64,000 bases of DNA from the IMG/VR virus record IMGVR_UViG_3300010403_000024, positions 1 to 64,000 of that record. One strand, written 5' to 3'. Source of the stretch: a virus. The notes beneath the pieces are model-generated. The model saw only the letters and a program-made list of their open reading frames with translations. It searched no databases and was not told the origin of the DNA. The first letter of the stretch is position 1; every line of letters begins with the position of its first letter. Made by a program: the position numbers and the translations under genes. Shown piece after piece: positions 1-64,000 of this stretch.

Positions 1-702
1 GATTTGCTCATGCGCCTTGGTTGGGCGGTCGGTCACGCTTTCTGGCATGCAGTTCTTTTTGTGCCAGATAATTTCGCTTCTGAGATACCACCCGTCGGCT
101 CGAAGCGCGAAGGCTAGCATCCAGGGCACCCCAATCAAATCCTTTGGCTTTAACCACGGCACAGACCGGGAGCCAACAGCGTGGCTGCCGCGATTTGTCT
201 CCTGCTTCCAACCCACTGTGTCATTTCGGCCTTCAACCGATTGGACGCGCTGTCCCGGCTGGGATGAATAGCTATCACCTAAATTCACCCAAAGCACCGC
301 ATCATGCCTCAGCACGCGGCGCACCTCGCGGAAGACGGCGACCAGTTTGGCTATGTATTCTTCGGGTGTCTTTTCGAGGCCCAGTTGGTGCTCGGCCACG
401 CCCGGGATCTTGCCGGTGCCCTGGCAGTGCGGGCAATCAGGGTCAGGCTCTTTTTTGCAGCGCGGATCGGTGGGGCTGGACTGGCCGGAAGCGCCGGGGA
501 CCTTGGTGCGGCACCATTCGAGCGACGATTCGCTCGTGTGGCGTTGCTGGGCGCAGGAGCAGGCGGAGTAATCGCGCAGGCCGTAATAGGGCGGCGAAGT
601 CACGGCGCATTGAACACTGTTGTCGGGCAGCGTCTTTAGCATGGCCAGGGCCTCGCCGTGCAGGATAGTCAATGGTTCACGCTTGTGGTCACGGCCTGGC
701 AT
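1..702 (-). CDS. DNA methyltransferase (N4-cytosine/N6-adenine type), cut by the left edge
   Basis: The frame is open from an ATG at 702 down to base 1 (234 codons), so the C-terminus lies outside the window. The N-terminus reads LTILHGEALAMLKTLPDNSV followed by TSPPYYG near residues 35-41, the catalytic (S/D)PPY motif IV of beta-class amino-methyltransferases. VLWVNLGDSY and WHKKNCMPESVTDRP further on are also typical. A CPHCQGTG cysteine pair near residue 95 is an insertion seen in some phage members. The enzyme should methylate phage DNA and so protect it from restriction. The SAM-binding FxGxG motif would be in the missing part. It is the last visible gene of the minus-strand operon and overlaps the gene upstream by 14 bases. 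Confidence 0.88.
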   Translation of the reverse strand, partial: MPGRDHKREPLTILHGEALAMLKTLPDNSVQCAVTSPPYYGLRDYSACSCAQQRHTSESSLEWCRTKVPGASGQSSPTDPRCKKEPDPDCPHCQGTGKIPGVAEHQLGLEKTPEEYIAKLVAVFREVRRVLRHDAVLWVNLGDSYSSQPGQRVQSVEGRNDTVGWKQETNRGSHAVGSRSVPWLKPKDLIGVPWMLAFALRADGWYLRSEIIWHKKNCMPESVTDRPTKAHEQI

Positions 703-1039
703 TGCGACTTTTATCCTTCCAATAATCCGACTGCTGATTGTAGTCGGTCAGGTCCATCGGCGTCCACGGCTGGGGGGCGTCGGCCACGCGCGGCAGCATG
801 ACTTCGATCTTCGGGCGTTTATTCACCCATTGGTACTCGCGCACCGGGCGCTCCGGATTGATGCGCTCGATCTTGCCGGCGACGACGTGGGCGCGGATGT
901 ATTTGTGGACGATCTGGACCAGGTAAGTGCGCGGGTGTTTCTTGCCGTGGAGCCGCACCAGCTCGTCGATCACGCGCTGGGCGGTGAAGGGCGAGAGGGC
1001 CTGCATCAAGGCCGGGATCTGGAGGGTTTTGCGCGGCAT
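689..1039 (-). CDS. hypothetical protein, 116 aa
   Basis: Not recognised. A basic protein starting MPRKTLQIPALMQAL, with a helical middle (FTAQRVIDELVRLHGKKHP) that could be a small winged-helix DNA-binding fold, and a Trp/Tyr-rich C-terminus. A TTG at 1048 is an alternative start; the ATG is preferred. A GGCAA-TTGCGG palindrome lies 12 bases upstream, preceded by TTGACA on the same strand, so the gene may have its own promoter besides operon read-through. It sits between a coiled-coil protein and the DNA methyltransferase. Confidence 0.6.
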   Translation of the reverse strand: MPRKTLQIPALMQALSPFTAQRVIDELVRLHGKKHPRTYLVQIVHKYIRAHVVAGKIERINPERPVREYQWVNKRPKIEVMLPRVADAPQPWTPMDLTDYNQQSDYWKDKSRNARP

Positions 1040-1044
1040 GGTTT

Positions 1045-1428
1045 TCAACTCGGCAACTTTGCGGAGTTATGGTCGGGTTTGTCAAGGACTTTGACTAAGA
1101 CGACGCGCTGGTTGACGTGGTGGACTTCGAGGTTTGGGTAGTATTTGCGGCGGTGACGGGACAGGCGGTACCAGATGGCGCTGGTGCTGAGCCCGGTGCG
1201 GATGGCTTCCAGCACGCACCATTGCTTCATCGGCATGCTGCCGTCACCTTTCTGGCGCAGATAATTCAGCCGGGTCGAGATGTTGAGGGCGTTGAGCCAG
1301 GCGCTCTGCTCTGCCTCTTCGAGCGGTTTAAGCATCTGGCGCGCGGCGTCCAAGGCTTGGCGGGCTATTTTTAGCCGCTCATTAGCCTCTATCTGGCGGC
1401 GCTTGAGGTCCTGAAGTTCGTCTGACAT
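1045..1428 (-). CDS. hypothetical coiled-coil protein, 127 aa
   Basis: Starts MSDELQDLKRRQIEANERL. The first 50 residues form a charged amphipathic helix, likely coiled coil. The C-terminal half (CVLEAIRTGLSTSAIWYRLSRHRRKYYP) resembles a helix-turn-helix followed by a basic patch. A DNA-binding accessory role in replication is possible but unproven. The start at 1428 is the first one after the upstream gene ends at 1434. The last codons double as the regulatory element at 1051-1085. Confidence 0.6.
   Translation of the reverse strand: MSDELQDLKRRQIEANERLKIARQALDAARQMLKPLEEAEQSAWLNALNISTRLNYLRQKGDGSMPMKQWCVLEAIRTGLSTSAIWYRLSRHRRKYYPNLEVHHVNQRVVLVKVLDKPDHNSAKLPS
1051..1085 (-). promoter_or_regulatory. 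palindromic operator with TTGACA box (site 1)
   Basis: Minus strand: TTGACA at 1085-1080, then CTCCGCAAAGTTGCCG at 1066-1051, a near-palindrome of the family found at operon heads across the window. It lies in the 3' end of the upstream coding region and immediately before the gene starting at 1039. The regulatory role is inferred from recurrence. Confidence 0.5.
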
Positions 1429-1433
1429 GGCCC

Positions 1434-1613
1434 TTAGAATGGCATGTGTTCCTGGTTGTGGATCGTTGGCGCCTGTTGGGCGAGCCATTCGTCGGCCTGG
1501 GCTTCGGCCAACTGGCGCTCTTCGAGGGTGGCGGGTCGCTGCCCGTTGGTCTGGAGCAGCGTGTACTGCTCGATGCGGCGCAGGTATTCTTCGAATTGTT
1601 CGGAGAGGGTCAT
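1434..1613 (-). CDS. small hypothetical protein, 59 aa
   Basis: Starts MTLSEQFEEYLRRIEQYTLL; acidic and mostly helical, with an ATLEERQLAEAQADEWLAQQ segment. The start is chosen because its ATG overlaps the stop of the upstream zinc protein (ATGA), the coupling pattern used throughout the window. No family recognised. Confidence 0.5.
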   Translation of the reverse strand: MTLSEQFEEYLRRIEQYTLLQTNGQRPATLEERQLAEAQADEWLAQQAPTIHNQEHMPF

Positions 1614-1780
1614 TCCCATTCCTGTCGGCAGCGGGGGCAGAGGTCGATTTGGCGGGCGCTCTCGCCATTGATTTCCAAAGCCATAAACCACCCCTGATTG
1701 TCTTCGACGAGTGATTCAATGGTCGGGCCTGTTACGTGACACTGGTCACACAACACTTCGTGAGTGGCCTTTACGCTCAT
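1610..1780 (-). CDS. small zinc-binding protein, 56 aa
   Basis: Begins MSVKATHEVLCDQC and ends LCPRCRQEWE: two CxxC pairs about 36 residues apart, a classic zinc ribbon arrangement. Its start overlaps the stop of the helicase-loader gene (ATGA) and its stop overlaps the next start in the same way. This continuous coupling is the main reason to believe in so short a gene. Function unknown; phage zinc peptides of this size are often protein-binding adaptors. Confidence 0.65.
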   Translation of the reverse strand: MSVKATHEVLCDQCHVTGPTIESLVEDNQGWFMALEINGESARQIDLCPRCRQEWE

Positions 1781-2409
1781 AAGTTGTGGTCTGGCACGTC
1801 GGATAAATCGACGAGGGTTGAGTTGCGGAAAAATCGCGAGGCGATTCGGCGATCAAATTGCTCGCCCCATGCGGTCGGCGCGACGTTTGTCGTCACAAGC
1901 GTCCACATCTGCTCCCGGCGCGAGAGCACTTGGCAGAGCTTGTCTATGCCGACCAAGGAAGGATCGTGGCCCGCTCCAAGATCGTCGATAATCAGGAGTG
2001 TGGCTTCAAACATATCATCAATCGCGTCCCACCCGCCTTCTTTGAAAACATCCAAGAGCCGCGGCCAGTGCCAGTAGCGATAATCAAGGTAGCTGATGTG
2101 GTTTGCTCGTTTCACGAACTGCTTGCCGTGCCCGACAAGGGCAACCCAACGCCGCACAGCTTCAGCACAATGGGTTTTGCCGGTGCCATTTGGGCCGGCC
2201 AGAACAAGCAACCGCCCATCCGTCGGGTAGGTCCACATCTCGAAGCAGAATCGGCCAACTTCGCGCTCAAGTTCCTTTAGTTTCGGATGCCGCTCGGTGT
2301 TTAGCTTCAAGTGCTTGGCGTTCCAGTTTGCGTTTGGCCCCTTCACCGTAGTCCGAGGGGCTGACAAAGACTCCATCGTTACGCGGATTATGTTTCCGAT
2401 TTCTTTCAT
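1777..2409 (-). CDS. DnaC/IstB-like AAA+ helicase loader
   Basis: An AAA+ ATPase of about 210 aa. Walker A GPNGTGKT lies at residues 72-79, Walker B LLIIDDLGA around 138-146, and a sensor-1-like WTLVTTN follows. An RRIASRF segment near the C-terminus is the usual arginine-finger/sensor region of DnaC-type loaders. Predicted job: load the replicative helicase at the origin opened by the adjacent initiator. From the first ATG it would overlap the initiator gene by 143 bases, so a later start is possible; no clear Shine-Dalgarno decides. Its stop overlaps the next start (ATGA). Confidence 0.87.
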   Translation of the reverse strand: MKEIGNIIRVTMESLSAPRTTVKGPNANWNAKHLKLNTERHPKLKELEREVGRFCFEMWTYPTDGRLLVLAGPNGTGKTHCAEAVRRWVALVGHGKQFVKRANHISYLDYRYWHWPRLLDVFKEGGWDAIDDMFEATLLIIDDLGAGHDPSLVGIDKLCQVLSRREQMWTLVTTNVAPTAWGEQFDRRIASRFFRNSTLVDLSDVPDHNL

Positions 2410-3181
2410 AAGGTTTGTAGTTGCGGGCCTTGTCCAAGGCTTCGGCCCAGTTTTCGAGCAGTCGGAAGAGGGTTTTGGGGAGATCGAACCGGCGATCTTC
2501 AGATTTCACAGTGCGGCCAAAGACGAGCATGGTATGCTTTTCGGACTTCCAGTTTGGGCGCTTAATGACCTCCAGGGCGGCCAACTCCTCGGGTTGGGTA
2601 GGCCGCTCGCCCTCCGTGCGGTTGTAGAGGTTGAAGCCGAGCTCCTCCAAGAGGTCGGTGACCAATTTGTGCCTCGGGATCGCCTCTGCTTTTGATTCTG
2701 ATTCTGATTCTGATTCTGATTCTGATTCTGATTGTATCGGGGGTGTCGGGTTTTGTCGGGGGTAATCGGGGGTAATGTCGGGGGTAATCGGGTGACGGTA
2801 GCGGCTGTTTGGTCGATTTGGGCGCTTTTGTTTCTCCCACTCGCGCTGATAGTGGCGCCGATCCTCCTTGGTGATCGCGTCGCGGTATTTGAGGAAATTG
2901 AGCAGCCTATAGCCGCCCTCGACCTTCTCTACTCGCCGCCCCTCATACTCCTGGCTGCGTGAATCAGGATCTGGGGATTCGAATCGCTCAAGGGCGGCTC
3001 GGCACTGTTCGACTGGAATCCTGGCCCTGTCAGCTATACCTGGGATGGCAGCAGCGACATAGCCGGTGCTGTCGGCCATAGCCAATAAGGTTATCCAGAG
3101 GATGCGGGCGTAGTTGTCCTCACGCCAGACGGTGGAATCGAGGATGGAAGCAAATAGCTTGGTGTAGCCGCCGGTGACCAT
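2267..3181 (-). CDS. phage replication initiator (lambda O-like organisation)
   Basis: 304 aa. The N-terminal ~110 residues (YTKLFASILDSTVW ... YRLLNFLKYRD) resemble the winged-helix domain of phage replisome organisers. The middle is a low-complexity linker containing six Ser-Glu repeats and PITPDITPDYP. The C-terminal part (about 180-260) is helical and would be the loader-binding part. It lies directly upstream of a DnaC-like loader, as O and P do in lambda. The linker DNA contains iteron-like repeats, so the gene may carry its own origin. GntR-like regulators share the N-terminal fold, but the neighbourhood favours replication. Confidence 0.75.
   Translation of the reverse strand: MVTGGYTKLFASILDSTVWREDNYARILWITLLAMADSTGYVAAAIPGIADRARIPVEQCRAALERFESPDPDSRSQEYEGRRVEKVEGGYRLLNFLKYRDAITKEDRRHYQREWEKQKRPNRPNSRYRHPITPDITPDYPRQNPTPPIQSESESESESESESKAEAIPRHKLVTDLLEELGFNLYNRTEGERPTQPEELAALEVIKRPNWKSEKHTMLVFGRTVKSEDRRFDLPKTLFRLLENWAEALDKARNYKPYERNRKHNPRNDGVFVSPSDYGEGAKRKLERQALEAKHRAASETKGT
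2694..2729. repeat. hexanucleotide microsatellite (GATTCT)6
   Basis: Six perfect GATTCT units inside the initiator gene, encoding the Ser-Glu tract on the minus strand. Copy-number slippage would add or remove two residues without breaking the frame. Confidence 0.9.
2737..2790. repeat. iteron-like direct repeats, candidate replication origin
   Basis: TCGGGGGTAAT occurs three times without error (2756-2766, 2766-2776, 2778-2788), flanked by partial copies (TCGGGGGTGT at 2737 and TCGGGTG at 2788). The repeats lie in the middle of the initiator gene next to the GATTCT tract, which is how lambdoid origins are arranged inside gene O. Alternatively the GGGGG runs could form a G-quadruplex on the plus strand. 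Confidence 0.45.
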
Positions 3182-3598
3182 GGGAATCCTGAAAGGGCGG
3201 GTTCTCCGTCGCCGCGCCCGTAGGGACAGTCGTGGGCAGACAGGACAGGTCTGCCAAAGAGGTTGCCCAACGCGTCAACGGAGAACCCGCAATTTCAAAG
3301 TAGGATAGCACAATTCGGATACACGACTGTAATTTCGGGCGCTCACTCTCAAACGTGTCCAGCCAGCGAGCATGAAACAGAGCGTAAATGGGGTGGGTAG
3401 CCCATGCCAAGAAAAATCGTAAAAAATTTACTAACAGCAAAGAAGACCGGGCGGGGATTGAGCGGTCCCCGCCCGGCGTGGCGATGGAAGCCAAAGCCAG
3501 GAGAACTCTTTTTGTTGGGCCTCCTTTTCGGATGAAGGGCAGTTTCAACTATCATCGCTCCATGAGTGAGACAGCGCTGGGCGCGAGGGTCAAGCAGG
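3182..3598. other. intergenic region with terminator and probable promoter
   Basis: 417 bases without a convincing gene between two minus-strand genes. It holds the terminator at 3447-3476 and, closer to the initiator gene, a stretch that must contain that gene's promoter. TATCCT at 3307-3302 on the minus strand is a weak -10 candidate. Short frames crossing the hairpin show no coding features. Confidence 0.5.
3447..3476 (-). terminator. rho-independent terminator
   Basis: Perfect 11-base stem CCGGGCGGGGA / TCCCCGCCCGG with an 8-base loop. On the minus strand it is followed by TCTTCTTTG. It ends the recombination operon about 120 bases after the stop of the gene at 3599-3934. Confidence 0.72.
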
Positions 3599-3934
3599 TT
3601 ATGCGGCTTCGGGTTCGGGTTCTCCGTCTTCGCTGCCCTCCGGCTGCCGTCCGACGCGCAGTTCGAACGTGCCTTGCGTGGGGTCGTCGAGGGTGGTCGA
3701 GGCTTCGTCGGTGACGGACTGGCTAAAGCGGATCGACACCTTCAGGGCCGGGTCGCTCTTCGAATAGTCGATCACGGCGCCGAAGTTGACTTTGACCGTT
3801 TTGTCTTCGGCCTCGTCGCGGAAGGATTCGATCTCGTTTTCGTGTTTGTCCCAGAGGGCGTCCACCATCGCGAGGATGGCGCTCTTGACGGTGTTGGCGG
3901 GAGTTTTGGGCGTGGGTCGTGTTTTACGGGCCAT
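3599..3934 (-). CDS. hypothetical protein, 111 aa
   Basis: Starts MARKTRPTPKTPANTVKSAI, then an amphipathic region (MVDALWDKHENEIESFRDEAEDKTVKV) and a predicted beta-rich stretch (KVSIRFSQSV), ending in a Glu/Pro tail. Not recognised. The ATG at 3934 is preferred over an upstream one at 3979 that would overlap the ATPase stop. Last gene before the terminator, co-transcribed with the HerA-like ATPase. Confidence 0.65.
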   Translation of the reverse strand: MARKTRPTPKTPANTVKSAILAMVDALWDKHENEIESFRDEAEDKTVKVNFGAVIDYSKSDPALKVSIRFSQSVTDEASTTLDDPTQGTFELRVGRQPEGSEDGEPEPEAA

Positions 3935-3975
3935 GTGCGTTCTTTCTATTTTAGGTTGCGGTTTTGGTTTGGGGA

Positions 3976-5667
3976 TCATTCAAAGAATTCGTGGCTGGCG
4001 CGCAGTTCGTGCCCGCCCTGAATCAGTTCCAAGGTGCGGAGTTTACCTAGATACGTGCCGAAGGTGCCGCTGGAACTGGAGATGGCGGCGCGTTCGCCCA
4101 GTTCCTCGCGGGTGAGGCTGGATGGATAGACCTCGGCCAGGTTGGCCAGCATGCGACCCGCCCCGGACTGGCCAAGTTCGTTGAGCCAGTAGGCGAGCAG
4201 ATCCCGCCCTTCGGGTAGCGGCTCGTAGCTGCCCAGGGCGGACTGGCCGGCGGGGGTAATCCGGATCGCATCGGCACCGTCGATCCAGCCGTTGGAGCGA
4301 AGATGTCCCAGGTAGGTGCCGAAAGTGCCGCTCTGGCTGCTGAGGCCGGCGCGCACACCAAGCTGCTTCTTGGTCAGGCCCGGGCGCTGGGCCAGGGCGA
4401 TCAGCATGCGGCGCATGCCGCCGGAGACGGTGCCGTTGGAGGGGGCGGTTGGATGGGTCAGACGAGTAGGACTGGTCGGACGGATAGGACTCGGACGAAT
4501 TTGGGCTGGTTGCCTGACCGCATCGGAGGCGCGAACCCTGATGTTGACCAGAGACGAGTGCATAGCCTCAAGCACCCTCGCCTGCTCTGTGGACTGGCGC
4601 ATGGCGTCGCCGCAGGCTTTTTGGACGGTGTTAAGCAAGGCAAGTTCGGCGCGGCCCAAGACCGGAACCTCTAGTCGCTCAACTTCTGGCTGTCGGTCAG
4701 CTTGGTCAGCCAGTTTGCGCCGCAAATCGGCGATGGTGCGTTTCAGTTCTGCAGGATCGTTTGCCTTCTGCTCCTCAATGACCTTCGGGATGCTGCTGGC
4801 GAGTTTGGCCACGAATTCCGCAGTGTCGGTTGCTTTGGCGCTCTTAAGGACCACTTCCGGAGTGCGGCGGTCGGGGTGGAAAGACCGGCACATCGGCATC
4901 TTCTCGCGCGATGGATGGTCAAGGCTTTTACGTGTCCAAACCCAGGCTTCGCCCGATTGCAGTTTCGGCAGCGATGTGGTTACCTCTTTCGCCGTCTCTG
5001 GGTCGAGCCGGTCGATCCACTTTTCGACGGCCTCGATCGCGTTCTTGCCAACCTGGCAACCAAGCACCAGCGCCGTGCTGCAATTATCGAGCACGGCCTT
5101 GTTGACCTCTTGCGAGCGCTGGTTGATCAACGTGATGCCGACCGAGGCGTTGCCGCCCATGCGCACAAGCTTCTCGACTTCGGCGTAGGTTTCGCCGTCG
5201 TAAATCTTCTGAGGAACAAACTCGGCCGCTTCTTCGAGGAACACATGGCAGGCGCCGCCTTCGTTTTCGTAGTGAATGATATGGATGGCGCGCTGCACGA
5301 TGCGGCGCCAATCAGCCTTACTAAGGGTCTTGTGAAAAAGGTCGATGACCAGAGGCACCCGCTCTCGCAATGAGGCTCGAACAATTTCATCGACGCTCTG
5401 CGGAGTTAATGGAAGGTCTGGCGCGTTGCCTCCAGCGACCACAACCTTGTAAGCTTTACCCATCGAATGCTCCGCGGCCACCTTCATCCACCGCCACTTG
5501 CCAACTGCATCGAAAACGACGCAATGCACGTCGTGCTCTAAGAGCTGCTCGCAAATCCCTTTGCTGGTCACCGTTTTGCCGGAATCGCGAATCCCAAGGA
5601 TGGCCGACGCGCCCGTGGCGTAATCAACTAAAGGTATTTCAATCCCGCCAATTTTTATGATTTTCAT
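3976..5667 (-). CDS. HerA/FtsK-superfamily ATPase with tandem winged-helix tail
   Basis: 563 aa. The N-terminal P-loop domain has Walker A GIRDSGKT (25-32), Walker B CHVFLEEAAEF (about 138-148) and a conserved LINQRSQEV segment, as in HerA/VirB4-type DNA-pumping ATPases. The middle has a coiled segment, then a Pro/Thr linker. The C-terminus contains two copies of a winged-helix-like unit, recognisable by GLSSQSGTFGTYLGHLRS and AISSSSGTFGTYLGKLRT, each followed by a glycine-rich wing. It probably acts on DNA ends or branched DNA with the exonuclease and ERF protein encoded just upstream. A nuclease partner of NurA type was not seen. Confidence 0.8.
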   Translation of the reverse strand: MKIIKIGGIEIPLVDYATGASAILGIRDSGKTVTSKGICEQLLEHDVHCVVFDAVGKWRWMKVAAEHSMGKAYKVVVAGGNAPDLPLTPQSVDEIVRASLRERVPLVIDLFHKTLSKADWRRIVQRAIHIIHYENEGGACHVFLEEAAEFVPQKIYDGETYAEVEKLVRMGGNASVGITLINQRSQEVNKAVLDNCSTALVLGCQVGKNAIEAVEKWIDRLDPETAKEVTTSLPKLQSGEAWVWTRKSLDHPSREKMPMCRSFHPDRRTPEVVLKSAKATDTAEFVAKLASSIPKVIEEQKANDPAELKRTIADLRRKLADQADRQPEVERLEVPVLGRAELALLNTVQKACGDAMRQSTEQARVLEAMHSSLVNIRVRASDAVRQPAQIRPSPIRPTSPTRLTHPTAPSNGTVSGGMRRMLIALAQRPGLTKKQLGVRAGLSSQSGTFGTYLGHLRSNGWIDGADAIRITPAGQSALGSYEPLPEGRDLLAYWLNELGQSGAGRMLANLAEVYPSSLTREELGERAAISSSSGTFGTYLGKLRTLELIQGGHELRASHEFFE

Positions 5668-5670
5668 TGG

Positions 5671-6360
5671 TTAGTGGGGCACGTCCGCTGGCGGCTGGTA
5701 AAATTCGGCCTGGGGGGCGGTTATGGCGGGGCGGGTGGGTGGACCGCCGTTCAGTTCGATCAGGCGCTGCTGGCCGCGCTCGAATCGAGCCAGGAAGAGC
5801 AACAACGCTTCGTCGATCTTCTGTTGAATCTCGTCGTCGCGCTCGACGTGGACGAGGACGTGGGGGAACCGCCGGCGGTAGGACATGAACTGCCAGGTCG
5901 GTCGGCCCGTCACGTACATGGCGCCGTGGACCTGGGCCAGGTATTTGGACGGCACATCGCCGTCGAGCAGGTACTGGACGTGGGTGTGGGGTTCGGGACA
6001 CTTTATTTCAATGCCGCTGCCATCCCCGATCAAGCCGTCGGGCGAGCAGCCGATTCGGCCGTCGTCGGTAGTGATGAAGGCCACGCGCTGGATCTCGACC
6101 CCGTACTCGAGTTCGTAGAAGGGGATGGCCTGCTCTTCGAGGATCTGGCCGAACTCCATATCGAGGGTGCTGAAACCCATGAGGGGACCGCCCAGCCACC
6201 ACTCGCCCAGCTTGCGCGCCAGGTAAGTGACGGGCATCTGGCCTTTGCGGATTTCCCAGGTGGGCGAGATCAGGTTGTCGAATTCAGAGGCGGTAGGGAT
6301 GCCGCTGCGGGCTAGCATCCATTCGAGAGAGTTGGGGGCAAAGTCGGTGCGGATGATCAC
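5671..6360 (-). CDS. YqaJ-family (lambda exonuclease-like) recombination nuclease
   Basis: 229 aa. The PD-(D/E)XK core is visible: EFGQILEEQAIPFYE, then IGCSPDGLIG followed by GIEIKCPEP, where D and E-x-K are the metal-binding residues. A downstream QVHGAMYVTGRPTW helix is characteristic of the family. It should resect double-stranded DNA 5'-3' to provide single strands for the ERF annealing protein, whose gene ends four bases inside this one. Together they are a phage single-strand annealing module. Confidence 0.9.
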   Translation of the reverse strand: MIIRTDFAPNSLEWMLARSGIPTASEFDNLISPTWEIRKGQMPVTYLARKLGEWWLGGPLMGFSTLDMEFGQILEEQAIPFYELEYGVEIQRVAFITTDDGRIGCSPDGLIGDGSGIEIKCPEPHTHVQYLLDGDVPSKYLAQVHGAMYVTGRPTWQFMSYRRRFPHVLVHVERDDEIQQKIDEALLLFLARFERGQQRLIELNGGPPTRPAITAPQAEFYQPPADVPH

Positions 6361-7109
6361 GTCGTCTTCTCCTTTCGGCGCAGGTTCTGGTCGAGTTCAG
6401 GGTAGCGGTCGGCCCGGATCTGCTCGTAGGTGGAAGCGCCGGCGAATTTGAGGAACGCGCGCTCGTCGCTGCCGGTGGCGTGGACGCGGCTCTTGAGGCT
6501 CTGGGCCTGTTCGGGGCTGATCAACGCGCCTTCAGCCCGCGGATCGTTGTCGCGCTCGCGCTCGATCACGATGTTGAGGGCGTCGCACAAGGCCAGCCGC
6601 TTAGCGTAGGTGCCGGCGGCCCCATCGGCCTGCGTCTCGCTGGCACCGGGCGGGCCCTTGCCGATGCGGACGGCGAATTCGTTGCTCTGCTTGTGGCCGG
6701 ACGTGTGTTGCAGGGTGCAGATTTTGATCAGGCGCGAATCCTCGTAGCGGGTGGAGAAGGCGATGGTGAAGCCGTGCTTTTGCAGCATGGGGGCTACCTG
6801 CTCCATGACATCTTCGTACGGGGCGAAACGGTACCGAACTGTGCCGTCGTTGTTTGGAACCGGGACGGTGGCGCGCACACCCGGCATCTCAGACTGGAGG
6901 GCGTTGAAGGCGGCGGCGAAATCTTTCTCCGCATCCTTGGCCTGCATGTGCTCGTAGAGTTTGACGATCTGCTCGACGGCGGCGACGTTCTCGGCCGTCA
7001 CGCCCTTGGTCAGGACCGCTTGCAGCATGTCGGCCACGTTTGGGGCGCTGCGGGAGAGCGATTGTTCAGGGCGGATGGCGACGGCGGTTTCGGGATCGGA
7101 TTTTGGCAT
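6357..7109 (-). CDS. ERF-family single-strand annealing protein
   Basis: 250 aa from MPKSDPETAVAIRPEQ. The ERF core is clear: FAAAFNALQSEMPGVRATV, then YRFAPYEDVMEQVAPMLQKH, and GTYAKRLALCDALNIV. It binds single-stranded DNA and anneals homologous strands in phage recombination. The ATG at 7109 is chosen because it follows the upstream exonuclease stop (7114) without a large overlap. An upstream in-frame extension is Ser-rich and unlike the family. Confidence 0.92.
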   Translation of the reverse strand: MPKSDPETAVAIRPEQSLSRSAPNVADMLQAVLTKGVTAENVAAVEQIVKLYEHMQAKDAEKDFAAAFNALQSEMPGVRATVPVPNNDGTVRYRFAPYEDVMEQVAPMLQKHGFTIAFSTRYEDSRLIKICTLQHTSGHKQSNEFAVRIGKGPPGASETQADGAAGTYAKRLALCDALNIVIERERDNDPRAEGALISPEQAQSLKSRVHATGSDERAFLKFAGASTYEQIRADRYPELDQNLRRKEKTT

Positions 7110-7113
7110 AGGT

Positions 7114-7770
7114 TTAAAAAATAAAGTTGTTTCCGTCGATGGAGAATGGAATTCGGATGGCCAAGCCGTTTCGGACGACGAACTGATGATCGACGACGAA
7201 TTCAAAAAGGGTGCGCTCGATCCGCACATCTTCGATGCAGTAATCGACCAGATCAGCCATCCGGCCTTCTTGGAACATCAGCGGTGCGGTCGCGCCGTTG
7301 GCGGTCTTGCGCATTCGGATGGTGTCCCAAGCCACGTCATCAAGTTTGTAACCGCCATGAGTGCGCGGCTCAAAATGATTTGGGTCAAGGTGAAGCGACA
7401 GCCAGATTTCGCGCAGGATGTCGAAGTCGCGGCTGATTCTTCCATCAGGCTGGACGACCGCGCCATCTGGAATCTTCGTAATCGTGACCGGCCACATGCC
7501 GGGCCAGCTTGCCTTGAGCAGTTTCCAATCGAAGCCGACGGTGTTAAGGCCCACCACCAGATCGTAGGTGCTCAGGATGACTGCCGCCTCGGCGGCGTTG
7601 CGATCATCGAAAATCCGGTAGCGACCGGATTGGTAATCGTAGATGACCAGCACGCTCACGCCCATCTCGTCGTGGGATTTCCAACCATTGGAGCATTTTT
7701 CAATCGGGGTTTTGATCTCGGCGTCGAACACGGCGATCTTGCGGCCAGCTAACAGCGAAGAAGCCCTCAT
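7114..7770 (-). CDS. DEDD-family 3'-5' exonuclease (RNase H fold)
   Basis: 218 aa. Exo I motif AVFDAEIKT (D and E near residues 16 and 18), Exo II VVGLNTVGFDWKLL (N...D) and Exo III LVDYCIEDVRIE, with Tyr four residues before Asp, i.e. the DEDDy subtype. It resembles the predicted 3'-5' exonuclease of DNA polymerase B-type proofreading domains. Here it stands alone and is encoded with recombination genes. Its role may be end trimming or proofreading for a polymerase encoded elsewhere. The start overlaps the upstream stop (ATGA). Confidence 0.82.
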   Translation of the reverse strand: MRASSLLAGRKIAVFDAEIKTPIEKCSNGWKSHDEMGVSVLVIYDYQSGRYRIFDDRNAAEAAVILSTYDLVVGLNTVGFDWKLLKASWPGMWPVTITKIPDGAVVQPDGRISRDFDILREIWLSLHLDPNHFEPRTHGGYKLDDVAWDTIRMRKTANGATAPLMFQEGRMADLVDYCIEDVRIERTLFEFVVDHQFVVRNGLAIRIPFSIDGNNFIF

Positions 7771-8057
7771 AGAAGTTTTCCTTTCTCCGCTACGGTGGCC
7801 GACTTGGGCTTGCGGCTCGCACCATGCGACTTTCTGGCGCGGGGCCGGGAGGTCGCGGTAGTGCTGAGGATGTCGATGATCTTCGCGGACTCCTTGATCA
7901 TGAGCTTGAGCAAACTTTCGCCGCTCAAGACGGTGCCTTCCGGGCCAGCTTCGCCCCGGAACAGGTTGGCCAGTTCGTGCTGTTTGGCTTCGTTGATGTC
8001 GCTGAAGGTTTTGCCGTCGCTGGTGGCGTAGGCTTTGGTGAAGGTGATGCCGGGCAT
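7767..8057 (-). CDS. hypothetical protein, 96 aa
   Basis: Starts MPGITFTKAYATSDGKTFSD, with an N-terminal part like a small phage protein in which the feature name of an amino-terminal beta-hairpin (KTFSDINEAKQHEL) leads to a helix. A middle helix (SLLKLMIKESAKIIDIL) and a basic tail rich in Arg/Lys/Ser follow. Not recognised. Co-transcribed with the DEDD exonuclease. Confidence 0.65.
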   Translation of the reverse strand: MPGITFTKAYATSDGKTFSDINEAKQHELANLFRGEAGPEGTVLSGESLLKLMIKESAKIIDILSTTATSRPRARKSHGASRKPKSATVAEKGKLL

Positions 8058-8085
8058 AGGATTTGGTTCTTTTGGTTTCGGGTTG

Positions 8086-9240
8086 TCAGAGCAGTTTGTC
8101 GTCGTCCAAGGCGGTTATGAGCCAGGCGTTTAGCTGGTTCATTTTTAGAGCGAGACGGTCAATGAGTTCGGCGTTGCTCAGGGTGGGCGTAGGCACGGCC
8201 CGGATGGCGGCAGCGAACGCTTTCAGCTTTTCTTTGTCAGGCGCTGCTGCTGCCACTCGCTCGGCCTTCTCCCGCGCTTTGCGCTCGGCTTCGAGCTTCT
8301 TCTTTTCGGCGGCTTCGGCTTCCTGCTTTTTGCGCAGTTCTTCGCGGGCCTTGGCGGCGTCAGCCTGGGCAGCCTCGGCTTGTTTGCGCGCCTCGGCCTG
8401 AGCGGCCTCATGCTCGCGTTGCAGGCGGGCCTGCTCGGCTCTGACGACGGCCTCGACGCGCTTGCGCTCGGCTTCGGCGGCGTCGGCCACGCGCTTGATC
8501 TCGGCGGCGGCTTTGCGGGCTTCTTCGGCGCGCTCGGCCTCGATGCGGTCGCGCTCGATCTTGGCCGCAGCTTCGGCCGCTTCACGTTCCTGTCGGGCTT
8601 TCTCCGCTTCCTCCTTCAGGCGCGCGTTCTCGGCGGCGATGCGCTCGCGCTGCTCCTGCTCGGCCCTCGCTTTGGCGGCGGCTTCCTGTTCGGCTTTGAG
8701 GGCGGCATCGATCCGGGCCTGACGCGCCAGCTTGGCGTTGGTCAAGACGGTGGCATAGTCGGCCACGGAAAGATCGGAGAGGTCGCCAATGATCGGGGTG
8801 TCCATGAACGGGGCCAACTCCTGCTCGCGCAACAGCTTGGTCTCGGCTTTGAGCTTGGCGGCGTGGCGCTCGGCGAACTGTTCGGATTCGAGCAGCTTGG
8901 TTTCGAGCGCTTCCATCTCCTCGCGGATGGCGCGGGCGGCGGCGTCGATCTTGCCGGTGCGGGCCTTGAGATGCTCGACCAGGCCCTTGCGGGTTTTCTC
9001 CATCATGACGCGGGCGTCCTTCAGCTCGAGCCGGGCCAGGCGCGCCTGCTGCATCTCGGCTTTCTGGGTGGGACTGGTTACGACCAAGGAGGTCGCTTTC
9101 TCCTTCCACTTGGCCAGGGTAATTTGGAACGGCTGAAAGATCTCGGCCAGCGGCTGGGCGGTGTCGAGTTTCTCGACCGCCAAGGTTGGTGCGACCGCCG
9201 GGGCGGCGGGAGTTTCGGCGGGGGCGGTAGGTGTGTCCAT
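8086..9240 (-). CDS. long Ala/Glu-rich coiled-coil protein
   Basis: 384 aa. After a Pro/Ala-rich leader (residues 1-30) comes a globular helical part with ITLAKWKEKATSLVVTSPTQ and DYATVLTNAKLARQ. A very long charged coiled coil (about 185-350: AEQEAAAKARAEQEQRERIA and similar) follows, then a short tail (LIDRLALKMNQLNAW). The region before the coil resembles phage proteins found with annealing proteins and YqaJ nucleases (DUF1351-like), so a scaffold or accessory role in recombination is plausible. It is the first gene of the leftward operon. Confidence 0.7.
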   Translation of the reverse strand: MDTPTAPAETPAAPAVAPTLAVEKLDTAQPLAEIFQPFQITLAKWKEKATSLVVTSPTQKAEMQQARLARLELKDARVMMEKTRKGLVEHLKARTGKIDAAARAIREEMEALETKLLESEQFAERHAAKLKAETKLLREQELAPFMDTPIIGDLSDLSVADYATVLTNAKLARQARIDAALKAEQEAAAKARAEQEQRERIAAENARLKEEAEKARQEREAAEAAAKIERDRIEAERAEEARKAAAEIKRVADAAEAERKRVEAVVRAEQARLQREHEAAQAEARKQAEAAQADAAKAREELRKKQEAEAAEKKKLEAERKAREKAERVAAAAPDKEKLKAFAAAIRAVPTPTLSNAELIDRLALKMNQLNAWLITALDDDKLL

Positions 9241-9346
9241 AAATAATTTTGAATTTTGAATTTTGATTTGCGATTAAGCGGCGACCCGGTGCCTGATGTG
9301 CTTGATAATTCTTGACTACGCAAATTTGTCAAGTCAGAAACGATGG
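9241..9346. promoter_or_regulatory. divergent promoter region with AT-rich repeat
   Basis: Separates the leftward operon (start 9240) from the rightward gene at 9347. It contains tandem TTTTGAA units (9246-9267) followed by TTTGCGATT (9268-9276), and a second copy of this sequence type lies at 44465-44495. Nearer the rightward start is the inverted repeat at 9311-9333. Confidence 0.55.
9311..9333 (+). promoter_or_regulatory. inverted repeat operator (site 2)
   Basis: CTTGAC (9311-9316) and GTCAAG (9328-9333) form a dyad around GCAAATTTG. This combines the TTGAC box with the GCAAA/TTTG core seen at other operon heads. It ends 13 bases before the ATG at 9347. Confidence 0.5.
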
Positions 9347-10681
9347 ATGGCCAAATATGTGCATACTTTCCGCTCGCCGGCCCCCTGTGTGTGGCTCTTG
9401 TACGGCCCGGGCTTCCGGCTGCCGCTGCAAGTGACCTGGGCGGATTGGGACCTGCAGATCGCCGATGTGCGGCTGCATCCGGCCATACCGTGGCTGGGCA
9501 TCTGGAAGGAACAGGCCGCCCGGGTGCTGAACAAACTGGCGATCGCGCACGGAGAGGATTGCGACGGGATCGCCAACTGGATGTACGAGCGCGAGGGGTT
9601 GGCGCAGGTCGCCGTGCCCTGGAAGCCGGCCAGCGACCCCAACGGCGTGAGCGTGAATGTCGCGGCCCTGGAAGCGACCGTCTATTGGGCGACCGAACAG
9701 GTGGCGCATGCGCTGCCCAGCTACGAAGAGTTTAAGGTGGCCGAGCCGGAGACGGCGGGGCGCATCCGGACTTTTCTGGGGCAGATGGTGGACAAGCTGG
9801 GTCTGTGCGGATTCGAGACCGTCGATGAACTTGAACTGTTTTATTACCTGCTCTGCAACTGGATGGCGCGCGCCCTCGAGTACGGGACCGAGCCGGTAGA
9901 GATGGTCTTCTGCCGGCTGATACCGTTGCCGTTCAAGCCGGGCTGGCAGGCGGCGGCACGGGCGCGTGCGTGGAAAAAGCACGAAACCCCGGGGACCGTT
10001 GCGGGGACCGCTGCGGGAACCGCGGCGTGGCAGGCGAGCCGCTACGGCGAATACATGGGGTGCGAGAAGCTTGGGTCGAAGCTAAGATCAGCCAAGGCTG
10101 GAACTTTCCATCAGGCACAGGTGCATCGCTGGGGGATCGAGCTGCAAACCAGCAAAAGCTGGCGGCGTAGTTCGGGCGGCAACCAGCGGCGGCTGCTCGA
10201 CCTGTTGGGTGAATACGGCTATTTTACCAGCAACCGTGAACGGATCGAACAAGTATGGCCCTGGCTGTGTCAGGCGCTTAAGGAGTGGTATCGCGAGAAG
10301 CAGGCGCCGGGTTTGGCACAGTTTCTGTCTGATTTTCGAAATATTGAGATCGGCGTGCGAACGGGCGCGGTGCGCAAGACGCGAAACCGGCGCAAGGGGG
10401 CTACTCCGAGCGCTCGGGCCACCATTCTTGGCATTAACGCACGTCGCCGTCGGGCGAAACAGGAGCGAGCCGAGGCTCTGGCGCGAGCGGCTGCGGACCT
10501 GCCAGAGATGCCCGATCTACAACAGGCAGCGCCGGACCTGCGGGACGGCGGGGGAGATGTGGGAGGGGCAGAGGTCAGAGATCGGAGGTCAGAGGTCGGA
10601 GCCGCTCGGCTGCTGGTGTACATCCCCGGTCAAGGCGAAGTTGGCGACGGCGACGTGCTGGGCGAGGGAGAGGGGATCTGA
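9347..10681 (+). CDS. hypothetical protein, 444 aa
   Basis: Not recognised. Starts MAKYVHTFRSPAPCVWLLYG; the N-terminal 200 residues are Trp-rich and globular (PWLGIWKEQAARVLNKLAIA, LFYYLLCNWMARALEYG). A basic middle follows (YREKQAPGLAQFLSDFRNIE), with a strongly basic stretch around residue 350 (RKTRNRRKG). The C-terminus contains an inserted-looking VRDRRSEVG segment encoded by the GTCAGAG-type repeat, and a Gly/Glu tail. The start at 9347 is preferred over one 51 bases upstream because it follows the dyad at 9311-9333. First gene of the rightward block; role unknown. Confidence 0.7.
   Translation: MAKYVHTFRSPAPCVWLLYGPGFRLPLQVTWADWDLQIADVRLHPAIPWLGIWKEQAARVLNKLAIAHGEDCDGIANWMYEREGLAQVAVPWKPASDPNGVSVNVAALEATVYWATEQVAHALPSYEEFKVAEPETAGRIRTFLGQMVDKLGLCGFETVDELELFYYLLCNWMARALEYGTEPVEMVFCRLIPLPFKPGWQAAARARAWKKHETPGTVAGTAAGTAAWQASRYGEYMGCEKLGSKLRSAKAGTFHQAQVHRWGIELQTSKSWRRSSGGNQRRLLDLLGEYGYFTSNRERIEQVWPWLCQALKEWYREKQAPGLAQFLSDFRNIEIGVRTGAVRKTRNRRKGATPSARATILGINARRRRAKQERAEALARAAADLPEMPDLQQAAPDLRDGGGDVGGAEVRDRRSEVGAARLLVYIPGQGEVGDGDVLGEGEGI
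10571..10602 (+). repeat. GTCAGAG-type dispersed repeat (copy 1)
   Basis: GAGGTCAGAG, ATCGGAG, GTCAGAG and GTCGGAG units in tandem, read in frame as DRRSEV near the C-terminus of the preceding gene. Other copies are at 11227, 17172 and 26581. Confidence 0.8.
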
Positions 10682-10696
10682 CTTTGGCTGGCAAAG

Positions 10697-10727
10697 ATAG
10701 GAGATAGAAGATAGGAGTTAGGAGATG
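10697..10727 (+). repeat. GATAGGAGATAGAAGATAGGAG repeat
   Basis: Tandem GA-rich heptad-like units (ATAGGAG, ATAGAAG, ATAGGAG, TTAGGAG) immediately before an ATG. The last GGAG unit doubles as the ribosome binding site of the gene at 10725. Confidence 0.65.
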
Positions 10728-11282
10728 GAAGAACTGAATAATGGAACTACCGAACAACCGGAGCCGCCCAAGGACGTGGAGTTCGCGCCGTGCAAGCCCT
10801 CGCATGAGATGGGTCGGACCGATAAGCGCACCGGCCAGCATGTGAAGAAAATGGCCAAGGCGATGCAGAAGATGGGCCTGATCGGGATCAGCGAGATGCG
10901 GCTGGCGGCCTTTCGCCAGCTGGGGATCGAACTGGACCCGGCCAGCCTGGTGCGGGACGGGCGGGCGGGCGCGATGGTGGCGCAGCAAGCCGTGCTCGAT
11001 ACCCTGCTGGACGTGCGGCGCATGTACGAGAAAGCCAGCGACAAGGGCAAGGTGAGGCTGGTGCCGCACCTGGGCTTCCTGGCCCGGTGCCTGACGGCCG
11101 CCAACAAGGGAATAACGGATTCGGCGGGGGAGATCGCCAAGGTGCCGAACGTGCCGCAGGTGAATACGGTGGTGCATACGATGGTGCCGGTGCAGATCGT
11201 CAATGAAGTCGTGGAAAAGGTGGAGAAGTCAGAAGTCAGAGGTCAGAGGTCGGAGATCAGAGAGGCAGATCCGGCCGGGTAG
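10725..11282 (+). CDS. hypothetical protein, 185 aa
   Basis: Starts MEELNNGTTEQPEPPKDVEF. Central residues 35-150 are mostly helical (KKMAKAMQKMGLIGISEMRL, LDTLLDVRRMYEKA). It then has a Val-rich stretch and a tail (KSEVRGQRSEIRE) encoded by the GTCAGAG repeat. The size and helical content would fit a small packaging or head protein, but no diagnostic motif supports this. Confidence 0.62.
   Translation: MEELNNGTTEQPEPPKDVEFAPCKPSHEMGRTDKRTGQHVKKMAKAMQKMGLIGISEMRLAAFRQLGIELDPASLVRDGRAGAMVAQQAVLDTLLDVRRMYEKASDKGKVRLVPHLGFLARCLTAANKGITDSAGEIAKVPNVPQVNTVVHTMVPVQIVNEVVEKVEKSEVRGQRSEIREADPAG
11227..11264 (+). repeat. GTCAGAG-type dispersed repeat (copy 2)
   Basis: AGTCAGA, AGTCAGA, GGTCAGA, GGTCGGA, GATCAGA units in tandem, forming the last 12 codons of the preceding gene. 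Confidence 0.8.
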
Positions 11283-11294
11283 GCAAAATTTGCC
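11282..11294 (+). promoter_or_regulatory. palindromic operator GGCAAA-A-TTTGCC (site 3)
   Basis: Perfect 6-base arms about one base, starting right at the stop codon of the preceding gene and followed by GCTTTTTTAG. The T-run means it could also work as a weak terminator. It precedes the gene at 11372. Confidence 0.5.
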
Positions 11295-11341
11295 GCTTTT
11301 TTAGTTGCGGGTGGTGGGTGTTCACCGTAGAGAGTGGACAA

Positions 11342-11359
11342 CGGTAAGGGATCTTACCG
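11342..11359 (+). repeat. small inverted repeat before a start codon
   Basis: CGGTAAG-GGAT-CTTACCG, 12 bases before the ATG at 11372. It could be a protein-binding site or an mRNA hairpin near the ribosome binding region. Confidence 0.5.
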
Positions 11360-11371
11360 CTAAATAAATTT

Positions 11372-11653
11372 ATGGCGACACCTGCACAGTTTGGCCCTCG
11401 ACCGGCACCGGGCGAGGATCGCATCACCGACACCAATGCCCACGCGGGCGAATGGGCGGCCATCCTGGCGCTCGCCGATTCGGTATTTAGCGAGCTGGTC
11501 TCAAAATCCATGAGCCTGAATGCGGCGAGCATCAGCGACGAAGGCCAGTCGCACGCGGGCATGACGCTCTCGCAGGGGATGCTGATCCGGGGGATCTTCA
11601 CTCAGATCACGCTGACATCGGGCGAGGTACTCGCTTACAAACCGCCGGTGTAA
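11372..11653 (+). CDS. hypothetical protein, 93 aa
   Basis: Starts MATPAQFGPRPAPGEDRITD. The core alternates small residues (GMTLSQGMLIRGIFTQITLT) and looks beta-rich and compact, ending SGEVLAYKPPV. The pattern fits a small virion or decoration protein, but no family is recognised. Preceded by a palindrome and an inverted repeat, so probably the head of a transcript. Confidence 0.6.
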   Translation: MATPAQFGPRPAPGEDRITDTNAHAGEWAAILALADSVFSELVSKSMSLNAASISDEGQSHAGMTLSQGMLIRGIFTQITLTSGEVLAYKPPV

Positions 11654-11686
11654 ATTCGCCGACCGCCTGAAGGATCTCCAAACAAA

Positions 11687-11896
11687 ATGAGACTGGGAAG
11701 TTCAATCGCGAGCGGGCAGGAGATGAGCCTGTTCGGCCATACCAACCTGCCGCGGCATGGGCATGGGACGTTTGCGTTTGGCGCGGGCATGGGTAGCGGC
11801 GATGGCGACGGGCATGTGCTGGATCCCGAGGGCGGCGGGGTGGTGACCGACCCGGAAGGCGGCGGGCCGGTCGATGACCCGGAAGGCGGGACGTAG
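11687..11896 (+). CDS. small Gly-rich protein with DPEGGG repeats
   Basis: 69 aa. Gly/His-rich N-terminus (LFGHTNLPRHGHGTFAFG), then three tandem units of the form xxDPEGGG (LDPEGGGVV, TDPEGGGPV, DDPEGGT). The repeat unit is also repeated at DNA level (GACCCGGAAGGCGG). It lies between two likely surface or virion proteins. A linker or metal-binding peptide is possible; not recognised. Confidence 0.5.
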   Translation: MRLGSSIASGQEMSLFGHTNLPRHGHGTFAFGAGMGSGDGDGHVLDPEGGGVVTDPEGGGPVDDPEGGT

Positions 11897-11914
11897 AAAA
11901 CCTGAAAGGCTGAA

Positions 11915-13594
11915 ATGAAAAAGAAGATTCTTTGGGGAGCGCTCGCGCTAGTCGTGCTAACCGTCAGCCTGTGGGCGGCGGCCCCGACGTTTTTGGGCGG
12001 CAAGGCGCAGGTGACGACGCTGCATCCAACCACCAATTACATCCTGGCGATCATGGGCAACTCGACCTCGGCGGTGTACCGGCTGATCAACGACAGCAAT
12101 CTACTGCACCAGATGCTGGCGCTGCCGGAGGCGACGAATTTTACCGGGACCCTAGGCTCCAACGCCGCGCAGAATGTGGCAGTGTGGACCAACGACACGA
12201 CGCAAATCAGACCCAAGGTTGGAAGCTCCGTTGTGCCAGTTAGAATCTACGACGGCGCGGGCAGCAACGTCGTTAGATTAAATACCAACGGGCAATTGAG
12301 GCTTGGTAAGTTTGCAGAACTAATCTTCAACCCCCACGCTGATGATGCCGGAATTTACGACATCCACGCAAATTCTGAGGGGAAGAAGTGGGTGGAATGG
12401 GACGTTGCGATTTACCAAAATGATGACGGTAGCGGCGATTACGCACTAGGGAAGTTCGACTTCGATATTCAAAATCCGGGTGGTTACTTTGGACGAATAA
12501 TTACCAAAACCCGGTTTGGTTCAACCAACATCGAAACATACCTGATGTCAGATTATACACAGGGAGGTGCCGCGCTTAACCTTGTTGGAGCAAACAATAC
12601 CATCGTCTGGCAAAGCGACCCCGATCCATCTCAGCCTTTCATGTTTTACGTCCTGCAAGGCGGTGTAATGCGAATGGTGTTCACCACGAACGACTGGTCA
12701 GCCTTTTTCTCAAGCAACGTATTTGTCGGTGGAACAATCAGCGCCTCAAACGCAACCGCTAGCCGATTGGCGGCATTCGATGCTGGAAAGCGTTTAACCA
12801 ACAGCGCCTATAGCGATACGGATATTGCTGCTTTGCAAGGTGGCACCAATGGCTTGAATGGAAGCAAAATCGACAAACTGAACGGCACAGGAACGAATTT
12901 TTCCGTAGGGCATTTCACCGGCACTACGAATTGGAATTTCGTGTCTCGCGGCACCAATGGCCAACCGACCGGGTTCGGCATTGACACCAATGGTGTGACG
13001 CACCTCGGCACAAACACGGCGAGCGATACGATGTTGAGTAACGCCCCTGGAGTGTTCTCGATACAAACCAGCAACAGCGCATCATCAAAATTTTACCAAA
13101 CGACAACAGGTGTTGGAGTTGGGCAGAGTGCGCCCGCAAACATACTTCACGTGACCCCTCCAGTTGGGAACACTCAGAATGGGTACTTGCGAGTTGACGG
13201 CACCAATGGGTCTCAAGCTATCAATCTTGGTGTTTACCCAACCTCGCAGCAATTTGGCGCTGTCTATGGTGGTGTCAATGCGCCAACGGCAAATAATTAC
13301 ATGCTGCGCGGTGACGGCGGAAACCAGACCACGGTTAACGGTCCCGGCGCTTCCACGATCATAACATTCGCCATCAACGACGTTACCAAGAATCAAGTCC
13401 TTTCAACGGGTGCTTTCAGTGCTGAAACAAACTCTATCATTCTCAAGGGCACCAATTCAATCTCCGCCCCAAACGCTTCGCTTGCCTTTATGGGTGCTCA
13501 GTTATGGACGGATGGCACTAACCTTTGCATCGTTTTTCAAAACGCAGCAGGCACCAGAACCACGAACAAAGTGAGCCTAACTGCATGGCCCTAA
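11915..13594 (+). CDS. secreted fibre-like protein, 559 aa
   Basis: N-terminus MKKKILWGALALVVLTVSLW is a Sec signal peptide or anchor with a cleavage-type AAA at about 24. The remainder is rich in Asn, Thr, Gly and Ser, and near residues 300-340 has the LTNSAYSDTDIAALQGGTNG and KIDKLNGT style of phage tail-fibre shaft repeats. The C-terminal half (IQTSNSASSKFYQTTTGVGV) resembles fibre tip sequence. A signal peptide on a fibre-like protein is odd for a virion component. It may be exported to the host surface instead. The inner part is noticeably more AT-rich than its neighbours. Confidence 0.68.
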   Translation: MKKKILWGALALVVLTVSLWAAAPTFLGGKAQVTTLHPTTNYILAIMGNSTSAVYRLINDSNLLHQMLALPEATNFTGTLGSNAAQNVAVWTNDTTQIRPKVGSSVVPVRIYDGAGSNVVRLNTNGQLRLGKFAELIFNPHADDAGIYDIHANSEGKKWVEWDVAIYQNDDGSGDYALGKFDFDIQNPGGYFGRIITKTRFGSTNIETYLMSDYTQGGAALNLVGANNTIVWQSDPDPSQPFMFYVLQGGVMRMVFTTNDWSAFFSSNVFVGGTISASNATASRLAAFDAGKRLTNSAYSDTDIAALQGGTNGLNGSKIDKLNGTGTNFSVGHFTGTTNWNFVSRGTNGQPTGFGIDTNGVTHLGTNTASDTMLSNAPGVFSIQTSNSASSKFYQTTTGVGVGQSAPANILHVTPPVGNTQNGYLRVDGTNGSQAINLGVYPTSQQFGAVYGGVNAPTANNYMLRGDGGNQTTVNGPGASTIITFAINDVTKNQVLSTGAFSAETNSIILKGTNSISAPNASLAFMGAQLWTDGTNLCIVFQNAAGTRTTNKVSLTAWP

Positions 13595-14055
13595 AACTCA
13601 TCATCGCCTCACTCCTGATTGCGCTTAACCTGAACGCGCAGATCGTTCCAGTGCTGGCCACGAATGGCCCTGCATTGCTGACGACGGCAGTGGCTACAGA
13701 CTTTCCTTCACAAACCACCACGTCATCCACCAACTGGTCTTCCGGCAAGTTCTACACCAACGATCTCTCCCACGAAATCGAAGTGGCCTGTTCGATAACG
13801 AATGTCATGGCCGCTGTCGTCGGTTTCAGTGGCATGGAATTGTGGGTAGGCTACACCACTAACAGCGCCACCTTGCTCGGTGTGGGCGCGACCACCACCA
13901 AAACACTCCTGACTGGACTGGCCACCACTCAGGAAATGCACTTGCGCGGGCGTGTGCCGGTAGGCGGCTATTTCACTTTCACAAACATCTCGTCTGGAGC
14001 AGGTAACTCAGTGACGATGCGGACCGGCTCCGGACAATACACGATTCTGCCATGA
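13585..14055 (+). CDS. secreted Asn/Thr-rich protein, 156 aa
   Basis: MALKLIIASLLIALNLNAQI is a Sec signal peptide with cleavage after NAQ-like residues. The mature part is beta-rich with many Thr/Ser/Asn (SQTTTSSTNWSSGKFYTND) and ends MRTGSGQYTILP. The start overlaps the previous stop by ten bases. It forms a run of three exported proteins with its neighbours. No family recognised; likely a beta-sandwich. Confidence 0.7.
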   Translation: MALKLIIASLLIALNLNAQIVPVLATNGPALLTTAVATDFPSQTTTSSTNWSSGKFYTNDLSHEIEVACSITNVMAAVVGFSGMELWVGYTTNSATLLGVGATTTKTLLTGLATTQEMHLRGRVPVGGYFTFTNISSGAGNSVTMRTGSGQYTILP

Positions 14056-14717
14056 AGTTCTTAATCATTTTCCTAACCGTGCTCTCGTGCTTCGGGGCAC
14101 AGCAACCGCCTGCGACGTGGCAACTCTACAAGTGGGCGCTGAACGGTAATGGCGACTACACACCAGTAAGCGCACCGGGCAGCGGTGGTGACGTGGCAAC
14201 CTTTGCCTTCGGAGCATCGACGAAGCCTTACGCCGCGTTCCTTACCACCATCGTTGATACCAACCTGCTTGGCGATCTCACGGGCAAGCAACTCACTGCA
14301 ACCGTCAGTGTCTCTGGCAGCGCCACATTCGTTTACGGCGGACAATTCTCATGGAACTCCAACAGCACCGTTCCTGCCAACACGCGCCTTTATTTCTCGA
14401 CCAGCGCCGCTACCTACGACATCGACATTGCCAACACCAACTCAACCGCTTTTTGGTGGAGCCATTACGGAGTGTGCGTCATCACCAACGGCGCAGGCGG
14501 AATAATTGCGGACACGTTTACCCCATCGCATTGGTCCGACGCAAACGGGCATCCCGGCGACGATCCTGGCTACATCGACGCTTTCAATGCGGCAGTGGCC
14601 AATGTTCAACAGATCGGCGTGAGTTTTGGTGGCGGAAGTTTTTTCGATTGCGGAGTAGCCCTATGGCCGCACACTGGATCGGCATCGTTCCACTTGGTTT
14701 CATTTACGGCGAACTAA
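14052..14717 (+). CDS. secreted protein, 221 aa
   Basis: MKFLIIFLTVLSCFGAQQPP is a Sec signal peptide. The mature part is beta-rich, with FVYGGQFSWNSNSTVPANTR and YFSTSAATYDIDIANTN, and Gly-rich near the end (QIGVSFGGGSFFDCGVAL). Translation is coupled to the preceding gene (ATGA overlap). Not recognised; presumably a surface or virion-associated beta protein working with its two neighbours. Confidence 0.7.
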   Translation: MKFLIIFLTVLSCFGAQQPPATWQLYKWALNGNGDYTPVSAPGSGGDVATFAFGASTKPYAAFLTTIVDTNLLGDLTGKQLTATVSVSGSATFVYGGQFSWNSNSTVPANTRLYFSTSAATYDIDIANTNSTAFWWSHYGVCVITNGAGGIIADTFTPSHWSDANGHPGDDPGYIDAFNAAVANVQQIGVSFGGGSFFDCGVALWPHTGSASFHLVSFTAN

Positions 14718-14721
14718 CATT

Positions 14722-14835
14722 ATGACCTTCTCATTCATATCTAGCTGGTTTGAATTTGGTATAGCCGTGATGATGTTAGTGCTGTTTTTGATGGTCAAGA
14801 CTTGGTTTAAATGGTGGAAAGCTGATCGCAAATGA
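14722..14835 (+). CDS. 37-aa single-span membrane peptide
   Basis: Reads MTFSFISSWFEFGIAVMMLV then a continued hydrophobic stretch and a basic, Trp-rich tail (KTWFKWWKADRK), i.e. one membrane span with the C-terminus inside. Its stop overlaps the next start (ATGA), supporting a real gene. The position beside a spanin-like and a holin-like gene suggests a role in lysis, for example as a small holin or antiholin. Confidence 0.62.
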   Translation: MTFSFISSWFEFGIAVMMLVLFLMVKTWFKWWKADRK

Positions 14836-15143
14836 GCACTAAACCACAACCAAACTGGGCAACCATCGGCACGGCCTTGGCGATGGTCACCATCGGCGCG
14901 GTGCAGTACTGGAACGGCCACAAACAAGACGTAGCCAACGCTCTCGCTCGCGACACGCACACGCTCGTCAATTCACAAATGGGCGCTCAGAAGAAGCTGC
15001 TCGCGGACGTTACCGCCGCCAAAGCCGCCATCACGAAGACACCCGAAGACAAACAAGCCGCAGCCGATGCTTGGAAAGATTGGCAAGACCACGTAGCAAA
15101 ACAGAACCGCGTGGACGACGAACACCGCAACAAAAAGGAATAA
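14832..15143 (+). CDS. membrane-anchored coiled-coil protein, possible i-spanin
   Basis: 103 aa. A weak hydrophobic segment at residues 9-25 (WATIGTALAMVTIGAVQYW) is followed by an alpha-helical Ala/Lys/Asp-rich domain (KKLLADVTAAKAAITKTPED) and a charged C-terminus. The topology (short N-terminal anchor plus periplasmic helix) matches inner-membrane spanins. A lipoprotein that could be the outer partner is encoded at 15749. Sequence similarity to a named family is not evident. Confidence 0.5.
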   Translation: MSTKPQPNWATIGTALAMVTIGAVQYWNGHKQDVANALARDTHTLVNSQMGAQKKLLADVTAAKAAITKTPEDKQAAADAWKDWQDHVAKQNRVDDEHRNKKE

Positions 15144-15144
15144 C

Positions 15145-15294
15145 ATGAGCACTATACTTATCGGCCTCTGGTTAATTTTATTCGGCGCAATGTCATTAAT
15201 TTCAACGAAGGTGCCGGATTGGATTGTGCCACTCGCAGCCATCGCAGTTGGCCTTATCGTTCTTGTCGGGGCGTGGAGAAGGCCAAACCCTTGA
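15145..15294 (+). CDS. 49-aa two-span membrane protein, holin-like
   Basis: MSTILIGLWLILFGAMSLIS, then STKVPDWIVPLAAIAVGLIV and a basic end (AWRRPNP). Two hydrophobic spans with a short loop give the hairpin topology of class II holins. It starts two bases after the preceding stop, within a run of membrane proteins. Not part of a named family that I recognise. Confidence 0.6.
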   Translation: MSTILIGLWLILFGAMSLISTKVPDWIVPLAAIAVGLIVLVGAWRRPNP

Positions 15295-15300
15295 TGCGTA

Positions 15301-15579
15301 ATGGAAGAACCGCACAAGGACGTGCGCAAGCGCCCGAAAAAAGACTGCGACATGATTCGTGAATGCTGGGAATGGGTGAAACTAAAGAAAGAACAGAATG
15401 AACGCCGGAACCGACCTTCTCGACCAGTTAAAAACAACTCCGCACTGGATGCTGGTGCTCATCGGGTTGACCATCTTCGGGGTCTATTGGAAGCGCAGCC
15501 AGTGGCCGAACCGTTATCTGAAATTCGTCAACCTCATCCTGCCGACCATCGCCTACCCGATTCTTCATTACGGGCCTGA
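15301..15579 (+). CDS. possible small basic protein overlapping the holin-like gene
   Basis: Starts MEEPHKDVRKRPKKDCDMIR and is plausible for about 35 residues (ECWEWVKLKKEQNERRNR). It then runs for 180 bases in an alternative frame of the next gene, where its composition looks like shadow translation. Only the first 97 bases are not covered by another gene. Confidence 0.3.
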   Translation: MEEPHKDVRKRPKKDCDMIRECWEWVKLKKEQNERRNRPSRPVKNNSALDAGAHRVDHLRGLLEAQPVAEPLSEIRQPHPADHRLPDSSLRA

Positions 15580-16162
15580 CGCCGAGCACTCCTACTGGAA
15601 TCCCATCGCGACACTCGCCTTGCACGGCTTCGCGATCGGGATCGCCAGCGAGTTTGTGCATGAAGGGATCATCACGAAGATCAAGAACGTGTTTCCGGGG
15701 TTCAAATTCCCGGACGAACCGCCACAACCACCTGGAGCACCCCCAAGCATGAAAACCCTCCCGATCTTTCTGCTCGCCGCTTTGCTTTCCGGCTGCTCGT
15801 ACGTGCGCCCGATCGGCAGCATCGGCGACGTGACTTTCTACAAGGTGCAATCGACCAGCATCCTCGGCCCGACCGTGAACGTGCTCGTCACCCGCACCGG
15901 GTGCTGCGCGACGAACGTGCAGGTCTATGGCGCTTATGCCGGCAACGGGATGCTGCCGGCGGTGGCGGGGGCGGGCGGGATCGTGGGCGGTCTTTACCTG
16001 CTGGGGGAAGCGGCGCGGCACAACGGGAGCCAGAGCAGCCAGCAGAGCGTCCAGAACGTGCAGAATACGGTGACGACCGCGATTGAGCCGCCGACGGCAC
16101 CCCCGGCGCCGCCGATTGGCCCTAGCCGCCCGCCGGATAACCGGCCGCCGGTGCATCGTTAA
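15398..16162 (+). CDS. holin-like membrane protein continuing in frame into a lipoprotein
   Basis: 254 aa. Residues 1-105 are a membrane protein with hydrophobic segments at HWMLVLIGLTIFGVYW and FVNLILPTIAYPILHYG and an amphipathic IATLALHGFAIGIASEF, resembling phage holins. A Pro-rich linker (PPQPPGAPP) leads to an internal Met at residue 118 that begins a complete lipoprotein signal, MKTLPIFLLAALLSGCSYV. No stop separates the two halves. Either one protein is made, or two products arise from nested starts. The C-terminus is Pro-rich after a Gly-rich hydrophobic stretch (VAGAGGIVGGLYLLG). Confidence 0.7.
   Translation: MNAGTDLLDQLKTTPHWMLVLIGLTIFGVYWKRSQWPNRYLKFVNLILPTIAYPILHYGPDAEHSYWNPIATLALHGFAIGIASEFVHEGIITKIKNVFPGFKFPDEPPQPPGAPPSMKTLPIFLLAALLSGCSYVRPIGSIGDVTFYKVQSTSILGPTVNVLVTRTGCCATNVQVYGAYAGNGMLPAVAGAGGIVGGLYLLGEAARHNGSQSSQQSVQNVQNTVTTAIEPPTAPPAPPIGPSRPPDNRPPVHR
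15749..16162 (+). CDS. nested lipoprotein, possible o-spanin
   Basis: Internal start in the same frame as the holin-like gene. The 137-aa product begins MKTLPIFLLAALLSGCSYVR with a lipobox (LLSGC), so it would be exported and lipidated. GGAG lies 11-14 bases before the ATG, a workable ribosome binding site. The C-terminal Pro-rich region is common in outer-membrane spanin partners. Separate expression is inferred, not shown. Confidence 0.45.
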   Translation: MKTLPIFLLAALLSGCSYVRPIGSIGDVTFYKVQSTSILGPTVNVLVTRTGCCATNVQVYGAYAGNGMLPAVAGAGGIVGGLYLLGEAARHNGSQSSQQSVQNVQNTVTTAIEPPTAPPAPPIGPSRPPDNRPPVHR

Positions 16163-16180
16163 AAAGCGACTCCGCAATTT
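16158..16180 (+). promoter_or_regulatory. weak operator-like sequence (degenerate site)
   Basis: CTCCGCAATTTTGCTGTTGC after the previous stop resembles the CCGCAAAGTTGCCG element but lacks the second arm and a TTGACA box. It precedes the gene at 16226. Confidence 0.2.
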
Positions 16181-16225
16181 TGCTGTTGCGCACCGGCTGG
16201 TTGCGCTTAACATGCGCCCGACGAT

Positions 16226-16873
16226 ATGAAATACCTTCTACTCCTTCTTGCCATCGCAACATCACTCGCAGCGCAGGAGCCGCCCATGCCCCCGATGCCG
16301 ATGCCAGTAACACTCAATCGTTCGGTTGCTGGAAATGACTCGGTTCGAGCGGCTAAGCCCGCGCCTCGAAGCTGGACAAAACCTACACTGTTCACAGTCA
16401 ACTGTCCCGAGTGCAGCAAAACACTAAAAGGTGTTCCAGCTTTGGCTATCAAAGTTGACAATCGGCATTGGATGACCAATGGAATTCGCATCGAGCGTAC
16501 AGTGCGATTGGCTTGTCCTGATTGTCGTGAAGAGTTCGATGCTGCAAACGTGAAGTTTTTGCCAAAACCAATCGCTATTGAAGAGGGAGATCAACCGCAA
16601 GCGAGCGTGAAGAGTTTGGACGTAGTAAATCCCATGCTGCGCCTGTCGATAAAGCTAACGAACTGTATCCCACCCGGTGCTGCCGAAGGTCCTGCGGTCG
16701 AGCTGAGTTTTCAAACGGAGTTTGGGAAGCTCTACGAGTGCCAGGCCAGCGACGACAATTTTCAGTCGTGGCTTGGTTCGGTGCCCTTGGCCGGGACCGG
16801 CACCGTCTTGTCTCGGTTTGAATCACCGAGTCACACGCACCGCATGTATCGGGTGAAGGAGACGACTTTATGA
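16226..16873 (+). CDS. secreted protein with zinc-ribbon-like cysteines and a YRV-type C-terminal module
   Basis: 215 aa. Signal peptide MKYLLLLLAIATSLAAQEPP. Cysteine pairs NCPECSKT (around 55) and ACPDCREE (around 93) suggest a zinc ribbon, unusual outside the cytoplasm. The C-terminal 70 residues (FGKLYECQASDDNFQSWLGS ... HRMYRVKE) match the pattern YxVQxSxDLxxW...FYRVR that I know from secreted proteins of Verrucomicrobiota, which supports the host guess. Function unknown. Confidence 0.7.
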   Translation: MKYLLLLLAIATSLAAQEPPMPPMPMPVTLNRSVAGNDSVRAAKPAPRSWTKPTLFTVNCPECSKTLKGVPALAIKVDNRHWMTNGIRIERTVRLACPDCREEFDAANVKFLPKPIAIEEGDQPQASVKSLDVVNPMLRLSIKLTNCIPPGAAEGPAVELSFQTEFGKLYECQASDDNFQSWLGSVPLAGTGTVLSRFESPSHTHRMYRVKETTL

Positions 16874-17052
16874 AAACCTTTTTCTTTGCACTCTGCCTCT
16901 GCTGCACATCTTGCAGCACAACGAACATCACGAAGCTGGCCGAGCAGCTAAAGAACGACCCCGCGACAGTGGATCTCAACGTGACGACTATCTGGGGATC
17001 ATTTTATTTCCACCGCTCATTTCCGACAAATTGGGTTGCGCCTGGGAAGTAG
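16870..17052 (+). CDS. small lipoprotein, 60 aa
   Basis: MKTFFFALCLCCTSCSTTNI has a short hydrophobic signal and a lipobox-like CCTSC followed by S-T-T-N. The 40-residue mature peptide (ITKLAEQLKNDPATVDLNVT) is polar with a Trp/Phe-rich end. Overlaps the previous stop (ATGA). Size and type suit an outer-membrane spanin as well; which lipoprotein does that job is open. Confidence 0.6.
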   Translation: MKTFFFALCLCCTSCSTTNITKLAEQLKNDPATVDLNVTTIWGSFYFHRSFPTNWVAPGK

Positions 17053-17171
17053 TTTCTCCGGTAGCGACGTGGCCGGGGAGACGCGGCAATCTGCTCCCAG
17101 CGGTCTGGAAATCGCCTTAGCGGCACGCACCCACTGCAAAAGGGTCAAAGACCTCTGCCGCGCCGGTCGAA

Positions 17172-17216
17172 GCCAGAGGTCAGAGATCAGAAGTCAGAGG
17201 TCAGATATTCAGGTCA
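17172..17216 (+). repeat. GTCAGAG-type dispersed repeat (copy 3)
   Basis: CAGAGGTCAGAGATCAGAAG and further units in the 160-base gap between convergent genes (17053-17213). It is the only copy entirely outside a gene. The rest of the gap shows nothing recognisable. Confidence 0.8.
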
Positions 17217-17537
17217 GACCTTTAAGAGCCGGCGGTACATCTTGCGCTGTTCGCGGTTGGAGTTCTTCACATGCGACCAGACACCCTTTTTTAAGAACTG
17301 CACATGGCGGCGCAGGTGGAAGAAATCGACCCCGCAACCGCGGGCAAAGGCGTCGATGGTCTCGATCTTCACGCCAGCCCAGGTGCGGCGCACGGAGAGG
17401 CTGCTGACGGTCGCGAGCGACAACCCGGAGCGGGCGGCGATCTGGCGGGCGGAGAGGCCGCGGCGCCCATGCGACTGGCGCGCGACCAGCCGGCAGAGGT
17501 GCGGCGGGAACCGATCCAAGAACTGGAGCAAAGTCAT
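17214..17537 (-). CDS. helix-turn-helix protein (XRE-like), possible regulator or small terminase
   Basis: 107 aa. An HTH is visible at LSARQIAARSGLSLATVSSL (about residues 28-47), followed by WAGVKIETIDAFARGCGVDF, as in Cro/C1-type domains. The C-terminus is basic (KNSNREQRKMYRRLLKV). The start overlaps the terminase stop (ATGA), so the two are co-translated. That linkage makes a DNA-recognising small terminase possible. The fold equally suits the repressor that might bind the palindromes described here. Confidence 0.68.
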   Translation of the reverse strand: MTLLQFLDRFPPHLCRLVARQSHGRRGLSARQIAARSGLSLATVSSLSVRRTWAGVKIETIDAFARGCGVDFFHLRRHVQFLKKGVWSHVKNSNREQRKMYRRLLKV

Positions 17538-19120
17538 ACCGAAATGATCCCGGATTCTTCCACGTCGGGCTGCGGGCGGGCGGTGGGCTTGAACGCCTCT
17601 TCGAGCATCTCGGCCTGCATCTCCTTAAAGATCGGGTAGGAAAGGGCGTCGAAGACGTGGAGGTCCTCGCTTTTGACGATGTAGTGGTTGTTCGATTGGG
17701 AGAGGTTCTCCAGCATCTTGCGGACCTTGACGCATTTGGCGGAGATGAACAGCCGCTCCTCCTGCAGCAGGATCGAGATCATGCGGACGCGGGTGCGGCG
17801 GCTGTGCGCGGGTTTATGGACCCCTTCGAGCGAGATCGTGCCCCCGGAGGCTTTGGAGATTTCGAGGTAGTCGTAGGGGTTGTCGCTGTTCGGGCGGAAG
17901 ACGTTGAGGGCCGAGTCGTCGGCGTAATGGTCCCACTCGAACTTCTTGCCCGCATGCTTCTCGATGGTCAGGATCGATTGCATGACCCATTCGGTGAAGA
18001 CATCGAGTTTGACGCATTCGTCGTGGGACATGCCGGTGCCGATGTGAACGATCTCGTCCAGAACCGTCCAGCAGCTAATCTCCTTGCCCGCGACCAGCCG
18101 CAGCCATTTATCGAGCAGGATGACGGCGTGGTTGACGCCCCCGATGTCCCATCCGGATTTGAGCTTGGTGGTGGTCGGGGCAACCTGGGCCTGATCCTCT
18201 TCGCCGTCGTTTCCACCGACCAGGTGTTTCGAAGGGCTGAACAAGTGGCGGAAATGGAACTTGGTCTCGAAGCCGCCGACGCCCCAGATGCCGTCGTAAT
18301 AGGCTTCTTTGAGGGCCCGGTCGCCGCGGCAGGTGGCGAAGAGCCGCACCTGCTGCTGGCGGGTCATGTGTGGGTTATCGCGCCAATGCATGTGGATGAC
18401 GCGCATCTGCTTGTAGAGCTCGGACATCATGGCGCGCTCGTCGTCGGTCTCCTCCGGGATCGGGGGTTTGTTGCGCTCGACGTAAAAGACCTGATAGATC
18501 CAACTGTTGCGCCCCATCACCTCGTCGGGGTTGGTATCGGCGATCCATTCGATGAAATTTTCGGCGTATTTCTCCATGCCAGGCATGCGCAGGCTGTTGA
18601 TCGTGATCGGGAGCAGCTTGCGCTCTTTCCACATCGAAAGCTCGACGAAGTACATGCCGGAGAAGTTTTTATTTTTGACCTTCTCCTCGATCTCGTTCTC
18701 GTTATTGATCGAGAAGAGCCAGACCCGGGAGCGGCCCCCGTACCAGTTGCGGACATCGCAGTAGGCGGTGCGGGTGTTGGCATCGACCTTGGGGCCGGGG
18801 TTGCCCTCGGCCGTCTTGCTGACGATGGCGAAGCGGCTCTTGCCGTCGCGCCCGACCAGGTTGGCGTCGATCCATTGGGGCAGGATATGCTCGATCAGCA
18901 TCTGCCAGGAGCCGCCGTCTTTGGCGAGCTTGACCGATTTGGCGAAGATGCCGTATTGGGCGGCGGGAGTCATCCAGAGGTGCTTGGCGATGCGGTGGAG
19001 GATGGAATAGGTCTTCCCGCTCCAGCGGCTGCCGTCCACAAGAATGATCTGCTCACGACAGTTAAACACGTCCCATTGCTTAGAGAAAAGTGAGGGTAGC
19101 CATTGGGGATGGTCGGACAT
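17534..19120 (-). CDS. terminase large subunit
   Basis: 528 aa, normal size. Walker A GSRWSGKT at residues 30-37. The Walker B region is MYFVELSMW (156-164), where Val-Glu stands in place of the usual Asp-Glu pair. The RNase H-like nuclease acidic residues are in GWDIGGVNHAV (D325), YADDSALN (D401/D402) and HVFDALSY (D491). It packages DNA through the portal. Unusually it is encoded on the opposite strand from the portal and capsid genes, sandwiched between a zinc protein and an HTH protein. Confidence 0.93.
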   Translation of the reverse strand: MSDHPQWLPSLFSKQWDVFNCREQIILVDGSRWSGKTYSILHRIAKHLWMTPAAQYGIFAKSVKLAKDGGSWQMLIEHILPQWIDANLVGRDGKSRFAIVSKTAEGNPGPKVDANTRTAYCDVRNWYGGRSRVWLFSINNENEIEEKVKNKNFSGMYFVELSMWKERKLLPITINSLRMPGMEKYAENFIEWIADTNPDEVMGRNSWIYQVFYVERNKPPIPEETDDERAMMSELYKQMRVIHMHWRDNPHMTRQQQVRLFATCRGDRALKEAYYDGIWGVGGFETKFHFRHLFSPSKHLVGGNDGEEDQAQVAPTTTKLKSGWDIGGVNHAVILLDKWLRLVAGKEISCWTVLDEIVHIGTGMSHDECVKLDVFTEWVMQSILTIEKHAGKKFEWDHYADDSALNVFRPNSDNPYDYLEISKASGGTISLEGVHKPAHSRRTRVRMISILLQEERLFISAKCVKVRKMLENLSQSNNHYIVKSEDLHVFDALSYPIFKEMQAEMLEEAFKPTARPQPDVEESGIISV

Positions 19121-19131
19121 GGCAGGACGGG

Positions 19132-19362
19132 TCAGACCGACCAGTTAAGCAGCCGCACGCTCTCATGAAAGCCGCAGCCCTCGCGCGGGCAGACGACGGA
19201 GGGGCTGACCACGCCGTCGGGCAGGATGATGTGAGCGTGCTCGGAGCCGGCGACCAAACTGCTGATGTGGCCGTTAGGGCAGCGCATCAGCACGCATGCG
19301 CCGTCGCGGGACCAGCCGAGTTTGCCGGATTTGGAAAGGTCGGCTTTGGGGACATCGGTCAT
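19132..19362 (-). CDS. small zinc-binding protein, 76 aa
   Basis: Starts MTDVPKADLSKSGKLGWSRD. Cysteine/His residues in VLMRCPNGH and VVCPREGCGFH (CPNGH...CxxxxC..H) suggest one zinc site. First gene of the short minus-strand terminase operon, 11 bases before the terminase. Function unknown. Confidence 0.65.
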   Translation of the reverse strand: MTDVPKADLSKSGKLGWSRDGACVLMRCPNGHISSLVAGSEHAHIILPDGVVSPSVVCPREGCGFHESVRLLNWSV

Positions 19363-19442
19363 AATTTCGCTTGCAATAGATAAGCACAGGGGGCAAGTGT
19401 GGCAACACTATGACTAAGCCAACTTAGCCGAAAGACACGCTT
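19363..19442. promoter_or_regulatory. divergent intergenic region before terminase and head genes
   Basis: 80 bases between divergent starts. It contains TGACTAAGCCAACTTAGCCG at 19411-19430, a weak relative of the TTGACAAACTTGCCGAG element, and GGCAAGTGTGGCAACA. It must hold promoters for both directions, but no -10 box stands out. Confidence 0.35.
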
Positions 19443-19808
19443 ATGAAGATCGATCTCAAGCAGAAACCGATGGAGCCATCCGAGAGTCCGATGGAGAAAG
19501 ACGGGTATTACCCAAGCTTTTCGTTCGAGACTTCTGAGGACCATGAGTTGCCAGAGAGCGGTACGATGACCATCGAATACAAGAAGACGAGCAGCACAGA
19601 GGAGGAGAGTGACGGCAAGACACGTTACCGCTGCACGATCCAGCCGCGGGCGATCCTTGGGGCTAAGGCCGGCAAGGGGGATTCGACAGAAGAGAACGAA
19701 GATAACGAAGAGGGAGAAGAAACCGAGGAAACGGAGACGGAGACCAAGCCAAAGAAGAAGCGCGAGCCGGGGGTCGAGGCGGTGTTGGGGAAGGCACAGG
19801 AATACTGA
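19443..19808 (+). CDS. small acidic head protein, capsid-staple-like
   Basis: 121 aa. MKIDLKQKPMEPSESPMEKD, then YYPSFSFETSEDHELPESGT and TIEYKKTSSTEEESDGKTRY, ending in a Glu/Thr/Lys tail (ENEDNEEGEETEETETE). Position directly before the portal and the MKIDLKQ...YPS pattern resemble phage proteins annotated as capsid staple. That match is from memory and needs a profile search. The tail is encoded by AACGAAGATAACGAAG-type repeats. Confidence 0.55.
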   Translation: MKIDLKQKPMEPSESPMEKDGYYPSFSFETSEDHELPESGTMTIEYKKTSSTEEESDGKTRYRCTIQPRAILGAKAGKGDSTEENEDNEEGEETEETETETKPKKKREPGVEAVLGKAQEY

Positions 19809-19817
19809 CATCCTGGC

Positions 19818-22304
19818 ATGATCGACTTGGAGATCTTAAAACGGCGGGGATGCTCGCCTGAAGCGTGGCAGCGGATATTCACCAAACCTGAGAACAGCCT
19901 GCCGGTCTATAACCCTTGGAAGCAGCAGGACAATGTGCTGGCGCCGGATTACGACAAGATCACGGGCGAGTACACCAAACTCGAAGCCGTGGGCGAGGGG
20001 ATCGGGACTTTCCGCAACCGCATCCGCATGCGGATCATGGAGGGGCGCGAGTGGAACTTTCAGAACTACAAGATCTACAAAGGGCTGGACGACGCGCTGG
20101 ACGTGCCGTTGACGCGGGCCGTGACGCCCACATTACTCTCGCGGCTGTGCAACAAGGAAGGCGACGCCGAGAGCCTGAAGAAGGAACTGAGCGCCTGGGG
20201 CTTCAACCTGGATGACGTGATATTGGAAGCGCCCGACGCCAAGGTGCCGGGGCGCAACATCCGGAAGATCTCGGCGCCGAGCTTCTTCCAAATCTTCGTG
20301 CCGCTGGTCAAAGCCTACCTGACGATCCGGCGGGCCAAGATCATGAACGACCTGTCGCGGGGTCCGCTGTTCCCCTACAACCCGGCCTGGGAAAGCGCCC
20401 GGAGCCGATTGCAATGCGATGTCTTAACCTCCAGGGTGGAGGTGATGAGCGAGCAGATGGGCTACTGGAGCACCATCGACGAGGCGGTATTCAAGCTGCT
20501 CCATTACGGGCGGGCTTTTCAGTTTCCAGTCGAGGAATGGTATTCGGAGGAGCAGGAAGTCGAGAAGGAGGACCGGGCCAGCCGGGAGAACGGCAAGGCG
20601 CGGAAAGACAACGGACGCTTCGTGCGCGTGGTGAAAGAAGGGCTGCGCTACCATTTTCCGCATCCAACGCGCGTCTTCTGGGACCAGGCGTATGCGGCCA
20701 ACACCTTCAACACCGGGACCGGCTGCCAATATGCCGGCTACTGGCGGGTGTTCCGATACCGCGACATTTTGGGCAATGCCGGCTTCTACAACCGGGACCG
20801 GATCTTCATCGGCAACTACGGCTGGTATTCGATGAACAGCGTGTATTTCCAGAGCGTGTATCCGTGCGTGATGCAGTATCCCTGGCCGCCGGCGACGCCG
20901 ACCAACGACCGGGAAACGCGGCTGGTCGAGTTTGTCTATACCAAAGACATGGGGGACAAGCCGATTGTGCTGACCGAATATTTCGAGAAGGTGATCCCCA
21001 AGCAATGCGGGTTGGGCGACTACGATTATCCAGTCTGGGGCCGGTTCGTGGTGGCCGGCGACGACACCGTGGTCTATGCCGCACCCTTGCCCTACGACCC
21101 GGTGATCTACTGGCACTACGACGAGGACCCGTCGCGGCTGCACAACAGCAGCATGAGTTTGGAAATCCTGCCATGGCAGGATCATCTGGGCAATTTACTC
21201 ACCCAATACCTGCTCACGATCAAGGCCAATTTGGCCAACGTGACGTTTGTGGATGAGGACCTGGTGGAGAAACGCTTCATCGACCAGATCAAAAATTTAG
21301 GCGAGAAGCTGTTCCGGATGCGCAACTTCATTCCCTTCAGCGGCAAGAAGTTCCGAGCCGCCCAGTACGCAATCCCGAACGCCTTTTTCTCGCACAGCTT
21401 CCCGATGCTGGATTCCAACAGCCTGATCGGAGCGATGCGGATGATCCTGGATCTGACCGAGCGCGTATTGCAGATGTCGAGCCAGGAAGTGGGGGCGGCG
21501 GCCAGCCACGAACAGACCAAGGCGGAGGTGGTGGCGATCGGCAGCCAGACCAGCACGCGCTTGGATTACACCAAAGCGCCGGTCTATAACGGGCTGCACA
21601 CCATGGGGCGGCAGATCTATCACGCGCTGATGGCGTTTTCGGACGAGGAATTCTGGGCGCAGATCCCGGCCGAGCAGACGCTGACGCCGGAGCGCCTGAC
21701 CGAACTTGGATTTACGTTCGACGAGAAGGAGCATCCTCGAAGGCCGCACGACAGCAAGATGGTGGTGCGGGCCAAGAAGACGGCGATTATGATCGAGCGC
21801 TTCGCCCAGATGCGCCAGGGCGAGCCGGACAAGGACACGACGCAGATCGCGATGATCATTTTGCAGAGCTTGGATCGGCTGCTGGCCAACCCGATGCTCG
21901 GCATGGCGATTGGGGCCGAGCAGGCGCTCACGCTTGTAAATCTGGCTGGACGACTGGCGGGTTTCCCGCGCGACTTCAAGCTGAAGAACATGACCCCGCA
22001 GCTAAGCCCCGAACAGCAAGCCGAAGCGACACGCCAGCAGCTATCGGGCTTCGTGCAGGAGATCGAGGACAAGATTCTGGGCGAGGTTAAACAGGGCCTG
22101 CAACCGATTTTGGAGCACGACCGCCAGCAGGACGAAGCCATTGCGCACATCACTTCGATCATCGAGGCCGCCGAAGCACATCGACCGCCAGAGGGCATGC
22201 CGCCCGTGGTTGGAATGGTGCCACCGGGGGCAGTGCCGGGGATGGAAGCGGCAATGGCGCCAGGCATGGCACCGCCGGGCGTGGGCAACGGGATGCCGGT
22301 TTAA
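19818..22304 (+). CDS. portal protein (large podovirus type)
   Basis: 828 aa, larger than most portals but in range for podophages. Features: a mixed N-terminal domain (IGTFRNRIRMRIMEGREWNF), the long stem/wing region with FFQIFVPLVKAYLTIRRAKI, and a helical crown with ILDLTERVLQMSSQEVGAAA. A Met/Pro/Gly-rich C-terminal tail (PPGAVPGMEAAMAPGMAPPG) follows. It forms the dodecameric ring through which DNA is packaged and ejected. Identification rests on size, helical layout and position ahead of the scaffold and capsid genes. It ends four bases inside the convergent gene. Confidence 0.82.
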   Translation: MIDLEILKRRGCSPEAWQRIFTKPENSLPVYNPWKQQDNVLAPDYDKITGEYTKLEAVGEGIGTFRNRIRMRIMEGREWNFQNYKIYKGLDDALDVPLTRAVTPTLLSRLCNKEGDAESLKKELSAWGFNLDDVILEAPDAKVPGRNIRKISAPSFFQIFVPLVKAYLTIRRAKIMNDLSRGPLFPYNPAWESARSRLQCDVLTSRVEVMSEQMGYWSTIDEAVFKLLHYGRAFQFPVEEWYSEEQEVEKEDRASRENGKARKDNGRFVRVVKEGLRYHFPHPTRVFWDQAYAANTFNTGTGCQYAGYWRVFRYRDILGNAGFYNRDRIFIGNYGWYSMNSVYFQSVYPCVMQYPWPPATPTNDRETRLVEFVYTKDMGDKPIVLTEYFEKVIPKQCGLGDYDYPVWGRFVVAGDDTVVYAAPLPYDPVIYWHYDEDPSRLHNSSMSLEILPWQDHLGNLLTQYLLTIKANLANVTFVDEDLVEKRFIDQIKNLGEKLFRMRNFIPFSGKKFRAAQYAIPNAFFSHSFPMLDSNSLIGAMRMILDLTERVLQMSSQEVGAAASHEQTKAEVVAIGSQTSTRLDYTKAPVYNGLHTMGRQIYHALMAFSDEEFWAQIPAEQTLTPERLTELGFTFDEKEHPRRPHDSKMVVRAKKTAIMIERFAQMRQGEPDKDTTQIAMIILQSLDRLLANPMLGMAIGAEQALTLVNLAGRLAGFPRDFKLKNMTPQLSPEQQAEATRQQLSGFVQEIEDKILGEVKQGLQPILEHDRQQDEAIAHITSIIEAAEAHRPPEGMPPVVGMVPPGAVPGMEAAMAPGMAPPGVGNGMPV

Positions 22305-23371
22305 GTTTTCAGTTGGCTGGCGATAAATTCAACCTCTGACCAAGGGACTAGTGTGCAACCAACTTTGACCCCACTGGAACCGACTCGGTTTATCTGATGA
22401 TGATCCAGCGGGATTGATAATGAGAGCGACTGGTTTCGGTTTGCCAGCACGGCAGGCAAGGCGCGTTCGACGGCGGCCCTGCTCACGCTATTGCCGTTCG
22501 AGCACTCCACCAAATCTCCGTTGACGCGCAACGCGATGCCTTTGATTGCGATCCAAGCCCCGTGCTTACAGTCGCGCCAAGCTTGAATGGCGGACTCGTT
22601 GGCCAGAAATTCTTTACGCCGCCCGAAAGCAGCGTTTATTTCTTCCAACTCAAAGTGGCGGAAGTGCTCGGCGTTGATCTCAGCGGTGAGTTTCTGCGCG
22701 TCCTTTTCAGGATCGCAGGAAGCAATCTTGTCCAACACAGCTTTCACCCTGGCCTTGGCCGTGCGGCGCAAGGTAGCAATGGCGGCGTAGTGGATCACGA
22801 ACCGTTTGGCAATTTCCCTTTCGCCTGAAGTCTTGGGCGCTTTCTGAACTGTTAGCGAATGGCTATTGCCGACTTTCTTTGACGACGTGATGACGTACTC
22901 CGGATCGTAACCGACAGTGGCGCCCACCTTCAACCCATGCATGGTGCTCCTGTAATCTTTGTACGTGCAGGCCACCAAACTGTCCTCGCGCATCGAAGTG
23001 ACGGTTACATAGCGACCTTGCCAGGTGAATTGTGATCCGACATGGAGGCGCTCTGGGGTCTTGGCGTTTTCCTCCCAGAGAACGGCGGGCCGTTTCGCGA
23101 AAGCTTCAAAACTTTGTTGAGCCGACGCATGGTTAAGGCTGCAAGCGGCGGAGTAGAAGTGTTCACCGATATGACTGCCGGCGCCGTCACCAAACCACCA
23201 ACTCCCGCGCAAAGATTTATAGATGCGCCCGAAGGTGTCTGGCCGGAACGGAAGGTCGGCCTCAATGCAATTCATGAGCGTGCTGCGCAAGGCGGGATTG
23301 AGGCGTTTATAGCTGCGCTCGGGGGAACCTTCCAACATGCGCTCGCAGATGTCGTAAACAATGTCCTTCAT
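22301..23371 (-). CDS. hypothetical protein, 356 aa
   Basis: Not recognised. Starts MKDIVYDICERMLEGSPERS; an earlier in-frame ATG at 23473 adds a sequence that looks untranslated. The first half holds FGRIYKSLRGSWWFGDGAGS, then a small beta domain (FTWQGRYVTVTSMREDSLVA) and a helical part with an E/K-rich segment. The C-terminus (VKVGCTLVPWSEVEFIASQL) is compact. Last gene of a three-gene leftward operon that interrupts the head genes, so likely an early-expressed function. A palindrome with TTGACA lies upstream. Confidence 0.68.
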   Translation of the reverse strand: MKDIVYDICERMLEGSPERSYKRLNPALRSTLMNCIEADLPFRPDTFGRIYKSLRGSWWFGDGAGSHIGEHFYSAACSLNHASAQQSFEAFAKRPAVLWEENAKTPERLHVGSQFTWQGRYVTVTSMREDSLVACTYKDYRSTMHGLKVGATVGYDPEYVITSSKKVGNSHSLTVQKAPKTSGEREIAKRFVIHYAAIATLRRTAKARVKAVLDKIASCDPEKDAQKLTAEINAEHFRHFELEEINAAFGRRKEFLANESAIQAWRDCKHGAWIAIKGIALRVNGDLVECSNGNSVSRAAVERALPAVLANRNQSLSLSIPLDHHQINRVGSSGVKVGCTLVPWSEVEFIASQLKT

Positions 23372-23503
23372 ATAATCTAAAAAAAAGGCACCCGAACACC
23401 GATGTCTAAGCGCGGGCGTTGGGGAACGACCGCCAACGGCGAACGGATGCCAAATTGTTTGATGTGACTGCATGGGGCTTAGAACCCAATTAACAATGAC
23501 AGT

Positions 23504-23529
23504 TCCGCAAAGTTGCGGACAAATGTCAA
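23504..23529 (-). promoter_or_regulatory. palindromic operator with TTGACA box (site 4)
   Basis: TTGACA on the minus strand (23529-23524), then the near-perfect palindrome TCCGCAACTTTGCGGA (23519-23504). It lies in the short gap after the gene at 23533-24120 and upstream of the gene starting at 23371. The dyad falls where the -35/-10 spacer would be. Confidence 0.6.
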
Positions 23530-23532
23530 GCC

Positions 23533-24120
23533 CTACTCGGAGGTCTCGGCCAACACCAGCCGGATCAGGCGCTTACCTTGGCGCAGCGTGACTGGCATGG
23601 GACGCGCTCCAAAAGCCGTCTTGGTCGCTGGTCGCGCCACCAGCACACCGTCTCTCCATTCCAGTTCAAAGATGCCAAGATCGCTCTCCTTGCTGAAAGT
23701 GTCGGGCTTCTGCCGCTGGATCGGAATGAGGCCCTGAGGGGAGAACGCACGCTTGCACTCGCGCTCGGTCATGTCACGCACCGGCTTAAACACATTGTTG
23801 TGGTGCCCGCGTCGCACCGGGATCGGAGTGTTGGCCACCACCAGCGCCTGATCGCGGTAGGGTAATTGGGCGACGGCCCCGGCCAGGCGGGCAGGCAGGA
23901 GGAGGGTGCGCGGGTGGAGCTTTTTGTTGCCGATGTCTTCCAGTGTTTCGAGCATCTCCAGCGTGAGATCGGGGTTGATCTCCATGATGTCGTCGAAGAC
24001 GTTAGGCTTCTCCAGCTTCATCTCGACCAGCAGGCGCCCGGCGTCGAGCCACATATCGGCCCCCAGGTCGATCAGGGAGACTATCTTCTCGATCCGCTTC
24101 TCAATGCTGTAGGCCGGCAT
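23533..24120 (-). CDS. hypothetical protein, 195 aa
   Basis: Starts MPAYSIEKRIEKIVSLIDLG. A helical N-terminal half (LTLEMLETLEDIGNKKLHPR) leads to LLPARLAGAVAQLPYRDQAL and a conserved-looking ALVVANTPIPV. The C-terminal half is beta-rich and basic (RPMPVTLRQGKRLIRLVLAE). No family recognised. Overlaps the upstream gene by 40 bases. Confidence 0.68.
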   Translation of the reverse strand: MPAYSIEKRIEKIVSLIDLGADMWLDAGRLLVEMKLEKPNVFDDIMEINPDLTLEMLETLEDIGNKKLHPRTLLLPARLAGAVAQLPYRDQALVVANTPIPVRRGHHNNVFKPVRDMTERECKRAFSPQGLIPIQRQKPDTFSKESDLGIFELEWRDGVLVARPATKTAFGARPMPVTLRQGKRLIRLVLAETSE

Positions 24121-24524
24121 GCCAGCAACTTAAAGCATCGGGCTACTCTGTAAACCCGGATTCGCCGTCGGCGCGCTTCCATGTTGTGTCTGGTCAACGG
24201 CAGTCCGTCCTTGCGCAGCAACCCGCGGATATAAGCCGGGGCCAACCGGCGGGTGGCGCGCTGCATCCGGGCACGGCGCGTGGAATAATTTTTGGAATAA
24301 TGCGCGGGCCAGTTCTTGCGGGCGGTGGCGTTGAAGCGCTGCCGGTTGCGAGCGATCCAGGCGCAGGAAGCGGCGATGGCGCGGACGCGATTGGCCCGAT
24401 ACCACGCTTTTCTGCTGCGGGAACAGCAGGCGCGGCACCAAGTCTGGAGCCCATCGCATTTGCTGGCGCGTCGGGCAAAGAGACGGCGCGGTTTGCGCCG
24501 GCCACATTTGGAACAGCGTTTTAT
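24081..24524 (-). CDS. zinc-ribbon protein related to HNH-associated phage proteins, with apparent ATA start
   Basis: The frame is open from a stop at about 24536 and contains no ATG, GTG or TTG before a clearly coding region: KRCSKCGRRKPRRLFARRAS, then CDGLQTWCRACCSRSRKAWY. The CSKCG...WCRAC spacing is that of the zinc ribbon leading many phage HNH proteins, but no HNH core follows. The C-terminal LAPAYIRGLL...LPLTRHNMEARRRRI matches a module I know from the same proteins. The natural start would be ATA at 24524. The gene may use a rare start, or an ATG was lost by mutation or sequencing error. 147 aa. Confidence 0.55.
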   Translation of the reverse strand: MKRCSKCGRRKPRRLFARRASKCDGLQTWCRACCSRSRKAWYRANRVRAIAASCAWIARNRQRFNATARKNWPAHYSKNYSTRRARMQRATRRLAPAYIRGLLRKDGLPLTRHNMEARRRRIRVYRVARCFKLLACRPTALRSGSRR

Positions 24525-24534
24525 GTTTGCAAGT

Positions 24535-24561
24535 CAGCAAAGTTGCGGATAAAGGGTCAAG
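24535..24561. promoter_or_regulatory. palindromic operator between divergent genes (site 5)
   Basis: CAGCAAAGTTGCGGATAAAG followed by GTCAAG. On the minus strand this reads TTGACCCTTTATCCGCAACT, i.e. TTGAC box plus element, as at 23504-23529. It sits between the leftward zinc-ribbon gene and the rightward gene at 24567. Confidence 0.58.
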
Positions 24562-24566
24562 CGCAA

Positions 24567-24773
24567 ATGAACTTCTGGGGCATGAGCTTCTACTGGGATT
24601 GGTGGCGGATCGGCATCTGCCGCAGCCACCGGGCTTTCCTGAGTCAACTGGCCCCGGCGGACCATACTCCCAACCCGCTACCGATCCTGAGCCGGGCGAT
24701 CAACCGGGTCTGTCGGGCCTTTAATGTGCGGGTGCCAAGGTGGCGTCGTGGGCGCTGGAGGGCCAAGACGTAA
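24567..24773 (+). CDS. small Trp/Arg-rich protein, 68 aa
   Basis: Starts MNFWGMSFYWDWWRIGICRS and ends VPRWRRGRWRAKT. The aromatic N-terminus could sit at a membrane surface; the C-terminus is highly basic. Begins right after the operator at 24535-24561, and its stop overlaps the next start (TAATG). Not recognised. Confidence 0.5.
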   Translation: MNFWGMSFYWDWWRIGICRSHRAFLSQLAPADHTPNPLPILSRAINRVCRAFNVRVPRWRRGRWRAKT

Positions 24774-25090
24774 TGTTGCCCATCGACTACGTGCCGCTTG
24801 AATCCCGCGAGGTGGAAGCCATCCAGCACTGGTTCGCCTCTGGGGCTTACCCACTGGTCTGTGAATGCCTGGAGGCGAAGATGGCGCAGGCCACGGAGTC
24901 GGCGCTCAAGGCGATGTGTGATGTCACCCTGACGGACGAGGCGCGGAACGAGCGGATGAGTCACTCCATAAAGGAATCACTCACCATCAAAGCCGCTTTA
25001 GACTTGCTGGAGACGCTGGCGCAGGGTTTCCATGGCGAGGATGAGAGCAACAAGTTTGAGTATTTGAGAATGACCGCGAAGTTGAAGTGA
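24773..25090 (+). CDS. hypothetical protein, 105 aa
   Basis: Starts MLPIDYVPLESREVEAIQHW; helical, with CECLEAKMAQATESALKAMC and a Glu/Lys-rich C-terminus. In this position (directly before the scaffold and capsid genes) small helical proteins are often head-assembly factors, but nothing in the sequence proves it. Translation is coupled to the gene before it. Confidence 0.62.
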   Translation: MLPIDYVPLESREVEAIQHWFASGAYPLVCECLEAKMAQATESALKAMCDVTLTDEARNERMSHSIKESLTIKAALDLLETLAQGFHGEDESNKFEYLRMTAKLK

Positions 25091-25095
25091 TTTTT

Positions 25096-26772
25096 ATGGC
25101 TGACGAGAAGACCGACAAGACCCAAACCGAAACAGTAACACTCACGCCCGAACAGCAGGCGGCGCAGGAATTGCAAAAGCAGAACGACGACGCCTATCAG
25201 CGCGCGAAGTTCCTGCACGCCAACAACTACGGTCCGGACCCGGACAAGGAAGTGATCACGCTGCCGGACGGGACGGACGAGCGCGGGCGTCCCAAGATGA
25301 AGGAGTGGGATTTTCGCCCCAAAGCGGGCGACGAACCGCCGGCCGACAAACCGCCAGCCGAAACGACCGAGACCGAGACCGAAGAGCAGAAGGCGGCGCG
25401 GGAGGAAGAGGAACGGAAAAAGGCCGAGGCCAAAGCGGCGGACAGGGCCAGGAAGCCGAAGAAGGCCAAGGCGGAGGCGCCTGCGGCGCCGCCGGCACCG
25501 AGCCAGGAAGAGCTGGTTACGGCGGCGGCGACGGCGGCGGTCGAGGCGGTCAGGGCGTCGGACCGGCTAAAGCCGGGACTCCATACCCCGGCGGAGGACT
25601 TGGAACTGTCCGCGGCGGACAAGCGCGTACTCGAGGTGCTGGGCGGGTTGGAAACCGAGAATGAAGGTTACAAAGGGATCAAAGAAGCCACGATCAGCTT
25701 CTGGCGAAAGGAACGGGCTTATGTTGAAAACTGGGAGAAGGAGCATCCGGGTGAGGTTTTTGACCGCGAGAGCGATCACTATCTCGATTTCTGCCGCAAG
25801 CAGAATCCGGAGTTTAAGCACGCGAACTTCGACGAGGACTTCGAGCGCATGCAGATCGAGCAGGCGGCCGAGCGGGTGGTGCAGAAGCGGGTCTCGAAGC
25901 TGGAAGCGACCAGCCGGGCCACCGAGGAGAAGGTGGAAACCAAACTGCGCATGCGCGAGGAAGCCCAGGAAGTGGTGGGGTTGGCCCAGAGCGGCAAGGC
26001 CGAGTTTGTCGCACTGGTGGTGCCCGAATTGGTGAAAGCCGTTGCGGGCGAGGATGAGTTTGAGATCACGCCCGAAGCGGTGGCCAAGATGGAGGAGCAC
26101 GCGACGCCGGTGCAGATGCGGGTGATCGACGAATTGTCGGACGAGCTGGGTCTGCAACTGGTGGAGTTGGAGCGGCTCTCGCGCTACCCCAGCCAGTACC
26201 GTCCGAATGAGAACTGGAAAGTGGAGTTGAAGACATCTGGGCGCGAGGTCTATCCCCATCGCGAACTGCTGCATTACGCGGCGCGCCTGGAGGCGGCGGT
26301 GGCGAGCGATCCAAAGAACGCCCGCGGTGGCAAAGCCTTTTTGACCAGCGAAGACTGGCAGAAGCGGGTGGACTCCATCATGCAGGGGGCGGGCACGGTC
26401 GAGACCAAGCGCACCGCATTGCAGAAGCTGGATGCGACCCATTACCGGCTGGGGGTGGACGACATTCGCGGGGCGCTGATCGCCGAATACGGAGCACGCG
26501 CCAAGCGCAAGATCACCGAATTGGAGGAATTAGTGGCCTTGACGGGCAAAAAAAATGGAGCGGCCAAAACGGCGCTTGGGGCAGAGGTCAGAGGTCAGAA
26601 GTCAGAAGTCAAAGAGGGGGAAGGAACGGCTAACACCACGGTAAATACTGAGCAGCAGCGCACGCGGTCCAAGCCGCCGGCCTCGGCCTCGGCGTCTGAC
26701 AGAGTGAACGCGCCTGCGCCCAAGGAGTTGACGGAAGCAGAAAGATTGGAGTTGGCCCGCGCCCACTACTGA
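25096..26772 (+). CDS. scaffolding-like protein, 558 aa
   Basis: Acidic and highly charged. The N-terminal ~170 residues are low-complexity Glu/Lys/Ala/Pro (EEERKKAEAKAADRARKPKK), the middle is mostly helical (AERVVQKRVSKLEATSRATE), and the C-terminus has a Pro/Ala/Ser tail. This composition and its position immediately before the capsid gene are those of phage scaffolds. No protease motif was seen. Two host-like repeats have become part of the coding sequence: the CGGCTAAAGCCGGGACTCC element (read RLKPGLHT, about 156-163) and GTCAGAG units (read VRGQKSEVK, about 498-506). Confidence 0.7.
   Translation: MADEKTDKTQTETVTLTPEQQAAQELQKQNDDAYQRAKFLHANNYGPDPDKEVITLPDGTDERGRPKMKEWDFRPKAGDEPPADKPPAETTETETEEQKAAREEEERKKAEAKAADRARKPKKAKAEAPAAPPAPSQEELVTAAATAAVEAVRASDRLKPGLHTPAEDLELSAADKRVLEVLGGLETENEGYKGIKEATISFWRKERAYVENWEKEHPGEVFDRESDHYLDFCRKQNPEFKHANFDEDFERMQIEQAAERVVQKRVSKLEATSRATEEKVETKLRMREEAQEVVGLAQSGKAEFVALVVPELVKAVAGEDEFEITPEAVAKMEEHATPVQMRVIDELSDELGLQLVELERLSRYPSQYRPNENWKVELKTSGREVYPHRELLHYAARLEAAVASDPKNARGGKAFLTSEDWQKRVDSIMQGAGTVETKRTALQKLDATHYRLGVDDIRGALIAEYGARAKRKITELEELVALTGKKNGAAKTALGAEVRGQKSEVKEGEGTANTTVNTEQQRTRSKPPASASASDRVNAPAPKELTEAERLELARAHY
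25560..25584 (+). repeat. GGACCGGCTRAAGCCGGGACTCCAT repeat (copy 1, coding)
   Basis: A 25-base sequence identical at all but one position to the copy at 26801-26825. It contains the small dyad CCGGCT-AAAGCCGG and is read in frame inside the scaffold-like gene. Confidence 0.85.
26581..26615 (+). repeat. GTCAGAG-type dispersed repeat (copy 4)
   Basis: CAGAGGTCAGAGGTCAGAAG and further units near the 3' end of the scaffold-like gene, in frame as EVRGQKSEVK. Confidence 0.8.
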
Positions 26773-26773
26773 A

Positions 26774-26853
26774 AATCGTTTAAAACCTTGTGTTGAACGG
26801 GGACCGGCTGAAGCCGGGACTCCATGCACGTGAAACACAAAGCTTAAACGATT
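26774..26853 (+). repeat. long imperfect hairpin ending at the capsid start codon
   Basis: Outer arms AATCGTTTAA (26774-26783) and TTAAACGATT (26844-26853) are perfectly complementary. Inside them CCTTGTGTT pairs with AACACAAAG. The loop contains the second GGACCGGCTGAAGCCGGGACTCCAT repeat (26801-26825), itself a small hairpin. The right arm abuts the ATG at 26854 with no Shine-Dalgarno sequence between. Confidence 0.75.
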
Positions 26854-28734
26854 ATGGCAGCACCAGTCACCTCGGTCTCAAATACGGTCCCGATCACCAA
26901 CCGGGCCTTAAACATCTCCGACCATTTTGCCGCGCAATGCAGCGTGGTGGTCGATAGCGATTACGATACGTGCGGGACGATCACCCGCGCCAGCATCGCC
27001 TACCTGACCAAGAACCAGCTGGACGCGATCTTCAGTCCGGGCGGGCTGTTCGCCGACCTCGATGCGTGGTTCAAGCATTCGATTGAGATGCGCGCCTGCG
27101 GCGTGCAGCGCTTCGCCCTCTACGACTGGATCATGGCCAACGCTGACCGCCGAAATTTCCGGGCCGCGCTTTACCCCGGCGTGAAGGCGATGAAGGGGCC
27201 GACGATCCTGCAGCCGTTCATCATGGGGCGGCAGATGTCGATCATCAACCGCGACCATTGGCAGATCACGTCTGGCGGCAACATGACGGCGCCGACCGGG
27301 GCTTCGCTGGGCGGCGGCACCCTGCAGAGCCGGTTTACCGACAGCAGCGGCAACGCCCTGGACGCGACCAAATACGTGCGGGTCGAGAGCCGGTACGGGA
27401 CGCCGGTCAATCAGGCGTTCTTCCGCCCGATGGATACCGTGCATATCTTCAACACCGCGAGCGGGGTGCTGCAGCATGGGGCCTGGCGCGTGATCGATTC
27501 AATCCACGATTCGACCCAGCAGTATTGTTACGTGGCCCTGCAGAGTTTGAACGCGGGCTCGACCGAGCAGTATGACGCTTCACCCGGCCAGGCGCTGGCG
27601 GCCTACATGGTGCCGGGCTTGAACAACGTGCAGGACTGGGAAACGTGGTGCAATAACCGTCCAACCCTCGACGGCCGCAAGATGGTGCCCTTCTGGCGCC
27701 AGACCGATCGCTGGACCCGCTGCGTCGATTCGGAATATCTGATCGTCTATTCGCGCCTGATGGAGGCCAATGCGGCCTTCCGCGAATTCGGCGACCTGCC
27801 GCTGGCCGAGCGCAACAAGCAGGACGAGATGGAGCGCCAGAAGCGGTTTGTGAACGACTTCTTCTACAACAAGCCGTTGGCGAACCAGGATCTGGTGAAC
27901 TGGCAGAGTCTGGAAAAGATTTACTCCGTCGATGGCGCCGGCCTGAGCCTGGGCATCGGCAGCAAGCAGGTCGCTTACCGCGCCAACTTTATTGGGGTGC
28001 GCGAGCAGCTCCGCATCTGCGCGCAGGTCTATGACTTGGTGAATCATCCGCTGGAATTCTACGAGTTCCTCGACCTGAACTATTCGATCATGCGGGCGCG
28101 CAACACCTTTTACGGGCGCCAGATCACGGACATCGACTGGTACACGAGCAACCAGTTTGCGGCGCTGCTCTCCCAGGCGTATTCGACCTACATCAATCAG
28201 GTCTGGCCGGGGCTGAACCCGCAGATCCTGGTGGGCGACCAGTTGACCGGGTTGACCAAGCTGGGCCAGCCGTACCTGCGCTTCCGGGTGCATTATCCCA
28301 GCGGCGTGAACATCAACATCATCTCCGACTTTTACTTCGACGACCGGCTGGACCAGTTCCAGAACCAGATCTTTGCCGGGGAATCAAGCGCGGGCATCAA
28401 CCAGGAATGGGCGGGCAACCTGCTCTGGTGCCTCGACATCGGCAAGCCGGGCGCGGGCAGCATCTACTGGGCGCAGGTGGCATCCAACCGGCGCACGACC
28501 TCGACGGCGAGCCTGAACGAACTGGCCAAGCTGGACTCGACCTTCCGCTGCACCATGAACGTGATCAGCATCGAGCAGACGCTGAACAGCAACGAAGGAA
28601 CGGCGGTGGTCGAATGCCCGCTGGGTAACGCCATGCTGGAGGGGATTAGTCTGGTCACGCCGACGACACGCGGACGGGCGAAGACGATTGGGGGAACCGG
28701 GTCCAGTGGCCAATACTCTGATCTTTACAGCTAA
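26854..28734 (+). CDS. major capsid protein
   Basis: 626 aa, assigned by position (portal, scaffold, this gene, then a strong terminator) and by the look of the sequence. It is soluble, without low complexity, with mixed alpha/beta composition and many aromatic residues (QRFALYDWIMANADRRNFRA, EFLDLNYSIMRARNTFYGRQ). It would form the HK97-fold shell. Larger than the usual 300-450 aa, so an inserted or extra surface domain is likely. The C-terminus (GISLVTPTTRGRAKTIGG) is basic. Its translation start lies against an RNA hairpin, an unusual setting for the most abundant virion protein. Confidence 0.75.
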   Translation: MAAPVTSVSNTVPITNRALNISDHFAAQCSVVVDSDYDTCGTITRASIAYLTKNQLDAIFSPGGLFADLDAWFKHSIEMRACGVQRFALYDWIMANADRRNFRAALYPGVKAMKGPTILQPFIMGRQMSIINRDHWQITSGGNMTAPTGASLGGGTLQSRFTDSSGNALDATKYVRVESRYGTPVNQAFFRPMDTVHIFNTASGVLQHGAWRVIDSIHDSTQQYCYVALQSLNAGSTEQYDASPGQALAAYMVPGLNNVQDWETWCNNRPTLDGRKMVPFWRQTDRWTRCVDSEYLIVYSRLMEANAAFREFGDLPLAERNKQDEMERQKRFVNDFFYNKPLANQDLVNWQSLEKIYSVDGAGLSLGIGSKQVAYRANFIGVREQLRICAQVYDLVNHPLEFYEFLDLNYSIMRARNTFYGRQITDIDWYTSNQFAALLSQAYSTYINQVWPGLNPQILVGDQLTGLTKLGQPYLRFRVHYPSGVNINIISDFYFDDRLDQFQNQIFAGESSAGINQEWAGNLLWCLDIGKPGAGSIYWAQVASNRRTTSTASLNELAKLDSTFRCTMNVISIEQTLNSNEGTAVVECPLGNAMLEGISLVTPTTRGRAKTIGGTGSSGQYSDLYS

Positions 28735-28755
28735 AATATTAGTTGACCACTGCGA

Positions 28756-28786
28756 GGGTGCGGCTATGTTAGCCGCACCCTTTTTT
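28756..28786 (+). terminator. rho-independent terminator after the capsid gene
   Basis: GGGTGCGGCT-ATGTT-AGCCGCACCC: a perfect 10-base stem followed by TTTTTT. The next gene's ATG begins immediately after the T-run. Confidence 0.92.
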
Positions 28787-29512
28787 ATGACCGCAGAAGA
28801 AGTCACTGCCGAGACAATTCGCCGAATCAACTCCCCGAGACGCTCAGATGCCACGCCATTTTTCAGGATGCCGAAGGGTTGGAATTGGAACCACGCACAT
28901 CCAACCCTGTACCTCTGGTTGGCAGTGCTCAGCATCTGCAACCGGGAGAAATACCATCTCGTTCGCAAGTTTGTTTACCGTGCGGCCAACCTGGAGCGCC
29001 GAGCCAAGGTCAAGGTGAAGAATGCCTCCTTGCGGCAATACCGGAAGGAACGCCGGGAAATTCGGCGGCGAGATCCCGCCTACGCCGAGCTTGAACGCCA
29101 AAGGAACAAGGACGACTTCCAGAAGCACAAACCGAGGATCTACGCCTATCGAAAGCGTCGGCGAAAGAGCGACCCGCAATATCAGATCTCCTCCAACCTG
29201 CGGACCTACATCTACCAACATGTGGGAGAGAAGACGCAGCGTGGCGAGAGCCGCTTTCGCAAGCTGGTGGGTTGCTCGGTGGCGGAATTGCAGGCACATC
29301 TTGAGTGGCAATTTTTGCCGGGGATGACGTGGGGCAACTACGGGAGAGGGATGGGCAAATGGAATATGGATCACATTCGACCCTGCGCGAGCTTCGATAT
29401 GACCGATCAACAGCAAGTGCTGGAGTGCTTCAACTGGCGGAACTTGAGGCCGCTCTGGTGGCAGGACAACCTGGCCAAATCAGATAAATTTGTGTTGCAC
29501 TCAGGCTTCTGA
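28787..29512 (+). CDS. HNH endonuclease-like protein
   Basis: 241 aa from MTAEEVTAETIRRINSPRRS. The N-terminal part contains HLVRKFVYRAANLERRAKVK, followed by a long basic helix (RKERREIRRRDPAYAELERQ). The HNH module is at the C-terminus: KWNMDHIRPCASFDM, ending CFNWRNLRPLWWQDN, with the D-H pair and later Asn conserved as in phage and homing HNH enzymes. The start at 28787 is preferred to an earlier in-frame one because that would read through the terminator hairpin. The gene is bracketed by two terminators, the look of an inserted selfish gene. Confidence 0.85.
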   Translation: MTAEEVTAETIRRINSPRRSDATPFFRMPKGWNWNHAHPTLYLWLAVLSICNREKYHLVRKFVYRAANLERRAKVKVKNASLRQYRKERREIRRRDPAYAELERQRNKDDFQKHKPRIYAYRKRRRKSDPQYQISSNLRTYIYQHVGEKTQRGESRFRKLVGCSVAELQAHLEWQFLPGMTWGNYGRGMGKWNMDHIRPCASFDMTDQQQVLECFNWRNLRPLWWQDNLAKSDKFVLHSGF

Positions 29513-29549
29513 CGCGGCACTATGCCGTCGCATTCGCGGGCCATACACC

Positions 29550-29582
29550 GGGCGCTCCTTCTCGACGGGAGCGCCCTTTTTT
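29550..29582 (+). terminator. rho-independent terminator after the HNH gene
   Basis: GGGCGCTCC / GGAGCGCCC, 9-base stem with a 9-base loop, followed by TTTTTT. Confidence 0.9.
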
Positions 29583-29603
29583 CTACCCGAATTCACTTCG
29601 GAC

Positions 29604-29635
29604 TTGACAAATTTGCCGAGTTGGAGTTTTGTCGC
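29604..29635 (+). promoter_or_regulatory. promoter with operator core (site 6)
   Basis: TTGACAAATTTGCCGAGTTG at 29604-29623: a perfect -35 hexamer fused to the GCAAA/TTGCC-type core. At 17-base spacing the -10 would be TTTTGT (29627-29632), which is weak. It follows a terminator and heads the long operon starting at 29653. Confidence 0.68.
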
Positions 29636-29652
29636 GGGCGCAAAGCAAATTT

Positions 29653-29964
29653 ATGATCGTGCTGCCCATCCAAGTAAACGACCGCGAGTATGACGTGCTG
29701 ATGGTGCTGGAGGACGAGAACCTGGAGCGGATCAAGGCGGGCGACCCGGCGGAATTGAATCTGGCCAAGTTCCCCGATAAGTGGAGCACCATGCGGCTGC
29801 GCAAGTTGCAAGTCGGCTGGCTGCCGAGCGCGGTGCTCAAGGCGACCATTATCAAGGTGCAGGAGACGGGCGATGTGGCGCACTTGATCGACAAGTTTTT
29901 CAAAGGCTGGAAGGTGGAGCCGCAGGATGACAGCATGGGGCCGCAAAAGATGCGAGGAAACTAA
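29653..29964 (+). CDS. hypothetical protein, 103 aa
   Basis: Starts MIVLPIQVNDREYDVLMVLE. The N-terminal beta-rich half carries EDENLERIKAGDPAELNLAK, and the C-terminal half TIIKVQETGDVAHLIDKFFK. A small alpha/beta protein of unknown function and first gene of the long rightward operon. The ATG directly after the promoter at 29604 is used. Confidence 0.65.
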   Translation: MIVLPIQVNDREYDVLMVLEDENLERIKAGDPAELNLAKFPDKWSTMRLRKLQVGWLPSAVLKATIIKVQETGDVAHLIDKFFKGWKVEPQDDSMGPQKMRGN

Positions 29965-29965
29965 A

Positions 29966-30052
29966 ATGGACGAACTGAAACAAGGCTTGATTGGAGCGGG
30001 GCTGGCGCTGCTGCTGTTGATCCTCTTGGGCATATTGCTCAGGTGCGTATGA
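29966..30052 (+). CDS. 28-aa hydrophobic peptide
   Basis: MDELKQGLIGAGLALLLLIL then LGILLRCV: a single leucine-rich membrane span after an acidic start. Begins two bases after the previous stop and overlaps the next start (ATGA), which favours a real micro-gene. Confidence 0.5.
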   Translation: MDELKQGLIGAGLALLLLILLGILLRCV

Positions 30053-30234
30053 TCCGCCAGAAACCAATCCGACCGAAGCACCCGCGGATCAAGTGTCCAG
30101 AGTGCGGGACGGACGTGAGCGTGTCGGCCTGCGGGATCTGGCCGCACTACGACTGGCGCGGGAGGCTACACGAAAGGTGCCCGATGTCGGGCAAGCGGCT
30201 GCCAGAGCCGAAACCAGAACAGGAGCAACCATGA
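30049..30234 (+). CDS. zinc-ribbon peptide, 61 aa
   Basis: MIRQKPIRPKHPRIKCPECG, then further Cys/His in SACGIWPHYD and HERCPMSGK: four zinc ligands are available (CxxC...C). Pro/Glu tail. Coupled at both ends by ATGA overlaps. Function unknown. Confidence 0.6.
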   Translation: MIRQKPIRPKHPRIKCPECGTDVSVSACGIWPHYDWRGRLHERCPMSGKRLPEPKPEQEQP

Positions 30235-30473
30235 CCCACATCCTGATCGAGTTGCAGGTGAAGAACGGCGAGGTGATGGTGCTGGTCCAACACCAAAAGG
30301 GCGCCACCGAAAATGAGAGGGAGAAAGAGATCGGGGAATGGGTAGCCAAGGGCTTGCTCGAACTGATCCCGATGATGCTGGGAGCAGAGGTGCAGGAAAC
30401 GGCGGAAGGCCCCATGAGCGTGGTGGGGCCGCACATCCGCAAGCGGGTCGAGGAGTGGAGGAACAAAACGTGA
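30231..30473 (+). CDS. hypothetical protein, 80 aa
   Basis: MTHILIELQVKNGEVMVLVQ suggests a small beta-hairpin start, followed by helical KEIGEWVAKGLLELIPMML and a basic end. Overlaps the stop of the zinc peptide and the GTG start of the glycosyltransferase-like gene. Not recognised. Confidence 0.55.
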   Translation: MTHILIELQVKNGEVMVLVQHQKGATENEREKEIGEWVAKGLLELIPMMLGAEVQETAEGPMSVVGPHIRKRVEEWRNKT

Positions 30474-31330
30474 AAGTGGAGATCCTGGTTGTAACGCACG
30501 CCAAGGACCTGCCTTACCTGCGCTGGTGCCTGCAATCGATCAAGAAGTTCGGGAGCGGGTTTACGGGCGTGACGCTGGTCTATCCTGAGCAGGAGCGCGA
30601 ACAGTTCGATCGAGCCCAAGTGGGGAAGCACTGGTGCGTGGGAGCGTTACTCCTGCGCGAGTTCGACCAGTTCCCCGGCAAGGGAATGCTGGATCACATG
30701 GCGCAGAAGATGATGGCCGACATCCACTGCCCGGAGGCCGACTACATCCTGCACGTCGATTCGGACTGCGTGTTCCGGGAGGCGTTCAAGCCGGAGGATT
30801 ATTTCGAGCCGCATGGGGAATTTTTCTGCAATGAGGACTATCTGAAGGCCAACTTGAAGCCGGTGCTGCTGATCGAGCCTTACGAAGTGCTCAAGACCAA
30901 GCATCCAGGGCGCTATCACTGGAAAAGCGTGGTGGAGGCCATGCTGGGGCTGCCTTGCGAGTACGAGACCATGTGCCGGCATCCGATGGTGAACCCACGC
31001 GGGGTCTACGCGCCCTACCGGGAGTTCCTGGAGCGGCGCTGGAAGCTGCCCTTCCGGCATTACTACCTGACGGGCAACAACGCCTTTCCTCAGTCAATTT
31101 GCGAGTTCAACAGCCTGGGGGCCTTCTGGATCACATGGGAGCATCAACCTGGCGACGGATTCAGCAAGTGTCCCTGGCATCTGATCGACCTTTCGAAGAA
31201 GCAACGCCCCAAGGACAAGCTGGTTCAGTTTTGGAGCCATAGCCCGCCGGACAAGCCGCAGGAGATCTGGATCGACGGCAAGGAAGTGGTGGTGGTGCCG
31301 GAGGTGCTGATCAAGGAGATTCTCGCCTGA
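30470..31330 (+). CDS. GT-A-like glycosyltransferase (1 of 4)
   Basis: 286 aa, GTG start preceded by GAGGAGTGGAGG. VKVEILVVTHAKDLPYLRWC is the usual N-terminal beta-alpha start of GT-A enzymes. ADYILHVDSDCVFREAF carries a DxD (VDSD) for metal/nucleotide-sugar binding near residue 100. The rest (YYLTGNNAFPQSICEFNSLG) fits the acceptor half. It would transfer a sugar to a host envelope glycan, the virion or phage DNA; the sequence does not say which. Head of the glycan-enzyme island. Confidence 0.68.
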   Translation: MKVEILVVTHAKDLPYLRWCLQSIKKFGSGFTGVTLVYPEQEREQFDRAQVGKHWCVGALLLREFDQFPGKGMLDHMAQKMMADIHCPEADYILHVDSDCVFREAFKPEDYFEPHGEFFCNEDYLKANLKPVLLIEPYEVLKTKHPGRYHWKSVVEAMLGLPCEYETMCRHPMVNPRGVYAPYREFLERRWKLPFRHYYLTGNNAFPQSICEFNSLGAFWITWEHQPGDGFSKCPWHLIDLSKKQRPKDKLVQFWSHSPPDKPQEIWIDGKEVVVVPEVLIKEILA

Positions 31331-31348
31331 CCGAACTATCATCGTGAT

Positions 31349-32074
31349 ATGAAAATCTGGATCTTCAGCTTTTGCCGGAATGAGGAGCGGATGCTGCCGT
31401 GGTACCTGCGCCACTACGAGCGGTTTGCCGAGCGCATTTTGGTGTGGGACGATCATAGTTGGGACGGGAGCTTTGAGATTTTGAAACACCACCCGAAGGT
31501 GACGGTCTATCCCTGGCCCTACGACAGCGGGTTGAACGACGAGATGATGAACCGCTTCGCGATGGCGACCGCGCCGGGGTTGACTCAGCACAACAAATGC
31601 GACTGGTGGATGTGGGTGGACATTGACGAGTTCATTTATCACCCACAGATGGAAGACGCGCTGGACATGGGCGGTTACTACGACGCGATAATTCCGATTG
31701 GCTATAACATGATGAGCGCGAATGGGTTGCCGGTCGATGACGGGAAGAGCCAACTGACGGATCTCCTCAGAACTGGAGTGGCGGCACCAGTCTATAGCAA
31801 GCCGGTGATCGTGCGACAGGGACGGCAGGTTTACTGGGATCGTGGGCGGCACCATTTCGAGAACTGTCCGCTGACGGTGAACCCGTATACCGGGATCAAA
31901 CTCCTGCACTACCGCTACCTTGGCGCCGACTACACCCGGGTACGCAACGCCCGCAACTACGCGGCGGTCGGACCGGACAAGCAGGCGGCTTGGAGTTGCG
32001 CGCCGGATTACAAGGGCGAGGGCTCGCCGGAGTGGGTGCTGGCGGCGCAGAAGGGGGCGTTTGAGGTGATATGA
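31349..32074 (+). CDS. family 2-type glycosyltransferase (2 of 4)
   Basis: 241 aa. MKIWIFSFCRNEERMLPWYL, then ILVWDDHSWDGSFEILKHHP and WWMWVDIDEFIYHPQ, where VDIDEF is the DxD region. This is the arrangement of the Glyco_tranf_2_4/GT92-type enzymes: RNE...LP.WL.HH..., DDxSxDGS, DxDEF. A histidine/Tyr-rich C-terminus (LLHYRYLGADYTRVRNARNY) completes the domain. Its stop overlaps the next start. Confidence 0.82.
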   Translation: MKIWIFSFCRNEERMLPWYLRHYERFAERILVWDDHSWDGSFEILKHHPKVTVYPWPYDSGLNDEMMNRFAMATAPGLTQHNKCDWWMWVDIDEFIYHPQMEDALDMGGYYDAIIPIGYNMMSANGLPVDDGKSQLTDLLRTGVAAPVYSKPVIVRQGRQVYWDRGRHHFENCPLTVNPYTGIKLLHYRYLGADYTRVRNARNYAAVGPDKQAAWSCAPDYKGEGSPEWVLAAQKGAFEVI

Positions 32075-32298
32075 GCATCTTGGAGCTTAGACCCGCTGAA
32101 GAATGGGCCGAAGAAAAGGCCCGCGAACTGGCCATGGACTCTGCGCACATTCCAGCCATCAAATCCCAACTCGTGCCGCAATACCGCCAGATCCAAGCCA
32201 ATGTGCTCAGGTGGGCGGCTTCTGAATCCCACTCTCGCGAATCTCGTGACTTCTTAACCGATAAAGCCAACCAGCTCGACCCTGAAAAAGCGGCATGA
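32071..32298 (+). CDS. small protein of a duplicated pair, 75 aa
   Basis: MSILELRPAEEWAEEKAREL, then RQIQANVLRWAASES and DKANQLDPEKAA at the end. The C-terminal half matches the next gene (RQIQANALRF...DKMANQLHPLPEKSA), so the two arose by tandem duplication. Helical. Unknown function; coupled by ATGA on both sides. Confidence 0.6.
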   Translation: MSILELRPAEEWAEEKARELAMDSAHIPAIKSQLVPQYRQIQANVLRWAASESHSRESRDFLTDKANQLDPEKAA

Positions 32299-32513
32299 AC
32301 CTCGAACCCGCTGAAAACTTTGCTACTTTCCTCGCGCCTGTTTGCGCAATGGACTTGGAGCAAATTGAAGAGTTTGTTCGGCAGATCCAAGCCAATGCGC
32401 TTAGATTTTCTGCTACTTTCGTATTGGCAAGCCCTGATGATTGCTGCTGCACATCTGACGCTTTGGACAAGATGGCCAACCAACTCCACCCACTGCCTGA
32501 AAAATCAGCATGA
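32295..32513 (+). CDS. small protein of a duplicated pair, 72 aa
   Basis: MNLEPAENFATFLAPVCAMD, RQIQANALRFSATF, a DDCCCTSD cysteine cluster, and DKMANQLHPLPEKSA. Paralogue of the preceding gene, from which it differs mainly by the cysteine cluster. Sits just before a methyltransferase and two radical SAM genes. Confidence 0.6.
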   Translation: MNLEPAENFATFLAPVCAMDLEQIEEFVRQIQANALRFSATFVLASPDDCCCTSDALDKMANQLHPLPEKSA

Positions 32514-33076
32514 ACTTCGGCGCCATCACCCCCAACGACGCAGCGCTGCTGGAAGCGCTGGTTATGCGCTTCAAGGGGCGCATCCTGCGCTTCCTGGAGA
32601 TCGGCACCCATGAGGGGAACACCGCGCGCGGGGTGAAGGAACTTTGCGACCGTGACGGAATCTCAATCGACCTGCGCTACTACGGAATCGACGCCCGCGA
32701 CCTTCCGCCGCCCTTTGACGGGGCCTGGCAAATCTCTGGCCGCTCGGAAGAAGCCTGGGAGTTCATACCGGGCAACATGGACATCGTCTTTGTCGATGGC
32801 TGCCACTGCATCAACCATGTGATCCTGGACGTGGTGCATTACTCGGCAAAGGTAGTTGTGGGCGGCTACATGGTCTTTCATGATACCGACCCGCAGGTGC
32901 AGGGGGTGCAGACCAACCCTTGGGTGCATAAGGGGGACGGGCCGATCTACCGGACGGCGGTGCTGGCGGCATTGGAGAAGCTCGGCTGGCCGAATGAGCG
33001 GTGGCAACTGGACTTAACGGCGAGCGACCCACAGTCTGACATTGGGGGCATGATGGCTTTCAGGAGGGGCGCGTGA
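32510..33076 (+). CDS. class I SAM-dependent methyltransferase
   Basis: 188 aa. ILRFLEIGTHEGNTARGVKE is motif I (ExGxxxGxT), YYGIDARDLP the acidic loop, and DIVFVDGCHCINHVILDVVH followed by GGYMVFHDT the Methyltransf_24-type core. Such enzymes methylate sugars or small molecules, in keeping with adjacent glycosyltransferases and radical SAM enzymes. Overlaps both neighbours by four bases. Confidence 0.82.
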   Translation: MNFGAITPNDAALLEALVMRFKGRILRFLEIGTHEGNTARGVKELCDRDGISIDLRYYGIDARDLPPPFDGAWQISGRSEEAWEFIPGNMDIVFVDGCHCINHVILDVVHYSAKVVVGGYMVFHDTDPQVQGVQTNPWVHKGDGPIYRTAVLAALEKLGWPNERWQLDLTASDPQSDIGGMMAFRRGA

Positions 33077-33816
33077 TCGAACTTCCGCATCTGGACTGCA
33101 ACGTGTGTGAAAATTGCGACAAGCAATGCACTGGATGCAGCCATGCCTCGCCGATATTGCCGCCGTGGTCGATGCCGCTGGAGATGATCGAACGCGACCT
33201 GCTGGCCCTGAAACCATTCGTGACGGTGGGCCACCTGCAAATCCTCGGCGGAGAACCGCTGCTGCATAAAGAGATTGTGGGAATCCTGCGGCTGGTGAAA
33301 CGAATCCGAATCGACGTTTGCACGACCGTAATTACCAACGGCAACCTGCTGCCGCGCATGACCGAAGATTTCTGGCGCGAACTGGAGTATTTGCAGATCA
33401 GTATTTACCCGACGCTCGACCCGAAGATCCCTTGGCTGGCGGAGTGCAAGAGCCGGGAGTATGGGTTTGGGTTGGGCACGACCGTCTTCGACTCCTTTTA
33501 CCGCGAGATCAAAGCGGTGCCGGACGACGGGGTAGAGTCGTTCAGGAATTGTGGGTGGCGTCACGACTGCTACACTGTGCATCGCGGCCACTTCTACCTG
33601 TGCTCGCAAAGCTGCTTCTTCCCCAAAGCCATCCAGGGACTGCCGCCAGAGATCGACGGCTTGCCCCTCGAAGGCTTGACCGAGGAGAAGCTGGGCAATT
33701 TCATGAACCGGACGGAGCCATTCAACGCCTGCCGGGTCTGCTGTGCGCCGCTGAAACAGCGCGTGCCCTGGCGGGAATCGAAGCGGCGGGAGTGGTCGAA
33801 GGATTCGGCGGACTGA
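33073..33816 (+). CDS. radical SAM enzyme 1
   Basis: 247 aa, GTG start. The CxxxCxxC cluster is C15, C19, C22 in CENCDKQCTGCSHASP. LQILGGEPLLHKEIVGIL carries the GGEP SAM-binding motif. Additional cysteines occur in CGWRHDCYTVHRGHFYLCSQ and the terminal ACRVCCAPLKQRVPW, possibly a SPASM/twitch-type auxiliary cluster. The CxxCC...VPW ending resembles radical SAM proteins of polysaccharide loci. The substrate is unknown. Confidence 0.88.
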   Translation: MIELPHLDCNVCENCDKQCTGCSHASPILPPWSMPLEMIERDLLALKPFVTVGHLQILGGEPLLHKEIVGILRLVKRIRIDVCTTVITNGNLLPRMTEDFWRELEYLQISIYPTLDPKIPWLAECKSREYGFGLGTTVFDSFYREIKAVPDDGVESFRNCGWRHDCYTVHRGHFYLCSQSCFFPKAIQGLPPEIDGLPLEGLTEEKLGNFMNRTEPFNACRVCCAPLKQRVPWRESKRREWSKDSAD

Positions 33817-33821
33817 ATTTT

Positions 33822-34622
33822 ATGGGACGTAAAAACGATTGGATCGAGATGTCGCTGGTATCGGCTTGCGCGCTCAGGTGTGATTATTGCGCGCAGTCGC
33901 TGTTAGCCAAGCGCTACAAGGAATCGGGCGGCGACAAACGGATGACGCTGGAGACGTTCACGGCCATCCTGGATCACATCCCCAAAGACATCGGGGTAGA
34001 TTTCTCAGGGTATGCCGACTGCAACCTGCACCCAAACTTCATCGACTTCTTTACCCTGGCGGTCTCGCGTGGATTTACGGTCAGCGTCTATACGACCTTT
34101 GAAGGGATGAGTTGGGAGCACTACGGGCGCTTCAAGCAGATCCCATTCGAGATCCTGAGCATTCATCTGCCGGATGTGAACGAACTGATTCACCTGCGCT
34201 GGACCGAGGATTACAAGCGCATCCTGCACGCGCTCAACGACGATCCGCCCAAGTGCGTGCGGCAGGACCGGATGTGCGTGAAGGGGCCGCTGCACCCGGA
34301 CGTGGCGTTTCTTGAGCCGGTGCGGATCATGCACATCCAGCCGCGGTCAGGGAATGTTCCGGAGAGCCTGAGCCGGCATGAGAGCTTCCACGCGGACCCG
34401 CTCAAATGCGGCCGGGGAAACAATCTACGCCAGAACGTGGCGTTGCCTGACGGGAGCGTGTACCTCTGCTGCTGCGATTACGGGATGGTGCATAACCTGG
34501 GCAACCTGACCCGGCAGACCTTCGACGAACTGGACGCAGAGCGAGCCAAGTTGATCGACCGGCAGAAGAAGCCGGATGAGAAACTGTTGTGTTCTACCTG
34601 CGAGTTTGCGGTGCCACTCTGA
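33822..34622 (+). CDS. radical SAM/SPASM-like enzyme 2
   Basis: 266 aa. C16, C20, C23 in SACALRCDYCAQS are the radical SAM ligands. The C-terminus has CGRGNNLRQNVALPDGSVYL, CCCDYGMVHNLGNL and LLCSTCEFAVPL, the cysteine-rich SPASM-like region with a GNL signature. Immediately downstream of radical SAM enzyme 1; the two share only the general fold. Could modify a sugar, or a peptide as in RiPP maturation. Confidence 0.88.
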   Translation: MGRKNDWIEMSLVSACALRCDYCAQSLLAKRYKESGGDKRMTLETFTAILDHIPKDIGVDFSGYADCNLHPNFIDFFTLAVSRGFTVSVYTTFEGMSWEHYGRFKQIPFEILSIHLPDVNELIHLRWTEDYKRILHALNDDPPKCVRQDRMCVKGPLHPDVAFLEPVRIMHIQPRSGNVPESLSRHESFHADPLKCGRGNNLRQNVALPDGSVYLCCCDYGMVHNLGNLTRQTFDELDAERAKLIDRQKKPDEKLLCSTCEFAVPL

Positions 34623-34623
34623 C

Positions 34624-34806
34624 ATGAGATTCATCAAACCTGAGCCGATAAAAATCAACTGGCCAAGGCTACGCGCCTTTCGGAAAACCACCCAAGCGAC
34701 CCTAAACATGATCCGCCTGACCCAGGCTAAGCCGACCAAGAAACGGCTTCGTAGAATCCGCTACTGGCATCGGCAAATGCTGCACTGTGCGCGGCGGGAA
34801 GTTTAA
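34624..34806 (+). CDS. small basic protein, 60 aa
   Basis: MRFIKPEPIKINWPRLRAFR, then KPTKKRLRRIRYWHRQMLHC. Highly basic and probably helical; may bind nucleic acid. It follows radical SAM enzyme 2 by one base. Function unknown. Confidence 0.5.
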   Translation: MRFIKPEPIKINWPRLRAFRKTTQATLNMIRLTQAKPTKKRLRRIRYWHRQMLHCARREV

Positions 34807-34810
34807 AACT

Positions 34811-35038
34811 ATGAGCGAGACTACCGACAAGAAACCGGAGAGCAACGAACAGTTGCTCAACCGCGCCTATCAACAAACCGAGCGGGCCTACGCGATCGTG
34901 AACAAGGCGACTTCGCGCCGGCAGTTCAAGGGGCCGGAGATTTGGGAGTTTCTGGGCTACCTGCGCGGAGCGACGGCGGCGGCGCAGGAGATGGAGAACC
35001 GGAGCCGGGGGAACGCGCCGGCTCAAGTTGGAGATTAA
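34811..35038 (+). CDS. hypothetical protein, 75 aa
   Basis: MSETTDKKPESNEQLLNRAY, then helical QTERAYAIVNKATSRRQFKG and FLGYLRGATAAAQEMENRS. Not recognised. Begins a few bases after the previous stop. Confidence 0.55.
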   Translation: MSETTDKKPESNEQLLNRAYQQTERAYAIVNKATSRRQFKGPEIWEFLGYLRGATAAAQEMENRSRGNAPAQVGD

Positions 35039-35062
35039 CAGAAGCAAACGAAGGGAACGAAG
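35039..35062 (+). repeat. GAAG-AACGAAG dispersed repeat (copy 1)
   Basis: ACAGAAGCAAACGAAGGGAA followed by CGAAG, fills the gap and provides a GA-rich ribosome binding region for the next ATG. Related copies at 37756-37782 and 49199-49224. Confidence 0.65.
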
Positions 35063-35266
35063 ATGGAACAATACCAACTACGGGTGGTGGCCGAGGAAAT
35101 GGAACTGAGCGAGCGGCTGGAGCGGCTGCGGGCCTTCATCGAGGATGCGAAATTTCGCAACTTACCATTCGCGGAGCAGGAACGGATGGGCAAGCAGCTG
35201 CGCGCGATGGACACCTACCAGGAGGCACTGCGCGAGCGGATTGCGGCTTGGGGGGAGACAAAGTGA
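35063..35266 (+). CDS. small helical protein, 67 aa (paralogue of 55154-55396)
   Basis: MEQYQLRVVAEEMELSERLE, then RLRAFIEDAKFRNLPFAEQE and QLRAMDTYQEALRERIAAW. The pattern (QRV.EE..EL...I.RL..F...EQ.RL..QL..M..Y...L.ERI) is common in phage small proteins, and a second copy is encoded at 55154. Function unknown. Confidence 0.65.
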   Translation: MEQYQLRVVAEEMELSERLERLRAFIEDAKFRNLPFAEQERMGKQLRAMDTYQEALRERIAAWGETK

Positions 35267-35436
35267 GGCGCGTTGCCGGCATCTTTCTGATCGCGCTGCC
35301 ATTCGTCGTGATTGGCATCACCCTTTATCTACAAGGGGAACTCTGGGGCTTCGCTAAAATGATCCTGATCCTGGCGGCCTCCCTAGCACCGATCTTCCTT
35401 GGGATGAGCCTTCTGTGCGGAAAGGGCAAGGATTGA
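35263..35436 (+). CDS. 57-aa two-span membrane protein
   Basis: GTG start overlapping the previous stop. VRRVAGIFLIALPFVVIGIT, then a second hydrophobic stretch (MILILAASLAPIFLGMSLLC) and GKGKD. Two spans with a basic N-terminus; may be a membrane modifier or holin-like. Not recognised. Confidence 0.55.
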   Translation: MRRVAGIFLIALPFVVIGITLYLQGELWGFAKMILILAASLAPIFLGMSLLCGKGKD

Positions 35437-36332
35437 ACTTAGGCAGCCTCTTGTACCTGCCCGGCTTGTCGGTCACGCCTGAGCGGACGGCGGCGTGCCT
35501 GGCCAACCTGGCAAGATGGAAGCACAAATACCCGATCTACATCTACAGCGAGCGGGAGTGGCATCCGAGCTTGTGGCGGATGATCGGCGGGATCGAGTTC
35601 AGCCAGTGCGAGAACCCGGAGGTGGTGCGGAGCGAGACAGTGCATCATGTGCCCAAGCTGGCCTACCTGATGGGAGTGCAGATCGCGGCTAATGCTGGAC
35701 TGGAGTTGTTCCTGACGTTGGAGACGGATTCGAGGGTCTGGGGCGATAACTGGGATGAAGCGATCTTCGACGAGTTTTTGGCGCAGCAGGAGTCGGCCCA
35801 GACCGAGATGGTGCTGGGCGGGACCATGTTTGTGTGGCATCCATTCAACGACGGGTTGGATTATGCGCTGGAGTTCGGGACGTTTGTGGAAAAGTTTATC
35901 GCCCGGCGCGGGTCAGGCGTGGAAAACGGGGCTATCAAGGTGCCAAACATGTTCATTTATGGAGGCAGAGGGTCTTGTTCGACGCATCATGTGTGCGCCT
36001 ACCCCAACGGAGCGGGGAGCGTGGCCCGGACCAGTTTCGTGCAGCGGGTGTTTGGTCCGCGCGCGATCAAGCTGGCAGCGCAGGAAGGGAGTGCGTGGGA
36101 CGCCCACTTGGGCTATGGATTGTTTGAGAGCTACGGGCCGCAGGGCTACCGTCGGCTGGCGCCGCTCAATACGGTGTTTAGCGTATATGGTGATCTGTTA
36201 ACGAGTGAAGGAATGCGGATCGGGTTGCTGACTTCAGGGCAGTGTCGGTTAGCACATCAGATCAAGAGCGACTGGAGTGGTGCCGGCTTGGAATTAAACC
36301 GCAGAGACGCAGGGGACGCAGAGAAGACATGA
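35433..36332 (+). CDS. GT-A-like glycosyltransferase (3 of 4)
   Basis: 299 aa from a TTG start that overlaps the previous stop; a GTG at 35415 is the alternative. LGSLLYLPGLSVTPERTAAC is the N-terminal start and LFLTLETDSRVWGDNWDEAI carries the acidic ETD (DxD-like) motif. A C-terminal domain with WDAHLGYGLFESYGPQGYRR follows. The last residues (NRRDAGDAEKT) are encoded by the CGCAGAGACGCAGGGGACGC repeat, so the natural C-terminus may have been replaced. Confidence 0.65.
   Translation: MNLGSLLYLPGLSVTPERTAACLANLARWKHKYPIYIYSEREWHPSLWRMIGGIEFSQCENPEVVRSETVHHVPKLAYLMGVQIAANAGLELFLTLETDSRVWGDNWDEAIFDEFLAQQESAQTEMVLGGTMFVWHPFNDGLDYALEFGTFVEKFIARRGSGVENGAIKVPNMFIYGGRGSCSTHHVCAYPNGAGSVARTSFVQRVFGPRAIKLAAQEGSAWDAHLGYGLFESYGPQGYRRLAPLNTVFSVYGDLLTSEGMRIGLLTSGQCRLAHQIKSDWSGAGLELNRRDAGDAEKT
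36298..36328 (+). repeat. ACCGCAGAGACGCAGGGGAC dispersed repeat
   Basis: Tandem CGCAGAG/CGCAGGG units forming the last codons of the glycosyltransferase gene and the ribosome binding region of the next gene. I know very similar sequence as a repeat in several environmental bacterial phyla. Confidence 0.65.
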
Positions 36333-36685
36333 AACCGGAAGCACAGCGGATCGCGATTGCTGAAGCGCAGGGGAAGAAGCCTGTCTTAATGAACGCAGGT
36401 CTGCGAGCGACTTGGATGGAACTGACAAATGAGGATTTAGGCGAATGGTGCGAGATTCCCAATTACCCGAACGACAAGAACGTGATGCTGGAAACGACCT
36501 GGAGCCTGCGCAGCAAGCCGGAGACGGTAAAGCAGTTTATGAAAATCTTGCACTTGATCTTGCGGAAGGAGCGCGGTTTGTCTTATGTCGATTGGCATCT
36601 CTTAGACTACGCGCTGCTGCATGCCAGCGCCGCGCAGTTGGCCGAGGCGTATCTGAAAACGATTGGAAAGTGGGTGGAAGAATGA
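36329..36685 (+). CDS. hypothetical protein, 118 aa
   Basis: MKPEAQRIAIAEAQGKKPVL, then EWCEIPNYPNDKNVMLETTW and LDYALLHASAAQLAEAYLKT. Resembles short phage proteins that describe a pattern W....PNY..D but I cannot name the family. Overlaps the stop before and the lipoprotein start after it. Confidence 0.62.
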   Translation: MKPEAQRIAIAEAQGKKPVLMNAGLRATWMELTNEDLGEWCEIPNYPNDKNVMLETTWSLRSKPETVKQFMKILHLILRKERGLSYVDWHLLDYALLHASAAQLAEAYLKTIGKWVEE

Positions 36686-36978
36686 AAAAAATATTACTGT
36701 TGTGTGTCTTACTGACCCTCGCGGGCTGCTGCCTGCTGCCGAAGGACAAGCCGGTGCCGGTCGAGCAGATTGGTGACCCGGAGGCCAAAACCAGTGCGGC
36801 CGTCTGGACCGTTGCGGTTGGAGATCCAGCCTCGCCGATCTGGAGCAGGAGCAACTGCTTCCCGCCGGTTGAGCACGAACAAGGCTGCTGGCTGGTGCGC
36901 TGGCTGGAGAATGGGCAGACCAATGAGTTCCACGCATGGTCTGTGCCGGTTAGCTTTTGGCGAGTTTATACAAAGTGA
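36682..36978 (+). CDS. lipoprotein, 98 aa
   Basis: MKKILLLCVLLTLAGCCLLP is a signal peptide with a canonical lipobox (LAGC). The mature domain (KTSAAVWTVAVGDPASPIWS, CWLVRWLENGQTNEFHAWSV) is beta-rich with two Cys that could pair. Exported to the envelope; perhaps a superinfection-exclusion lipoprotein, which small phage lipoproteins often are. That is a guess. Confidence 0.7.
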   Translation: MKKILLLCVLLTLAGCCLLPKDKPVPVEQIGDPEAKTSAAVWTVAVGDPASPIWSRSNCFPPVEHEQGCWLVRWLENGQTNEFHAWSVPVSFWRVYTK

Positions 36979-37130
36979 GCGAGCCACTGCAAATCCATCC
37001 AATCCCCGGACCTTCACCAGAGGTAAAAACCGTCTTTGAAGCGATGGGGAAAATACTGGACGTGATGGAGAGGTTGCTGCTTCTGCCTGAGCCGCCAACC
37101 AACCCCGACGAACAATCCTTTGCGGAATGA
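36975..37130 (+). CDS. small protein, 51 aa
   Basis: GTG start overlapping the lipoprotein stop: VSEPLQIHPIPGPSPEVKTV, then helical FEAMGKILDVMERLLLLPEP and a polar end. Stop overlaps the next start (ATGA). Unknown. Confidence 0.5.
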   Translation: MSEPLQIHPIPGPSPEVKTVFEAMGKILDVMERLLLLPEPPTNPDEQSFAE

Positions 37131-37795
37131 AACCCAGGAAGAAAAAGAGCAGCAAACTTAACTTCAACCTGGCCAAGCACGACGAGGCGGTGCAGGGCCG
37201 GCGGGAGCTGGAGGACCGGGTGGCGGCGGGCGAGATCCTGCAAAAGCTGGGTCTGGCCTGGGAGCAGATGAAGCGCCGGCTGCTGCATAAGCGCAAGCCG
37301 ACGGTCAACGACCTAAACAAGTTCGTGGCCGAGATGGAGACGACGGTGCGGCGCGAGTGCGTGGGCAAGAATTTGGACGGGTTTCGCCAGTTTGCTTTGA
37401 CGCTGCTCCGGGAGAAGGCGGAGCTGCTGCGCTTGAGCGGCTTCAACCAGCACAATGTGTTTACCCCGGCCAGCGTGGTCGAGCCAGCGGCCTCGCCCGA
37501 ACTTCCGAGCGCCTATCAGCCGGTGCAGGTGCGCTACACCTTCAACCGCTTCGAGGAGTTTGCCAGCCTGGAGCCAGTGCGCCGGGTGATGAAGAAGGAC
37601 GGATTTGTCGGCTTCATCCTGGAGGAGAACCAGGTGATCGGGGTGTTCACCGACGGGCAGTATGTGCTGATGGGCAGCGTGGTGAACGGACTGGGGATGG
37701 AGAAAGTGCCAAGCAAGGAGCAGTATCTGGCGGCGCTCGGGAAGGGGAATATCACAGAAGGTAACAAAGGTAACGAAGGTGAGCGCGAAATTTGA
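37127..37795 (+). CDS. hypothetical protein, 222 aa
   Basis: Basic start MKPRKKKSSKLNFNLAKHDE, a helical domain (LGLAWEQMKRRLLHKRKPTV, NLDGFRQFALTLLREKAELL), then a small alpha/beta domain (RVMKKDGFVGFILEENQVIG, VFTDGQYVLMGSVVNGL). The C-terminal NITEGNKGNEGEREI is encoded by the AGAAGGTAACAAAGGTAACG repeat. Not recognised. Confidence 0.68.
   Translation: MKPRKKKSSKLNFNLAKHDEAVQGRRELEDRVAAGEILQKLGLAWEQMKRRLLHKRKPTVNDLNKFVAEMETTVRRECVGKNLDGFRQFALTLLREKAELLRLSGFNQHNVFTPASVVEPAASPELPSAYQPVQVRYTFNRFEEFASLEPVRRVMKKDGFVGFILEENQVIGVFTDGQYVLMGSVVNGLGMEKVPSKEQYLAALGKGNITEGNKGNEGEREI
37756..37782 (+). repeat. GAAGGTAAC dispersed repeat (copy 2)
   Basis: ACAGAAGGTAACAAAGGTAA continuing CGAAGGT; forms the last codons of the preceding gene and the ribosome binding region of the next. 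Confidence 0.65.
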
Positions 37796-37994
37796 TCCGA
37801 TGCCGCATCCAGAGGCGGAGATTCACCCCGCAATGGGACGGGCATTTCAGCGGTCAGAGCCTGAGCAGGACGCCACTCCCACCGAAGACATCGACCTTGA
37901 AGACCCCGAAGTGCAATGCTGGTGCGGGGCCAAAGGCAAGGCGTCGCAACTCTTTGACGGCAGCGGGCCCGGATGCCCCGACTGCGAGGGATGA
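37779..37994 (+). CDS. zinc-binding acidic peptide, 71 aa
   Basis: GTG start. Acidic middle (DATPTEDIDLEDPEVQ), then CWCGAKGKASQLFDG and CPDCEG: two CxC/CxxC pairs form a zinc ribbon. Overlaps the previous gene by 17 bases and the next by four. Unknown role. Confidence 0.58.
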   Translation: MSAKFDPMPHPEAEIHPAMGRAFQRSEPEQDATPTEDIDLEDPEVQCWCGAKGKASQLFDGSGPGCPDCEG

Positions 37995-38491
37995 CGGCGC
38001 GCGACATTCAGGTGGCGCTGATTCGGGAACGCTATAGCCGCAACCTCTGCATGCCGAACTACACGCCCTCCGGCTGGTTTGAATGCGATGTGTTTGAGTT
38101 AACGCCCGCCGATTACTTCCACGAATACGAGATCAAGCTGACGGCCAGTGATTTCCGGGCCGAGAGCCGCAAGCGCAAGAGCTGGACGATCATCAACAAT
38201 GAGTGGGTGCCGCATGGGCCAAAAAAACTGGACTTGCTCGACGGCCAGCATGTGAAGGGCCCGACGAAGTTCTATTACGTGTATCCATCCGGGATGCTGC
38301 CAGAGAGCGAGATCCCGGTCTGGGCGGGGATCGTGACCGTGACGGAAACGGAGTGGGGAATCAGAACAAATACGGCGAGAATTGCGCCACAACTGCACCG
38401 CAGCAAGGTGCTGCCAGAAGTGCGGCGGCACGCCCATGGCGTCTGCTATTGGCGGTTTATGAAGTTGTTCCTAAAAGACAAAAGTTGCTAA
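37991..38491 (+). CDS. PD-(D/E)XK nuclease-like protein, 166 aa
   Basis: MTARDIQVALIRERYSRNLC, then NYTPSGWFECDVFELTPADY and EYEIKLTASDFRAESRKRKS. ECDV...EYEIK gives the Asp and Glu-x-Lys of a PD-(D/E)XK site, with the basic helix (SDFRAESRKRK) placed as in MmcB/DUF-type phage nucleases. The C-terminus (LHRSKVLPEVRRHAHGVCYW) is helical. A DNA-processing role is likely. Confidence 0.68.
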   Translation: MTARDIQVALIRERYSRNLCMPNYTPSGWFECDVFELTPADYFHEYEIKLTASDFRAESRKRKSWTIINNEWVPHGPKKLDLLDGQHVKGPTKFYYVYPSGMLPESEIPVWAGIVTVTETEWGIRTNTARIAPQLHRSKVLPEVRRHAHGVCYWRFMKLFLKDKSC

Positions 38492-38521
38492 GGGCCACGG
38501 CTCTGTGTATTGGTTGCCGAT

Positions 38522-38953
38522 ATGGTAGCATACTTCAAGGCCGCGGCGCCGCGGCAAAAGCGATGGCTCTCCAACGGCAGCCACGTGCAGTTCTCACCCG
38601 TGACCACCGAACTGGGGGTGTTCAGCACCGACAACGAGTTTGTGATCAAGGAACTGAACCTGATGATCGCCGAGAGCCGGGGCGGAGTCTTCGCCATCGA
38701 CGAGCGCGAATACGAGACGTTAAAAAAAAATCGGATTTCGGGCAGGCCCTGGCGGGAGGAACTGGGCAAGCGGGGGCTGGAAGTGAACCAAAGGCCGGTG
38801 CAACACCAGCCCAACCCGCAGGCAATGGCGGCGGCAACCGCCGCCGAGGCCGCACCTGCTGCGGCGGCTAATCCAGAGCCGGAGCGGCCGAGGGGGGCAT
38901 CGCCGGTGCCGGAGGGGTTCAGGCCGACGGCGCGAAAGAAACCTGCTGCGTGA
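38522..38953 (+). CDS. phage protein with Ala/Pro-rich tail, 143 aa
   Basis: MVAYFKAAAPRQKRWLSNGS, then VQFSPVTTELGVFSTDNEFV and IKELNLMIAESRGGVFAIDE form a compact beta domain (residues 1-80). The remainder is an Ala/Pro/Glu-rich linker ending ARKKPAA. Such domains are common in phage structural regions; precise role unknown. The ATG is used rather than a TTG 12 bases earlier. Confidence 0.62.
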   Translation: MVAYFKAAAPRQKRWLSNGSHVQFSPVTTELGVFSTDNEFVIKELNLMIAESRGGVFAIDEREYETLKKNRISGRPWREELGKRGLEVNQRPVQHQPNPQAMAAATAAEAAPAAAANPEPERPRGASPVPEGFRPTARKKPAA

Positions 38954-39189
38954 TCAACCGCCGTTCATTTTTCAAGTCACTCGCCCGAACTGCGGCGATC
39001 ATTGCGCTGGCACCACAGATCGCGTTCAGGGTGCCAAAGCTAACTTTTGAAGTTTTTCCCCAAGGTAAGTCACTGGTTTCTCAGGTTTTTGATTTTCAAG
39101 AATGGGTGGCTTTAAACTCAGCTATCGTGAAGGCCAGAGGTAAGGCGTTATATTCAGAGTGTCGCGGTAAAGTTCTGACGAGCCAATGA
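38950..39189 (+). CDS. 79-aa protein with twin-arginine signal peptide
   Basis: GTG start; MINRRSFFKSLARTAAIIAL carries the Tat consensus (N-R-R-S-F-F-K) followed by a hydrophobic core and AFR. The mature part is only about 52 residues (TFEVFPQGKSLVSQVFDFQE). A Tat substrate is rare in a phage. The protein overlaps the start of the connector-phosphoesterase gene, so the two may work together in the envelope. Confidence 0.6.
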   Translation: MINRRSFFKSLARTAAIIALAPQIAFRVPKLTFEVFPQGKSLVSQVFDFQEWVALNSAIVKARGKALYSECRGKVLTSQ

Positions 39190-40886
39190 TCTCCTACGGC
39201 GACTTCATTACCGGCATACGGCGCACAATGTGGCCGCATCCGGGCGAGGCGTCGTCGCTGGTGACGTCGCACTCCCAGATGTTTCTGGAGGCGATGATCG
39301 ACCTGTGCAAGTGGATACCGTGTCTGCAAACCCACCATACGGACGTGCATCCGGCTTGCTCGACCTACGTGCAGTGCGGGTTGACGGTGTTTGCCGCGCC
39401 CTACGGGGAGATCGAACGGGTCTATACGCTTTCGAATGGCGACTGGTGCAACAAGGTTTCCTACCTGCCGGCCAACTACAACCGAGTGCAATGCTGGAGT
39501 GATCGACTGTTGAAATCCCCGGTCTTCACCTCGCCGGCCAACACAGGACTGCCGGCCTTGCAGCAGGGGTTGAAGTATGCGGAGAAATCGACCGACTCGG
39601 TTTATGGCCGATCGCGCAGCGGAATCTATGCGGTGCATCGGCGGCGGCTCTACATCGCCCCGTGGGTGCAGAGCAACGAAAGCGTGGTGGTCGAGTGGGA
39701 AGGGGTCAAGACCGACTGGCGGGCCGAGGACCTGCTGGACGAGACCTACTGGACGCCGGATGTGGGCAGTGCGATCAAATCTTACGTGCAGTGGCAGCAC
39801 GCCAAGGATCACACCGAGACCGCGGCGCTGGAGGTGCGGACCCTGCGCCAGGATTATGAGGACGCGCGCGCCGACCTGATCTACTGGTGCCAGCAGCGCA
39901 CGAAGGAAAACGAAGCGCAGGAGGCGGCCGCGATCTGCACCGAGCGCACCTGTGACGACGGCAACCTGCCGAGCCGCACCCAACTGGAGGCGGAGGCGGT
40001 GGGCGAGGAAGCGGGTCCGGAGATCTTTGCCGTGATCGGCGACTACGGGGCGGACAACGAAGCCGAGCAGGATGTGGCGGACCTGATCAAGGGCTGGGAC
40101 CCCAGCTATATCGTGACCAACGGCGACAACTGGTATGACGGCACGGCGGCCGAGGACTTGGACGCGGCGGTGGGCAAATATTTCTCGGACTTTCTTTTTC
40201 CTTATACCGGCGACTTTGGGGCCGGGGCGGCCACGCAGCGGTTTTTTCCCGCGCTGGGAGCGAATGACTTTGACCCATCCGGCAAGCTGGCGCTGGTGCT
40301 GGCCTACTTCGCGCTCTCGGCCAACTACTACACCTTTACCCAAGGGGCGGTGCAGTTCTTTGTCTTGAACAGCGGATTCGACCTGAGCCAGGTGAATCAG
40401 GAAGCGGACGGCAACACCCTGGACTCGACGCAGGGCAACTGGCTGCAGGCGCAACTGGCCCTGAGTGTCGCGCCCTTCAAGATCGTGATCGTGCATCATC
40501 CGCCCTTCACCTCGGCGGCGACCTCGCTCTCGACTGACCCGCTGGCGGGCGACGGCACGCTGAGCTATCCGGACTTGCAATGGCCGTTTAAGGATTGGGG
40601 GGCGGACGTGGTGATCAGCGGGCGGGCCCATGTCTATGAGCGGCTGACCGGCAACGGCACCATCGGCGAGGACGGAATGATCTACATCGTGAACGGCCTG
40701 GGAGGGCAGCCTGCCGACGCGCCGGAGGAGCCGGGGACGTTTGCCGAGGAGCCGCTGGCGATCTCGGAGAAGCGCTACGCCGATGACTTCGGGGCCTTGC
40801 GCGGGACAATCGATTGCCAGACGTTGACGCTGGAGTTTTTTAATCGGGACGGGACGCTGATCGACAGCGTTAGCATCACCAAATGA
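39186..40886 (+). CDS. virion connector-like protein fused to a metallophosphoesterase-like domain
   Basis: 566 aa. Residues 1-260 (SYGDFITGIRRTMWPHPGEA, TYWTPDVGSAIKSYVQWQHA, LRQDYEDARADLIYWC) resemble phage neck or tail-tube proteins and suit the tail region. From residue 279 a calcineurin-like phosphoesterase fold begins: VIGDYG (D286), NGDNWYDG (D314, N315), FFPALGANDFD (N360), IVHHPPF (H437) and SGRAHVYERL (H482). In active relatives the third and fifth motifs are GNHD and GHxH. Here they are GAND and GRAH, so metal ligands are altered. It may be inactive and used for binding, or have a changed activity. Confidence 0.75.
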   Translation: MISYGDFITGIRRTMWPHPGEASSLVTSHSQMFLEAMIDLCKWIPCLQTHHTDVHPACSTYVQCGLTVFAAPYGEIERVYTLSNGDWCNKVSYLPANYNRVQCWSDRLLKSPVFTSPANTGLPALQQGLKYAEKSTDSVYGRSRSGIYAVHRRRLYIAPWVQSNESVVVEWEGVKTDWRAEDLLDETYWTPDVGSAIKSYVQWQHAKDHTETAALEVRTLRQDYEDARADLIYWCQQRTKENEAQEAAAICTERTCDDGNLPSRTQLEAEAVGEEAGPEIFAVIGDYGADNEAEQDVADLIKGWDPSYIVTNGDNWYDGTAAEDLDAAVGKYFSDFLFPYTGDFGAGAATQRFFPALGANDFDPSGKLALVLAYFALSANYYTFTQGAVQFFVLNSGFDLSQVNQEADGNTLDSTQGNWLQAQLALSVAPFKIVIVHHPPFTSAATSLSTDPLAGDGTLSYPDLQWPFKDWGADVVISGRAHVYERLTGNGTIGEDGMIYIVNGLGGQPADAPEEPGTFAEEPLAISEKRYADDFGALRGTIDCQTLTLEFFNRDGTLIDSVSITK

Positions 40887-41224
40887 ACAACGACGCCGAA
40901 ATGCCGGGAGCCTGGATCTGCCCCAAGTGCGGCTTTGTCTTGCAGAAGAACATCCTTCACACAGGCGACGGATCGATCTCGGCTGATACGAGCCCGCTCA
41001 ATAACAAGTGTCCGAACGACGGGGTGCTGATGCGGCCCTTCACTTGGCGCGAGGCCAACGAAGAATTGTTCAACGAACTGGTCAAGGAACGAAGCCGCCT
41101 GAACTGGCTGGACCAGCATTGCTCATTTGTCGCCGATCATGAGTATTGTCTTGGGCCGTTCAAGGTGGGCCAACTTAGGGAGTTGGCTGATGCCGGCCTG
41201 GCCGAAGACGCAAAACGAACATGA
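40883..41224 (+). CDS. zinc-ribbon phage protein, 113 aa
   Basis: AWICPKCGFVLQKNILHTGD and NKCPNDGVLMRPFTWREANE: CxxC plus a downstream CP.D motif make a zinc ribbon. The helical C-terminus contains RSRLNWLDQHCSFVADHEYC. This arrangement is one I know from several unrelated phages as a conserved hypothetical. Coupled to both neighbours. Confidence 0.65.
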   Translation: MNNDAEMPGAWICPKCGFVLQKNILHTGDGSISADTSPLNNKCPNDGVLMRPFTWREANEELFNELVKERSRLNWLDQHCSFVADHEYCLGPFKVGQLRELADAGLAEDAKRT

Positions 41225-41478
41225 CAAAGGACGCAGAGGAATTTCAGCGGACGGTCGGGGCCATGGTCAAGGAGGCGGCCAGCCGATTGGGCGAGCATGT
41301 GGACTCGGTGCAGATCATGGTGACCAAGTACTCGCCGAGCGGCGAGGGTAACACCCTGACCTTCGAGCACGGCATCGGCAATTTCTGCGCCCGGTTTGGG
41401 CAGGCTGTGGAATGGGTCGAGGTGCAGCGCGAGTTTCAACGGGAATGGGCCAGGCGCAAACAAGTGGAGGGTGAATGA
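41221..41478 (+). CDS. hypothetical protein, 85 aa
   Basis: MTKDAEEFQRTVGAMVKEAA, then RLGEHVDSVQIMVTKYSPSG and GIGNFCARFGQAVEWVEVQR. The pattern (EFGRGIGNFYARYGQVKEW) is that of a small phage protein of unknown function. Coupled to both neighbours by four-base overlaps. Confidence 0.6.
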   Translation: MTKDAEEFQRTVGAMVKEAASRLGEHVDSVQIMVTKYSPSGEGNTLTFEHGIGNFCARFGQAVEWVEVQREFQREWARRKQVEGE

Positions 41479-43655
41479 GCTTCGACGAGCTAACGACCGC
41501 CAACTGTCTGGTGCCGGGGCATAACCCGCCCTGCGATCTGGACGCCCATGGGGGAGGTCCGACGCCGCCCGTGCCTTGCTGCGAGGACCCGGAGTTCAGC
41601 GCCTCGAACCCGATCATCTGCCGGACGGATGACGAGCGCTGCGCGGAGGCGGCGTTTGCCCAGGCGAATCCATTGCTCTGCCCAAACTCGGCGAGGTTGA
41701 TCCTGAAGCCGAGTGTGCTGATCCGCGACCCGTTGCAGCAGGTGACATACAAAGCGGTGCTGCTCAACAAGGGCAAGGAAGTGGCGTTGACCAACGTGCA
41801 TTTCTCAACCCTGAACGGGGCGGTGGCCAGCATCGGGGGCCTGAGCGGCAACCTGACGACAGTGGCGGCGGGGACGACCCAGGTAATGGCGCAATGGGCG
41901 GGCTTGTCGGCCTTTGGCACCGTGCAGGTGCTGGCCACGGGCGGGTGCGCCACGCACAAGACCAATTTCGTGATCCTGATCGACAACTCGAAGTCCATGA
42001 GCGGGGCTTTCAGCGCCATGTATGCGACCAAGCTGCATTATGCGAAGGCCATCGCCATCGCCCTGATCGAGTCGATAGACCTGACCAAGGACCGCGCCGC
42101 GATCTATTCGTTCAATACCGGGGCCAGCCTGGATCAGGGGTTGTCGCAGACCGAGGCGACGCTGACGACCGCGATCTCCAGCATCAGCCCAACCGAGGGC
42201 GTGACCAACCTGAAGGCGGCGCTGGATGCGGCGGCGCTGTATCTCGATGGCCAGAATGGATCGGGCGAGACGCCGGTGATCGTGCTGATCTCAGATGGCG
42301 AGAACAAGGTGGGGGGAAACCCGTTGGCGTCGGCAGCCGGGTTCCAATCTTCGGGCGTGATCCTCGCGGTCGGAGTGCGGGCTTACGGAGCCAACTTTAC
42401 CCTACTGGACAAGATCGCGACCGGCGGTTTCTTCGCCAACGCCTACGAGACGGACGAGGGCGACGTGATCGATTGGCTGGTCGGGATGAAAGGCTACCTG
42501 TGCAGCGGCCAGTGCGACGTGCTGCCGGATAATGAGGCAATCCCAGTCAACTACTGCGTGCCCTACGCCCAGTTGAACTACACCGGGTTTGTGAACTGGG
42601 ATGTGGAAGAGGGCGTGGTGGACTTGTGCGGGAGCGGCGGAAAGCCGCTGTTCGATTTCCTGCCTGGACACGGGTTGTATGTCGATCTGGCGGGGAGCAG
42701 CCCCACCTGGAAGGGGCACCTGACGAGCAAGGTTGAATACGATTTTACGACGGCCCTGCCCTACACCATCAGCCTGAAGCTGGCGGGCAATCAGCGCGAG
42801 GATTCGGGGGCGTTTACGGTGCGGGTCAGGATCGGCACGCTGGTCGATCAGGTGATCACGATCGACAACTGGTTGCAGCCATTCACGGCATACGAATTTG
42901 ACTTTACGCCAAGCGGCGATCAATCGGCCAAGATCGAGATCATCCTTGAAACCCAGCCGGCCGGCGGCAACCCCAGCTACGGGATCTGGCTGGATGAAGT
43001 GCTGCTGACCCAGGGCGTGACCGAGATGCTGAACGACGATTTCGACGACGAGCACCTGACCTGCTTCAACGTCTGCGGCACCGACGAGTGCGATGCGACC
43101 AACGATCAGGGTCCCTACCCGGTGGAACTGGAGATCGTGGATTGGGAGGACGACTATTTTGATCTCTCGGACTGCACGGGCACATTGGAGGATGGGACTG
43201 AGTTCTGCACGGCGGGCGATCCGTGGGACGGATTGCTGCCCCAGACTGAGGAGTTTGCCTGGAACATTGACGCCACTGGCGGCGGGATCGGCTCTGGCGT
43301 GGCCGGGAGTCTGGGCGGGGGCAAAGCCATCCACTTCATCGGCATCTCGTTTACCGAAGACCCGCCGGATCGGTGGCTGCTGGAAGTCTCGATGGATGTC
43401 TGTGTGAGTGAAGGCGGTGGCCCGGACTCGTCGCTGATCGTCTGGGCGGGTGAGAAATGCGGGGACAGCCCGATTGGGGTCTATACCCGGACGGGCGGCT
43501 GTTGCCTGCGCGAGACGGTGACGATCAGCATTCCGGGCGCCGACCCGTGCCAGCCGGATCATAACAGCAGCGGCTGTTTGGACAGCACGCCGGTGCCGGC
43601 ACAGATCCCGGATGCCTCGCCCCTGACCGATATTGAGGCTTGCGTTGTGAACTGA
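41475..43655 (+). CDS. large von Willebrand factor A (MIDAS) protein
   Basis: 726 aa. Residues 1-150: Cys-rich start (DDERCAEAAFAQANPLLCPN) and a beta domain. Residues 165-340: vWA domain with an intact MIDAS (DNSKS at D170/S172/S174, T244 in GVTNLKAAL, D274 in LISDGEN). The remainder has carbohydrate-binding-like beta sandwiches (NWDVEEGVVDLCGSGGKPLF; GVTEMLNDDFDDEHLTCFNV) and many Cys pairs, ending in another Cys-rich part. No signal peptide, so it is probably assembled on the virion. MIDAS proteins bind extracellular proteins, suggesting host adhesion. Confidence 0.82.
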   Translation: MSFDELTTANCLVPGHNPPCDLDAHGGGPTPPVPCCEDPEFSASNPIICRTDDERCAEAAFAQANPLLCPNSARLILKPSVLIRDPLQQVTYKAVLLNKGKEVALTNVHFSTLNGAVASIGGLSGNLTTVAAGTTQVMAQWAGLSAFGTVQVLATGGCATHKTNFVILIDNSKSMSGAFSAMYATKLHYAKAIAIALIESIDLTKDRAAIYSFNTGASLDQGLSQTEATLTTAISSISPTEGVTNLKAALDAAALYLDGQNGSGETPVIVLISDGENKVGGNPLASAAGFQSSGVILAVGVRAYGANFTLLDKIATGGFFANAYETDEGDVIDWLVGMKGYLCSGQCDVLPDNEAIPVNYCVPYAQLNYTGFVNWDVEEGVVDLCGSGGKPLFDFLPGHGLYVDLAGSSPTWKGHLTSKVEYDFTTALPYTISLKLAGNQREDSGAFTVRVRIGTLVDQVITIDNWLQPFTAYEFDFTPSGDQSAKIEIILETQPAGGNPSYGIWLDEVLLTQGVTEMLNDDFDDEHLTCFNVCGTDECDATNDQGPYPVELEIVDWEDDYFDLSDCTGTLEDGTEFCTAGDPWDGLLPQTEEFAWNIDATGGGIGSGVAGSLGGGKAIHFIGISFTEDPPDRWLLEVSMDVCVSEGGGPDSSLIVWAGEKCGDSPIGVYTRTGGCCLRETVTISIPGADPCQPDHNSSGCLDSTPVPAQIPDASPLTDIEACVVN

Positions 43656-43672
43656 ACGGAGTATTTGAAGCT

Positions 43673-43972
43673 ATGCGAGTCAATCTGCCGAACACACCGG
43701 GGTTCAACAATAACGATGCGACGCTGCTGGCGACCATTGTGGCGGCGCCGACCGACAAGGTGATTCTGATTACCGCTCGCGGCACGTTTCTATGCACTGT
43801 CTCGCAACTGGTTTCTTCGGCGGGGACGACGGTGTTCCCGACGGGGGTCGGGTCGCCGGAAGGAGCGGTCACGGCCGATGTGGGCACGCCCTATATCGAC
43901 ACCGACGCCGATGCGCTCTGGTACAAGAAGACCGGGAGCGGGAATACCGGATGGCAGCAGTTGCTCGCGTAA
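43673..43972 (+). CDS. small virion-like protein, 99 aa
   Basis: MRVNLPNTPGFNNNDATLLA, then VVAAPTDKVILITARGTFL-like beta strands and VTADVGTPYIDTDADALWYK followed by KTGSGNTGWQQLLA. The last segment matches a motif common at the ends of phage fibre and tail-accessory proteins (YxKxSGTGNTGW). Probable virion component. Confidence 0.65.
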   Translation: MRVNLPNTPGFNNNDATLLATIVAAPTDKVILITARGTFLCTVSQLVSSAGTTVFPTGVGSPEGAVTADVGTPYIDTDADALWYKKTGSGNTGWQQLLA

Positions 43973-43978
43973 GAATTT

Positions 43979-44461
43979 ATGAAGACACTTTTGGGAATCA
44001 TCGGAATCATCTGCGGGTTGCTGCTTGGGGCCTCGCTCTTTGGGGCGGCCCCATTGCAGCGCAATTACTGGACGACCAACGCGGTGCCGGTCGGCGAGCT
44101 GCGGACCAACCCGGCCTCGACGTTGACGGCGGTCTCCTGCTCATTCGACACCAACGGTCCAAGGTACTGGTTCTGGACGAACATGGTGACGAACGTGACG
44201 GTGAACCTGACCAACACCTGGAGCGCGACTCGGACCAACCGGACGCTGGACTTCTTCTTTACCGGCGCGACCAACAACGGACCGAACTACACCGTGACCT
44301 TCCAGACGCTGAACCCCGCCGGGGTCGTTTATCGCTGGGGGATATTTTCTCTCACCAACGGCGCGACCAGTTTCAGCGTGACCAACAATGGAGGGGCTGG
44401 GGCGAGCCTTACGCTTTGGAACACGAATCTGGTTGAGGGGTATTTTTCGCCGACGCACTAA
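43979..44461 (+). CDS. secreted Asn/Thr-rich protein, 160 aa
   Basis: Signal peptide MKTLLGIIGIICGLLLGASL with AxA-like cleavage (FGAAP). The mature part has high Asn/Thr (NMVTNVTVNLTNTWSATRTN) and is beta-rich, like the secreted proteins at 13585 and 14052. Ends AGASLTLWNTNLVEGYFSPT, a beta-strand typical of C-terminal caps. Not recognised by family; surface display is likely. Confidence 0.7.
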   Translation: MKTLLGIIGIICGLLLGASLFGAAPLQRNYWTTNAVPVGELRTNPASTLTAVSCSFDTNGPRYWFWTNMVTNVTVNLTNTWSATRTNRTLDFFFTGATNNGPNYTVTFQTLNPAGVVYRWGIFSLTNGATSFSVTNNGGAGASLTLWNTNLVEGYFSPTH

Positions 44462-44474
44462 GGATTTTTGAGTT

Positions 44475-45284
44475 TTGAATTTGGATTTGCGATTTTGGAA
44501 AGGAGCGGCTGCTTGCGCAGCCTTTCTGGCTTTTGCCCTGATCGCTAGCGCGGATCGGCGCGGGCAACTTTCGCAGCAACGACCGGCATCGGGTTGGGTG
44601 GACCCGTCGGGATCGAACACGCTCTATGCGTGGTGGGTGTCGAGCGACTTTGCGGTGAACCTGTCGGTCAACAACACCAACCCGTGGATCGACCGGGTGC
44701 AGGGGCGGCTGCTCAGAAATGGTAACAGCACCACCAGCGCAACCAATGCCGCCCTTGGCATTTACACAGCAGACGCCAGTGGTGGCCTTACCAACGCCCC
44801 AACAGCCCAAGGCTCCAATTCAACTTACTGCATTATCTTTCGTCCGTTAAATCTCTCCAGTGGAGACAACACATTCAACACCTGCCTAAGCGGCCCTTAC
44901 TCTTTAGGTGACGGAACACAAGGCAGCACTCCCGGCTCCTTTGCAATCAGAAGATCGACGCGCGTTATTTACTGGGGGACTTTCAACATTAGCGGCCAAG
45001 CCATCTCGTCGCCTTTGGCAAACGACACCACTTACGATTTAATTAGCGTTCAGACCAACAGCACCATGGTAGTTTATACCAATGGCACCCAATCTGCGTC
45101 CATAACAGCGATGCCGCCATTAACGGGTTGGCCCTGGTTTTGGGTGGGACATGATACAGACAGTGCGGCCAACCATTTTGACGGTTATATTAAGGAAGTG
45201 CTGATCTGGAGCAACAGTTTCTCGTCGGTGCAGTTGTCGAATGTTCATTTTTACGCTACCAACCAATACTCCTTTGCTCCCTAA
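44475..45284 (+). CDS. secreted LamG/concanavalin-like protein, 269 aa
   Basis: TTG start chosen because no ATG lies near and the signal peptide (ALIASADRRGQ region) begins here. The start codons are themselves built from the TTTGAATTTGGATTTGCGAT repeat. After the signal comes ADRRGQLSQQRPASGW, which is repeated in the protein at 58052. The C-terminal ~150 residues (TTYDLISVQTNSTMVVYTNG, AANHFDGYIKEVLIWSNSFS) are a LamG fold. Presumably sugar-binding and exported. Confidence 0.75.
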   Translation: MNLDLRFWKGAAACAAFLAFALIASADRRGQLSQQRPASGWVDPSGSNTLYAWWVSSDFAVNLSVNNTNPWIDRVQGRLLRNGNSTTSATNAALGIYTADASGGLTNAPTAQGSNSTYCIIFRPLNLSSGDNTFNTCLSGPYSLGDGTQGSTPGSFAIRRSTRVIYWGTFNISGQAISSPLANDTTYDLISVQTNSTMVVYTNGTQSASITAMPPLTGWPWFWVGHDTDSAANHFDGYIKEVLIWSNSFSSVQLSNVHFYATNQYSFAP

Positions 45285-45429
45285 GCTGGCGCATGTGTCG
45301 GTCGATGCGCTGATCTCCTGCTACTGGTTTTGGCTTTACCTGTGCTTCGTTGCAGTCTCGACTTGAGAAATCTTCCGATTCTCAAGTCTCGACTTGACAA
45401 ACTTGCCGAGTTGCGGTGTGCTCCCCGCA
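45285..45429 (+). promoter_or_regulatory. tandem promoter/operator region (site 7)
   Basis: Two direct repeats of AGTCTCGACTTGA (45354-45366 and 45385-45397). The first leads into a dyad CTTGAGAA/TTCTCAAG (45362-45369, 45379-45386). The second leads into TTGACAAACTTGCCGAGTTG (45394-45413), nearly identical to the promoter at 29604. It precedes the ATG at 45430. The first 70 bases show nothing else. Confidence 0.68.
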
Positions 45430-45726
45430 ATGGCTGAACCGCATATCTCAGGTGATCCGAATTTCTCCTCCTGCGCGAACTGCGAAATCCCCGCATGGCA
45501 GTCACACCCTGAAGTCTGCATCGCCGAAGCGCCGCTGGATATTGGCGGGCAGGTGCTGCATTTGATCTTCGACCCGGAGAGCAATGACTGGAACGTCTGG
45601 CTGGACACGGAGGTGATGGCGATGGACGGGCTGGTGATTGGCGGCGGCGCAACGCGGGCCGAGGCGATTGCGGACGCCAAGGCGGTGCTGACCGAGGCGC
45701 TGCGGCGGGTGGAGCATTTGCTATGA
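45430..45726 (+). CDS. hypothetical protein, 98 aa
   Basis: MAEPHISGDPNFSSCANCEI, a CxxC near the N-terminus, then IGGQVLHLIFDPESNDWNVW and an acidic helix (RAEAIADAKAVLTEALRRVE). The last part matches the shape of HicB/type II antitoxin-like beta-alpha proteins (IxxGxxRAEAxxxA), an uncertain resemblance. First gene after the promoter region; its stop overlaps the next start. Confidence 0.62.
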   Translation: MAEPHISGDPNFSSCANCEIPAWQSHPEVCIAEAPLDIGGQVLHLIFDPESNDWNVWLDTEVMAMDGLVIGGGATRAEAIADAKAVLTEALRRVEHLL

Positions 45727-46148
45727 GCACGCTAATGGCGATCAGCCTCTGGGAGCCGTGGGCGAGCGCGATGCGCCTGGACTTGAAGCGGAACGAGACG
45801 CGCCACTGGGGGACAGGCTACCATGGCGACCTGGCCATCTGCTCGGCAAAACGCAAGATGGGGGACCTGGAATGGGAGATCGCCCGACGCTGGTTGCCCT
45901 CGGATTTTGTGCCACAATACGGGTTGTGCCTTTGCGTGGTGGAGATTTACGACTGCCAGTACAGCGACGACATGGACCTGGACCAGATCGGCGAACAGGA
46001 ATTGGCTTTGGGCGACTACGGCCCAGGGCGGCGGGTGTGGATGACGCGCCGATGCCGACCGCTGATCCAACCCGCGCCGATCCGCGGCCAGCAAGGGATG
46101 TGGCAACTGGACTTTGCGAACACGGAGGCGATCAATCAAAGATTGTGA
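45723..46148 (+). CDS. ASCH-domain-like protein, 141 aa
   Basis: MAISLWEPWASAMRLDLKRN, then ETRHWGTGYHGDLAICSAKR and GDYGPGRRVWMTRRCRPLIQ. The order SLWEPWA...K..ETR.W.T.Y.G.LAI and G.YGPGR..W is characteristic of ASCH-like phage proteins, which have a PUA-type RNA/nucleoside-binding fold. Likely RNA- or nucleotide-binding; exact activity unknown. Overlaps both neighbours (ATGAG, GTGA). Confidence 0.75.
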   Translation: MSTLMAISLWEPWASAMRLDLKRNETRHWGTGYHGDLAICSAKRKMGDLEWEIARRWLPSDFVPQYGLCLCVVEIYDCQYSDDMDLDQIGEQELALGDYGPGRRVWMTRRCRPLIQPAPIRGQQGMWQLDFANTEAINQRL

Positions 46149-46351
46149 GCGCCTCCGGCCATCGGCATCGCTGCCCGAAGTGCGGGAAGGATCGGGCCTT
46201 CAGCTACCGCTGGGACGCCTACTACTGCGAGAAGTGCAAGGTCTGGCTGGAGGAGAAGTGCGCGGACGCGCTGTGCATCTTCTGCGCGGACCGGCCAGCG
46301 GAGCCGCCCAGGACCGAGCACTGCAACAGCACGCGGAGTAAACTTTCTTGA
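46145..46351 (+). CDS. triple CxxC zinc-finger peptide, 68 aa
   Basis: GTG start overlapping the ASCH stop. VSASGHRHRCPKCGKDRAFS, then YCEKCKVWLEEKCADALCIF and CADRP. Three CxxC pairs suggest a small zinc protein (one or two metal sites). Cys/His-rich peptides like this are frequent in this genome (1610, 19132, 30049, 37779, 40883). Confidence 0.65.
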   Translation: MSASGHRHRCPKCGKDRAFSYRWDAYYCEKCKVWLEEKCADALCIFCADRPAEPPRTEHCNSTRSKLS

Positions 46352-46374
46352 CCCAATCGGCAGAATGGCGGACA
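46348..46374 (+). promoter_or_regulatory. operator with TTGACC box (site 8)
   Basis: TTGACC followed by CAATCGGCAGAATGGCGGAC. The CGGCAGAATGGCGGACA core is nearly identical to CGGCAGAGTTGCGGACA at 53710-53726. It heads the gene at 46389. Confidence 0.55.
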
Positions 46375-46388
46375 AGGACTAAAAGCAA

Positions 46389-46595
46389 ATGTTTACGCGC
46401 TTTACCCTGGCCGACCTGGCGGCGACGATTGTGCAGCCGGACGACGACCTCTGCACCGCGATCAAGAAGGTGATGCAGGCGCAGCGGCTGTGGTACCAAT
46501 ACCAGCGCTACAAGTTCAACGACGACGGATCGATCTCGGACTCTTTTTGTCAGGAGATAAAAAATTGCTTTGCAACTCTGGAGGCGGGAACCTAA
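46389..46595 (+). CDS. 68-aa stand-alone copy of the fibre N-terminal domain
   Basis: MFTRFTLADLAATIVQPDDD, then IKKVMQAQRLWYQYQRYKFN and DDGSISDSFCQEIKNCFATL. It aligns with residues 10-58 of the fibre at 47666 (KFGQLAHDEFAYERNEQGDI, TPEFCSDILACAG): same length between the D-x-C, the L..W/A and the FC..I..C positions. It may be a chaperone or a stand-alone attachment module of the fibre. Confidence 0.6.
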   Translation: MFTRFTLADLAATIVQPDDDLCTAIKKVMQAQRLWYQYQRYKFNDDGSISDSFCQEIKNCFATLEAGT

Positions 46596-46602
46596 CGCAT
46601 TT

Positions 46603-47364
46603 ATGGCAAACAAAACACTAACCCCCGAAGTCGCGGCTGTCCTGAGTCGCGCAACGATCACCGGCAACAAACTCGTCGTGCCGAATAATCCTGACGGCTC
46701 TCGGCTCGACCGCTCCCTCTACCAAAAGGTCAATGATGCGCTTGTGGCCGCTGGTGGAAAATGGAACACCAAAGAGCAAGGTCATATATTCAACAGTGAT
46801 CCGCGCCCAAAACTAGAACTGATGCTGGAAACAGGAGTGGCCGTGGATGAGGCTGGAACCAAGAAAAAGAAACTCCAAGCCTTCTACACCCCAAAGCCGC
46901 TCGCGGATGAACTCGTCCAACTGGCAAACGTCAAAGGCCAATTCGTGCTCGAACCATCGGCAGGACGAGGTGCATTGGTGGAAGCCTGCGCTCGCGCTGG
47001 TGCGCGTGGTGTGGTCTGTGTAGAACTCGACCAGGAATCCGCCGCACAACTCAAAGCGGACGGACTGACAAATGTAACCTGCGCCGATTTCCTGACACTC
47101 AAGCCAAATCGCAAATACAGCCGCATTGTGATGAATCCGCCGTTCACTCGCGGACAAGACATCAAGCATGTGGAACACGCCCTGAAATGGCTCGCGACCG
47201 ACGGTGTTCTTGTGTCAGTGATGCTCGCAGACGGCGACCGTCCAAAACTCAAGGAAGTGCTGAACGGCCACGAATGGAATCTCCGGGATGTGCCAGTCGG
47301 TGCCTTTAAGGAATCCGGCACAAACATCGCAACTGCAATCCTGACCGTGCGAGCGCGTGGATAG
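46603..47364 (+). CDS. N6-adenine DNA methyltransferase
   Basis: 253 aa. After an N-terminal helical region (about 1-90), FYTPKPLADELVQLANVKGQ precedes motif I VLEPSAGRGAL (115-125), GVVCVELDQESAA carries the acidic SAM-binding residue, and motif IV is NPPF (178-181) in IVMNPPFTRGQDIKHVEHAL. The order motif I then NPPF is that of gamma-class N6-adenine enzymes. Likely modifies phage DNA against restriction; the second methyltransferase of this window. Confidence 0.9.
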   Translation: MANKTLTPEVAAVLSRATITGNKLVVPNNPDGSRLDRSLYQKVNDALVAAGGKWNTKEQGHIFNSDPRPKLELMLETGVAVDEAGTKKKKLQAFYTPKPLADELVQLANVKGQFVLEPSAGRGALVEACARAGARGVVCVELDQESAAQLKADGLTNVTCADFLTLKPNRKYSRIVMNPPFTRGQDIKHVEHALKWLATDGVLVSVMLADGDRPKLKEVLNGHEWNLRDVPVGAFKESGTNIATAILTVRARG

Positions 47365-47372
47365 GCTAACGT

Positions 47373-47669
47373 ATGAGCAGTCCCGAAACAACCCAACTGC
47401 ACGCGACCGTGCCCTCAGCGACGGGTTCTCCGACGGCTGAAGAACTCGCAGCACTGAAGGCCGAAAATGCGCAACTGAAAGACATCATGCGCAAGTGCAA
47501 CCGGGACGGGCACCGGCTGAAGGATTTCATCATCGCGTGCAATGGGCCGGGCGAGATGATTCGCTTCCAAGAGGCGGCGACCAATAACAAGGGCGTCGAT
47601 ATTTTCTTGAGCTACCTCGACAGCTTGTGGCGCGAACTCGATAAGGCCAAGTCGGAGGCTAACAAATGA
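47373..47669 (+). CDS. coiled-coil protein, 98 aa
   Basis: MSSPETTQLHATVPSATGSP, then EELAALKAENAQLKDIMRKC, a clear heptad coiled coil, and ending LDSLWRELDKAKSEANK. Overlaps the start of the fibre gene by four bases, so likely a partner or chaperone of fibre assembly. Not recognised. Confidence 0.62.
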   Translation: MSSPETTQLHATVPSATGSPTAEELAALKAENAQLKDIMRKCNRDGHRLKDFIIACNGPGEMIRFQEAATNNKGVDIFLSYLDSLWRELDKAKSEANK

Positions 47670-49192
47670 GCTCACCTGTTACACCATCGCAACTGCTCGC
47701 TACTGTCGCGTCGGGCACAGGGGACGTATGCCAAAGGTTCGCGGCGCTGCTGAAGTTCGGGCAGCTCGCGCATGATGAATTTGCCTACGAGCGCAATGAG
47801 CAGGGGGACATCACGCCAGAATTTTGCAGCGACATTTTGGCGTGTGCCGGCATCTCCGGTGTCACGCCCCCGGGCGGCGGCACGGGCGGCACATTAGCGG
47901 CCCCGGTGATCTCGGCCTCGGACGGCACCTTTGGCGACCGGGTGCGGATCACCTGGAATGCGGTGAGCGGCGCGACTCAGTATTTTGTCTATCGGGCGAC
48001 GGCCGACAACCCGGCGCTGGCGACGCAGATCGCGACCAGCGTCTCGATGCAGTATGACGACACGACCGGGACGATTGACACCACCTACTACTACTGGGTG
48101 AAGGCATCCAACGGCACCACGACCTCGGCGCTGTCCAACTCTGACCCAGGCTATTACTCGACGCCACTGGGTGCCGTGAGCGACCTGGAATGCAGCCGCG
48201 GGGCGGCCACGACGCTGAACCCGCAACGGGTGATCTACATGCAATGGACGGAAGTGCCGACCGCGACGGTGTATGACATCTATCGGCATACGGCGGACGA
48301 TTTCCCGAACGCGACCAAGATCAAGGACGGGTTGGCCCCAGGCGACAACACCAGCTACAGCGGGGCGAGCCCGAACGGGTTGACCGACAACGTGACCGAC
48401 CTGACCTACTACGACACGCCGCCCGACCCGTTCCTCGAGTACTTTTACTGGGTGATTGGGCGCAAGCTGAATCCGAACGCAGCCGGGTTGGTCAGCAACA
48501 CGGGCTCCGGCTGGGCGGTGGGCTTCGGCGAGGGCAACACGCCGGATGCGGCGGTCCACATCACGGACGTGGCGGAGCATACGGTGCCGGCGTCGATGAC
48601 GCGCGCCTGGATCTACATGATCGGCGGAGCAGCGGGCGGGGCCGGGGCGGGCGTGAACTTTGGCGGGGGCGGCAGCGGGGCCGGGGCGGTGCTGTGGGGC
48701 GAACTGGCGGTGGCGGCTGGCGGCAAGTTCCAGTTTGTGGCGACTGGCTCGGCGGAGAGTACGGCGGCGGCGGAGACCGATGGGGCCGATGGGCGCCTTT
48801 GGGAATTGAAATACAAACCACCGGCGGGCAGCTACGCGACGGTGATGACATCCTCGGCGGCGACCGGCGGCAACTACAACGCCGCTGGCGGCGGCACGGG
48901 CGGGACTGGGGCGGTGGCGACCAACGACGGCGTGATCAGCAACGGGGCCGAGCACGACGGCAACGACGGGTTGCCGGGTCAGGGGGCCAAGGGCGGGCGC
49001 AGCGGGAAGATCTGGGGGTATGTCAGGACACCGGCGGCGCATTCGTTGCCGGGCTTTCCATTGCCTGGCTTCAGCGGCGACGGCAACGGCGCGGGCGGGA
49101 GCGTGGCGGTCGGCAACCCGTCATTTTTGGCCTACGCGACGGGCGGCAAGGGGCAGACGGCGCAGGCGAGTATTTCGTTTTCCATCGCCTGA
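47666..49192 (+). CDS. tail fibre with fibronectin III-like and Gly-rich domains
   Basis: 508 aa. Residues 1-60: domain shared with the small gene at 46389. Residues 70-290: two fibronectin type III-like units (ASDGTFGDRVRITWNAVSGA; YMQWTEVPTATVYDIYRHTA). Residues 300-500: Gly-rich domain (GGGGSGAGAVLWGELAVAAG; GGSVAVGNPSFLAYATGGKG), the receptor-binding type seen in many phage adhesins. Probable host-recognition protein; the Gly-rich surface would evolve fast. Confidence 0.78.
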   Translation: MSSPVTPSQLLATVASGTGDVCQRFAALLKFGQLAHDEFAYERNEQGDITPEFCSDILACAGISGVTPPGGGTGGTLAAPVISASDGTFGDRVRITWNAVSGATQYFVYRATADNPALATQIATSVSMQYDDTTGTIDTTYYYWVKASNGTTTSALSNSDPGYYSTPLGAVSDLECSRGAATTLNPQRVIYMQWTEVPTATVYDIYRHTADDFPNATKIKDGLAPGDNTSYSGASPNGLTDNVTDLTYYDTPPDPFLEYFYWVIGRKLNPNAAGLVSNTGSGWAVGFGEGNTPDAAVHITDVAEHTVPASMTRAWIYMIGGAAGGAGAGVNFGGGGSGAGAVLWGELAVAAGGKFQFVATGSAESTAAAETDGADGRLWELKYKPPAGSYATVMTSSAATGGNYNAAGGGTGGTGAVATNDGVISNGAEHDGNDGLPGQGAKGGRSGKIWGYVRTPAAHSLPGFPLPGFSGDGNGAGGSVAVGNPSFLAYATGGKGQTAQASISFSIA

Positions 49193-49198
49193 TTTTTT

Positions 49199-49224
49199 AC
49201 AGAAGGCAACGAAGGTAACAAAGA
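49199..49224 (+). repeat. GAAGGCAAC dispersed repeat (copy 3)
   Basis: ACAGAAGGCAACGAAGGTAA followed by CAAAG in the gap before the DHH gene. Confidence 0.65.
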
Positions 49225-49225
49225 A

Positions 49226-50143
49226 ATGCAGACTATAGTTATTTATCACCGAAGCGACTTCGACGGCATCTTTTGCAGGGAGGTCGCCCGCAAGTTTCTA
49301 CCGCAGGCTGAATTGATCGGATGGGAGTACGGCGACCCGGTGCCGTCGGTGCCGGAGGAAGCGCAACTCTACATCCTCGATCTGAGCGTGGAGGGCCTGA
49401 TGCAGCACCCGAACCTGATCTGGATCGACCATCACAAGAGCGCCATCGACAAGTACCCATCGACGATCAAGGGCTACCGGATCGATGGCGTGGCGGCCTG
49501 CCGGCTGGCCTGGCAATGGTTCGCGAAGAAGAAAAACGCTTATCCCTGGACAGCTATAATTGACTGGCCAGAGAAGCAGCATTTTGTCCGCAGGGAAGTT
49601 GAGGAACCAATAGCCGTGCGCCTCGCCGGTGAGTACGACATCTGGGACAGGAGAAATCCCGACGCTGAACTGTTTCAGCACGGACTGCGTAGCCAGGATC
49701 TTGAACCGCTCTGGGAAATTCTTTTGTCTGGCCCATTCTCGGAGGACGCAGACGGCAAAGTTGGGTTGGACGAAATCACGGTCGATGCGCTGCTCGAAGC
49801 TGGACGCGCGCTCCAATACGCCAAGACCAAGGAGAACGAATCGATCATCAAGGCCCAGAGTTTCCGCATGCAATGGGAGGGGTTGCGCTTCCTCTGCTGC
49901 AACCATGCGCGCTTCAACTCATTTTTGTTTACGGCGGGACTGACACCCGACGACGACGCCTGCCTGGGCTTCTGCTGGGATGGCCGAAAATGGAAAGTCT
50001 CGCTCTACCACGCGACGGGCAAGGAGCACATTGATCTATCAGTGATCGCGGTCAAGCATGGGGGTGGAGGCCACCGCGGCGCTTGCGGGTTCGCCTGCGA
50101 TACGCTGCCCTTCCCATTGAAGACTCCATCCGACCCCGCTTGA
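49226..50143 (+). CDS. DHH/DHHA1-family phosphoesterase
   Basis: 305 aa. VIYHRSDFDGIFC (D11, D13), ILDLSVEG (D52) and WIDHHKS (D68-H69-H70) are the DHH metal ligands. The C-terminal DHHA1 substrate-binding motif is VKHGGGGHRGACGF. The family includes nanoRNases, pAp phosphatases and cyclic-dinucleotide phosphodiesterases. In a phage it could recycle short RNAs or degrade a nucleotide second messenger used in host defence; the sequence cannot tell which. Confidence 0.88.
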   Translation: MQTIVIYHRSDFDGIFCREVARKFLPQAELIGWEYGDPVPSVPEEAQLYILDLSVEGLMQHPNLIWIDHHKSAIDKYPSTIKGYRIDGVAACRLAWQWFAKKKNAYPWTAIIDWPEKQHFVRREVEEPIAVRLAGEYDIWDRRNPDAELFQHGLRSQDLEPLWEILLSGPFSEDADGKVGLDEITVDALLEAGRALQYAKTKENESIIKAQSFRMQWEGLRFLCCNHARFNSFLFTAGLTPDDDACLGFCWDGRKWKVSLYHATGKEHIDLSVIAVKHGGGGHRGACGFACDTLPFPLKTPSDPA

Positions 50144-50149
50144 GGTAGT

Positions 50150-50608
50150 GTGATCGAAATCAAAAAATCTGAAACCGCCGATACCCGGACCTGTGACTTC
50201 GCCAACACGTCCAAGGAAACATTGCTGGCATCCAGCCGGCAGCATATCGGCGACGTGGTGAAGGCCCTCGCTTTCTTCTCTGCCAAGATCACGGAGGCCG
50301 CGGGCGAACATGACTATGACAAGCTGACCGCCATCGACTGGTTTCATTCGGACTTCGTGACTGGATTCAAAAAGACTGGATGGTGGGATAATCATCGGAA
50401 GATCCACCGGCACCACCTCGACAAGGCCGATGGGGTGCCGGATAACGTGAACCTGCTCGATGTTATCGAACACATCGCCGATTGCGTGATGGCCGGAATG
50501 GCGCGGAGCGGGAACGTCTATGAATTGAAGCTGTCGGATGAACTACTCCAACGCGCCTTTCGGAACACAGCCGAACTGCTCAAGGCGCAGGTAAGGGTGC
50601 AGGAATGA
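50150..50608 (+). CDS. hypothetical protein related to DUF5662-type, 152 aa
   Basis: GTG start. RQHIGDVVKALAFFSAKITE, then HDYDKLTAIDWFHSDFVTG and KIHRHHLDKADGVPDNVNLL. HD..K...IDWF and the H..HH segment resemble the metal-ligand layout of the DUF5662-like protein encoded at 51110. Probable metal-binding helical protein. Overlaps the next gene by four bases. Confidence 0.6.
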   Translation: MIEIKKSETADTRTCDFANTSKETLLASSRQHIGDVVKALAFFSAKITEAAGEHDYDKLTAIDWFHSDFVTGFKKTGWWDNHRKIHRHHLDKADGVPDNVNLLDVIEHIADCVMAGMARSGNVYELKLSDELLQRAFRNTAELLKAQVRVQE

Positions 50609-50823
50609 CCACCAGCGCCACCCAAAAGCCGGCGCCGCACCCGTTCTACGGCGATGCCTACGAGCGGGGCAAAGATCCCTGGCACAAGGAGGCGTTCCCG
50701 GATGGGTTCAAGGACGCCGCGCCCAATCAGGGTGATCGGCGCGAGGGCTGGTTTCTACTCGACGGCTTCGGAAACGCCATCGGCTTCGTGCCCGATGGGA
50801 CGGAACTGCCAACCCCAACCTGA
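50605..50823 (+). CDS. hypothetical protein, 72 aa
   Basis: MTTSATQKPAPHPFYGDAYE, then RGKDPWHKEAFPDGFKDAAP and GWFLLDGFGNAIGFVPDGTE. Trp/Gly-rich and presumably beta-rich at the end. Not recognised; coupled to its upstream neighbour. Confidence 0.55.
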   Translation: MTTSATQKPAPHPFYGDAYERGKDPWHKEAFPDGFKDAAPNQGDRREGWFLLDGFGNAIGFVPDGTELPTPT

Positions 50824-50824
50824 G

Positions 50825-51106
50825 ATGATTTTGGAAGCGACCACGAAGAATATTGAGTGGCTGGTTGAACGCCTCTACGAAGTCAGGCGCTACATGCAGG
50901 CTGAAGGCATTGAGAATCCAACCTTTGTGCTGCTCACGAAAGGCGAGGAGGACCGGCACAGGATTGAACGGATCTTTTTTTTGTATTTCCAATCCCGCTA
51001 TGGAATCCCATCCTTTGAGTGCATTCAAGTGGCTGAAACCAGCCGGTCGCACAGCCGGTACGAACTGCCAAACATAGGCGCGTCGATCATCTTAATGGAC
51101 ATCTGA
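50825..51106 (+). CDS. hypothetical protein, 93 aa
   Basis: MILEATTKNIEWLVERLYEV, then IENPTFVLLTKGEEDRHRIE and PNIGASIILMDI. Small alpha/beta protein. Not recognised. Begins one base after the previous stop and ends three bases before the next start. Confidence 0.6.
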   Translation: MILEATTKNIEWLVERLYEVRRYMQAEGIENPTFVLLTKGEEDRHRIERIFFLYFQSRYGIPSFECIQVAETSRSHSRYELPNIGASIILMDI

Positions 51107-51109
51107 ATC

Positions 51110-51628
51110 ATGAGAAGACACTGGTCTTATCTGCAATATGTCCTTCGGCACAAATGGTTTGTATTCCTCGCCGGCCTTAAAACTGGCGCGCCACTGTGGC
51201 GGTTGATCATCCACGACTGGAGTAAGTTCCTGCCCTGCGAATGGGGGCCATACGTGCGGAGCTTCTATAACCGGGATGGCAGCAAGCGCGATTGGAAGAC
51301 GCGCGACCCTTGGGACAAGGTGGAGTTTGACTGGGCGTGGAACCACCACCAGAAATCGAACGATCACCATTGGCAGTACTGGTTACTGACCAACGACTCG
51401 GACGATCCAAAGCACCGCCCACTGATGATGCCGGAGGAATGCGTGCGCGAGATGGTGGCCGACTGGATGGGGGCGGGGCGGGCCATTACCGGCAAGTGGG
51501 ATGCGCTCAACTGGTACGGACAGAATCAAGGGAAGATACTGCTGCATGAACTGACGCGCAGCCAAGTGCGCGAGATCCTCGAACGCGCCATGGAGAAAAT
51601 GGTTCTCGACAAGCGGGGCAAAAACTAA
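51110..51628 (+). CDS. DUF5662-family-like protein, 172 aa
   Basis: WRLIIHDWSKFLPCEWGPYV, then DWAWNHHQKSNDHHWQYWLL and PLMMPEECVREMVADWMGAG. The HDWSKF, NHHQ..NDHHWQYW and MPEE..REMVADW elements follow the DUF5662 pattern I know from phages. Conserved His/Asp positions suggest a metal site. Its last base is the first base of the next ATG. Confidence 0.75.
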   Translation: MRRHWSYLQYVLRHKWFVFLAGLKTGAPLWRLIIHDWSKFLPCEWGPYVRSFYNRDGSKRDWKTRDPWDKVEFDWAWNHHQKSNDHHWQYWLLTNDSDDPKHRPLMMPEECVREMVADWMGAGRAITGKWDALNWYGQNQGKILLHELTRSQVREILERAMEKMVLDKRGKN

Positions 51629-53694
51629 TGGCCGCGCGAGTCCCATACAAGCCGATCACCATCCGCCCGATCGATGGCTTGCTCGATACTCGTCTGACCC
51701 CGGACGAGATCCCGATTGGCGGGTACCGCTACGTCGAAAGCTGGGAATGCCTGGCACGGGGCAAGCTCTGCCGGATGAGCGGCTGGCGGCGATTGCTGGA
51801 CGAGGAGTTCAATAACAACGCGGATCTGCACGATCAGTTGCTGACGATCACCGAGCGGGAAGTGCGGCAGCCGATCATCTTTCTCTTTACGCATCCGATG
51901 CCGCTGGGGACGAACAAGTTTTATGCCGCGAGCGCCAATGTGCTGTATGCCCTCAACAACGGGACGGGCAACTGGAAAGTGATCGGCGACGAGTTCAGTC
52001 CCGCCCAGAGCGCCTCCTGCCCAGAGGTGAGATGGAGCGCGGCGGGCTTTGGCGACGTGGTGGTATTCAGCAACGGGATCGACCCGGTAGTTTATCAGGT
52101 GGTCGATCAGCCGGCGCTGGGCGACACCGACCAGAGCGTGCAGACGATCAGCGACCTGGAACTGTTGAACATCACGCGGGTCGGGTTTGTAAAGCAGTTC
52201 GCCGGCCTCACCATTTACTTCAACGTCGTGCAGGATGCGGTGCGGCACAGTTACCGGGCCATCTGGAGCGATTATCAAAATCCGCTGAGCGTGAAGCCCA
52301 AAGCCAGCGCCAGTGTCGCGGGCTACAAGGACCTGGACTTTGGCGAAGTGATATTGGCGGCGGAAGAACTGGGCAACTCGCTGGTCGTCTATACCAACAA
52401 AGCGATCTGGCAGGCGGATCTGGGGGGCGACGCCGGGTTGATCTGGAGCAAGCGCTATTCACCCAAGGATGTCGGCGACCGCTGCTTGGTCTATCCGCGC
52501 ACATTGGTCTCGACCGGATCGGAGCATTACTTCTTTGCCCGCGACGGCATTTACCTCTTCTCGCAGTATGTGGCCAAGCCGCAGCGCATCGAGTGGATTC
52601 ACAACGCGAGCGCCATTGTCTTCGAGGACCTGGACAGCAGCCGGTGCGTGGTGCATCACGGGGCCCATGAGGTGGACAAGAAACAAATCTGGTGGAGCTG
52701 GGCCAAGACGGGCGAGGCGTGTCCGACCCAGAGCTTTGTGATCAACACCGAGTATTCCTTTGCCTCGCTGGTGCCGAAAGGGTTTAGCGCCTTCGGGTTG
52801 TTTGGATTTATCCGGCAAAGGATTCTGCGCGATTTCTTGATCGAGAAGTGCATCTGCGACGCCGCCGGGTTGGAGGAGAACGGGCTGGGCTTCGTGCATG
52901 AAGGCGGCTTCTGCGCGGCCCCCGCCGACTGCACCGGCTGCGACGCGGACACTGAGAGCGACTGCGAGGCCCCGACCTCGATCTACACCAACGAGACGGT
53001 GGACCTCGACGGTGTGGAGGTCGAGGACCTGAACTTTGGTGGCGGCAACACCCCGGATGCACAGTCGCTCTGCACGGCGTTGGCGGGGTTGACCGTGCAG
53101 GACCTCTGCCAGGTGGAAGCGGTCGCGGCCGAGTGCAAGGACGCGGATTTGTTTATCGGGGCCAGCACCGAAGATTTTTGTTTGAAGGAGATGGACAGCG
53201 AGGTGCGCTACCGGGAACGGTGCAGCGACATGGCGGGCTGCGGGACCTACATCAAGGACGGGTATCTGAGCATCCTGCGGAGCGGTCCGCTCGACTTGGG
53301 CTTGCCGGAGCAGGAGAAGCGCATCAGCCGCTTCGGGGTGGAGATACATCCGGAGGAGCAGAGCGTGCCCAGCCAACTGGAACTGAAGGTGGGAAGCGCG
53401 GTGCAGGCGATTGACCCGAACAAGTTCGACGAGAACGGGCGCTGCGTGATCATGTACCGGGAGGAAGTGCCGCGCAGCCTGGAATGTTTATCAACCAAGA
53501 CGGCGGTCGAGCACGCCGAGGCTGGGACGCGCCCGGACGAGGACGTGGCCTGGACGCTGGATATGATCGGGCGCTATTTCTATTTTGAACTGACGGTCAG
53601 CAACCCGAACGTGAGTCCACCGAATACGGGCGGGGCGGTCTGTTTGTCGCGGATCAGTTTCCGGGCCGGGGCGGCGGCGATGCTGAAGATGTAG
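51628..53694 (+). CDS. tail nozzle-like beta-propeller protein
   Basis: 688 aa. KPITIRPIDGLLDTRLTPDE, ECLARGKLCRMSGWRRLLDE, then repeated beta-blade-like segments (VRWSAAGFGDVVVFSNGIDP; KQFAGLTIYFNVVQDAVRHS; YFFARDGIYLFSQYV). This is the layout of podovirus nozzle/tubular proteins that close the tail. The last third (about 430-650) is Cys-rich (CTGCDADTESDCEAPTS) and beta-rich, unusual for a nozzle and perhaps an adhesin added on. Coupled to the gene before it. Confidence 0.72.
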   Translation: MAARVPYKPITIRPIDGLLDTRLTPDEIPIGGYRYVESWECLARGKLCRMSGWRRLLDEEFNNNADLHDQLLTITEREVRQPIIFLFTHPMPLGTNKFYAASANVLYALNNGTGNWKVIGDEFSPAQSASCPEVRWSAAGFGDVVVFSNGIDPVVYQVVDQPALGDTDQSVQTISDLELLNITRVGFVKQFAGLTIYFNVVQDAVRHSYRAIWSDYQNPLSVKPKASASVAGYKDLDFGEVILAAEELGNSLVVYTNKAIWQADLGGDAGLIWSKRYSPKDVGDRCLVYPRTLVSTGSEHYFFARDGIYLFSQYVAKPQRIEWIHNASAIVFEDLDSSRCVVHHGAHEVDKKQIWWSWAKTGEACPTQSFVINTEYSFASLVPKGFSAFGLFGFIRQRILRDFLIEKCICDAAGLEENGLGFVHEGGFCAAPADCTGCDADTESDCEAPTSIYTNETVDLDGVEVEDLNFGGGNTPDAQSLCTALAGLTVQDLCQVEAVAAECKDADLFIGASTEDFCLKEMDSEVRYRERCSDMAGCGTYIKDGYLSILRSGPLDLGLPEQEKRISRFGVEIHPEEQSVPSQLELKVGSAVQAIDPNKFDENGRCVIMYREEVPRSLECLSTKTAVEHAEAGTRPDEDVAWTLDMIGRYFYFELTVSNPNVSPPNTGGAVCLSRISFRAGAAAMLKM

Positions 53695-53709
53695 ATTTCG
53701 TTTGCGATT

Positions 53710-53726
53710 CGGCAGAGTTGCGGACA
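53710..53726 (+). promoter_or_regulatory. operator CGGCAGAGTTGCGGACA (site 9)
   Basis: Lies in the 42-base gap before the ATG at 53737, preceded by TTTGCGATT. The same core occurs at 46358-46374. Confidence 0.5.
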
Positions 53727-53736
53727 TTGTGCCTTT

Positions 53737-54009
53737 ATGAATGCAAAGAGCACACCCCAAATTGTAAGACGAGTCGGACATTTCAGACCGCCGATCCCGC
53801 AACCGATACCTGAGTTAAGGCCAAGCCCGCCCAGCCTGGTGCCGCAGAACATGGCCCAAACCATCCTGGTGCTGGAGAAGACGATCTACGAGGCCAAGCG
53901 CAAGTACGTGACCGGATCAGGCGACCCGCTGGTGGATCTTGCCAAGCTGATCGAGACGGCGACCGCAGAATGCAACCGCTGTCCGGCAGCTAGCCAGGCA
54001 GTTAAATGA
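53737..54009 (+). CDS. hypothetical protein, 90 aa
   Basis: MNAKSTPQIVRRVGHFRPPI, a Pro-rich segment (PIPELRPSPPSLVPQN), then a helical C-terminal (TILVLEKTIYEAKRKYVTGS, CNRCPAASQAVK). A possible linker protein. First gene of a segment headed by the operator at 53710; its stop overlaps the next start. Confidence 0.58.
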   Translation: MNAKSTPQIVRRVGHFRPPIPQPIPELRPSPPSLVPQNMAQTILVLEKTIYEAKRKYVTGSGDPLVDLAKLIETATAECNRCPAASQAVK

Positions 54010-55154
54010 GCGAGCACTACGAAGAGCGGCATCGGCAGGAGCAACAAGAGCAGCAGGAGCAGGAAATGCAGGTGCGGCCCATCCCGCCGCACCATCACAA
54101 GCCGCATCCACAGCACCAGCAACATCTGCGGCGCCCGCTGGAGATCGACAAGCACCAGTCGCCCCACACGCTTTACCGGAGGTTCGCGCGGCCAGATTGC
54201 CTCAAGGACCCGCTCTACGTGGTTACCAGCGTGTTTAACCCGATCCGTTACCGCTCGCGCTGGAAGCTCTACGAAGATTTCTGCAAGATGTGCGCGGAGA
54301 CCGGCGCCATCCTCTACACAGTGGAAGTCGCTTTCGGGGACCGGGCCTTTTGCTGCACGGACGAGAACAATCCGTTCCACCTGCAACTGCGCACCTGGCA
54401 CGAGATCTGGTTCAAGGAAGCGGCGCTGAACCTGGCGGTGCAATGTTTGCCACACGATTGGAAATACGTAGCCTGGGTCGATGCCGACACACACTTCGCG
54501 CGCTACGACTGGGCGGACGAAACCCGGCATCTGTTGCAACACTACCCGATCATCCAGATGTGGAGCCAGATGCACGACCTGGACTCGAACTTCCAACTGG
54601 TGGGGAGCACGCGCAGCTTTGGCGATGTTTGGATGTCGGGCGAGAAACCGCCGCCGGGTTGGAACCGCGAGGACTGCAAGTATTACTATCCGCACCGCGG
54701 CTACCCTGGGGCCCCGGGCCTGGCCTGGGCGATGCGGCGCGAGGCATGGGAGCAACTGGGCGGCTTGATCGACTACTGCATTCTGGGCGCGGGCGACTGG
54801 TACATGGCCCACGCCTTGACCGGCCAGATCGAACGCGTGCTGGCGCCGGGGCAGCATCCGCGATTGAAAGAGAAGTTGCGGCAATACCAGCACCACGCGG
54901 AGCGCAGCCTGTGGCAGGAGCGCCCGATCTGCGGCAACCTTGGCGTGATGAAAGGGTTAGCGCTGCATTACTGGCACGGGCCGAAGCTGAACCGGCGCTA
55001 CCGATCGCGGGAGCAGATTCTGTACGGGAACAACTACAACCCCGACATCGACCTGAAGCGCGACTGGCAGGGGCTGCTCCAACTGACCTCGCGGTCGGCG
55101 GAGTTGCGCCGGCAGGTGCAGCGATACTTTGCGGAGCGATTGGAGGATGCCTGA
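54006..55154 (+). CDS. GT-A-like glycosyltransferase (4 of 4)
   Basis: 382 aa. A Glu/Gln/His-rich leader (residues 1-55, EEQQEQEMQVRPIPPHHHKP) is followed by DPLYVVTSVFNPIRYRSRWK, the N-terminal strand-helix of GT-A enzymes. WKYVAWVDADTHFARYDWA carries the DxD near residues 157-159. HRGYPGAPGLAWAMRREAWE and ILGAGDWYMAHALTGQI (DW.M.HA.G) match acceptor-side motifs of glycosyltransferases. Distant from the other three in the window. Overlaps the next gene (TGATG). Confidence 0.72.
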   Translation: MSEHYEERHRQEQQEQQEQEMQVRPIPPHHHKPHPQHQQHLRRPLEIDKHQSPHTLYRRFARPDCLKDPLYVVTSVFNPIRYRSRWKLYEDFCKMCAETGAILYTVEVAFGDRAFCCTDENNPFHLQLRTWHEIWFKEAALNLAVQCLPHDWKYVAWVDADTHFARYDWADETRHLLQHYPIIQMWSQMHDLDSNFQLVGSTRSFGDVWMSGEKPPPGWNREDCKYYYPHRGYPGAPGLAWAMRREAWEQLGGLIDYCILGAGDWYMAHALTGQIERVLAPGQHPRLKEKLRQYQHHAERSLWQERPICGNLGVMKGLALHYWHGPKLNRRYRSREQILYGNNYNPDIDLKRDWQGLLQLTSRSAELRRQVQRYFAERLEDA

Positions 55155-55396
55155 TGCAGCCGTTCCAACAGCGGGTGATCGAGGAGAAGAAAGAACTGGA
55201 TCAAAAGATTGATCGGCTGGTGGCGTTCACGAAGGGACTGACCGCGCAATCGGATCGGGTGGATGGAGTGAGCGTGTGCTCGATCTTCCATCGGCTGCCC
55301 CCGGATGAACAACTGAGGCTGGCGCGGCAGTTGGATGCGATGCAGAATTACTCCGGCATACTGGCCGAGCGCATCGCGCATTTTTGTGTAATATGA
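55154..55396 (+). CDS. small helical protein, 80 aa (paralogue of 35063-35266)
   Basis: MQPFQQRVIEEKKELDQKID, then RLVAFTKGLTAQSDRVDGVS and LPPDEQLRLARQLDAMQNYS. Same family as the gene at 35063. The C-terminal SILAERIAHFCV matches RERIAAW. Common in phages; function unknown. Confidence 0.68.
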   Translation: MQPFQQRVIEEKKELDQKIDRLVAFTKGLTAQSDRVDGVSVCSIFHRLPPDEQLRLARQLDAMQNYSGILAERIAHFCVI

Positions 55397-55581
55397 AAAA
55401 AGGAACAAAAGTAAGCTGGCTGGCCGCAGGCGCTACGGTGCGCGGCCACGGAGTAACCATCTCGGACGAAGAGAACGGCCATGTGATGGTCGCGGTTGAT
55501 AGCGGGGTGTTTGAATACATCCCATTGGCCTACCATGTGGTGATCCACTGCACCGTCACCTGGCTAACCGTCGAAGCATGA
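55393..55581 (+). CDS. hypothetical protein, 62 aa
   Basis: MKKGTKVSWLAAGATVRGHG, then VTISDEENGHVMVAVDSGVF and EYIPLAYHVVIHCTVTWLTV. A small beta barrel is plausible. Overlaps both neighbours by four bases. Not recognised. Confidence 0.58.
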   Translation: MKKGTKVSWLAAGATVRGHGVTISDEENGHVMVAVDSGVFEYIPLAYHVVIHCTVTWLTVEA

Positions 55582-55775
55582 CCGCCGCACAGTTAGCAGA
55601 CTTCAGGCGCCGCACCGGCGGCAGCATCGCGCCCGCGGTGCCGGTCAAGGAACTGCCCAAGTTTGCCGAGATGCTGGAAGTGTTCGCCACCAGCGACGAG
55701 CGCAAGTCGGCGTTAAAGAAGCTGGACGGGAAGAGCGAGGAGTGGCGCAAGGCGCTGGGCTTCAGCATTACGTGA
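55578..55775 (+). CDS. hypothetical protein, 65 aa
   Basis: MTAAQLADFRRRTGGSIAPA, then KFAEMLEVFATSDERKSALK and KLDGKSEEWRKALGFSIT. Small helical protein; not recognised. Coupled to the next GTG start. Confidence 0.55.
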   Translation: MTAAQLADFRRRTGGSIAPAVPVKELPKFAEMLEVFATSDERKSALKKLDGKSEEWRKALGFSIT

Positions 55776-56191
55776 GGCGAGCGAGGCGAGTGAAGCGAGC
55801 GAAGCGCAAAGCCAAGCCCATTGTGGATCGGCACTTGGGGGTGTTCCTAATGGGCCACCTCAACGTCGATCTCTACGCCAACACCCAGATGCAGGGAGGC
55901 GAGTTTTATTTCTGGCCCGACGAGAAGTCGCTGCCGTGCATCCGGGTCGGATTGGATGGAAGCTGGCCAGACACCATAAGCTGGCTGCTGCATGAGGCGC
56001 TGGAGTTTGCCCTGTGCCACCGGCAACTGCGCTTTGCGCGCACCGCAAAGCTCAATGGTGATCACGCGGATTTCCTGTTTGTGTTCGACCACTGCGAATA
56101 TGGAAACGTGTGTTCGATGGTGGGAAGATTTCTCGTCGATGCGCTGCCTGCGTGGACCAAGGCGTACCGGGAGTGGAAACGAAAGGGCTAG
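55772..56191 (+). CDS. putative metal-binding protein with LLHEALEFAL motif, 139 aa
   Basis: GTG start at the previous stop; the first codons are a GAGGCGAGCGAGGCGAGTGA-type repeat giving a basic leader (VRRARRVKRAKRK). The core has GHLNVDLYANTQMQGGEFYF and WPDTISWLLHEALEFALCHR, where LLHEALEFAL resembles the HE-containing helix of small phage metal-binding proteins. The C-terminus has FDHCEYGNVCSMVGRFLVDA. Zinc or metal binding is possible; function unknown. Confidence 0.6.
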   Translation: MRRARRVKRAKRKAKPIVDRHLGVFLMGHLNVDLYANTQMQGGEFYFWPDEKSLPCIRVGLDGSWPDTISWLLHEALEFALCHRQLRFARTAKLNGDHADFLFVFDHCEYGNVCSMVGRFLVDALPAWTKAYREWKRKG

Positions 56192-56319
56192 AGTTTAATC
56201 ACCCACGTTCGCTTGCACTTGTGGCACTCCCACACCGTCCCGGACATCACGACACCATGGAATTTTCCGTGCCTGCGCTTGCACCAGTTTGCCTTGAAGT
56301 TGTATAGCCACTTTTTCAT
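56188..56319 (-). CDS. lone minus-strand zinc peptide, 43 aa
   Basis: MKKWLYNFKANWCKRRHGKF, then HGVVMSGTVWECHKCKRTWV and IKL. Cys/His residues (C...H...CHKC) suggest one zinc site. It is the only minus-strand gene between 24.5 kb and the right edge, converges with the preceding gene by four bases and starts 29 bases from a palindromic operator. Confidence 0.55.
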   Translation of the reverse strand: MKKWLYNFKANWCKRRHGKFHGVVMSGTVWECHKCKRTWVIKL

Positions 56320-56347
56320 GCGGCAAGCTTCTCAAGTTTTGAAGCAG

Positions 56348-56364
56348 TAGGCAAAACTTGCCTA
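56348..56364. promoter_or_regulatory. perfect palindromic operator TAGGCAA-AAC-TTGCCTA (site 10)
   Basis: 17 bases with 7-base perfect arms, between the divergent zinc peptide (start 56319) and the internal protein gene (start 56397). The identical 17-mer occurs at 59874-59890. Confidence 0.7.
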
Positions 56365-56396
56365 GTCCGGGGGAATAGCGTAATAGACGCCTTGAG

Positions 56397-58043
56397 ATGG
56401 CAACGTACGCATCAGCCTTGTCGCCCCGTTACTACGGCGGGCAGCAGGTGAACCCGATGGGCTACGGCTCGAACATCGCCGACAATCAACTGATCGACTG
56501 GCAGCAGCAGCTCCAGAAATTCCCAAGAATCTACGGCACGGGTTGGGGCTATGGACCAGCGCCGGTGCCGACCGGAACGGCCAAGAGCGTGATGGCGGGC
56601 GCCTCGCCCTGGGGCGGATTTAACTTCGGAGCGGTCGCACCCTCGACGGCAACGGGCTCGACGAGTGGCCTGCCGCTGCTCACGACCTCGAAGTCTCCGG
56701 CGGGCAATGCGGCGCTGGAAGCGACGCTCGCGCGGGTGAGCAGCCTGTCGAACGACCCGAACCAGCCAGTGTTCACCACCATCAAGGACCCGGCGCAGGC
56801 GGCGCGGATCGCTGCCACCGGCGGACAGTTCGACACCGCGACCGGCCAGGGGCGCGAACGGCTGGCGGATTTCACGGCCAACTTTTTCAACGCCGCGCCG
56901 GAGGCCAAGCGTTACACCGATCAGGAGACGGGCGCGATCGGCGAATACTACGGTCCAGCCAGCGACCCCAACTCGGTCACGGCGTCATTGAACCGATTGC
57001 TCAACCAGCGCCGGCAAGCGGTGGCGGGCAGCCTGCAGCGGGCGCTGAACCAATCGGTGCGGCGCGGCAACATCAATCGATTGGGATTGGGCGGCGACTC
57101 GTCTTACAACAACCAGCAGTTTATGGACACGGCCGCCGGCATCATGTCGGGCGAGGCCGCGACCGAGGCGGAGTTGAACCGCAACAATTACCTGGCGGTG
57201 AAGGACGCGCAGGCGCGATTGGCCGGCCAGCGGAGCGGGCTGTTGCAGAATTATCTGACGCGGGATCTGATCCCGATAGAGGCTAACCAGCGCTTCCTGA
57301 GCAGCACGGTAGGGAACCTCGGTGCGCTCGGCAACGTGACGAACGCCAACAACCTTTACCAGACGCCCGAACAGTTGCAGAGCGCGAGGCTGGGGCTGCT
57401 CGGCCAGTACGGGGCGGACCTGAATGCGCTCAACATCTTCGGCGTAGGCGGGAATTTCCCAAGCCCGGCAGCGAACTGGGGGAATCCGAATCGGGGCTTG
57501 GGACCAATCGACTACAGCGGCTTCGGCGGCGGCCTGACGCTTGATGCGAGGACCGGCCAGGTGGTGGGTGGCGGCGGAGGAGGCACAAGCCAGACCCGCG
57601 GGATGTTGCCCGCCCAGTACGCCAATGCCGACCCGGTGACGCGGGCGGCGGCCATGCAGTATTATCAAGCGAGCGGGGTGTGGCCAAACCAGGACGTGAA
57701 CTACTCGCCCGAATTGTGGAACTGGGCGCGAGGACAAGTCGCGGGCATGCCGAGGCCGAACACCGGCACGACCGGCAACGTGGGATTGTACGGGTTGGAT
57801 TACGCCAGCCAAGTGGTGAACGGCGGAGGTGGAGGAAACCTGCCCGGCAATTACGGCCTGTACGGCACCGACTACGGGCCGCCGATGGTGAATGGCGCGC
57901 CGCTTGGCTACGGGCTTTACGGCACTGATTACGGCCCGAATGTGTGGCCAACAGCGGGCGGCGCACGCGGGGCGATGATTGACGCGCGACGCGCCGGGGG
58001 GCTGAGCGATGCGGATCTGGCCTACTTGTTCGGGGGTGGCTAA
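56397..58043 (+). CDS. Gly/Tyr-rich presumed internal virion protein, 548 aa
   Basis: MATYASALSPRYYGGQQVNP; residues 1-180 Gly/Pro/Ser-rich with Trp/Tyr (GTGWGYGPAPVPTG). A helical centre (about 200-340: RQAVAGSLQRALNQSVRRGN) follows, and a C-terminus with tandem NYGLYGTDYGPPMVNG / GYGLYGTDYGPNVWP repeats. Presumed virion protein from its place between tail genes and the giant protein. Family not recognised; an internal/ejection role is an inference. Confidence 0.58.
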   Translation: MATYASALSPRYYGGQQVNPMGYGSNIADNQLIDWQQQLQKFPRIYGTGWGYGPAPVPTGTAKSVMAGASPWGGFNFGAVAPSTATGSTSGLPLLTTSKSPAGNAALEATLARVSSLSNDPNQPVFTTIKDPAQAARIAATGGQFDTATGQGRERLADFTANFFNAAPEAKRYTDQETGAIGEYYGPASDPNSVTASLNRLLNQRRQAVAGSLQRALNQSVRRGNINRLGLGGDSSYNNQQFMDTAAGIMSGEAATEAELNRNNYLAVKDAQARLAGQRSGLLQNYLTRDLIPIEANQRFLSSTVGNLGALGNVTNANNLYQTPEQLQSARLGLLGQYGADLNALNIFGVGGNFPSPAANWGNPNRGLGPIDYSGFGGGLTLDARTGQVVGGGGGGTSQTRGMLPAQYANADPVTRAAAMQYYQASGVWPNQDVNYSPELWNWARGQVAGMPRPNTGTTGNVGLYGLDYASQVVNGGGGGNLPGNYGLYGTDYGPPMVNGAPLGYGLYGTDYGPNVWPTAGGARGAMIDARRAGGLSDADLAYLFGGG

Positions 58044-58051
58044 CACTCTTT

Positions 58052-58867
58052 ATGAAAAACTGGATTGCCAAAGCCACGCGCAACAAGGGCGGCTTGCACC
58101 GCTTTTTGATCGCAGCGCTCGCGCTCGCGCTCTGCCTGCCGGTCTTGGCGGATCGGCGCGGTCAACTGATGCAGCAGCGGCCAGGGAGTGCGGCGGCAAC
58201 CGCCATTCACTACTGGAAATTCGACGAGTCAGCCAGTCCATGGGCAGATTCGGTCGCGGCCACGGCCATGACTTCGGGCGACGCCGTGCTCTCAGCGACC
58301 GGGATACTCAATCTTGGAGTACGCTTCGCGAGTGTCGGAGCGACCCCAATCACGATCAATTCGGACAATGCCGCAAACATCGTGATCGGCGGAGCCGGAC
58401 TCACCTTCACCGCTTGGGTAAAGTTTGCCAGTTTTGGCACCAGCGCTGGGGCGCAAATCTTTTCCTTCACCGGCTCCTCACCGCTGAAACGATTCAGGGT
58501 GGTGGTCGATGACACTGGCACGCCAAATTTCTACATCGGGTTATCATTGCAATACACACCGACCGCGACATTTGCTCTCAACCAGTGGACGCTGGTGCGC
58601 ATCCAGTACGACAACTCGACCAAGAAATTCGGCTTTCAAAGGTCGGATGCCATGAACGGGATCGGCTCGCTGGAGGAGAGCGCGGTAGTCTCAGACTTGG
58701 CAGGGAGCACCAGCGGCTTCATCCAGTTGAGCAGTGACGGGGGGCCGGCGGCCTCAAATGATTATATTGAGGACGAGTGCGGGTTATGGAACCGGCTCTT
58801 GAGTTCGGGCGAGCACAGCACGCTCTATGGCGGCGGCTCGCCGCCATCGTACCCCAACGTGCCTTAA
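58052..58867 (+). CDS. secreted LamG-domain protein, 271 aa
   Basis: A basic start (MKNWIAKATRNKGGLHRF) and a hydrophobic core (LIAALALALCLPVLA) form a signal peptide, followed by ADRRGQLMQQRPGSAA. This signature is shared with the protein at 44475. The LamG domain includes IHYWKFDESASPWADSVAAT, LTFTAWVKFASFGTSAG, LNQWTLVRIQYDNSTKKFGF and DECGLWNRLLSSGEHSTLYG. Carbohydrate or protein binding outside the cell is likely; may decorate the host surface or the virion. Confidence 0.8.
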   Translation: MKNWIAKATRNKGGLHRFLIAALALALCLPVLADRRGQLMQQRPGSAAATAIHYWKFDESASPWADSVAATAMTSGDAVLSATGILNLGVRFASVGATPITINSDNAANIVIGGAGLTFTAWVKFASFGTSAGAQIFSFTGSSPLKRFRVVVDDTGTPNFYIGLSLQYTPTATFALNQWTLVRIQYDNSTKKFGFQRSDAMNGIGSLEESAVVSDLAGSTSGFIQLSSDGGPAASNDYIEDECGLWNRLLSSGEHSTLYGGGSPPSYPNVP

Positions 58868-58870
58868 CCT

Positions 58871-59767
58871 ATGGCCTACGTGTTTGGCAACGACTACGGC
58901 AACCTCTACGGCAACCTTCTGGGCACGCAGCAGGCCGATGCCTCGAACTGGTTTCGGATGTCGGACCTGGGCCGGGCGCAGGAGGGCGATCAGTTCAACC
59001 GCATGCTGGCGGTCAGCAATCTGGCCAATCAGGAAGCGGAGCGCGCGCGAGCCGCGCAGCAGTGGAATTTCCAGCGGCAGAACGCAGTGGCGGAGATGGC
59101 GCTACGGCAGGCGGCGGAGCGGCGGGCCGAGCAGGAGATGGGCCTGCGCGCCAAAGAGAGCGACTGGCGGATGCGGCAGCCGAATCCGACCGAGGAACGC
59201 GGGGCGGAGATGCTGTTTAAGAGTGCGCTGGAGGCCGCCGACACCGGGGAACTGACGCCGGAAGTGACGAAGACCCTGCCGGAGAGTCACCGGGAATTTC
59301 TCAACCTGCACAACGAACGGGCGCGCAAAGCGATCTCCGGACAGAAAAGCGATCTCGATGCGGCGGCGGATTTGTTGAACGAGATCACTTCGCTCGAGTA
59401 CCAGATCAAGCAGAGCAAGGAGGATATGCCGGGCTACATCAGCACCCGCCAACCCTTCGGCTTGCTGCCCGGACCCAAGCCGGGCGAGGGCCGCTACGCC
59501 CAGCGCGAGCGCATGATGGACGTGGATTTGCCGGAGTGGCAGAGCCGGCTGGAACAGTTGCAGAAGGCGGCAGCGTCAATCAGGCCCGAGACGCGGGCGC
59601 ACCTGCGGATCAATGAGCGCGGCTGGTGGGAACCCAATTTCAGGCTGCCGTGGGCTACGGGGCCAAGTGGTGCGATGCCGCCAACAGGATCACCAACTGC
59701 CGGACCAATCGCCGCAAGAGCGCCAGTGCTGGAGAACGACCCGCTTGGGTTGGGGATCAGACGATAG
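58871..59767 (+). CDS. coiled-coil presumed internal virion protein, 298 aa
   Basis: MAYVFGNDYGNLYGNLLGTQ (Gly/Tyr start like the gene at 56397), then a long helix (AERARAAQQWNFQRQNAVAE, LRQAAERRAEQEMGLRAKES) and a helical middle (LEYQIKQSKEDMPGYI). A Pro/Gly-rich end (ATGPSGAMPPTGSPTAGPIA) closes it. The order Gly/Tyr-rich protein, coiled-coil protein, giant protein resembles podovirus internal core genes. No family match claimed. Confidence 0.6.
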   Translation: MAYVFGNDYGNLYGNLLGTQQADASNWFRMSDLGRAQEGDQFNRMLAVSNLANQEAERARAAQQWNFQRQNAVAEMALRQAAERRAEQEMGLRAKESDWRMRQPNPTEERGAEMLFKSALEAADTGELTPEVTKTLPESHREFLNLHNERARKAISGQKSDLDAAADLLNEITSLEYQIKQSKEDMPGYISTRQPFGLLPGPKPGEGRYAQRERMMDVDLPEWQSRLEQLQKAAASIRPETRAHLRINERGWWEPNFRLPWATGPSGAMPPTGSPTAGPIAARAPVLENDPLGLGIRR

Positions 59768-59828
59768 GGCGAGCGCGGCAGAGGATTGCACTCTGCATGA
59801 TGGTTGCTCTTTTCACCTGGAGGGTGGA

Positions 59829-59870
59829 TGTCCATTTTTGCCGCCTCAAATGAGGAAGCAAAAATGGACA
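59829..59870. repeat. 42-base nested palindrome
   Basis: TGTCCATTTTTGC (59829-59841) and GCAAAAATGGACA (59858-59870) are exact reverse complements, with CCTCA-AA-TGAGG (59844-59855) nested inside. It could form a two-tier hairpin in the 152-base gap after the coiled-coil gene. No T-run follows, so it is not a standard terminator. Confidence 0.85.
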
Positions 59871-59873
59871 AGG

Positions 59874-59890
59874 TAGGCAAAACTTGCCTA
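59874..59890 (+). promoter_or_regulatory. perfect palindromic operator TAGGCAA-AAC-TTGCCTA (site 11)
   Basis: Identical to the site at 56348-56364, four bases after the 42-base palindrome and 29 bases before the ATG of the giant gene. Confidence 0.7.
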
Positions 59891-59919
59891 GCAGGCGGGC
59901 GTGGCGTACAAGGCCAGCA

Positions 59920-62900
59920 ATGCCGGGCAACAGCGTGATCAATGCGGTGCGGGAGAAATACCCGCAGTACGCGGACGTGGAGGACGATGAACTGACGCGG
60001 GCCATCGGGCAGAAGTATCCGCAATACCTGGACGTGGAGGATTTCGCGAAGGACTTCAAGCGGGTATCGGGCGCTCTCACTCAACCATCAAGCGAAACCA
60101 CTTCGGCAGGCGGCGCGATGCTGCGCACGGCGGTCAAGGGCGCGGTGCCGGCAGCGGCTTTCGGCACGGGCTTTGGCGCGGTCTATCCCTGGGCGACGGG
60201 TGCGCTCGCCCCTGTAACAGGGCCGCTGGCGCCGATCCTCGGAGCCATCCCGGCGGCGATTGCGGGGAGCGTGGCGGCGCGAGCAGCGGGCGCGGTGCAG
60301 GGAGCAGTGGCCGAGACGGTCGCGCCAGAGACAACCAAACGATTTGAGGAACTGGAGCGGGCGGATGTCGAGCAGCATCCAGGCGCGGTCTTTGCCGGGG
60401 AGCTGGCCAGCGGCCTGCCCTCGATGCGATTGGCACCGGGAACGGTCGCGCGCGGGATTGGGTTGTTGCCGCGGCTGGCCCGGGGGGCGGCGACAGCGGC
60501 AGAGAAGCAAGCGGTCGGCGAGGCCGCCGGTCGCGTAGTGGGTGGCGCGGTGTTTGGAGCAGCCACGCCGTTGCTCGAAGGACGGCTGCCGACCTGGCAT
60601 GATGTGCTGAGCGGGGCGGCGTTTACGAGCATCTACGGGGAGCCGAGGTGGCATGCGCCGGGGGCGCGGGCGGGAGCACGCTACGCACAACGTGGGAAGC
60701 TCGGCTACTTGTCACGGCAGGCGATCAAGGAAGGCGTCGCCGAGCCGATTGAAGGTGGAGAGAGGACAGAGCCTGAACCGCCGGAGACGGAGGAAGGCGG
60801 AGCGGGAGTGACGCAGCCGCCCCCTGGACCAGGACCGAAGACACCGCCGCCTGTGCAGGTGCCGGAACCGGAGACAGTCGAAGCGCGCACTGCCACAACC
60901 GAGCAACTGAACCGGGCGCGAAAGCTGGGCTACCGCATCCTGGCCAATCGCGGCGTGGCCCCCGATGTGGCGAATTTATTTGTCGAACGCTACGTGCAGC
61001 AGAACCAGCCGGCGGAAGTGGGCGAGAAGTTCCGAAGCGACCTCAATGCGGCCTTTGACGAGAGCGGTTTGCTCTCGGAGCGCGAGGCCAACCAGTACTC
61101 GAACGAAGCGCGGCTGCGGGCGGCGGAAGGGGTGGGCAGCGAATCGGAGATCCAGCAGGCCATAGAAAAGCACGCCCAACGGGCGCAGGAGATCGCGGCC
61201 AACAACCGAAAGATTTTAGCAAACGAAGGTCTGATCGAGAAAGGAAAAACCAGTGAAGGAGAAAAGCAAAAAGCAGGTGCGCTACCTGTTGTCGAGCGGC
61301 AGCCCGCTCAAGCCCAGCCAGAAGCAGAAGCTCAAGCGGGAACTGCACAGCGGCCAGGTGCGGGTGAAGAAAAGCAAGCTCAGCCGGTATTAAAACCGGA
61401 GTGGGCGACCGACTACCAGCCTGAGCAGTGGCGGGTGACGGTGCAGCGGGATGCGGCCACGCCGGAGGGCGGGACCATCCCGACCGGCTACGTGCAGATG
61501 GATCGGGTGATCGACGGCCAGAACACGCACTCGACCAACCCGGAGGCGATGCGGCAGGCGGGCTTGGAGGTGCCGACGACCGCCGAGTTGAAGACGCTGC
61601 CGCAGGGACAATACACGCTCGCGGAGGCGGTTAAGAAATTGGGCGAGAAAGCGGCTCCAGTTAAACCGACGACGATTAACCAAACTGCACCTGGGGCCGA
61701 GAATCTTAACCAGCCAGCAGGAGGCCAACAGAAAGTTGAGCCTATCACTGAAAGGGTAACACCGCCATTAACGCAGCCAGCCAAAGAGACAACGGCTGTC
61801 CCTGCAAAAGCTCCGGTGGCCAAAGCCCAAGCTGAAGTCTCGAAAGTTGCCAAGACGGAAGGCGTGCGGAGCGCGAAGGAGATCAAGACTGAACTGATTT
61901 CCAAAATCGAAGCAGCGCATAAGAATGCTCCGCTTCTCGCGGATTGGCGCAAGGGGATGCCTAGCCATATCACAATCGAAATTCCGGGTGATGGCACTTT
62001 CAAAGTCTTGAACAGCAAAGAGGCGATTGGCGAAGTGCTCGCGAATGCCAAACGTATCGCAACAAATCCAAACGTAAAAAGGACAGTCAAATCTTCTCAG
62101 GCTGTGGGCGATATTGCAGTTCAAGCTGAATCCGCAGCCAAGGCGTACGGCAGTCCCGAAGAAGCATACCGATCAGCTATCCGCCAACGAGACGCACTGC
62201 AATCTCAAGAACCACCTGCCGAAGCCGCAGAACGCGAGGCGTGGAACAAGCAAATTGAATCTGCTGATTTTCTGGCCATGGAACTCTACGGCAGCACCAA
62301 GGCTGGCAAACTGGAAACACAAGCCGAAGCCGCAAGAGATCGCGTCGCAACGTATAAAATTGGTGCCCAAGGATTTGAAAAGGAGATCGCCCGCCTCGAA
62401 GCGATTAAGAAAAAAAATCCAGCGAACAAAGAGAGGCTGAAGGACCTGAAAGAGCGTTATGCTGAGAACCGAGCTTTCATAGAAACGAACGAACGCAACG
62501 CCGCGAAATGGGAACAGGAAGCCGCAAAGGAAAAGGCTGCGCTTGAACAACCCGCCGCCAAGCCCTCGGAAGCGGTGCCGGAGAAGGGATTGGACGAACA
62601 GATCGAGGCCCAGAAAGCCAAGCTGAAAGACAGCGCCTCCGGCTTCTACAAGATGGGGATCACGCCCCAGATGAACCTGCAATTTTACCGGGACCTGTAC
62701 GACCTGGCGGTGCTCTACGTGAAGAAGGGAGTGAAGACCGTCGAGGACTTCGCGCGGGAGACTGGCTTCAAGGTGAGCGCCACGTTGCGCAAGGCGTGGG
62801 AGGATGCGAGTGCCGGGCGCGCCCCAGAAGCTGAAGCGGAGAAGGTGCCGACGCCAGAGGCCTCCGAGTTCAGGGCTGACACCGACGGCGCTGTTACAAG

Positions 62901-64000
62901 GGTGATGGGCAGCGAGGACAATGTGCTCGGTCGCCCCAAAGCCTCTCCCGCAGCCGATGCGGCGGCCTTGGGCCATCTGCATCAGGCGATTGACCAGAGC
63001 GGTTTGCGCGTGGTGACCACCCCCAACCGCAGCCTGGGCGGGGTGGAATTTGTGCCCGACGGCTTCAACTACGACGCCGAGGGGCAACGGCTGATCGCCC
63101 ACTTGGAAGCGGAGTTGGCCCTGGCCGGCGGTGCCGACCGTTCGCCCTACCATTTGGCGGCGCTGATCAACTCGATACGCCTCAACCATGAGCGCGGCAA
63201 CCTGAATGACATCTTCTCCGAGCCAGTGCGGGACCGCCTCTATCAACTAACGCAAAGCGAAGCCAGCCACTACGGCTTGATGCTGCACAGCCTGCAACGG
63301 TTCGGACAAGGGATTGAGCGCATCGCCCGCGACGTGCGCGTGTATCTCAAGCGCGAGTGGCGCAAGGAATTTGGCGGCCAGAATTTTGATGCGATCTTCC
63401 GCCGTGTGATGGAGCGGCTGACGCGCGACCTGCCCGACGCGGCGGCGACGACGCTGCGCGATCACCCTGACGTGCAGGAGTTTGTGGAGCGCGTGATCGA
63501 AGCCAACGCCCGCGACCTGGGCGGGCGGGTGTACCGGCGCTTCCAGCAGTTGATGAAACCCAAGAGCGCCAAGCGATTGGGCACTCTGCTGGCCGATACC
63601 CGTGCCCGCGAGGCGGTACAAAAGCTGGTCGAGGACGCCAAGCGGCAAGGGATGACACCAAGGAAAGTGCCGGGCAAGACCAAGCTCGAACCTTGGGAGG
63701 AACTGCTTTACCTGGCCAACCCGGAGAACGCCAGCCGGGTGCAGGACCTGATCGAGGATGCGGTGCGGCAGGGCGAACGCAACGCCGCCCGCGCCATGGC
63801 CGAGCGGCGGCTGAGCCCCGAGGAACTGGACCTGTACGACCAGCGCACGCGCGACCCGCGCGTGGTGGGGCCCGACCCGGTGCCGGAGGAGATTGCCGGC
63901 GGATTGGAAACCCCGGAGTTCAAGCACTGGCAGGTGGTGCGCGATCATTTCCTGGGTTACGACCCGACGACCCTGCGCCTGGCCCGGCAGGTGTTGAGCA
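59920..64000 (+). CDS. giant internal/polyvalent-type protein, at least 1360 aa, cut by the right edge
   Basis: The frame is open from the ATG at 59920 to the last base. Residues 1-50 contain two related motifs (VREKYPQYADVEDDELTRAI and GQKYPQYLDVEDFAKDF), typical of the start of large phage ejection proteins. Residues 65-130 are Ala/Gly-rich and hydrophobic (PAAAFGTGFGAVYPWATGAL, LGAIPAAIAGSVAARAAGA), likely membrane-active. A Pro/Glu linker and Lys/Glu-rich helical stretches follow. The region around residues 900-1350 (TPQMNLQFYRDLYDLAVLYV; YHLAALINSIRLNHERGNLN) looks like repeated helical domains of polyvalent proteins. Probably packaged in the head and injected. Confidence 0.8.
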   Translation, partial: MPGNSVINAVREKYPQYADVEDDELTRAIGQKYPQYLDVEDFAKDFKRVSGALTQPSSETTSAGGAMLRTAVKGAVPAAAFGTGFGAVYPWATGALAPVTGPLAPILGAIPAAIAGSVAARAAGAVQGAVAETVAPETTKRFEELERADVEQHPGAVFAGELASGLPSMRLAPGTVARGIGLLPRLARGAATAAEKQAVGEAAGRVVGGAVFGAATPLLEGRLPTWHDVLSGAAFTSIYGEPRWHAPGARAGARYAQRGKLGYLSRQAIKEGVAEPIEGGERTEPEPPETEEGGAGVTQPPPGPGPKTPPPVQVPEPETVEARTATTEQLNRARKLGYRILANRGVAPDVANLFVERYVQQNQPAEVGEKFRSDLNAAFDESGLLSEREANQYSNEARLRAAEGVGSESEIQQAIEKHAQRAQEIAANNRKILANEGLIEKGKTSEGEKQKAGALPVVERQPAQAQPEAEAQAGTAQRPGAGEEKQAQPVLKPEWATDYQPEQWRVTVQRDAATPEGGTIPTGYVQMDRVIDGQNTHSTNPEAMRQAGLEVPTTAELKTLPQGQYTLAEAVKKLGEKAAPVKPTTINQTAPGAENLNQPAGGQQKVEPITERVTPPLTQPAKETTAVPAKAPVAKAQAEVSKVAKTEGVRSAKEIKTELISKIEAAHKNAPLLADWRKGMPSHITIEIPGDGTFKVLNSKEAIGEVLANAKRIATNPNVKRTVKSSQAVGDIAVQAESAAKAYGSPEEAYRSAIRQRDALQSQEPPAEAAEREAWNKQIESADFLAMELYGSTKAGKLETQAEAARDRVATYKIGAQGFEKEIARLEAIKKKNPANKERLKDLKERYAENRAFIETNERNAAKWEQEAAKEKAALEQPAAKPSEAVPEKGLDEQIEAQKAKLKDSASGFYKMGITPQMNLQFYRDLYDLAVLYVKKGVKTVEDFARETGFKVSATLRKAWEDASAGRAPEAEAEKVPTPEASEFRADTDGAVTRVMGSEDNVLGRPKASPAADAAALGHLHQAIDQSGLRVVTTPNRSLGGVEFVPDGFNYDAEGQRLIAHLEAELALAGGADRSPYHLAALINSIRLNHERGNLNDIFSEPVRDRLYQLTQSEASHYGLMLHSLQRFGQGIERIARDVRVYLKREWRKEFGGQNFDAIFRRVMERLTRDLPDAAATTLRDHPDVQEFVERVIEANARDLGGRVYRRFQQLMKPKSAKRLGTLLADTRAREAVQKLVEDAKRQGMTPRKVPGKTKLEPWEELLYLANPENASRVQDLIEDAVRQGERNAARAMAERRLSPEELDLYDQRTRDPRVVGPDPVPEEIAGGLETPEFKHWQVVRDHFLGYDPTTLRLARQVLS

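Follow-up and report, generated by a model that had tools for sequence, protein, structure and literature searches.

Virion glycosylation by phage-encoded enzymes has been described in cluster O mycobacteriophages, where three tandem glycosyltransferases and an O-methyltransferase modify the capsid and tail tube (Freeman et al. 2023, as described in PMC11600133). Pelagimyophages carry cassettes of glycosyltransferases and radical SAM enzymes in a tail-fiber hypervariable region, for which the authors favor modification of the host O-chain (PMC7029224). Outside phages, the twitch radical SAM enzymes HygY and SpeY take part in making aminoglycoside and aminocyclitol antibiotics. A further point of comparison is a TPR-FkbM-radical SAM protein of Synechococcus phage DSL-LC02 (WJZ48257.1), whose gene sits between tail-fiber genes and adjoins one annotated as a mannosyltransferase. 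The locus reported here likewise places tandem glycosyltransferases with a probable O-methyltransferase in a phage genome. It departs from the cluster O case in having radical SAM enzymes, none of which are described there, in its host, phage family, and probably sugar, and in consisting of genes alone. With the pelagimyophages it shares gene content, namely, glycosyltransferases and radical SAM enzymes in a variable region tied to structural genes; the phages are different.

The window analyzed is a stretch of 64,000 nucleotides (positions 1 to 64,000 of IMG/VR record IMGVR_UViG_3300010403_000024), and its features are collected in Table 1. The source is a soil phage, and the gene set is compact and transferable. 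Four-base overlaps, which the first-pass annotation had ascribed to most of the block, occur at four junctions from GT2 through rSAM1 (GT2/32071, 32071/32295, 32295/32510, and 32510/33073). They do not extend to rSAM1/rSAM2: the codon at 33813 is CTG, not a usual start, and the likely start of rSAM2 is the ATG at 33822, in agreement with the MGRR of its relatives, so these two genes do not overlap. The hairpin upstream of the cassette suggests a transcript separate from that of the preceding gene, and terminator-like hairpins may set the cassette apart from gene 26854, which counts against the virion reading given below. Given that the total of terminator-like sites in the region is close to the shuffle mean, only the strongest hairpins were given weight.

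Table 1. Features of the glycosyltransferase and radical SAM block and related loci, in window coordinates
Feature	Position	Strand	Basis or remark
GT1, putative GT-A-type glycosyltransferase, 286 aa, GTG start	30470..31330	+	relatives in L003/L004/L005/L006/L197; invariant DxD, W-S-H
GT2, glycosyltransferase, PF13704 Glyco_tranf_2_4	31349..32074	+	Pfam E=1.2e-16
Small protein 1, 75 aa, paralogue of small protein 2, outside conserved cassette	32071..32298	+	missing from other cassettes
Small protein 2, 72 aa	32295..32513	+	relative in G001, far from cassette
MT24, methyltransferase PF13578 (Methyltransf_24)	32510..33076	+	Pfam E=3.3e-9
rSAM1, HygY/SpeY-type twitch radical SAM, predicted sugar epimerase	33073..33816	+	PDB 7wzv SpeY match, cysteine alignment, tree
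rSAM2, radical SAM/SPASM-twitch enzyme	33822..34622	+	PF13186 E=1.6e-6; frame open from 33813
GT3, orphan, weak glycosyltransferase assignment, outside conserved cassette	35415..36332	+	one DxD-like motif
Putative glycosyltransferase with WVDADTHF motif, far from cassette	54006..55154	+	motif; one phage relative
Terminator-like hairpin 5' of cassette	29550..29576	+	10-pair stem and T-run

Five genes form the core of the block: GT1, GT2, MT24, rSAM1, and rSAM2. The same contiguous set occurs in a further four IMG/VR contigs, which represent two variants of a single lineage, at 31-68% protein identity. The phage backbone of those contigs differs from that of the window, and the cassette is nearly the sole similarity between the genomes. 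We read it as a mobile phage cassette, one that is kept whole on a second backbone. Since the same genes recur together in another lineage, the block is more than a chance assembly, and the island of adjacent enzyme genes seen in the first-pass annotation is real. An improbable alternative holds that there is no single pathway, only independent genes that came to lie side by side by chance in a variable region. Relatives of rSAM2 do stand alone in other viruses, L197 (below) lacks rSAM2, and GT3 and the small genes were seen in the window only, bar one relative. Such a reading sits poorly with five genes that are contiguous on two different backbones and under purifying selection (on GT2, rSAM1, and MT24, with a GT2 dN/dS of about 0.05 between sister variants), as well as with GT1, GT2, and rSAM1 being kept together in three arrangements. 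A sixth contig, L197, retains GT1-rSAM1-GT2 and is missing rSAM2. Relatives carrying only some of the genes in unrelated places had been named in advance as evidence against a pathway; L197 does hold a subset, but its island is related to that of G001, and we therefore read it as modularity, not refutation.

The presence of two adjacent radical SAM enzymes with extra cysteines was borne out. rSAM1 matches the Pfam radical SAM model (E=3.6e-10) and contains the CxxxCxxC motif (C15, C19, and C22). Its closest solved relative, SpeY (PDB 7wzv), works in aminocyclitol antibiotic biosynthesis and aligns over residues 7-242 with E=1.4e-31 and about 30% identity. This match was made by sequence and not on a predicted model; AlphaFold models from three-row alignments were poor (pLDDT of 45 for rSAM1 and 42 for rSAM2). 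Four auxiliary cysteines (C160, C177, C220, and C223) align with residues 175, 194, 240, and 243 of the HygY-like L022 protein. An additional cysteine, C166, aligns with residue 183 of that protein, a position occupied by serine in the SpeY-like protein. We take the cysteine at this position to be the hydrogen donor of sugar epimerases, a role it reportedly plays (Besandre 2021). Because C166 shares this position, rSAM1 is predicted to be a sugar epimerase, with C166 as the putative hydrogen donor. An equivalent cysteine is present in L003, L004, L197, and S-SCSM2R and in 73 of 80 bacterial relatives; as the common state of the family, it need not mark an epimerase in every member. rSAM1 thus resembles HygY and SpeY in its radical SAM and auxiliary cysteines and the HygY-like protein in the cysteine at position 183, but differs in being viral and in its linkage to glycosyltransferase genes and another radical SAM gene.

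The genomic surroundings of rSAM1 relatives also point to sugars. Among the neighbors of bacterial relatives, 14 of 113 match Glycos_transf_2, and others match further glycosyltransferase models; a cyanophage relative lies amid five glycosyltransferases and an aminotransferase. A scan of bacterial genomes with a narrow, cassette-specific rSAM1 alignment returned nothing, and a broader alignment returned hundreds of candidates. Together with conservation of the unit on a second backbone, the placement of rSAM1 in a sugar-acting twitch family and the glycosyltransferases beside its bacterial relatives favor the pathway for an unusual sugar proposed in the first-pass annotation.

The SPASM/twitch family of rSAM2 is rich in viral members and widespread in viruses, with 251 candidate relatives in one scan and some members fused to an FkbM methyltransferase. 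The SPASM model (PF13186) scores 28.7 bits against a cut-off of 21.5; Radical_SAM reached 30 bits, above the cut-off, in one search and 29.1 against 29.5 in another. Identity to L003/L004 is 68%. Family members sit among head genes or between tail-fiber genes. The DSL-LC02 protein has an rSAM2-like domain of about 30% identity with identical SPASM cysteines, and differs in its FkbM methyltransferase fusion, with no relative of GT1, GT2, or rSAM1 noted alongside. At E<1e-12, searches retrieved no rSAM2 match from 289 genomes in the same phylum as a Verrucomicrobia MAG and three partial matches from 244 in the same phylum as a cyanobacterial MAG; accordingly, no cellular source of rSAM2 was found in these sets.

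Radical SAM enzymes next to small genes might also constitute a RiPP system in which the enzymes mature peptides encoded by the small genes. The two small proteins, described earlier as a duplicated pair, are true paralogues (alignment score of 72; shuffled sequences averaged 23, with a standard deviation of 4.3 and a maximum of 47). They directly adjoin the enzymes, and rSAM2 has a SPASM-type domain, yet we consider peptide maturation highly unlikely. Neither small gene (32071 or 32295) occurs in any of the five other cassettes, and the relative of small protein 2 in G001 (35059-35361; 48% over 46 aa) lies about 28 kb from the G001 cassette. Only four auxiliary cysteine positions are present, and the nearest solved relative of rSAM1 belongs to aminocyclitol antibiotic biosynthesis. 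The seven-cysteine, two-cluster SPASM set is in neither radical SAM protein. Pfam and NCBIfam returned no precursor-recognition domain in rSAM1 or rSAM2, although sequence models can miss such domains. On comparison, the small genes are not kept with the other cassettes, and the earlier suggestion that they encode peptide substrates was rejected.

The transferase genes vary in how well they are defined. At the start of the block, where two glycosyltransferase-like genes had been proposed, GT2 holds up through its family model and has a counterpart in each of the five other cassettes (43-48% identity). GT1 does so in part, by motifs: no Pfam or PHROG model matched. Five other phage contigs retain it, however, and D97-x-D99 and a C-terminal W-S-H are invariant where four of these sequences were aligned; GT1 is therefore likely a GT-A enzyme. 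Its second half has been exchanged between sister variants. The Methyltransf_24 assignment of MT24 stands; with relatives in four cassettes (37-40% identity) and a weak RMNT_CmcI match (0.026), it is likely a sugar O-methyltransferase. The third and fourth glycosyltransferase-like genes remain motif-level calls. GT3 is without a match in Pfam, PHROGs, NCBIfam, and PDB and without a relative in the viral contigs scanned, and its DxD-like motif makes it a weakly supported candidate. The 54006-55154 product, also a weakly supported candidate, has no Pfam match and one phage relative, an unannotated protein of Xanthomonas phage XaC1 (43%). Profile comparisons of GT1 with GT3, GT1 with GT2, and GT2 with the 54006 product revealed no relation.

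Phage glycosyltransferases can modify DNA, and DNA methyltransferases are also encoded in this genome, so the cassette might be imagined to belong to a hypermodification pathway yielding glycosylated bases. This is very improbable, because enzymes of base hypermodification were not recognized: thymidylate-synthase-like, hydroxymethylase, base kinase, and base-oxidizing dioxygenase families were missing from the matches to Pfam (81 proteins) and to PHROGs (25 of 62 families listed). Moreover, the glycosyltransferases match other families or none, not DNA glucosyltransferase families. Phage DNA, one of the targets first entertained, is thus unlikely to be the acceptor.

We give roughly an even chance to a different reading, in which the cassette builds and tailors a glycan whose most likely acceptor is a virion protein. 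Alongside the observed gene identities, conserved unit, cysteine pattern, and purifying selection, we infer the substrate, the reaction order, and the acceptor as follows. The soluble glycosyltransferases GT1 and GT2, perhaps with GT3 and the 54006 product, would transfer sugars from host nucleotide-sugars to the acceptor and then extend the chain. rSAM1 would come in at a late step and act on a sugar that the glycan already contains, with its 5'-deoxyadenosyl radical taking a carbon-bound hydrogen. C166 would return hydrogen on the other face and invert the center (epimerization), as in HygY. MT24 would O-methylate the sugar, and rSAM2 may introduce a further radical change, of a chemistry not readable from sequence.

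What favors a virion acceptor is the position of the cassette, which on two different phage backbones is within or next to the morphogenesis region. In the window it falls between the terminase gene (17534-19120) and a virion structural gene of phrog_3287 (51628-53694). The capsid and portal of these phages are recognized from position only, and annotated phages offer no relatives of the terminase, capsid, or portal candidates. The main rival is modification of the host envelope: during infection or lysogeny, the cassette would tailor an O-antigen, capsule, or similar surface glycan and thereby alter receptors and keep other phages out. We regard it as possible but doubtful. The phage encodes a phage-integrase protein, the adjacency of bacterial rSAM1 relatives to glycosyltransferases would suit a cell-surface role, and the pelagimyophage cassettes have been read in this way. 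However, the genome has no recognized flippase or gtr-type gene family, no gtrABC-type set (GtrA flippase and bactoprenol glucosyltransferase) was found within the gene calls used, and the cassette, as far as mapped, is within or next to the morphogenesis region and not by the integrase.

Within the virion reading, we tentatively advance a more specific and rather unlikely proposal of radical editing after glycosylation. A mobile module, comprising a HygY-type epimerase and a member of the rSAM2 family, would invert sugar stereocenters directly on a virion-bound glycan after transfer, and recombination that exchanges part of GT1 would alter its specificity. If true, phages would use aminoglycoside-tailoring chemistry to form rare sugars on site and would need no nucleotide-sugar pathway of their own, and the cassette would represent a compact enzyme set for glycan editing. 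A single residue, C166, would tell epimerase from dehydrogenase, and the large rSAM2 family, otherwise annotated by domain only, would gain a functional handle.

The window belongs to a virus record spanning 77,439 bases, and its island genes (30470-36332) all lie on one strand. Pfam profiles bore out the Methyltransf_24-type enzyme (MT24) and the two radical SAM enzymes (rSAM1 and rSAM2) proposed in the first-pass annotation. The PF04055 score of rSAM2 was above the cut-off in one search and 0.4 bits below in another, and its start is most likely ATG 33822 rather than 33813. The proposed glycosyltransferases fared unevenly: GT2 stood, GT1 gained partial support from an invariant DxD and a W-S-H motif in an alignment of conserved cassette relatives, and GT3 and the 54006 gene are left with short motifs. 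Pfam, PHROG, and NCBIfam searches matched no family to GT1, GT3, or the 54006 gene. Further small genes lie between rSAM2 and GT3.

Genes of the island and the additional putative glycosyltransferase gene
Feature	Position	Strand	Match or motif
GT1	30470-31330	island strand	no family match; conserved in relatives
GT2	31349-32074	island strand	PF13704, 1.2e-16
Two small paralogous genes	32071-32298; 32295-32513	island strand	
MT24 (Methyltransf_24 enzyme)	32510-33076	island strand	PF13578, 3.3e-9
rSAM1	33073-33816	island strand	PF04055, 3.6e-10
rSAM2	33822-34622	island strand	PF13186 (SPASM), 1.6e-6, above cut-off
GT3 (name used here), orphan	35415-36332	island strand	DxD-like motif only
54006 gene, putative glycosyltransferase	54006		DxD-like motif only

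Between a putative capsid gene and the cassette (region 28688-29576), strong terminator-like hairpins flank a gene whose product has an endonuclease VII/HNH-like match (phrog_1035, 1.7e-4), at 28754 before its likely start and at 29550 after it; the gene is possibly a homing-type insertion. Pfam matches across the record include DUF5131 (8e-44), which we take to be a radical-SAM-like family, DUF5662, phage integrase, ERF, YqaJ, and C5 and N4/N6 DNA methylases. A 1,856-amino-acid open frame (record 62008-67578; L021:9-5579) had no Pfam or PHROG match.

Scanning IMG/VR with rSAM1 as query retrieved four contigs, each with contiguous GT1, GT2, rSAM1, MT24, and rSAM2 (31-68% identity to the window). 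They represent one phage lineage in two variants, and their gene order departs from the window solely in placing rSAM1 before MT24. When a cassette-bearing 57-kb contig (G001) was compared whole against the entire 77-kb record, the cassette was nearly everything in common, beside a few short or partial matches and one small gene. A 54.6-kb contig (L197) has only a subset, but three other genes link it to G001: one of 478 aa (38% identity), one of 208/240 aa, and the large putative portal gene after the island. Because L197 keeps GT1-rSAM1-GT2 without rSAM2 and with a different methyltransferase, the island is modular, with GT1, GT2, and rSAM1 its most persistent core and MT24 and rSAM2 gained or lost.

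L003 and L004 are sister variants; comparing them gave dN/dS of about 0.05 for GT2, 0.06 for rSAM1, and 0.12 for MT24, and rSAM2 DNA was identical. Their DNA similarity of ~93-95% is lost in the second half of GT1 (L003:8075-8545) and restored after it. Together, the low dN/dS and this break point to purifying selection with local exchange of a glycosyltransferase segment. An 880-aa product of L003 (2037-4679) matches an intein-splicing domain (PF14890, 3.5e-8), slightly below the curated cut-off.

The two small genes, suggested earlier as radical SAM substrates, are true paralogues. We rejected them as conserved partners of these enzymes since no other cassette contains them, the enzymes there abutting directly, and the second has a relative (G001 35059-35361) ~28 kb away from the G001 cassette. 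This small protein family, with an RQIQA-A-LR motif, is common to two otherwise nearly unrelated phages and duplicated in the window.

The closest solved relative of rSAM1 is 7wzv/7wzx/7x0b, 'The structure of a Twitch Radical SAM Dehydrogenase SpeY' (E=1.4e-31, residues 7-242), a relationship read from the sequence match and structure title alone because the predicted rSAM1 model was poor. In a genome scan, the best matches of a broader rSAM1 alignment include Streptomyces and Streptoalloteichus species. One S. hygroscopicus protein, presumably HygY or closely related to it, carries cysteines 24, 28, 31, 175, 183, 194, 240, and 243, and all eight are mirrored in rSAM1 (C15, C19, C22, C160, C166, C177, C220, and C223). 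Position 183 is presumably Cys183 of HygY, reportedly the hydrogen donor (Besandre et al.). The equivalent is serine in a SpeY-like protein; 73 of 80 bacterial relatives carry cysteine there, as do 33 of the 42 viral ones with the other checked cysteines. Because C166 matches the HygY-like rather than the SpeY-like state, rSAM1 is predicted to be a sugar epimerase. In a tree, cassette rSAM1s form a single clade (support 0.998), which L197 adjoins (0.974) within a twelve-sequence viral group (0.86). Among genes neighboring the bacterial relatives, glycosyltransferase models (Glycos_transf_2 in 14 of 113, and others) and further radical SAM proteins (10) were the commonest matches. The conserved cassette, the SpeY/HygY-type rSAM1, and these neighborhoods favor the proposed sugar-building or remodelling pathway. 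In Synechococcus phage S-SCSM2R (9134-15887), an rSAM1-type enzyme that has the cysteine corresponding to C166 sits amid five glycosyltransferases; aminohydroxybenzoate-synthase and inosamine-amidinotransferase annotations make that island reminiscent of aminocyclitol chemistry.

The rSAM2 family is spread among viruses, with 251 candidates in IMG/VR and four records among annotated phages; two sampled phyla yielded no strong full-length cellular relative. Six aligned members retain the radical SAM cysteines plus C199, C219, C220, C260, and C263. Neighbors of viral relatives include DUF6445 (29/100), TPR, HtrL_YibB, FkbM, and glycosyltransferase family 25. In Synechococcus phage DSL-LC02 the rSAM2-like region ends a TPR-FkbM-radical SAM protein whose gene has tail-fibre genes on either side. 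The relative in methanogen virus vir524 follows terminase and head-morphogenesis genes, and that of a 735-kb phage has no evident adjoining glycosyltransferase.

Virion proteins are the favored target, given that the terminase and a phrog_3287 virion structural gene bracket the cassette, the putative portal gene comes after the island in G001 and L197, and rSAM2 relatives occur in head or tail-fibre regions. Three glycosyltransferases and an O-methyltransferase of cluster O mycobacteriophages modify capsid and tail tube (PMC11600133), a virion-protein precedent. An integrase-family protein in the phage weighs against this target, as do the upstream hairpins, which may place the cassette on its own transcript. 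The other main candidate is the host O-chain or surface glycan, with printed precedent in pelagimyophages, whose glycosyltransferases are thought to alter the host O-chain and in whose glycosyltransferase region radical SAM cassettes come and go (PMC7029224). Pfam searches of 81 proteins of the genome, together with the 25 of 62 PHROG families listed, recognized neither a flippase nor a base-hypermodification enzyme, which argues against gtr-type seroconversion and against glycosylation of phage DNA, a target the annotation had offered.

In the open-access literature we found no paper combining 'radical SAM', phage, glycosyltransferase, and FkbM. Phage glycosylation islands are a known kind; this mobile, conserved cassette probably makes and tailors an unusual glycan, adding to that kind a predicted HygY-type sugar epimerase.
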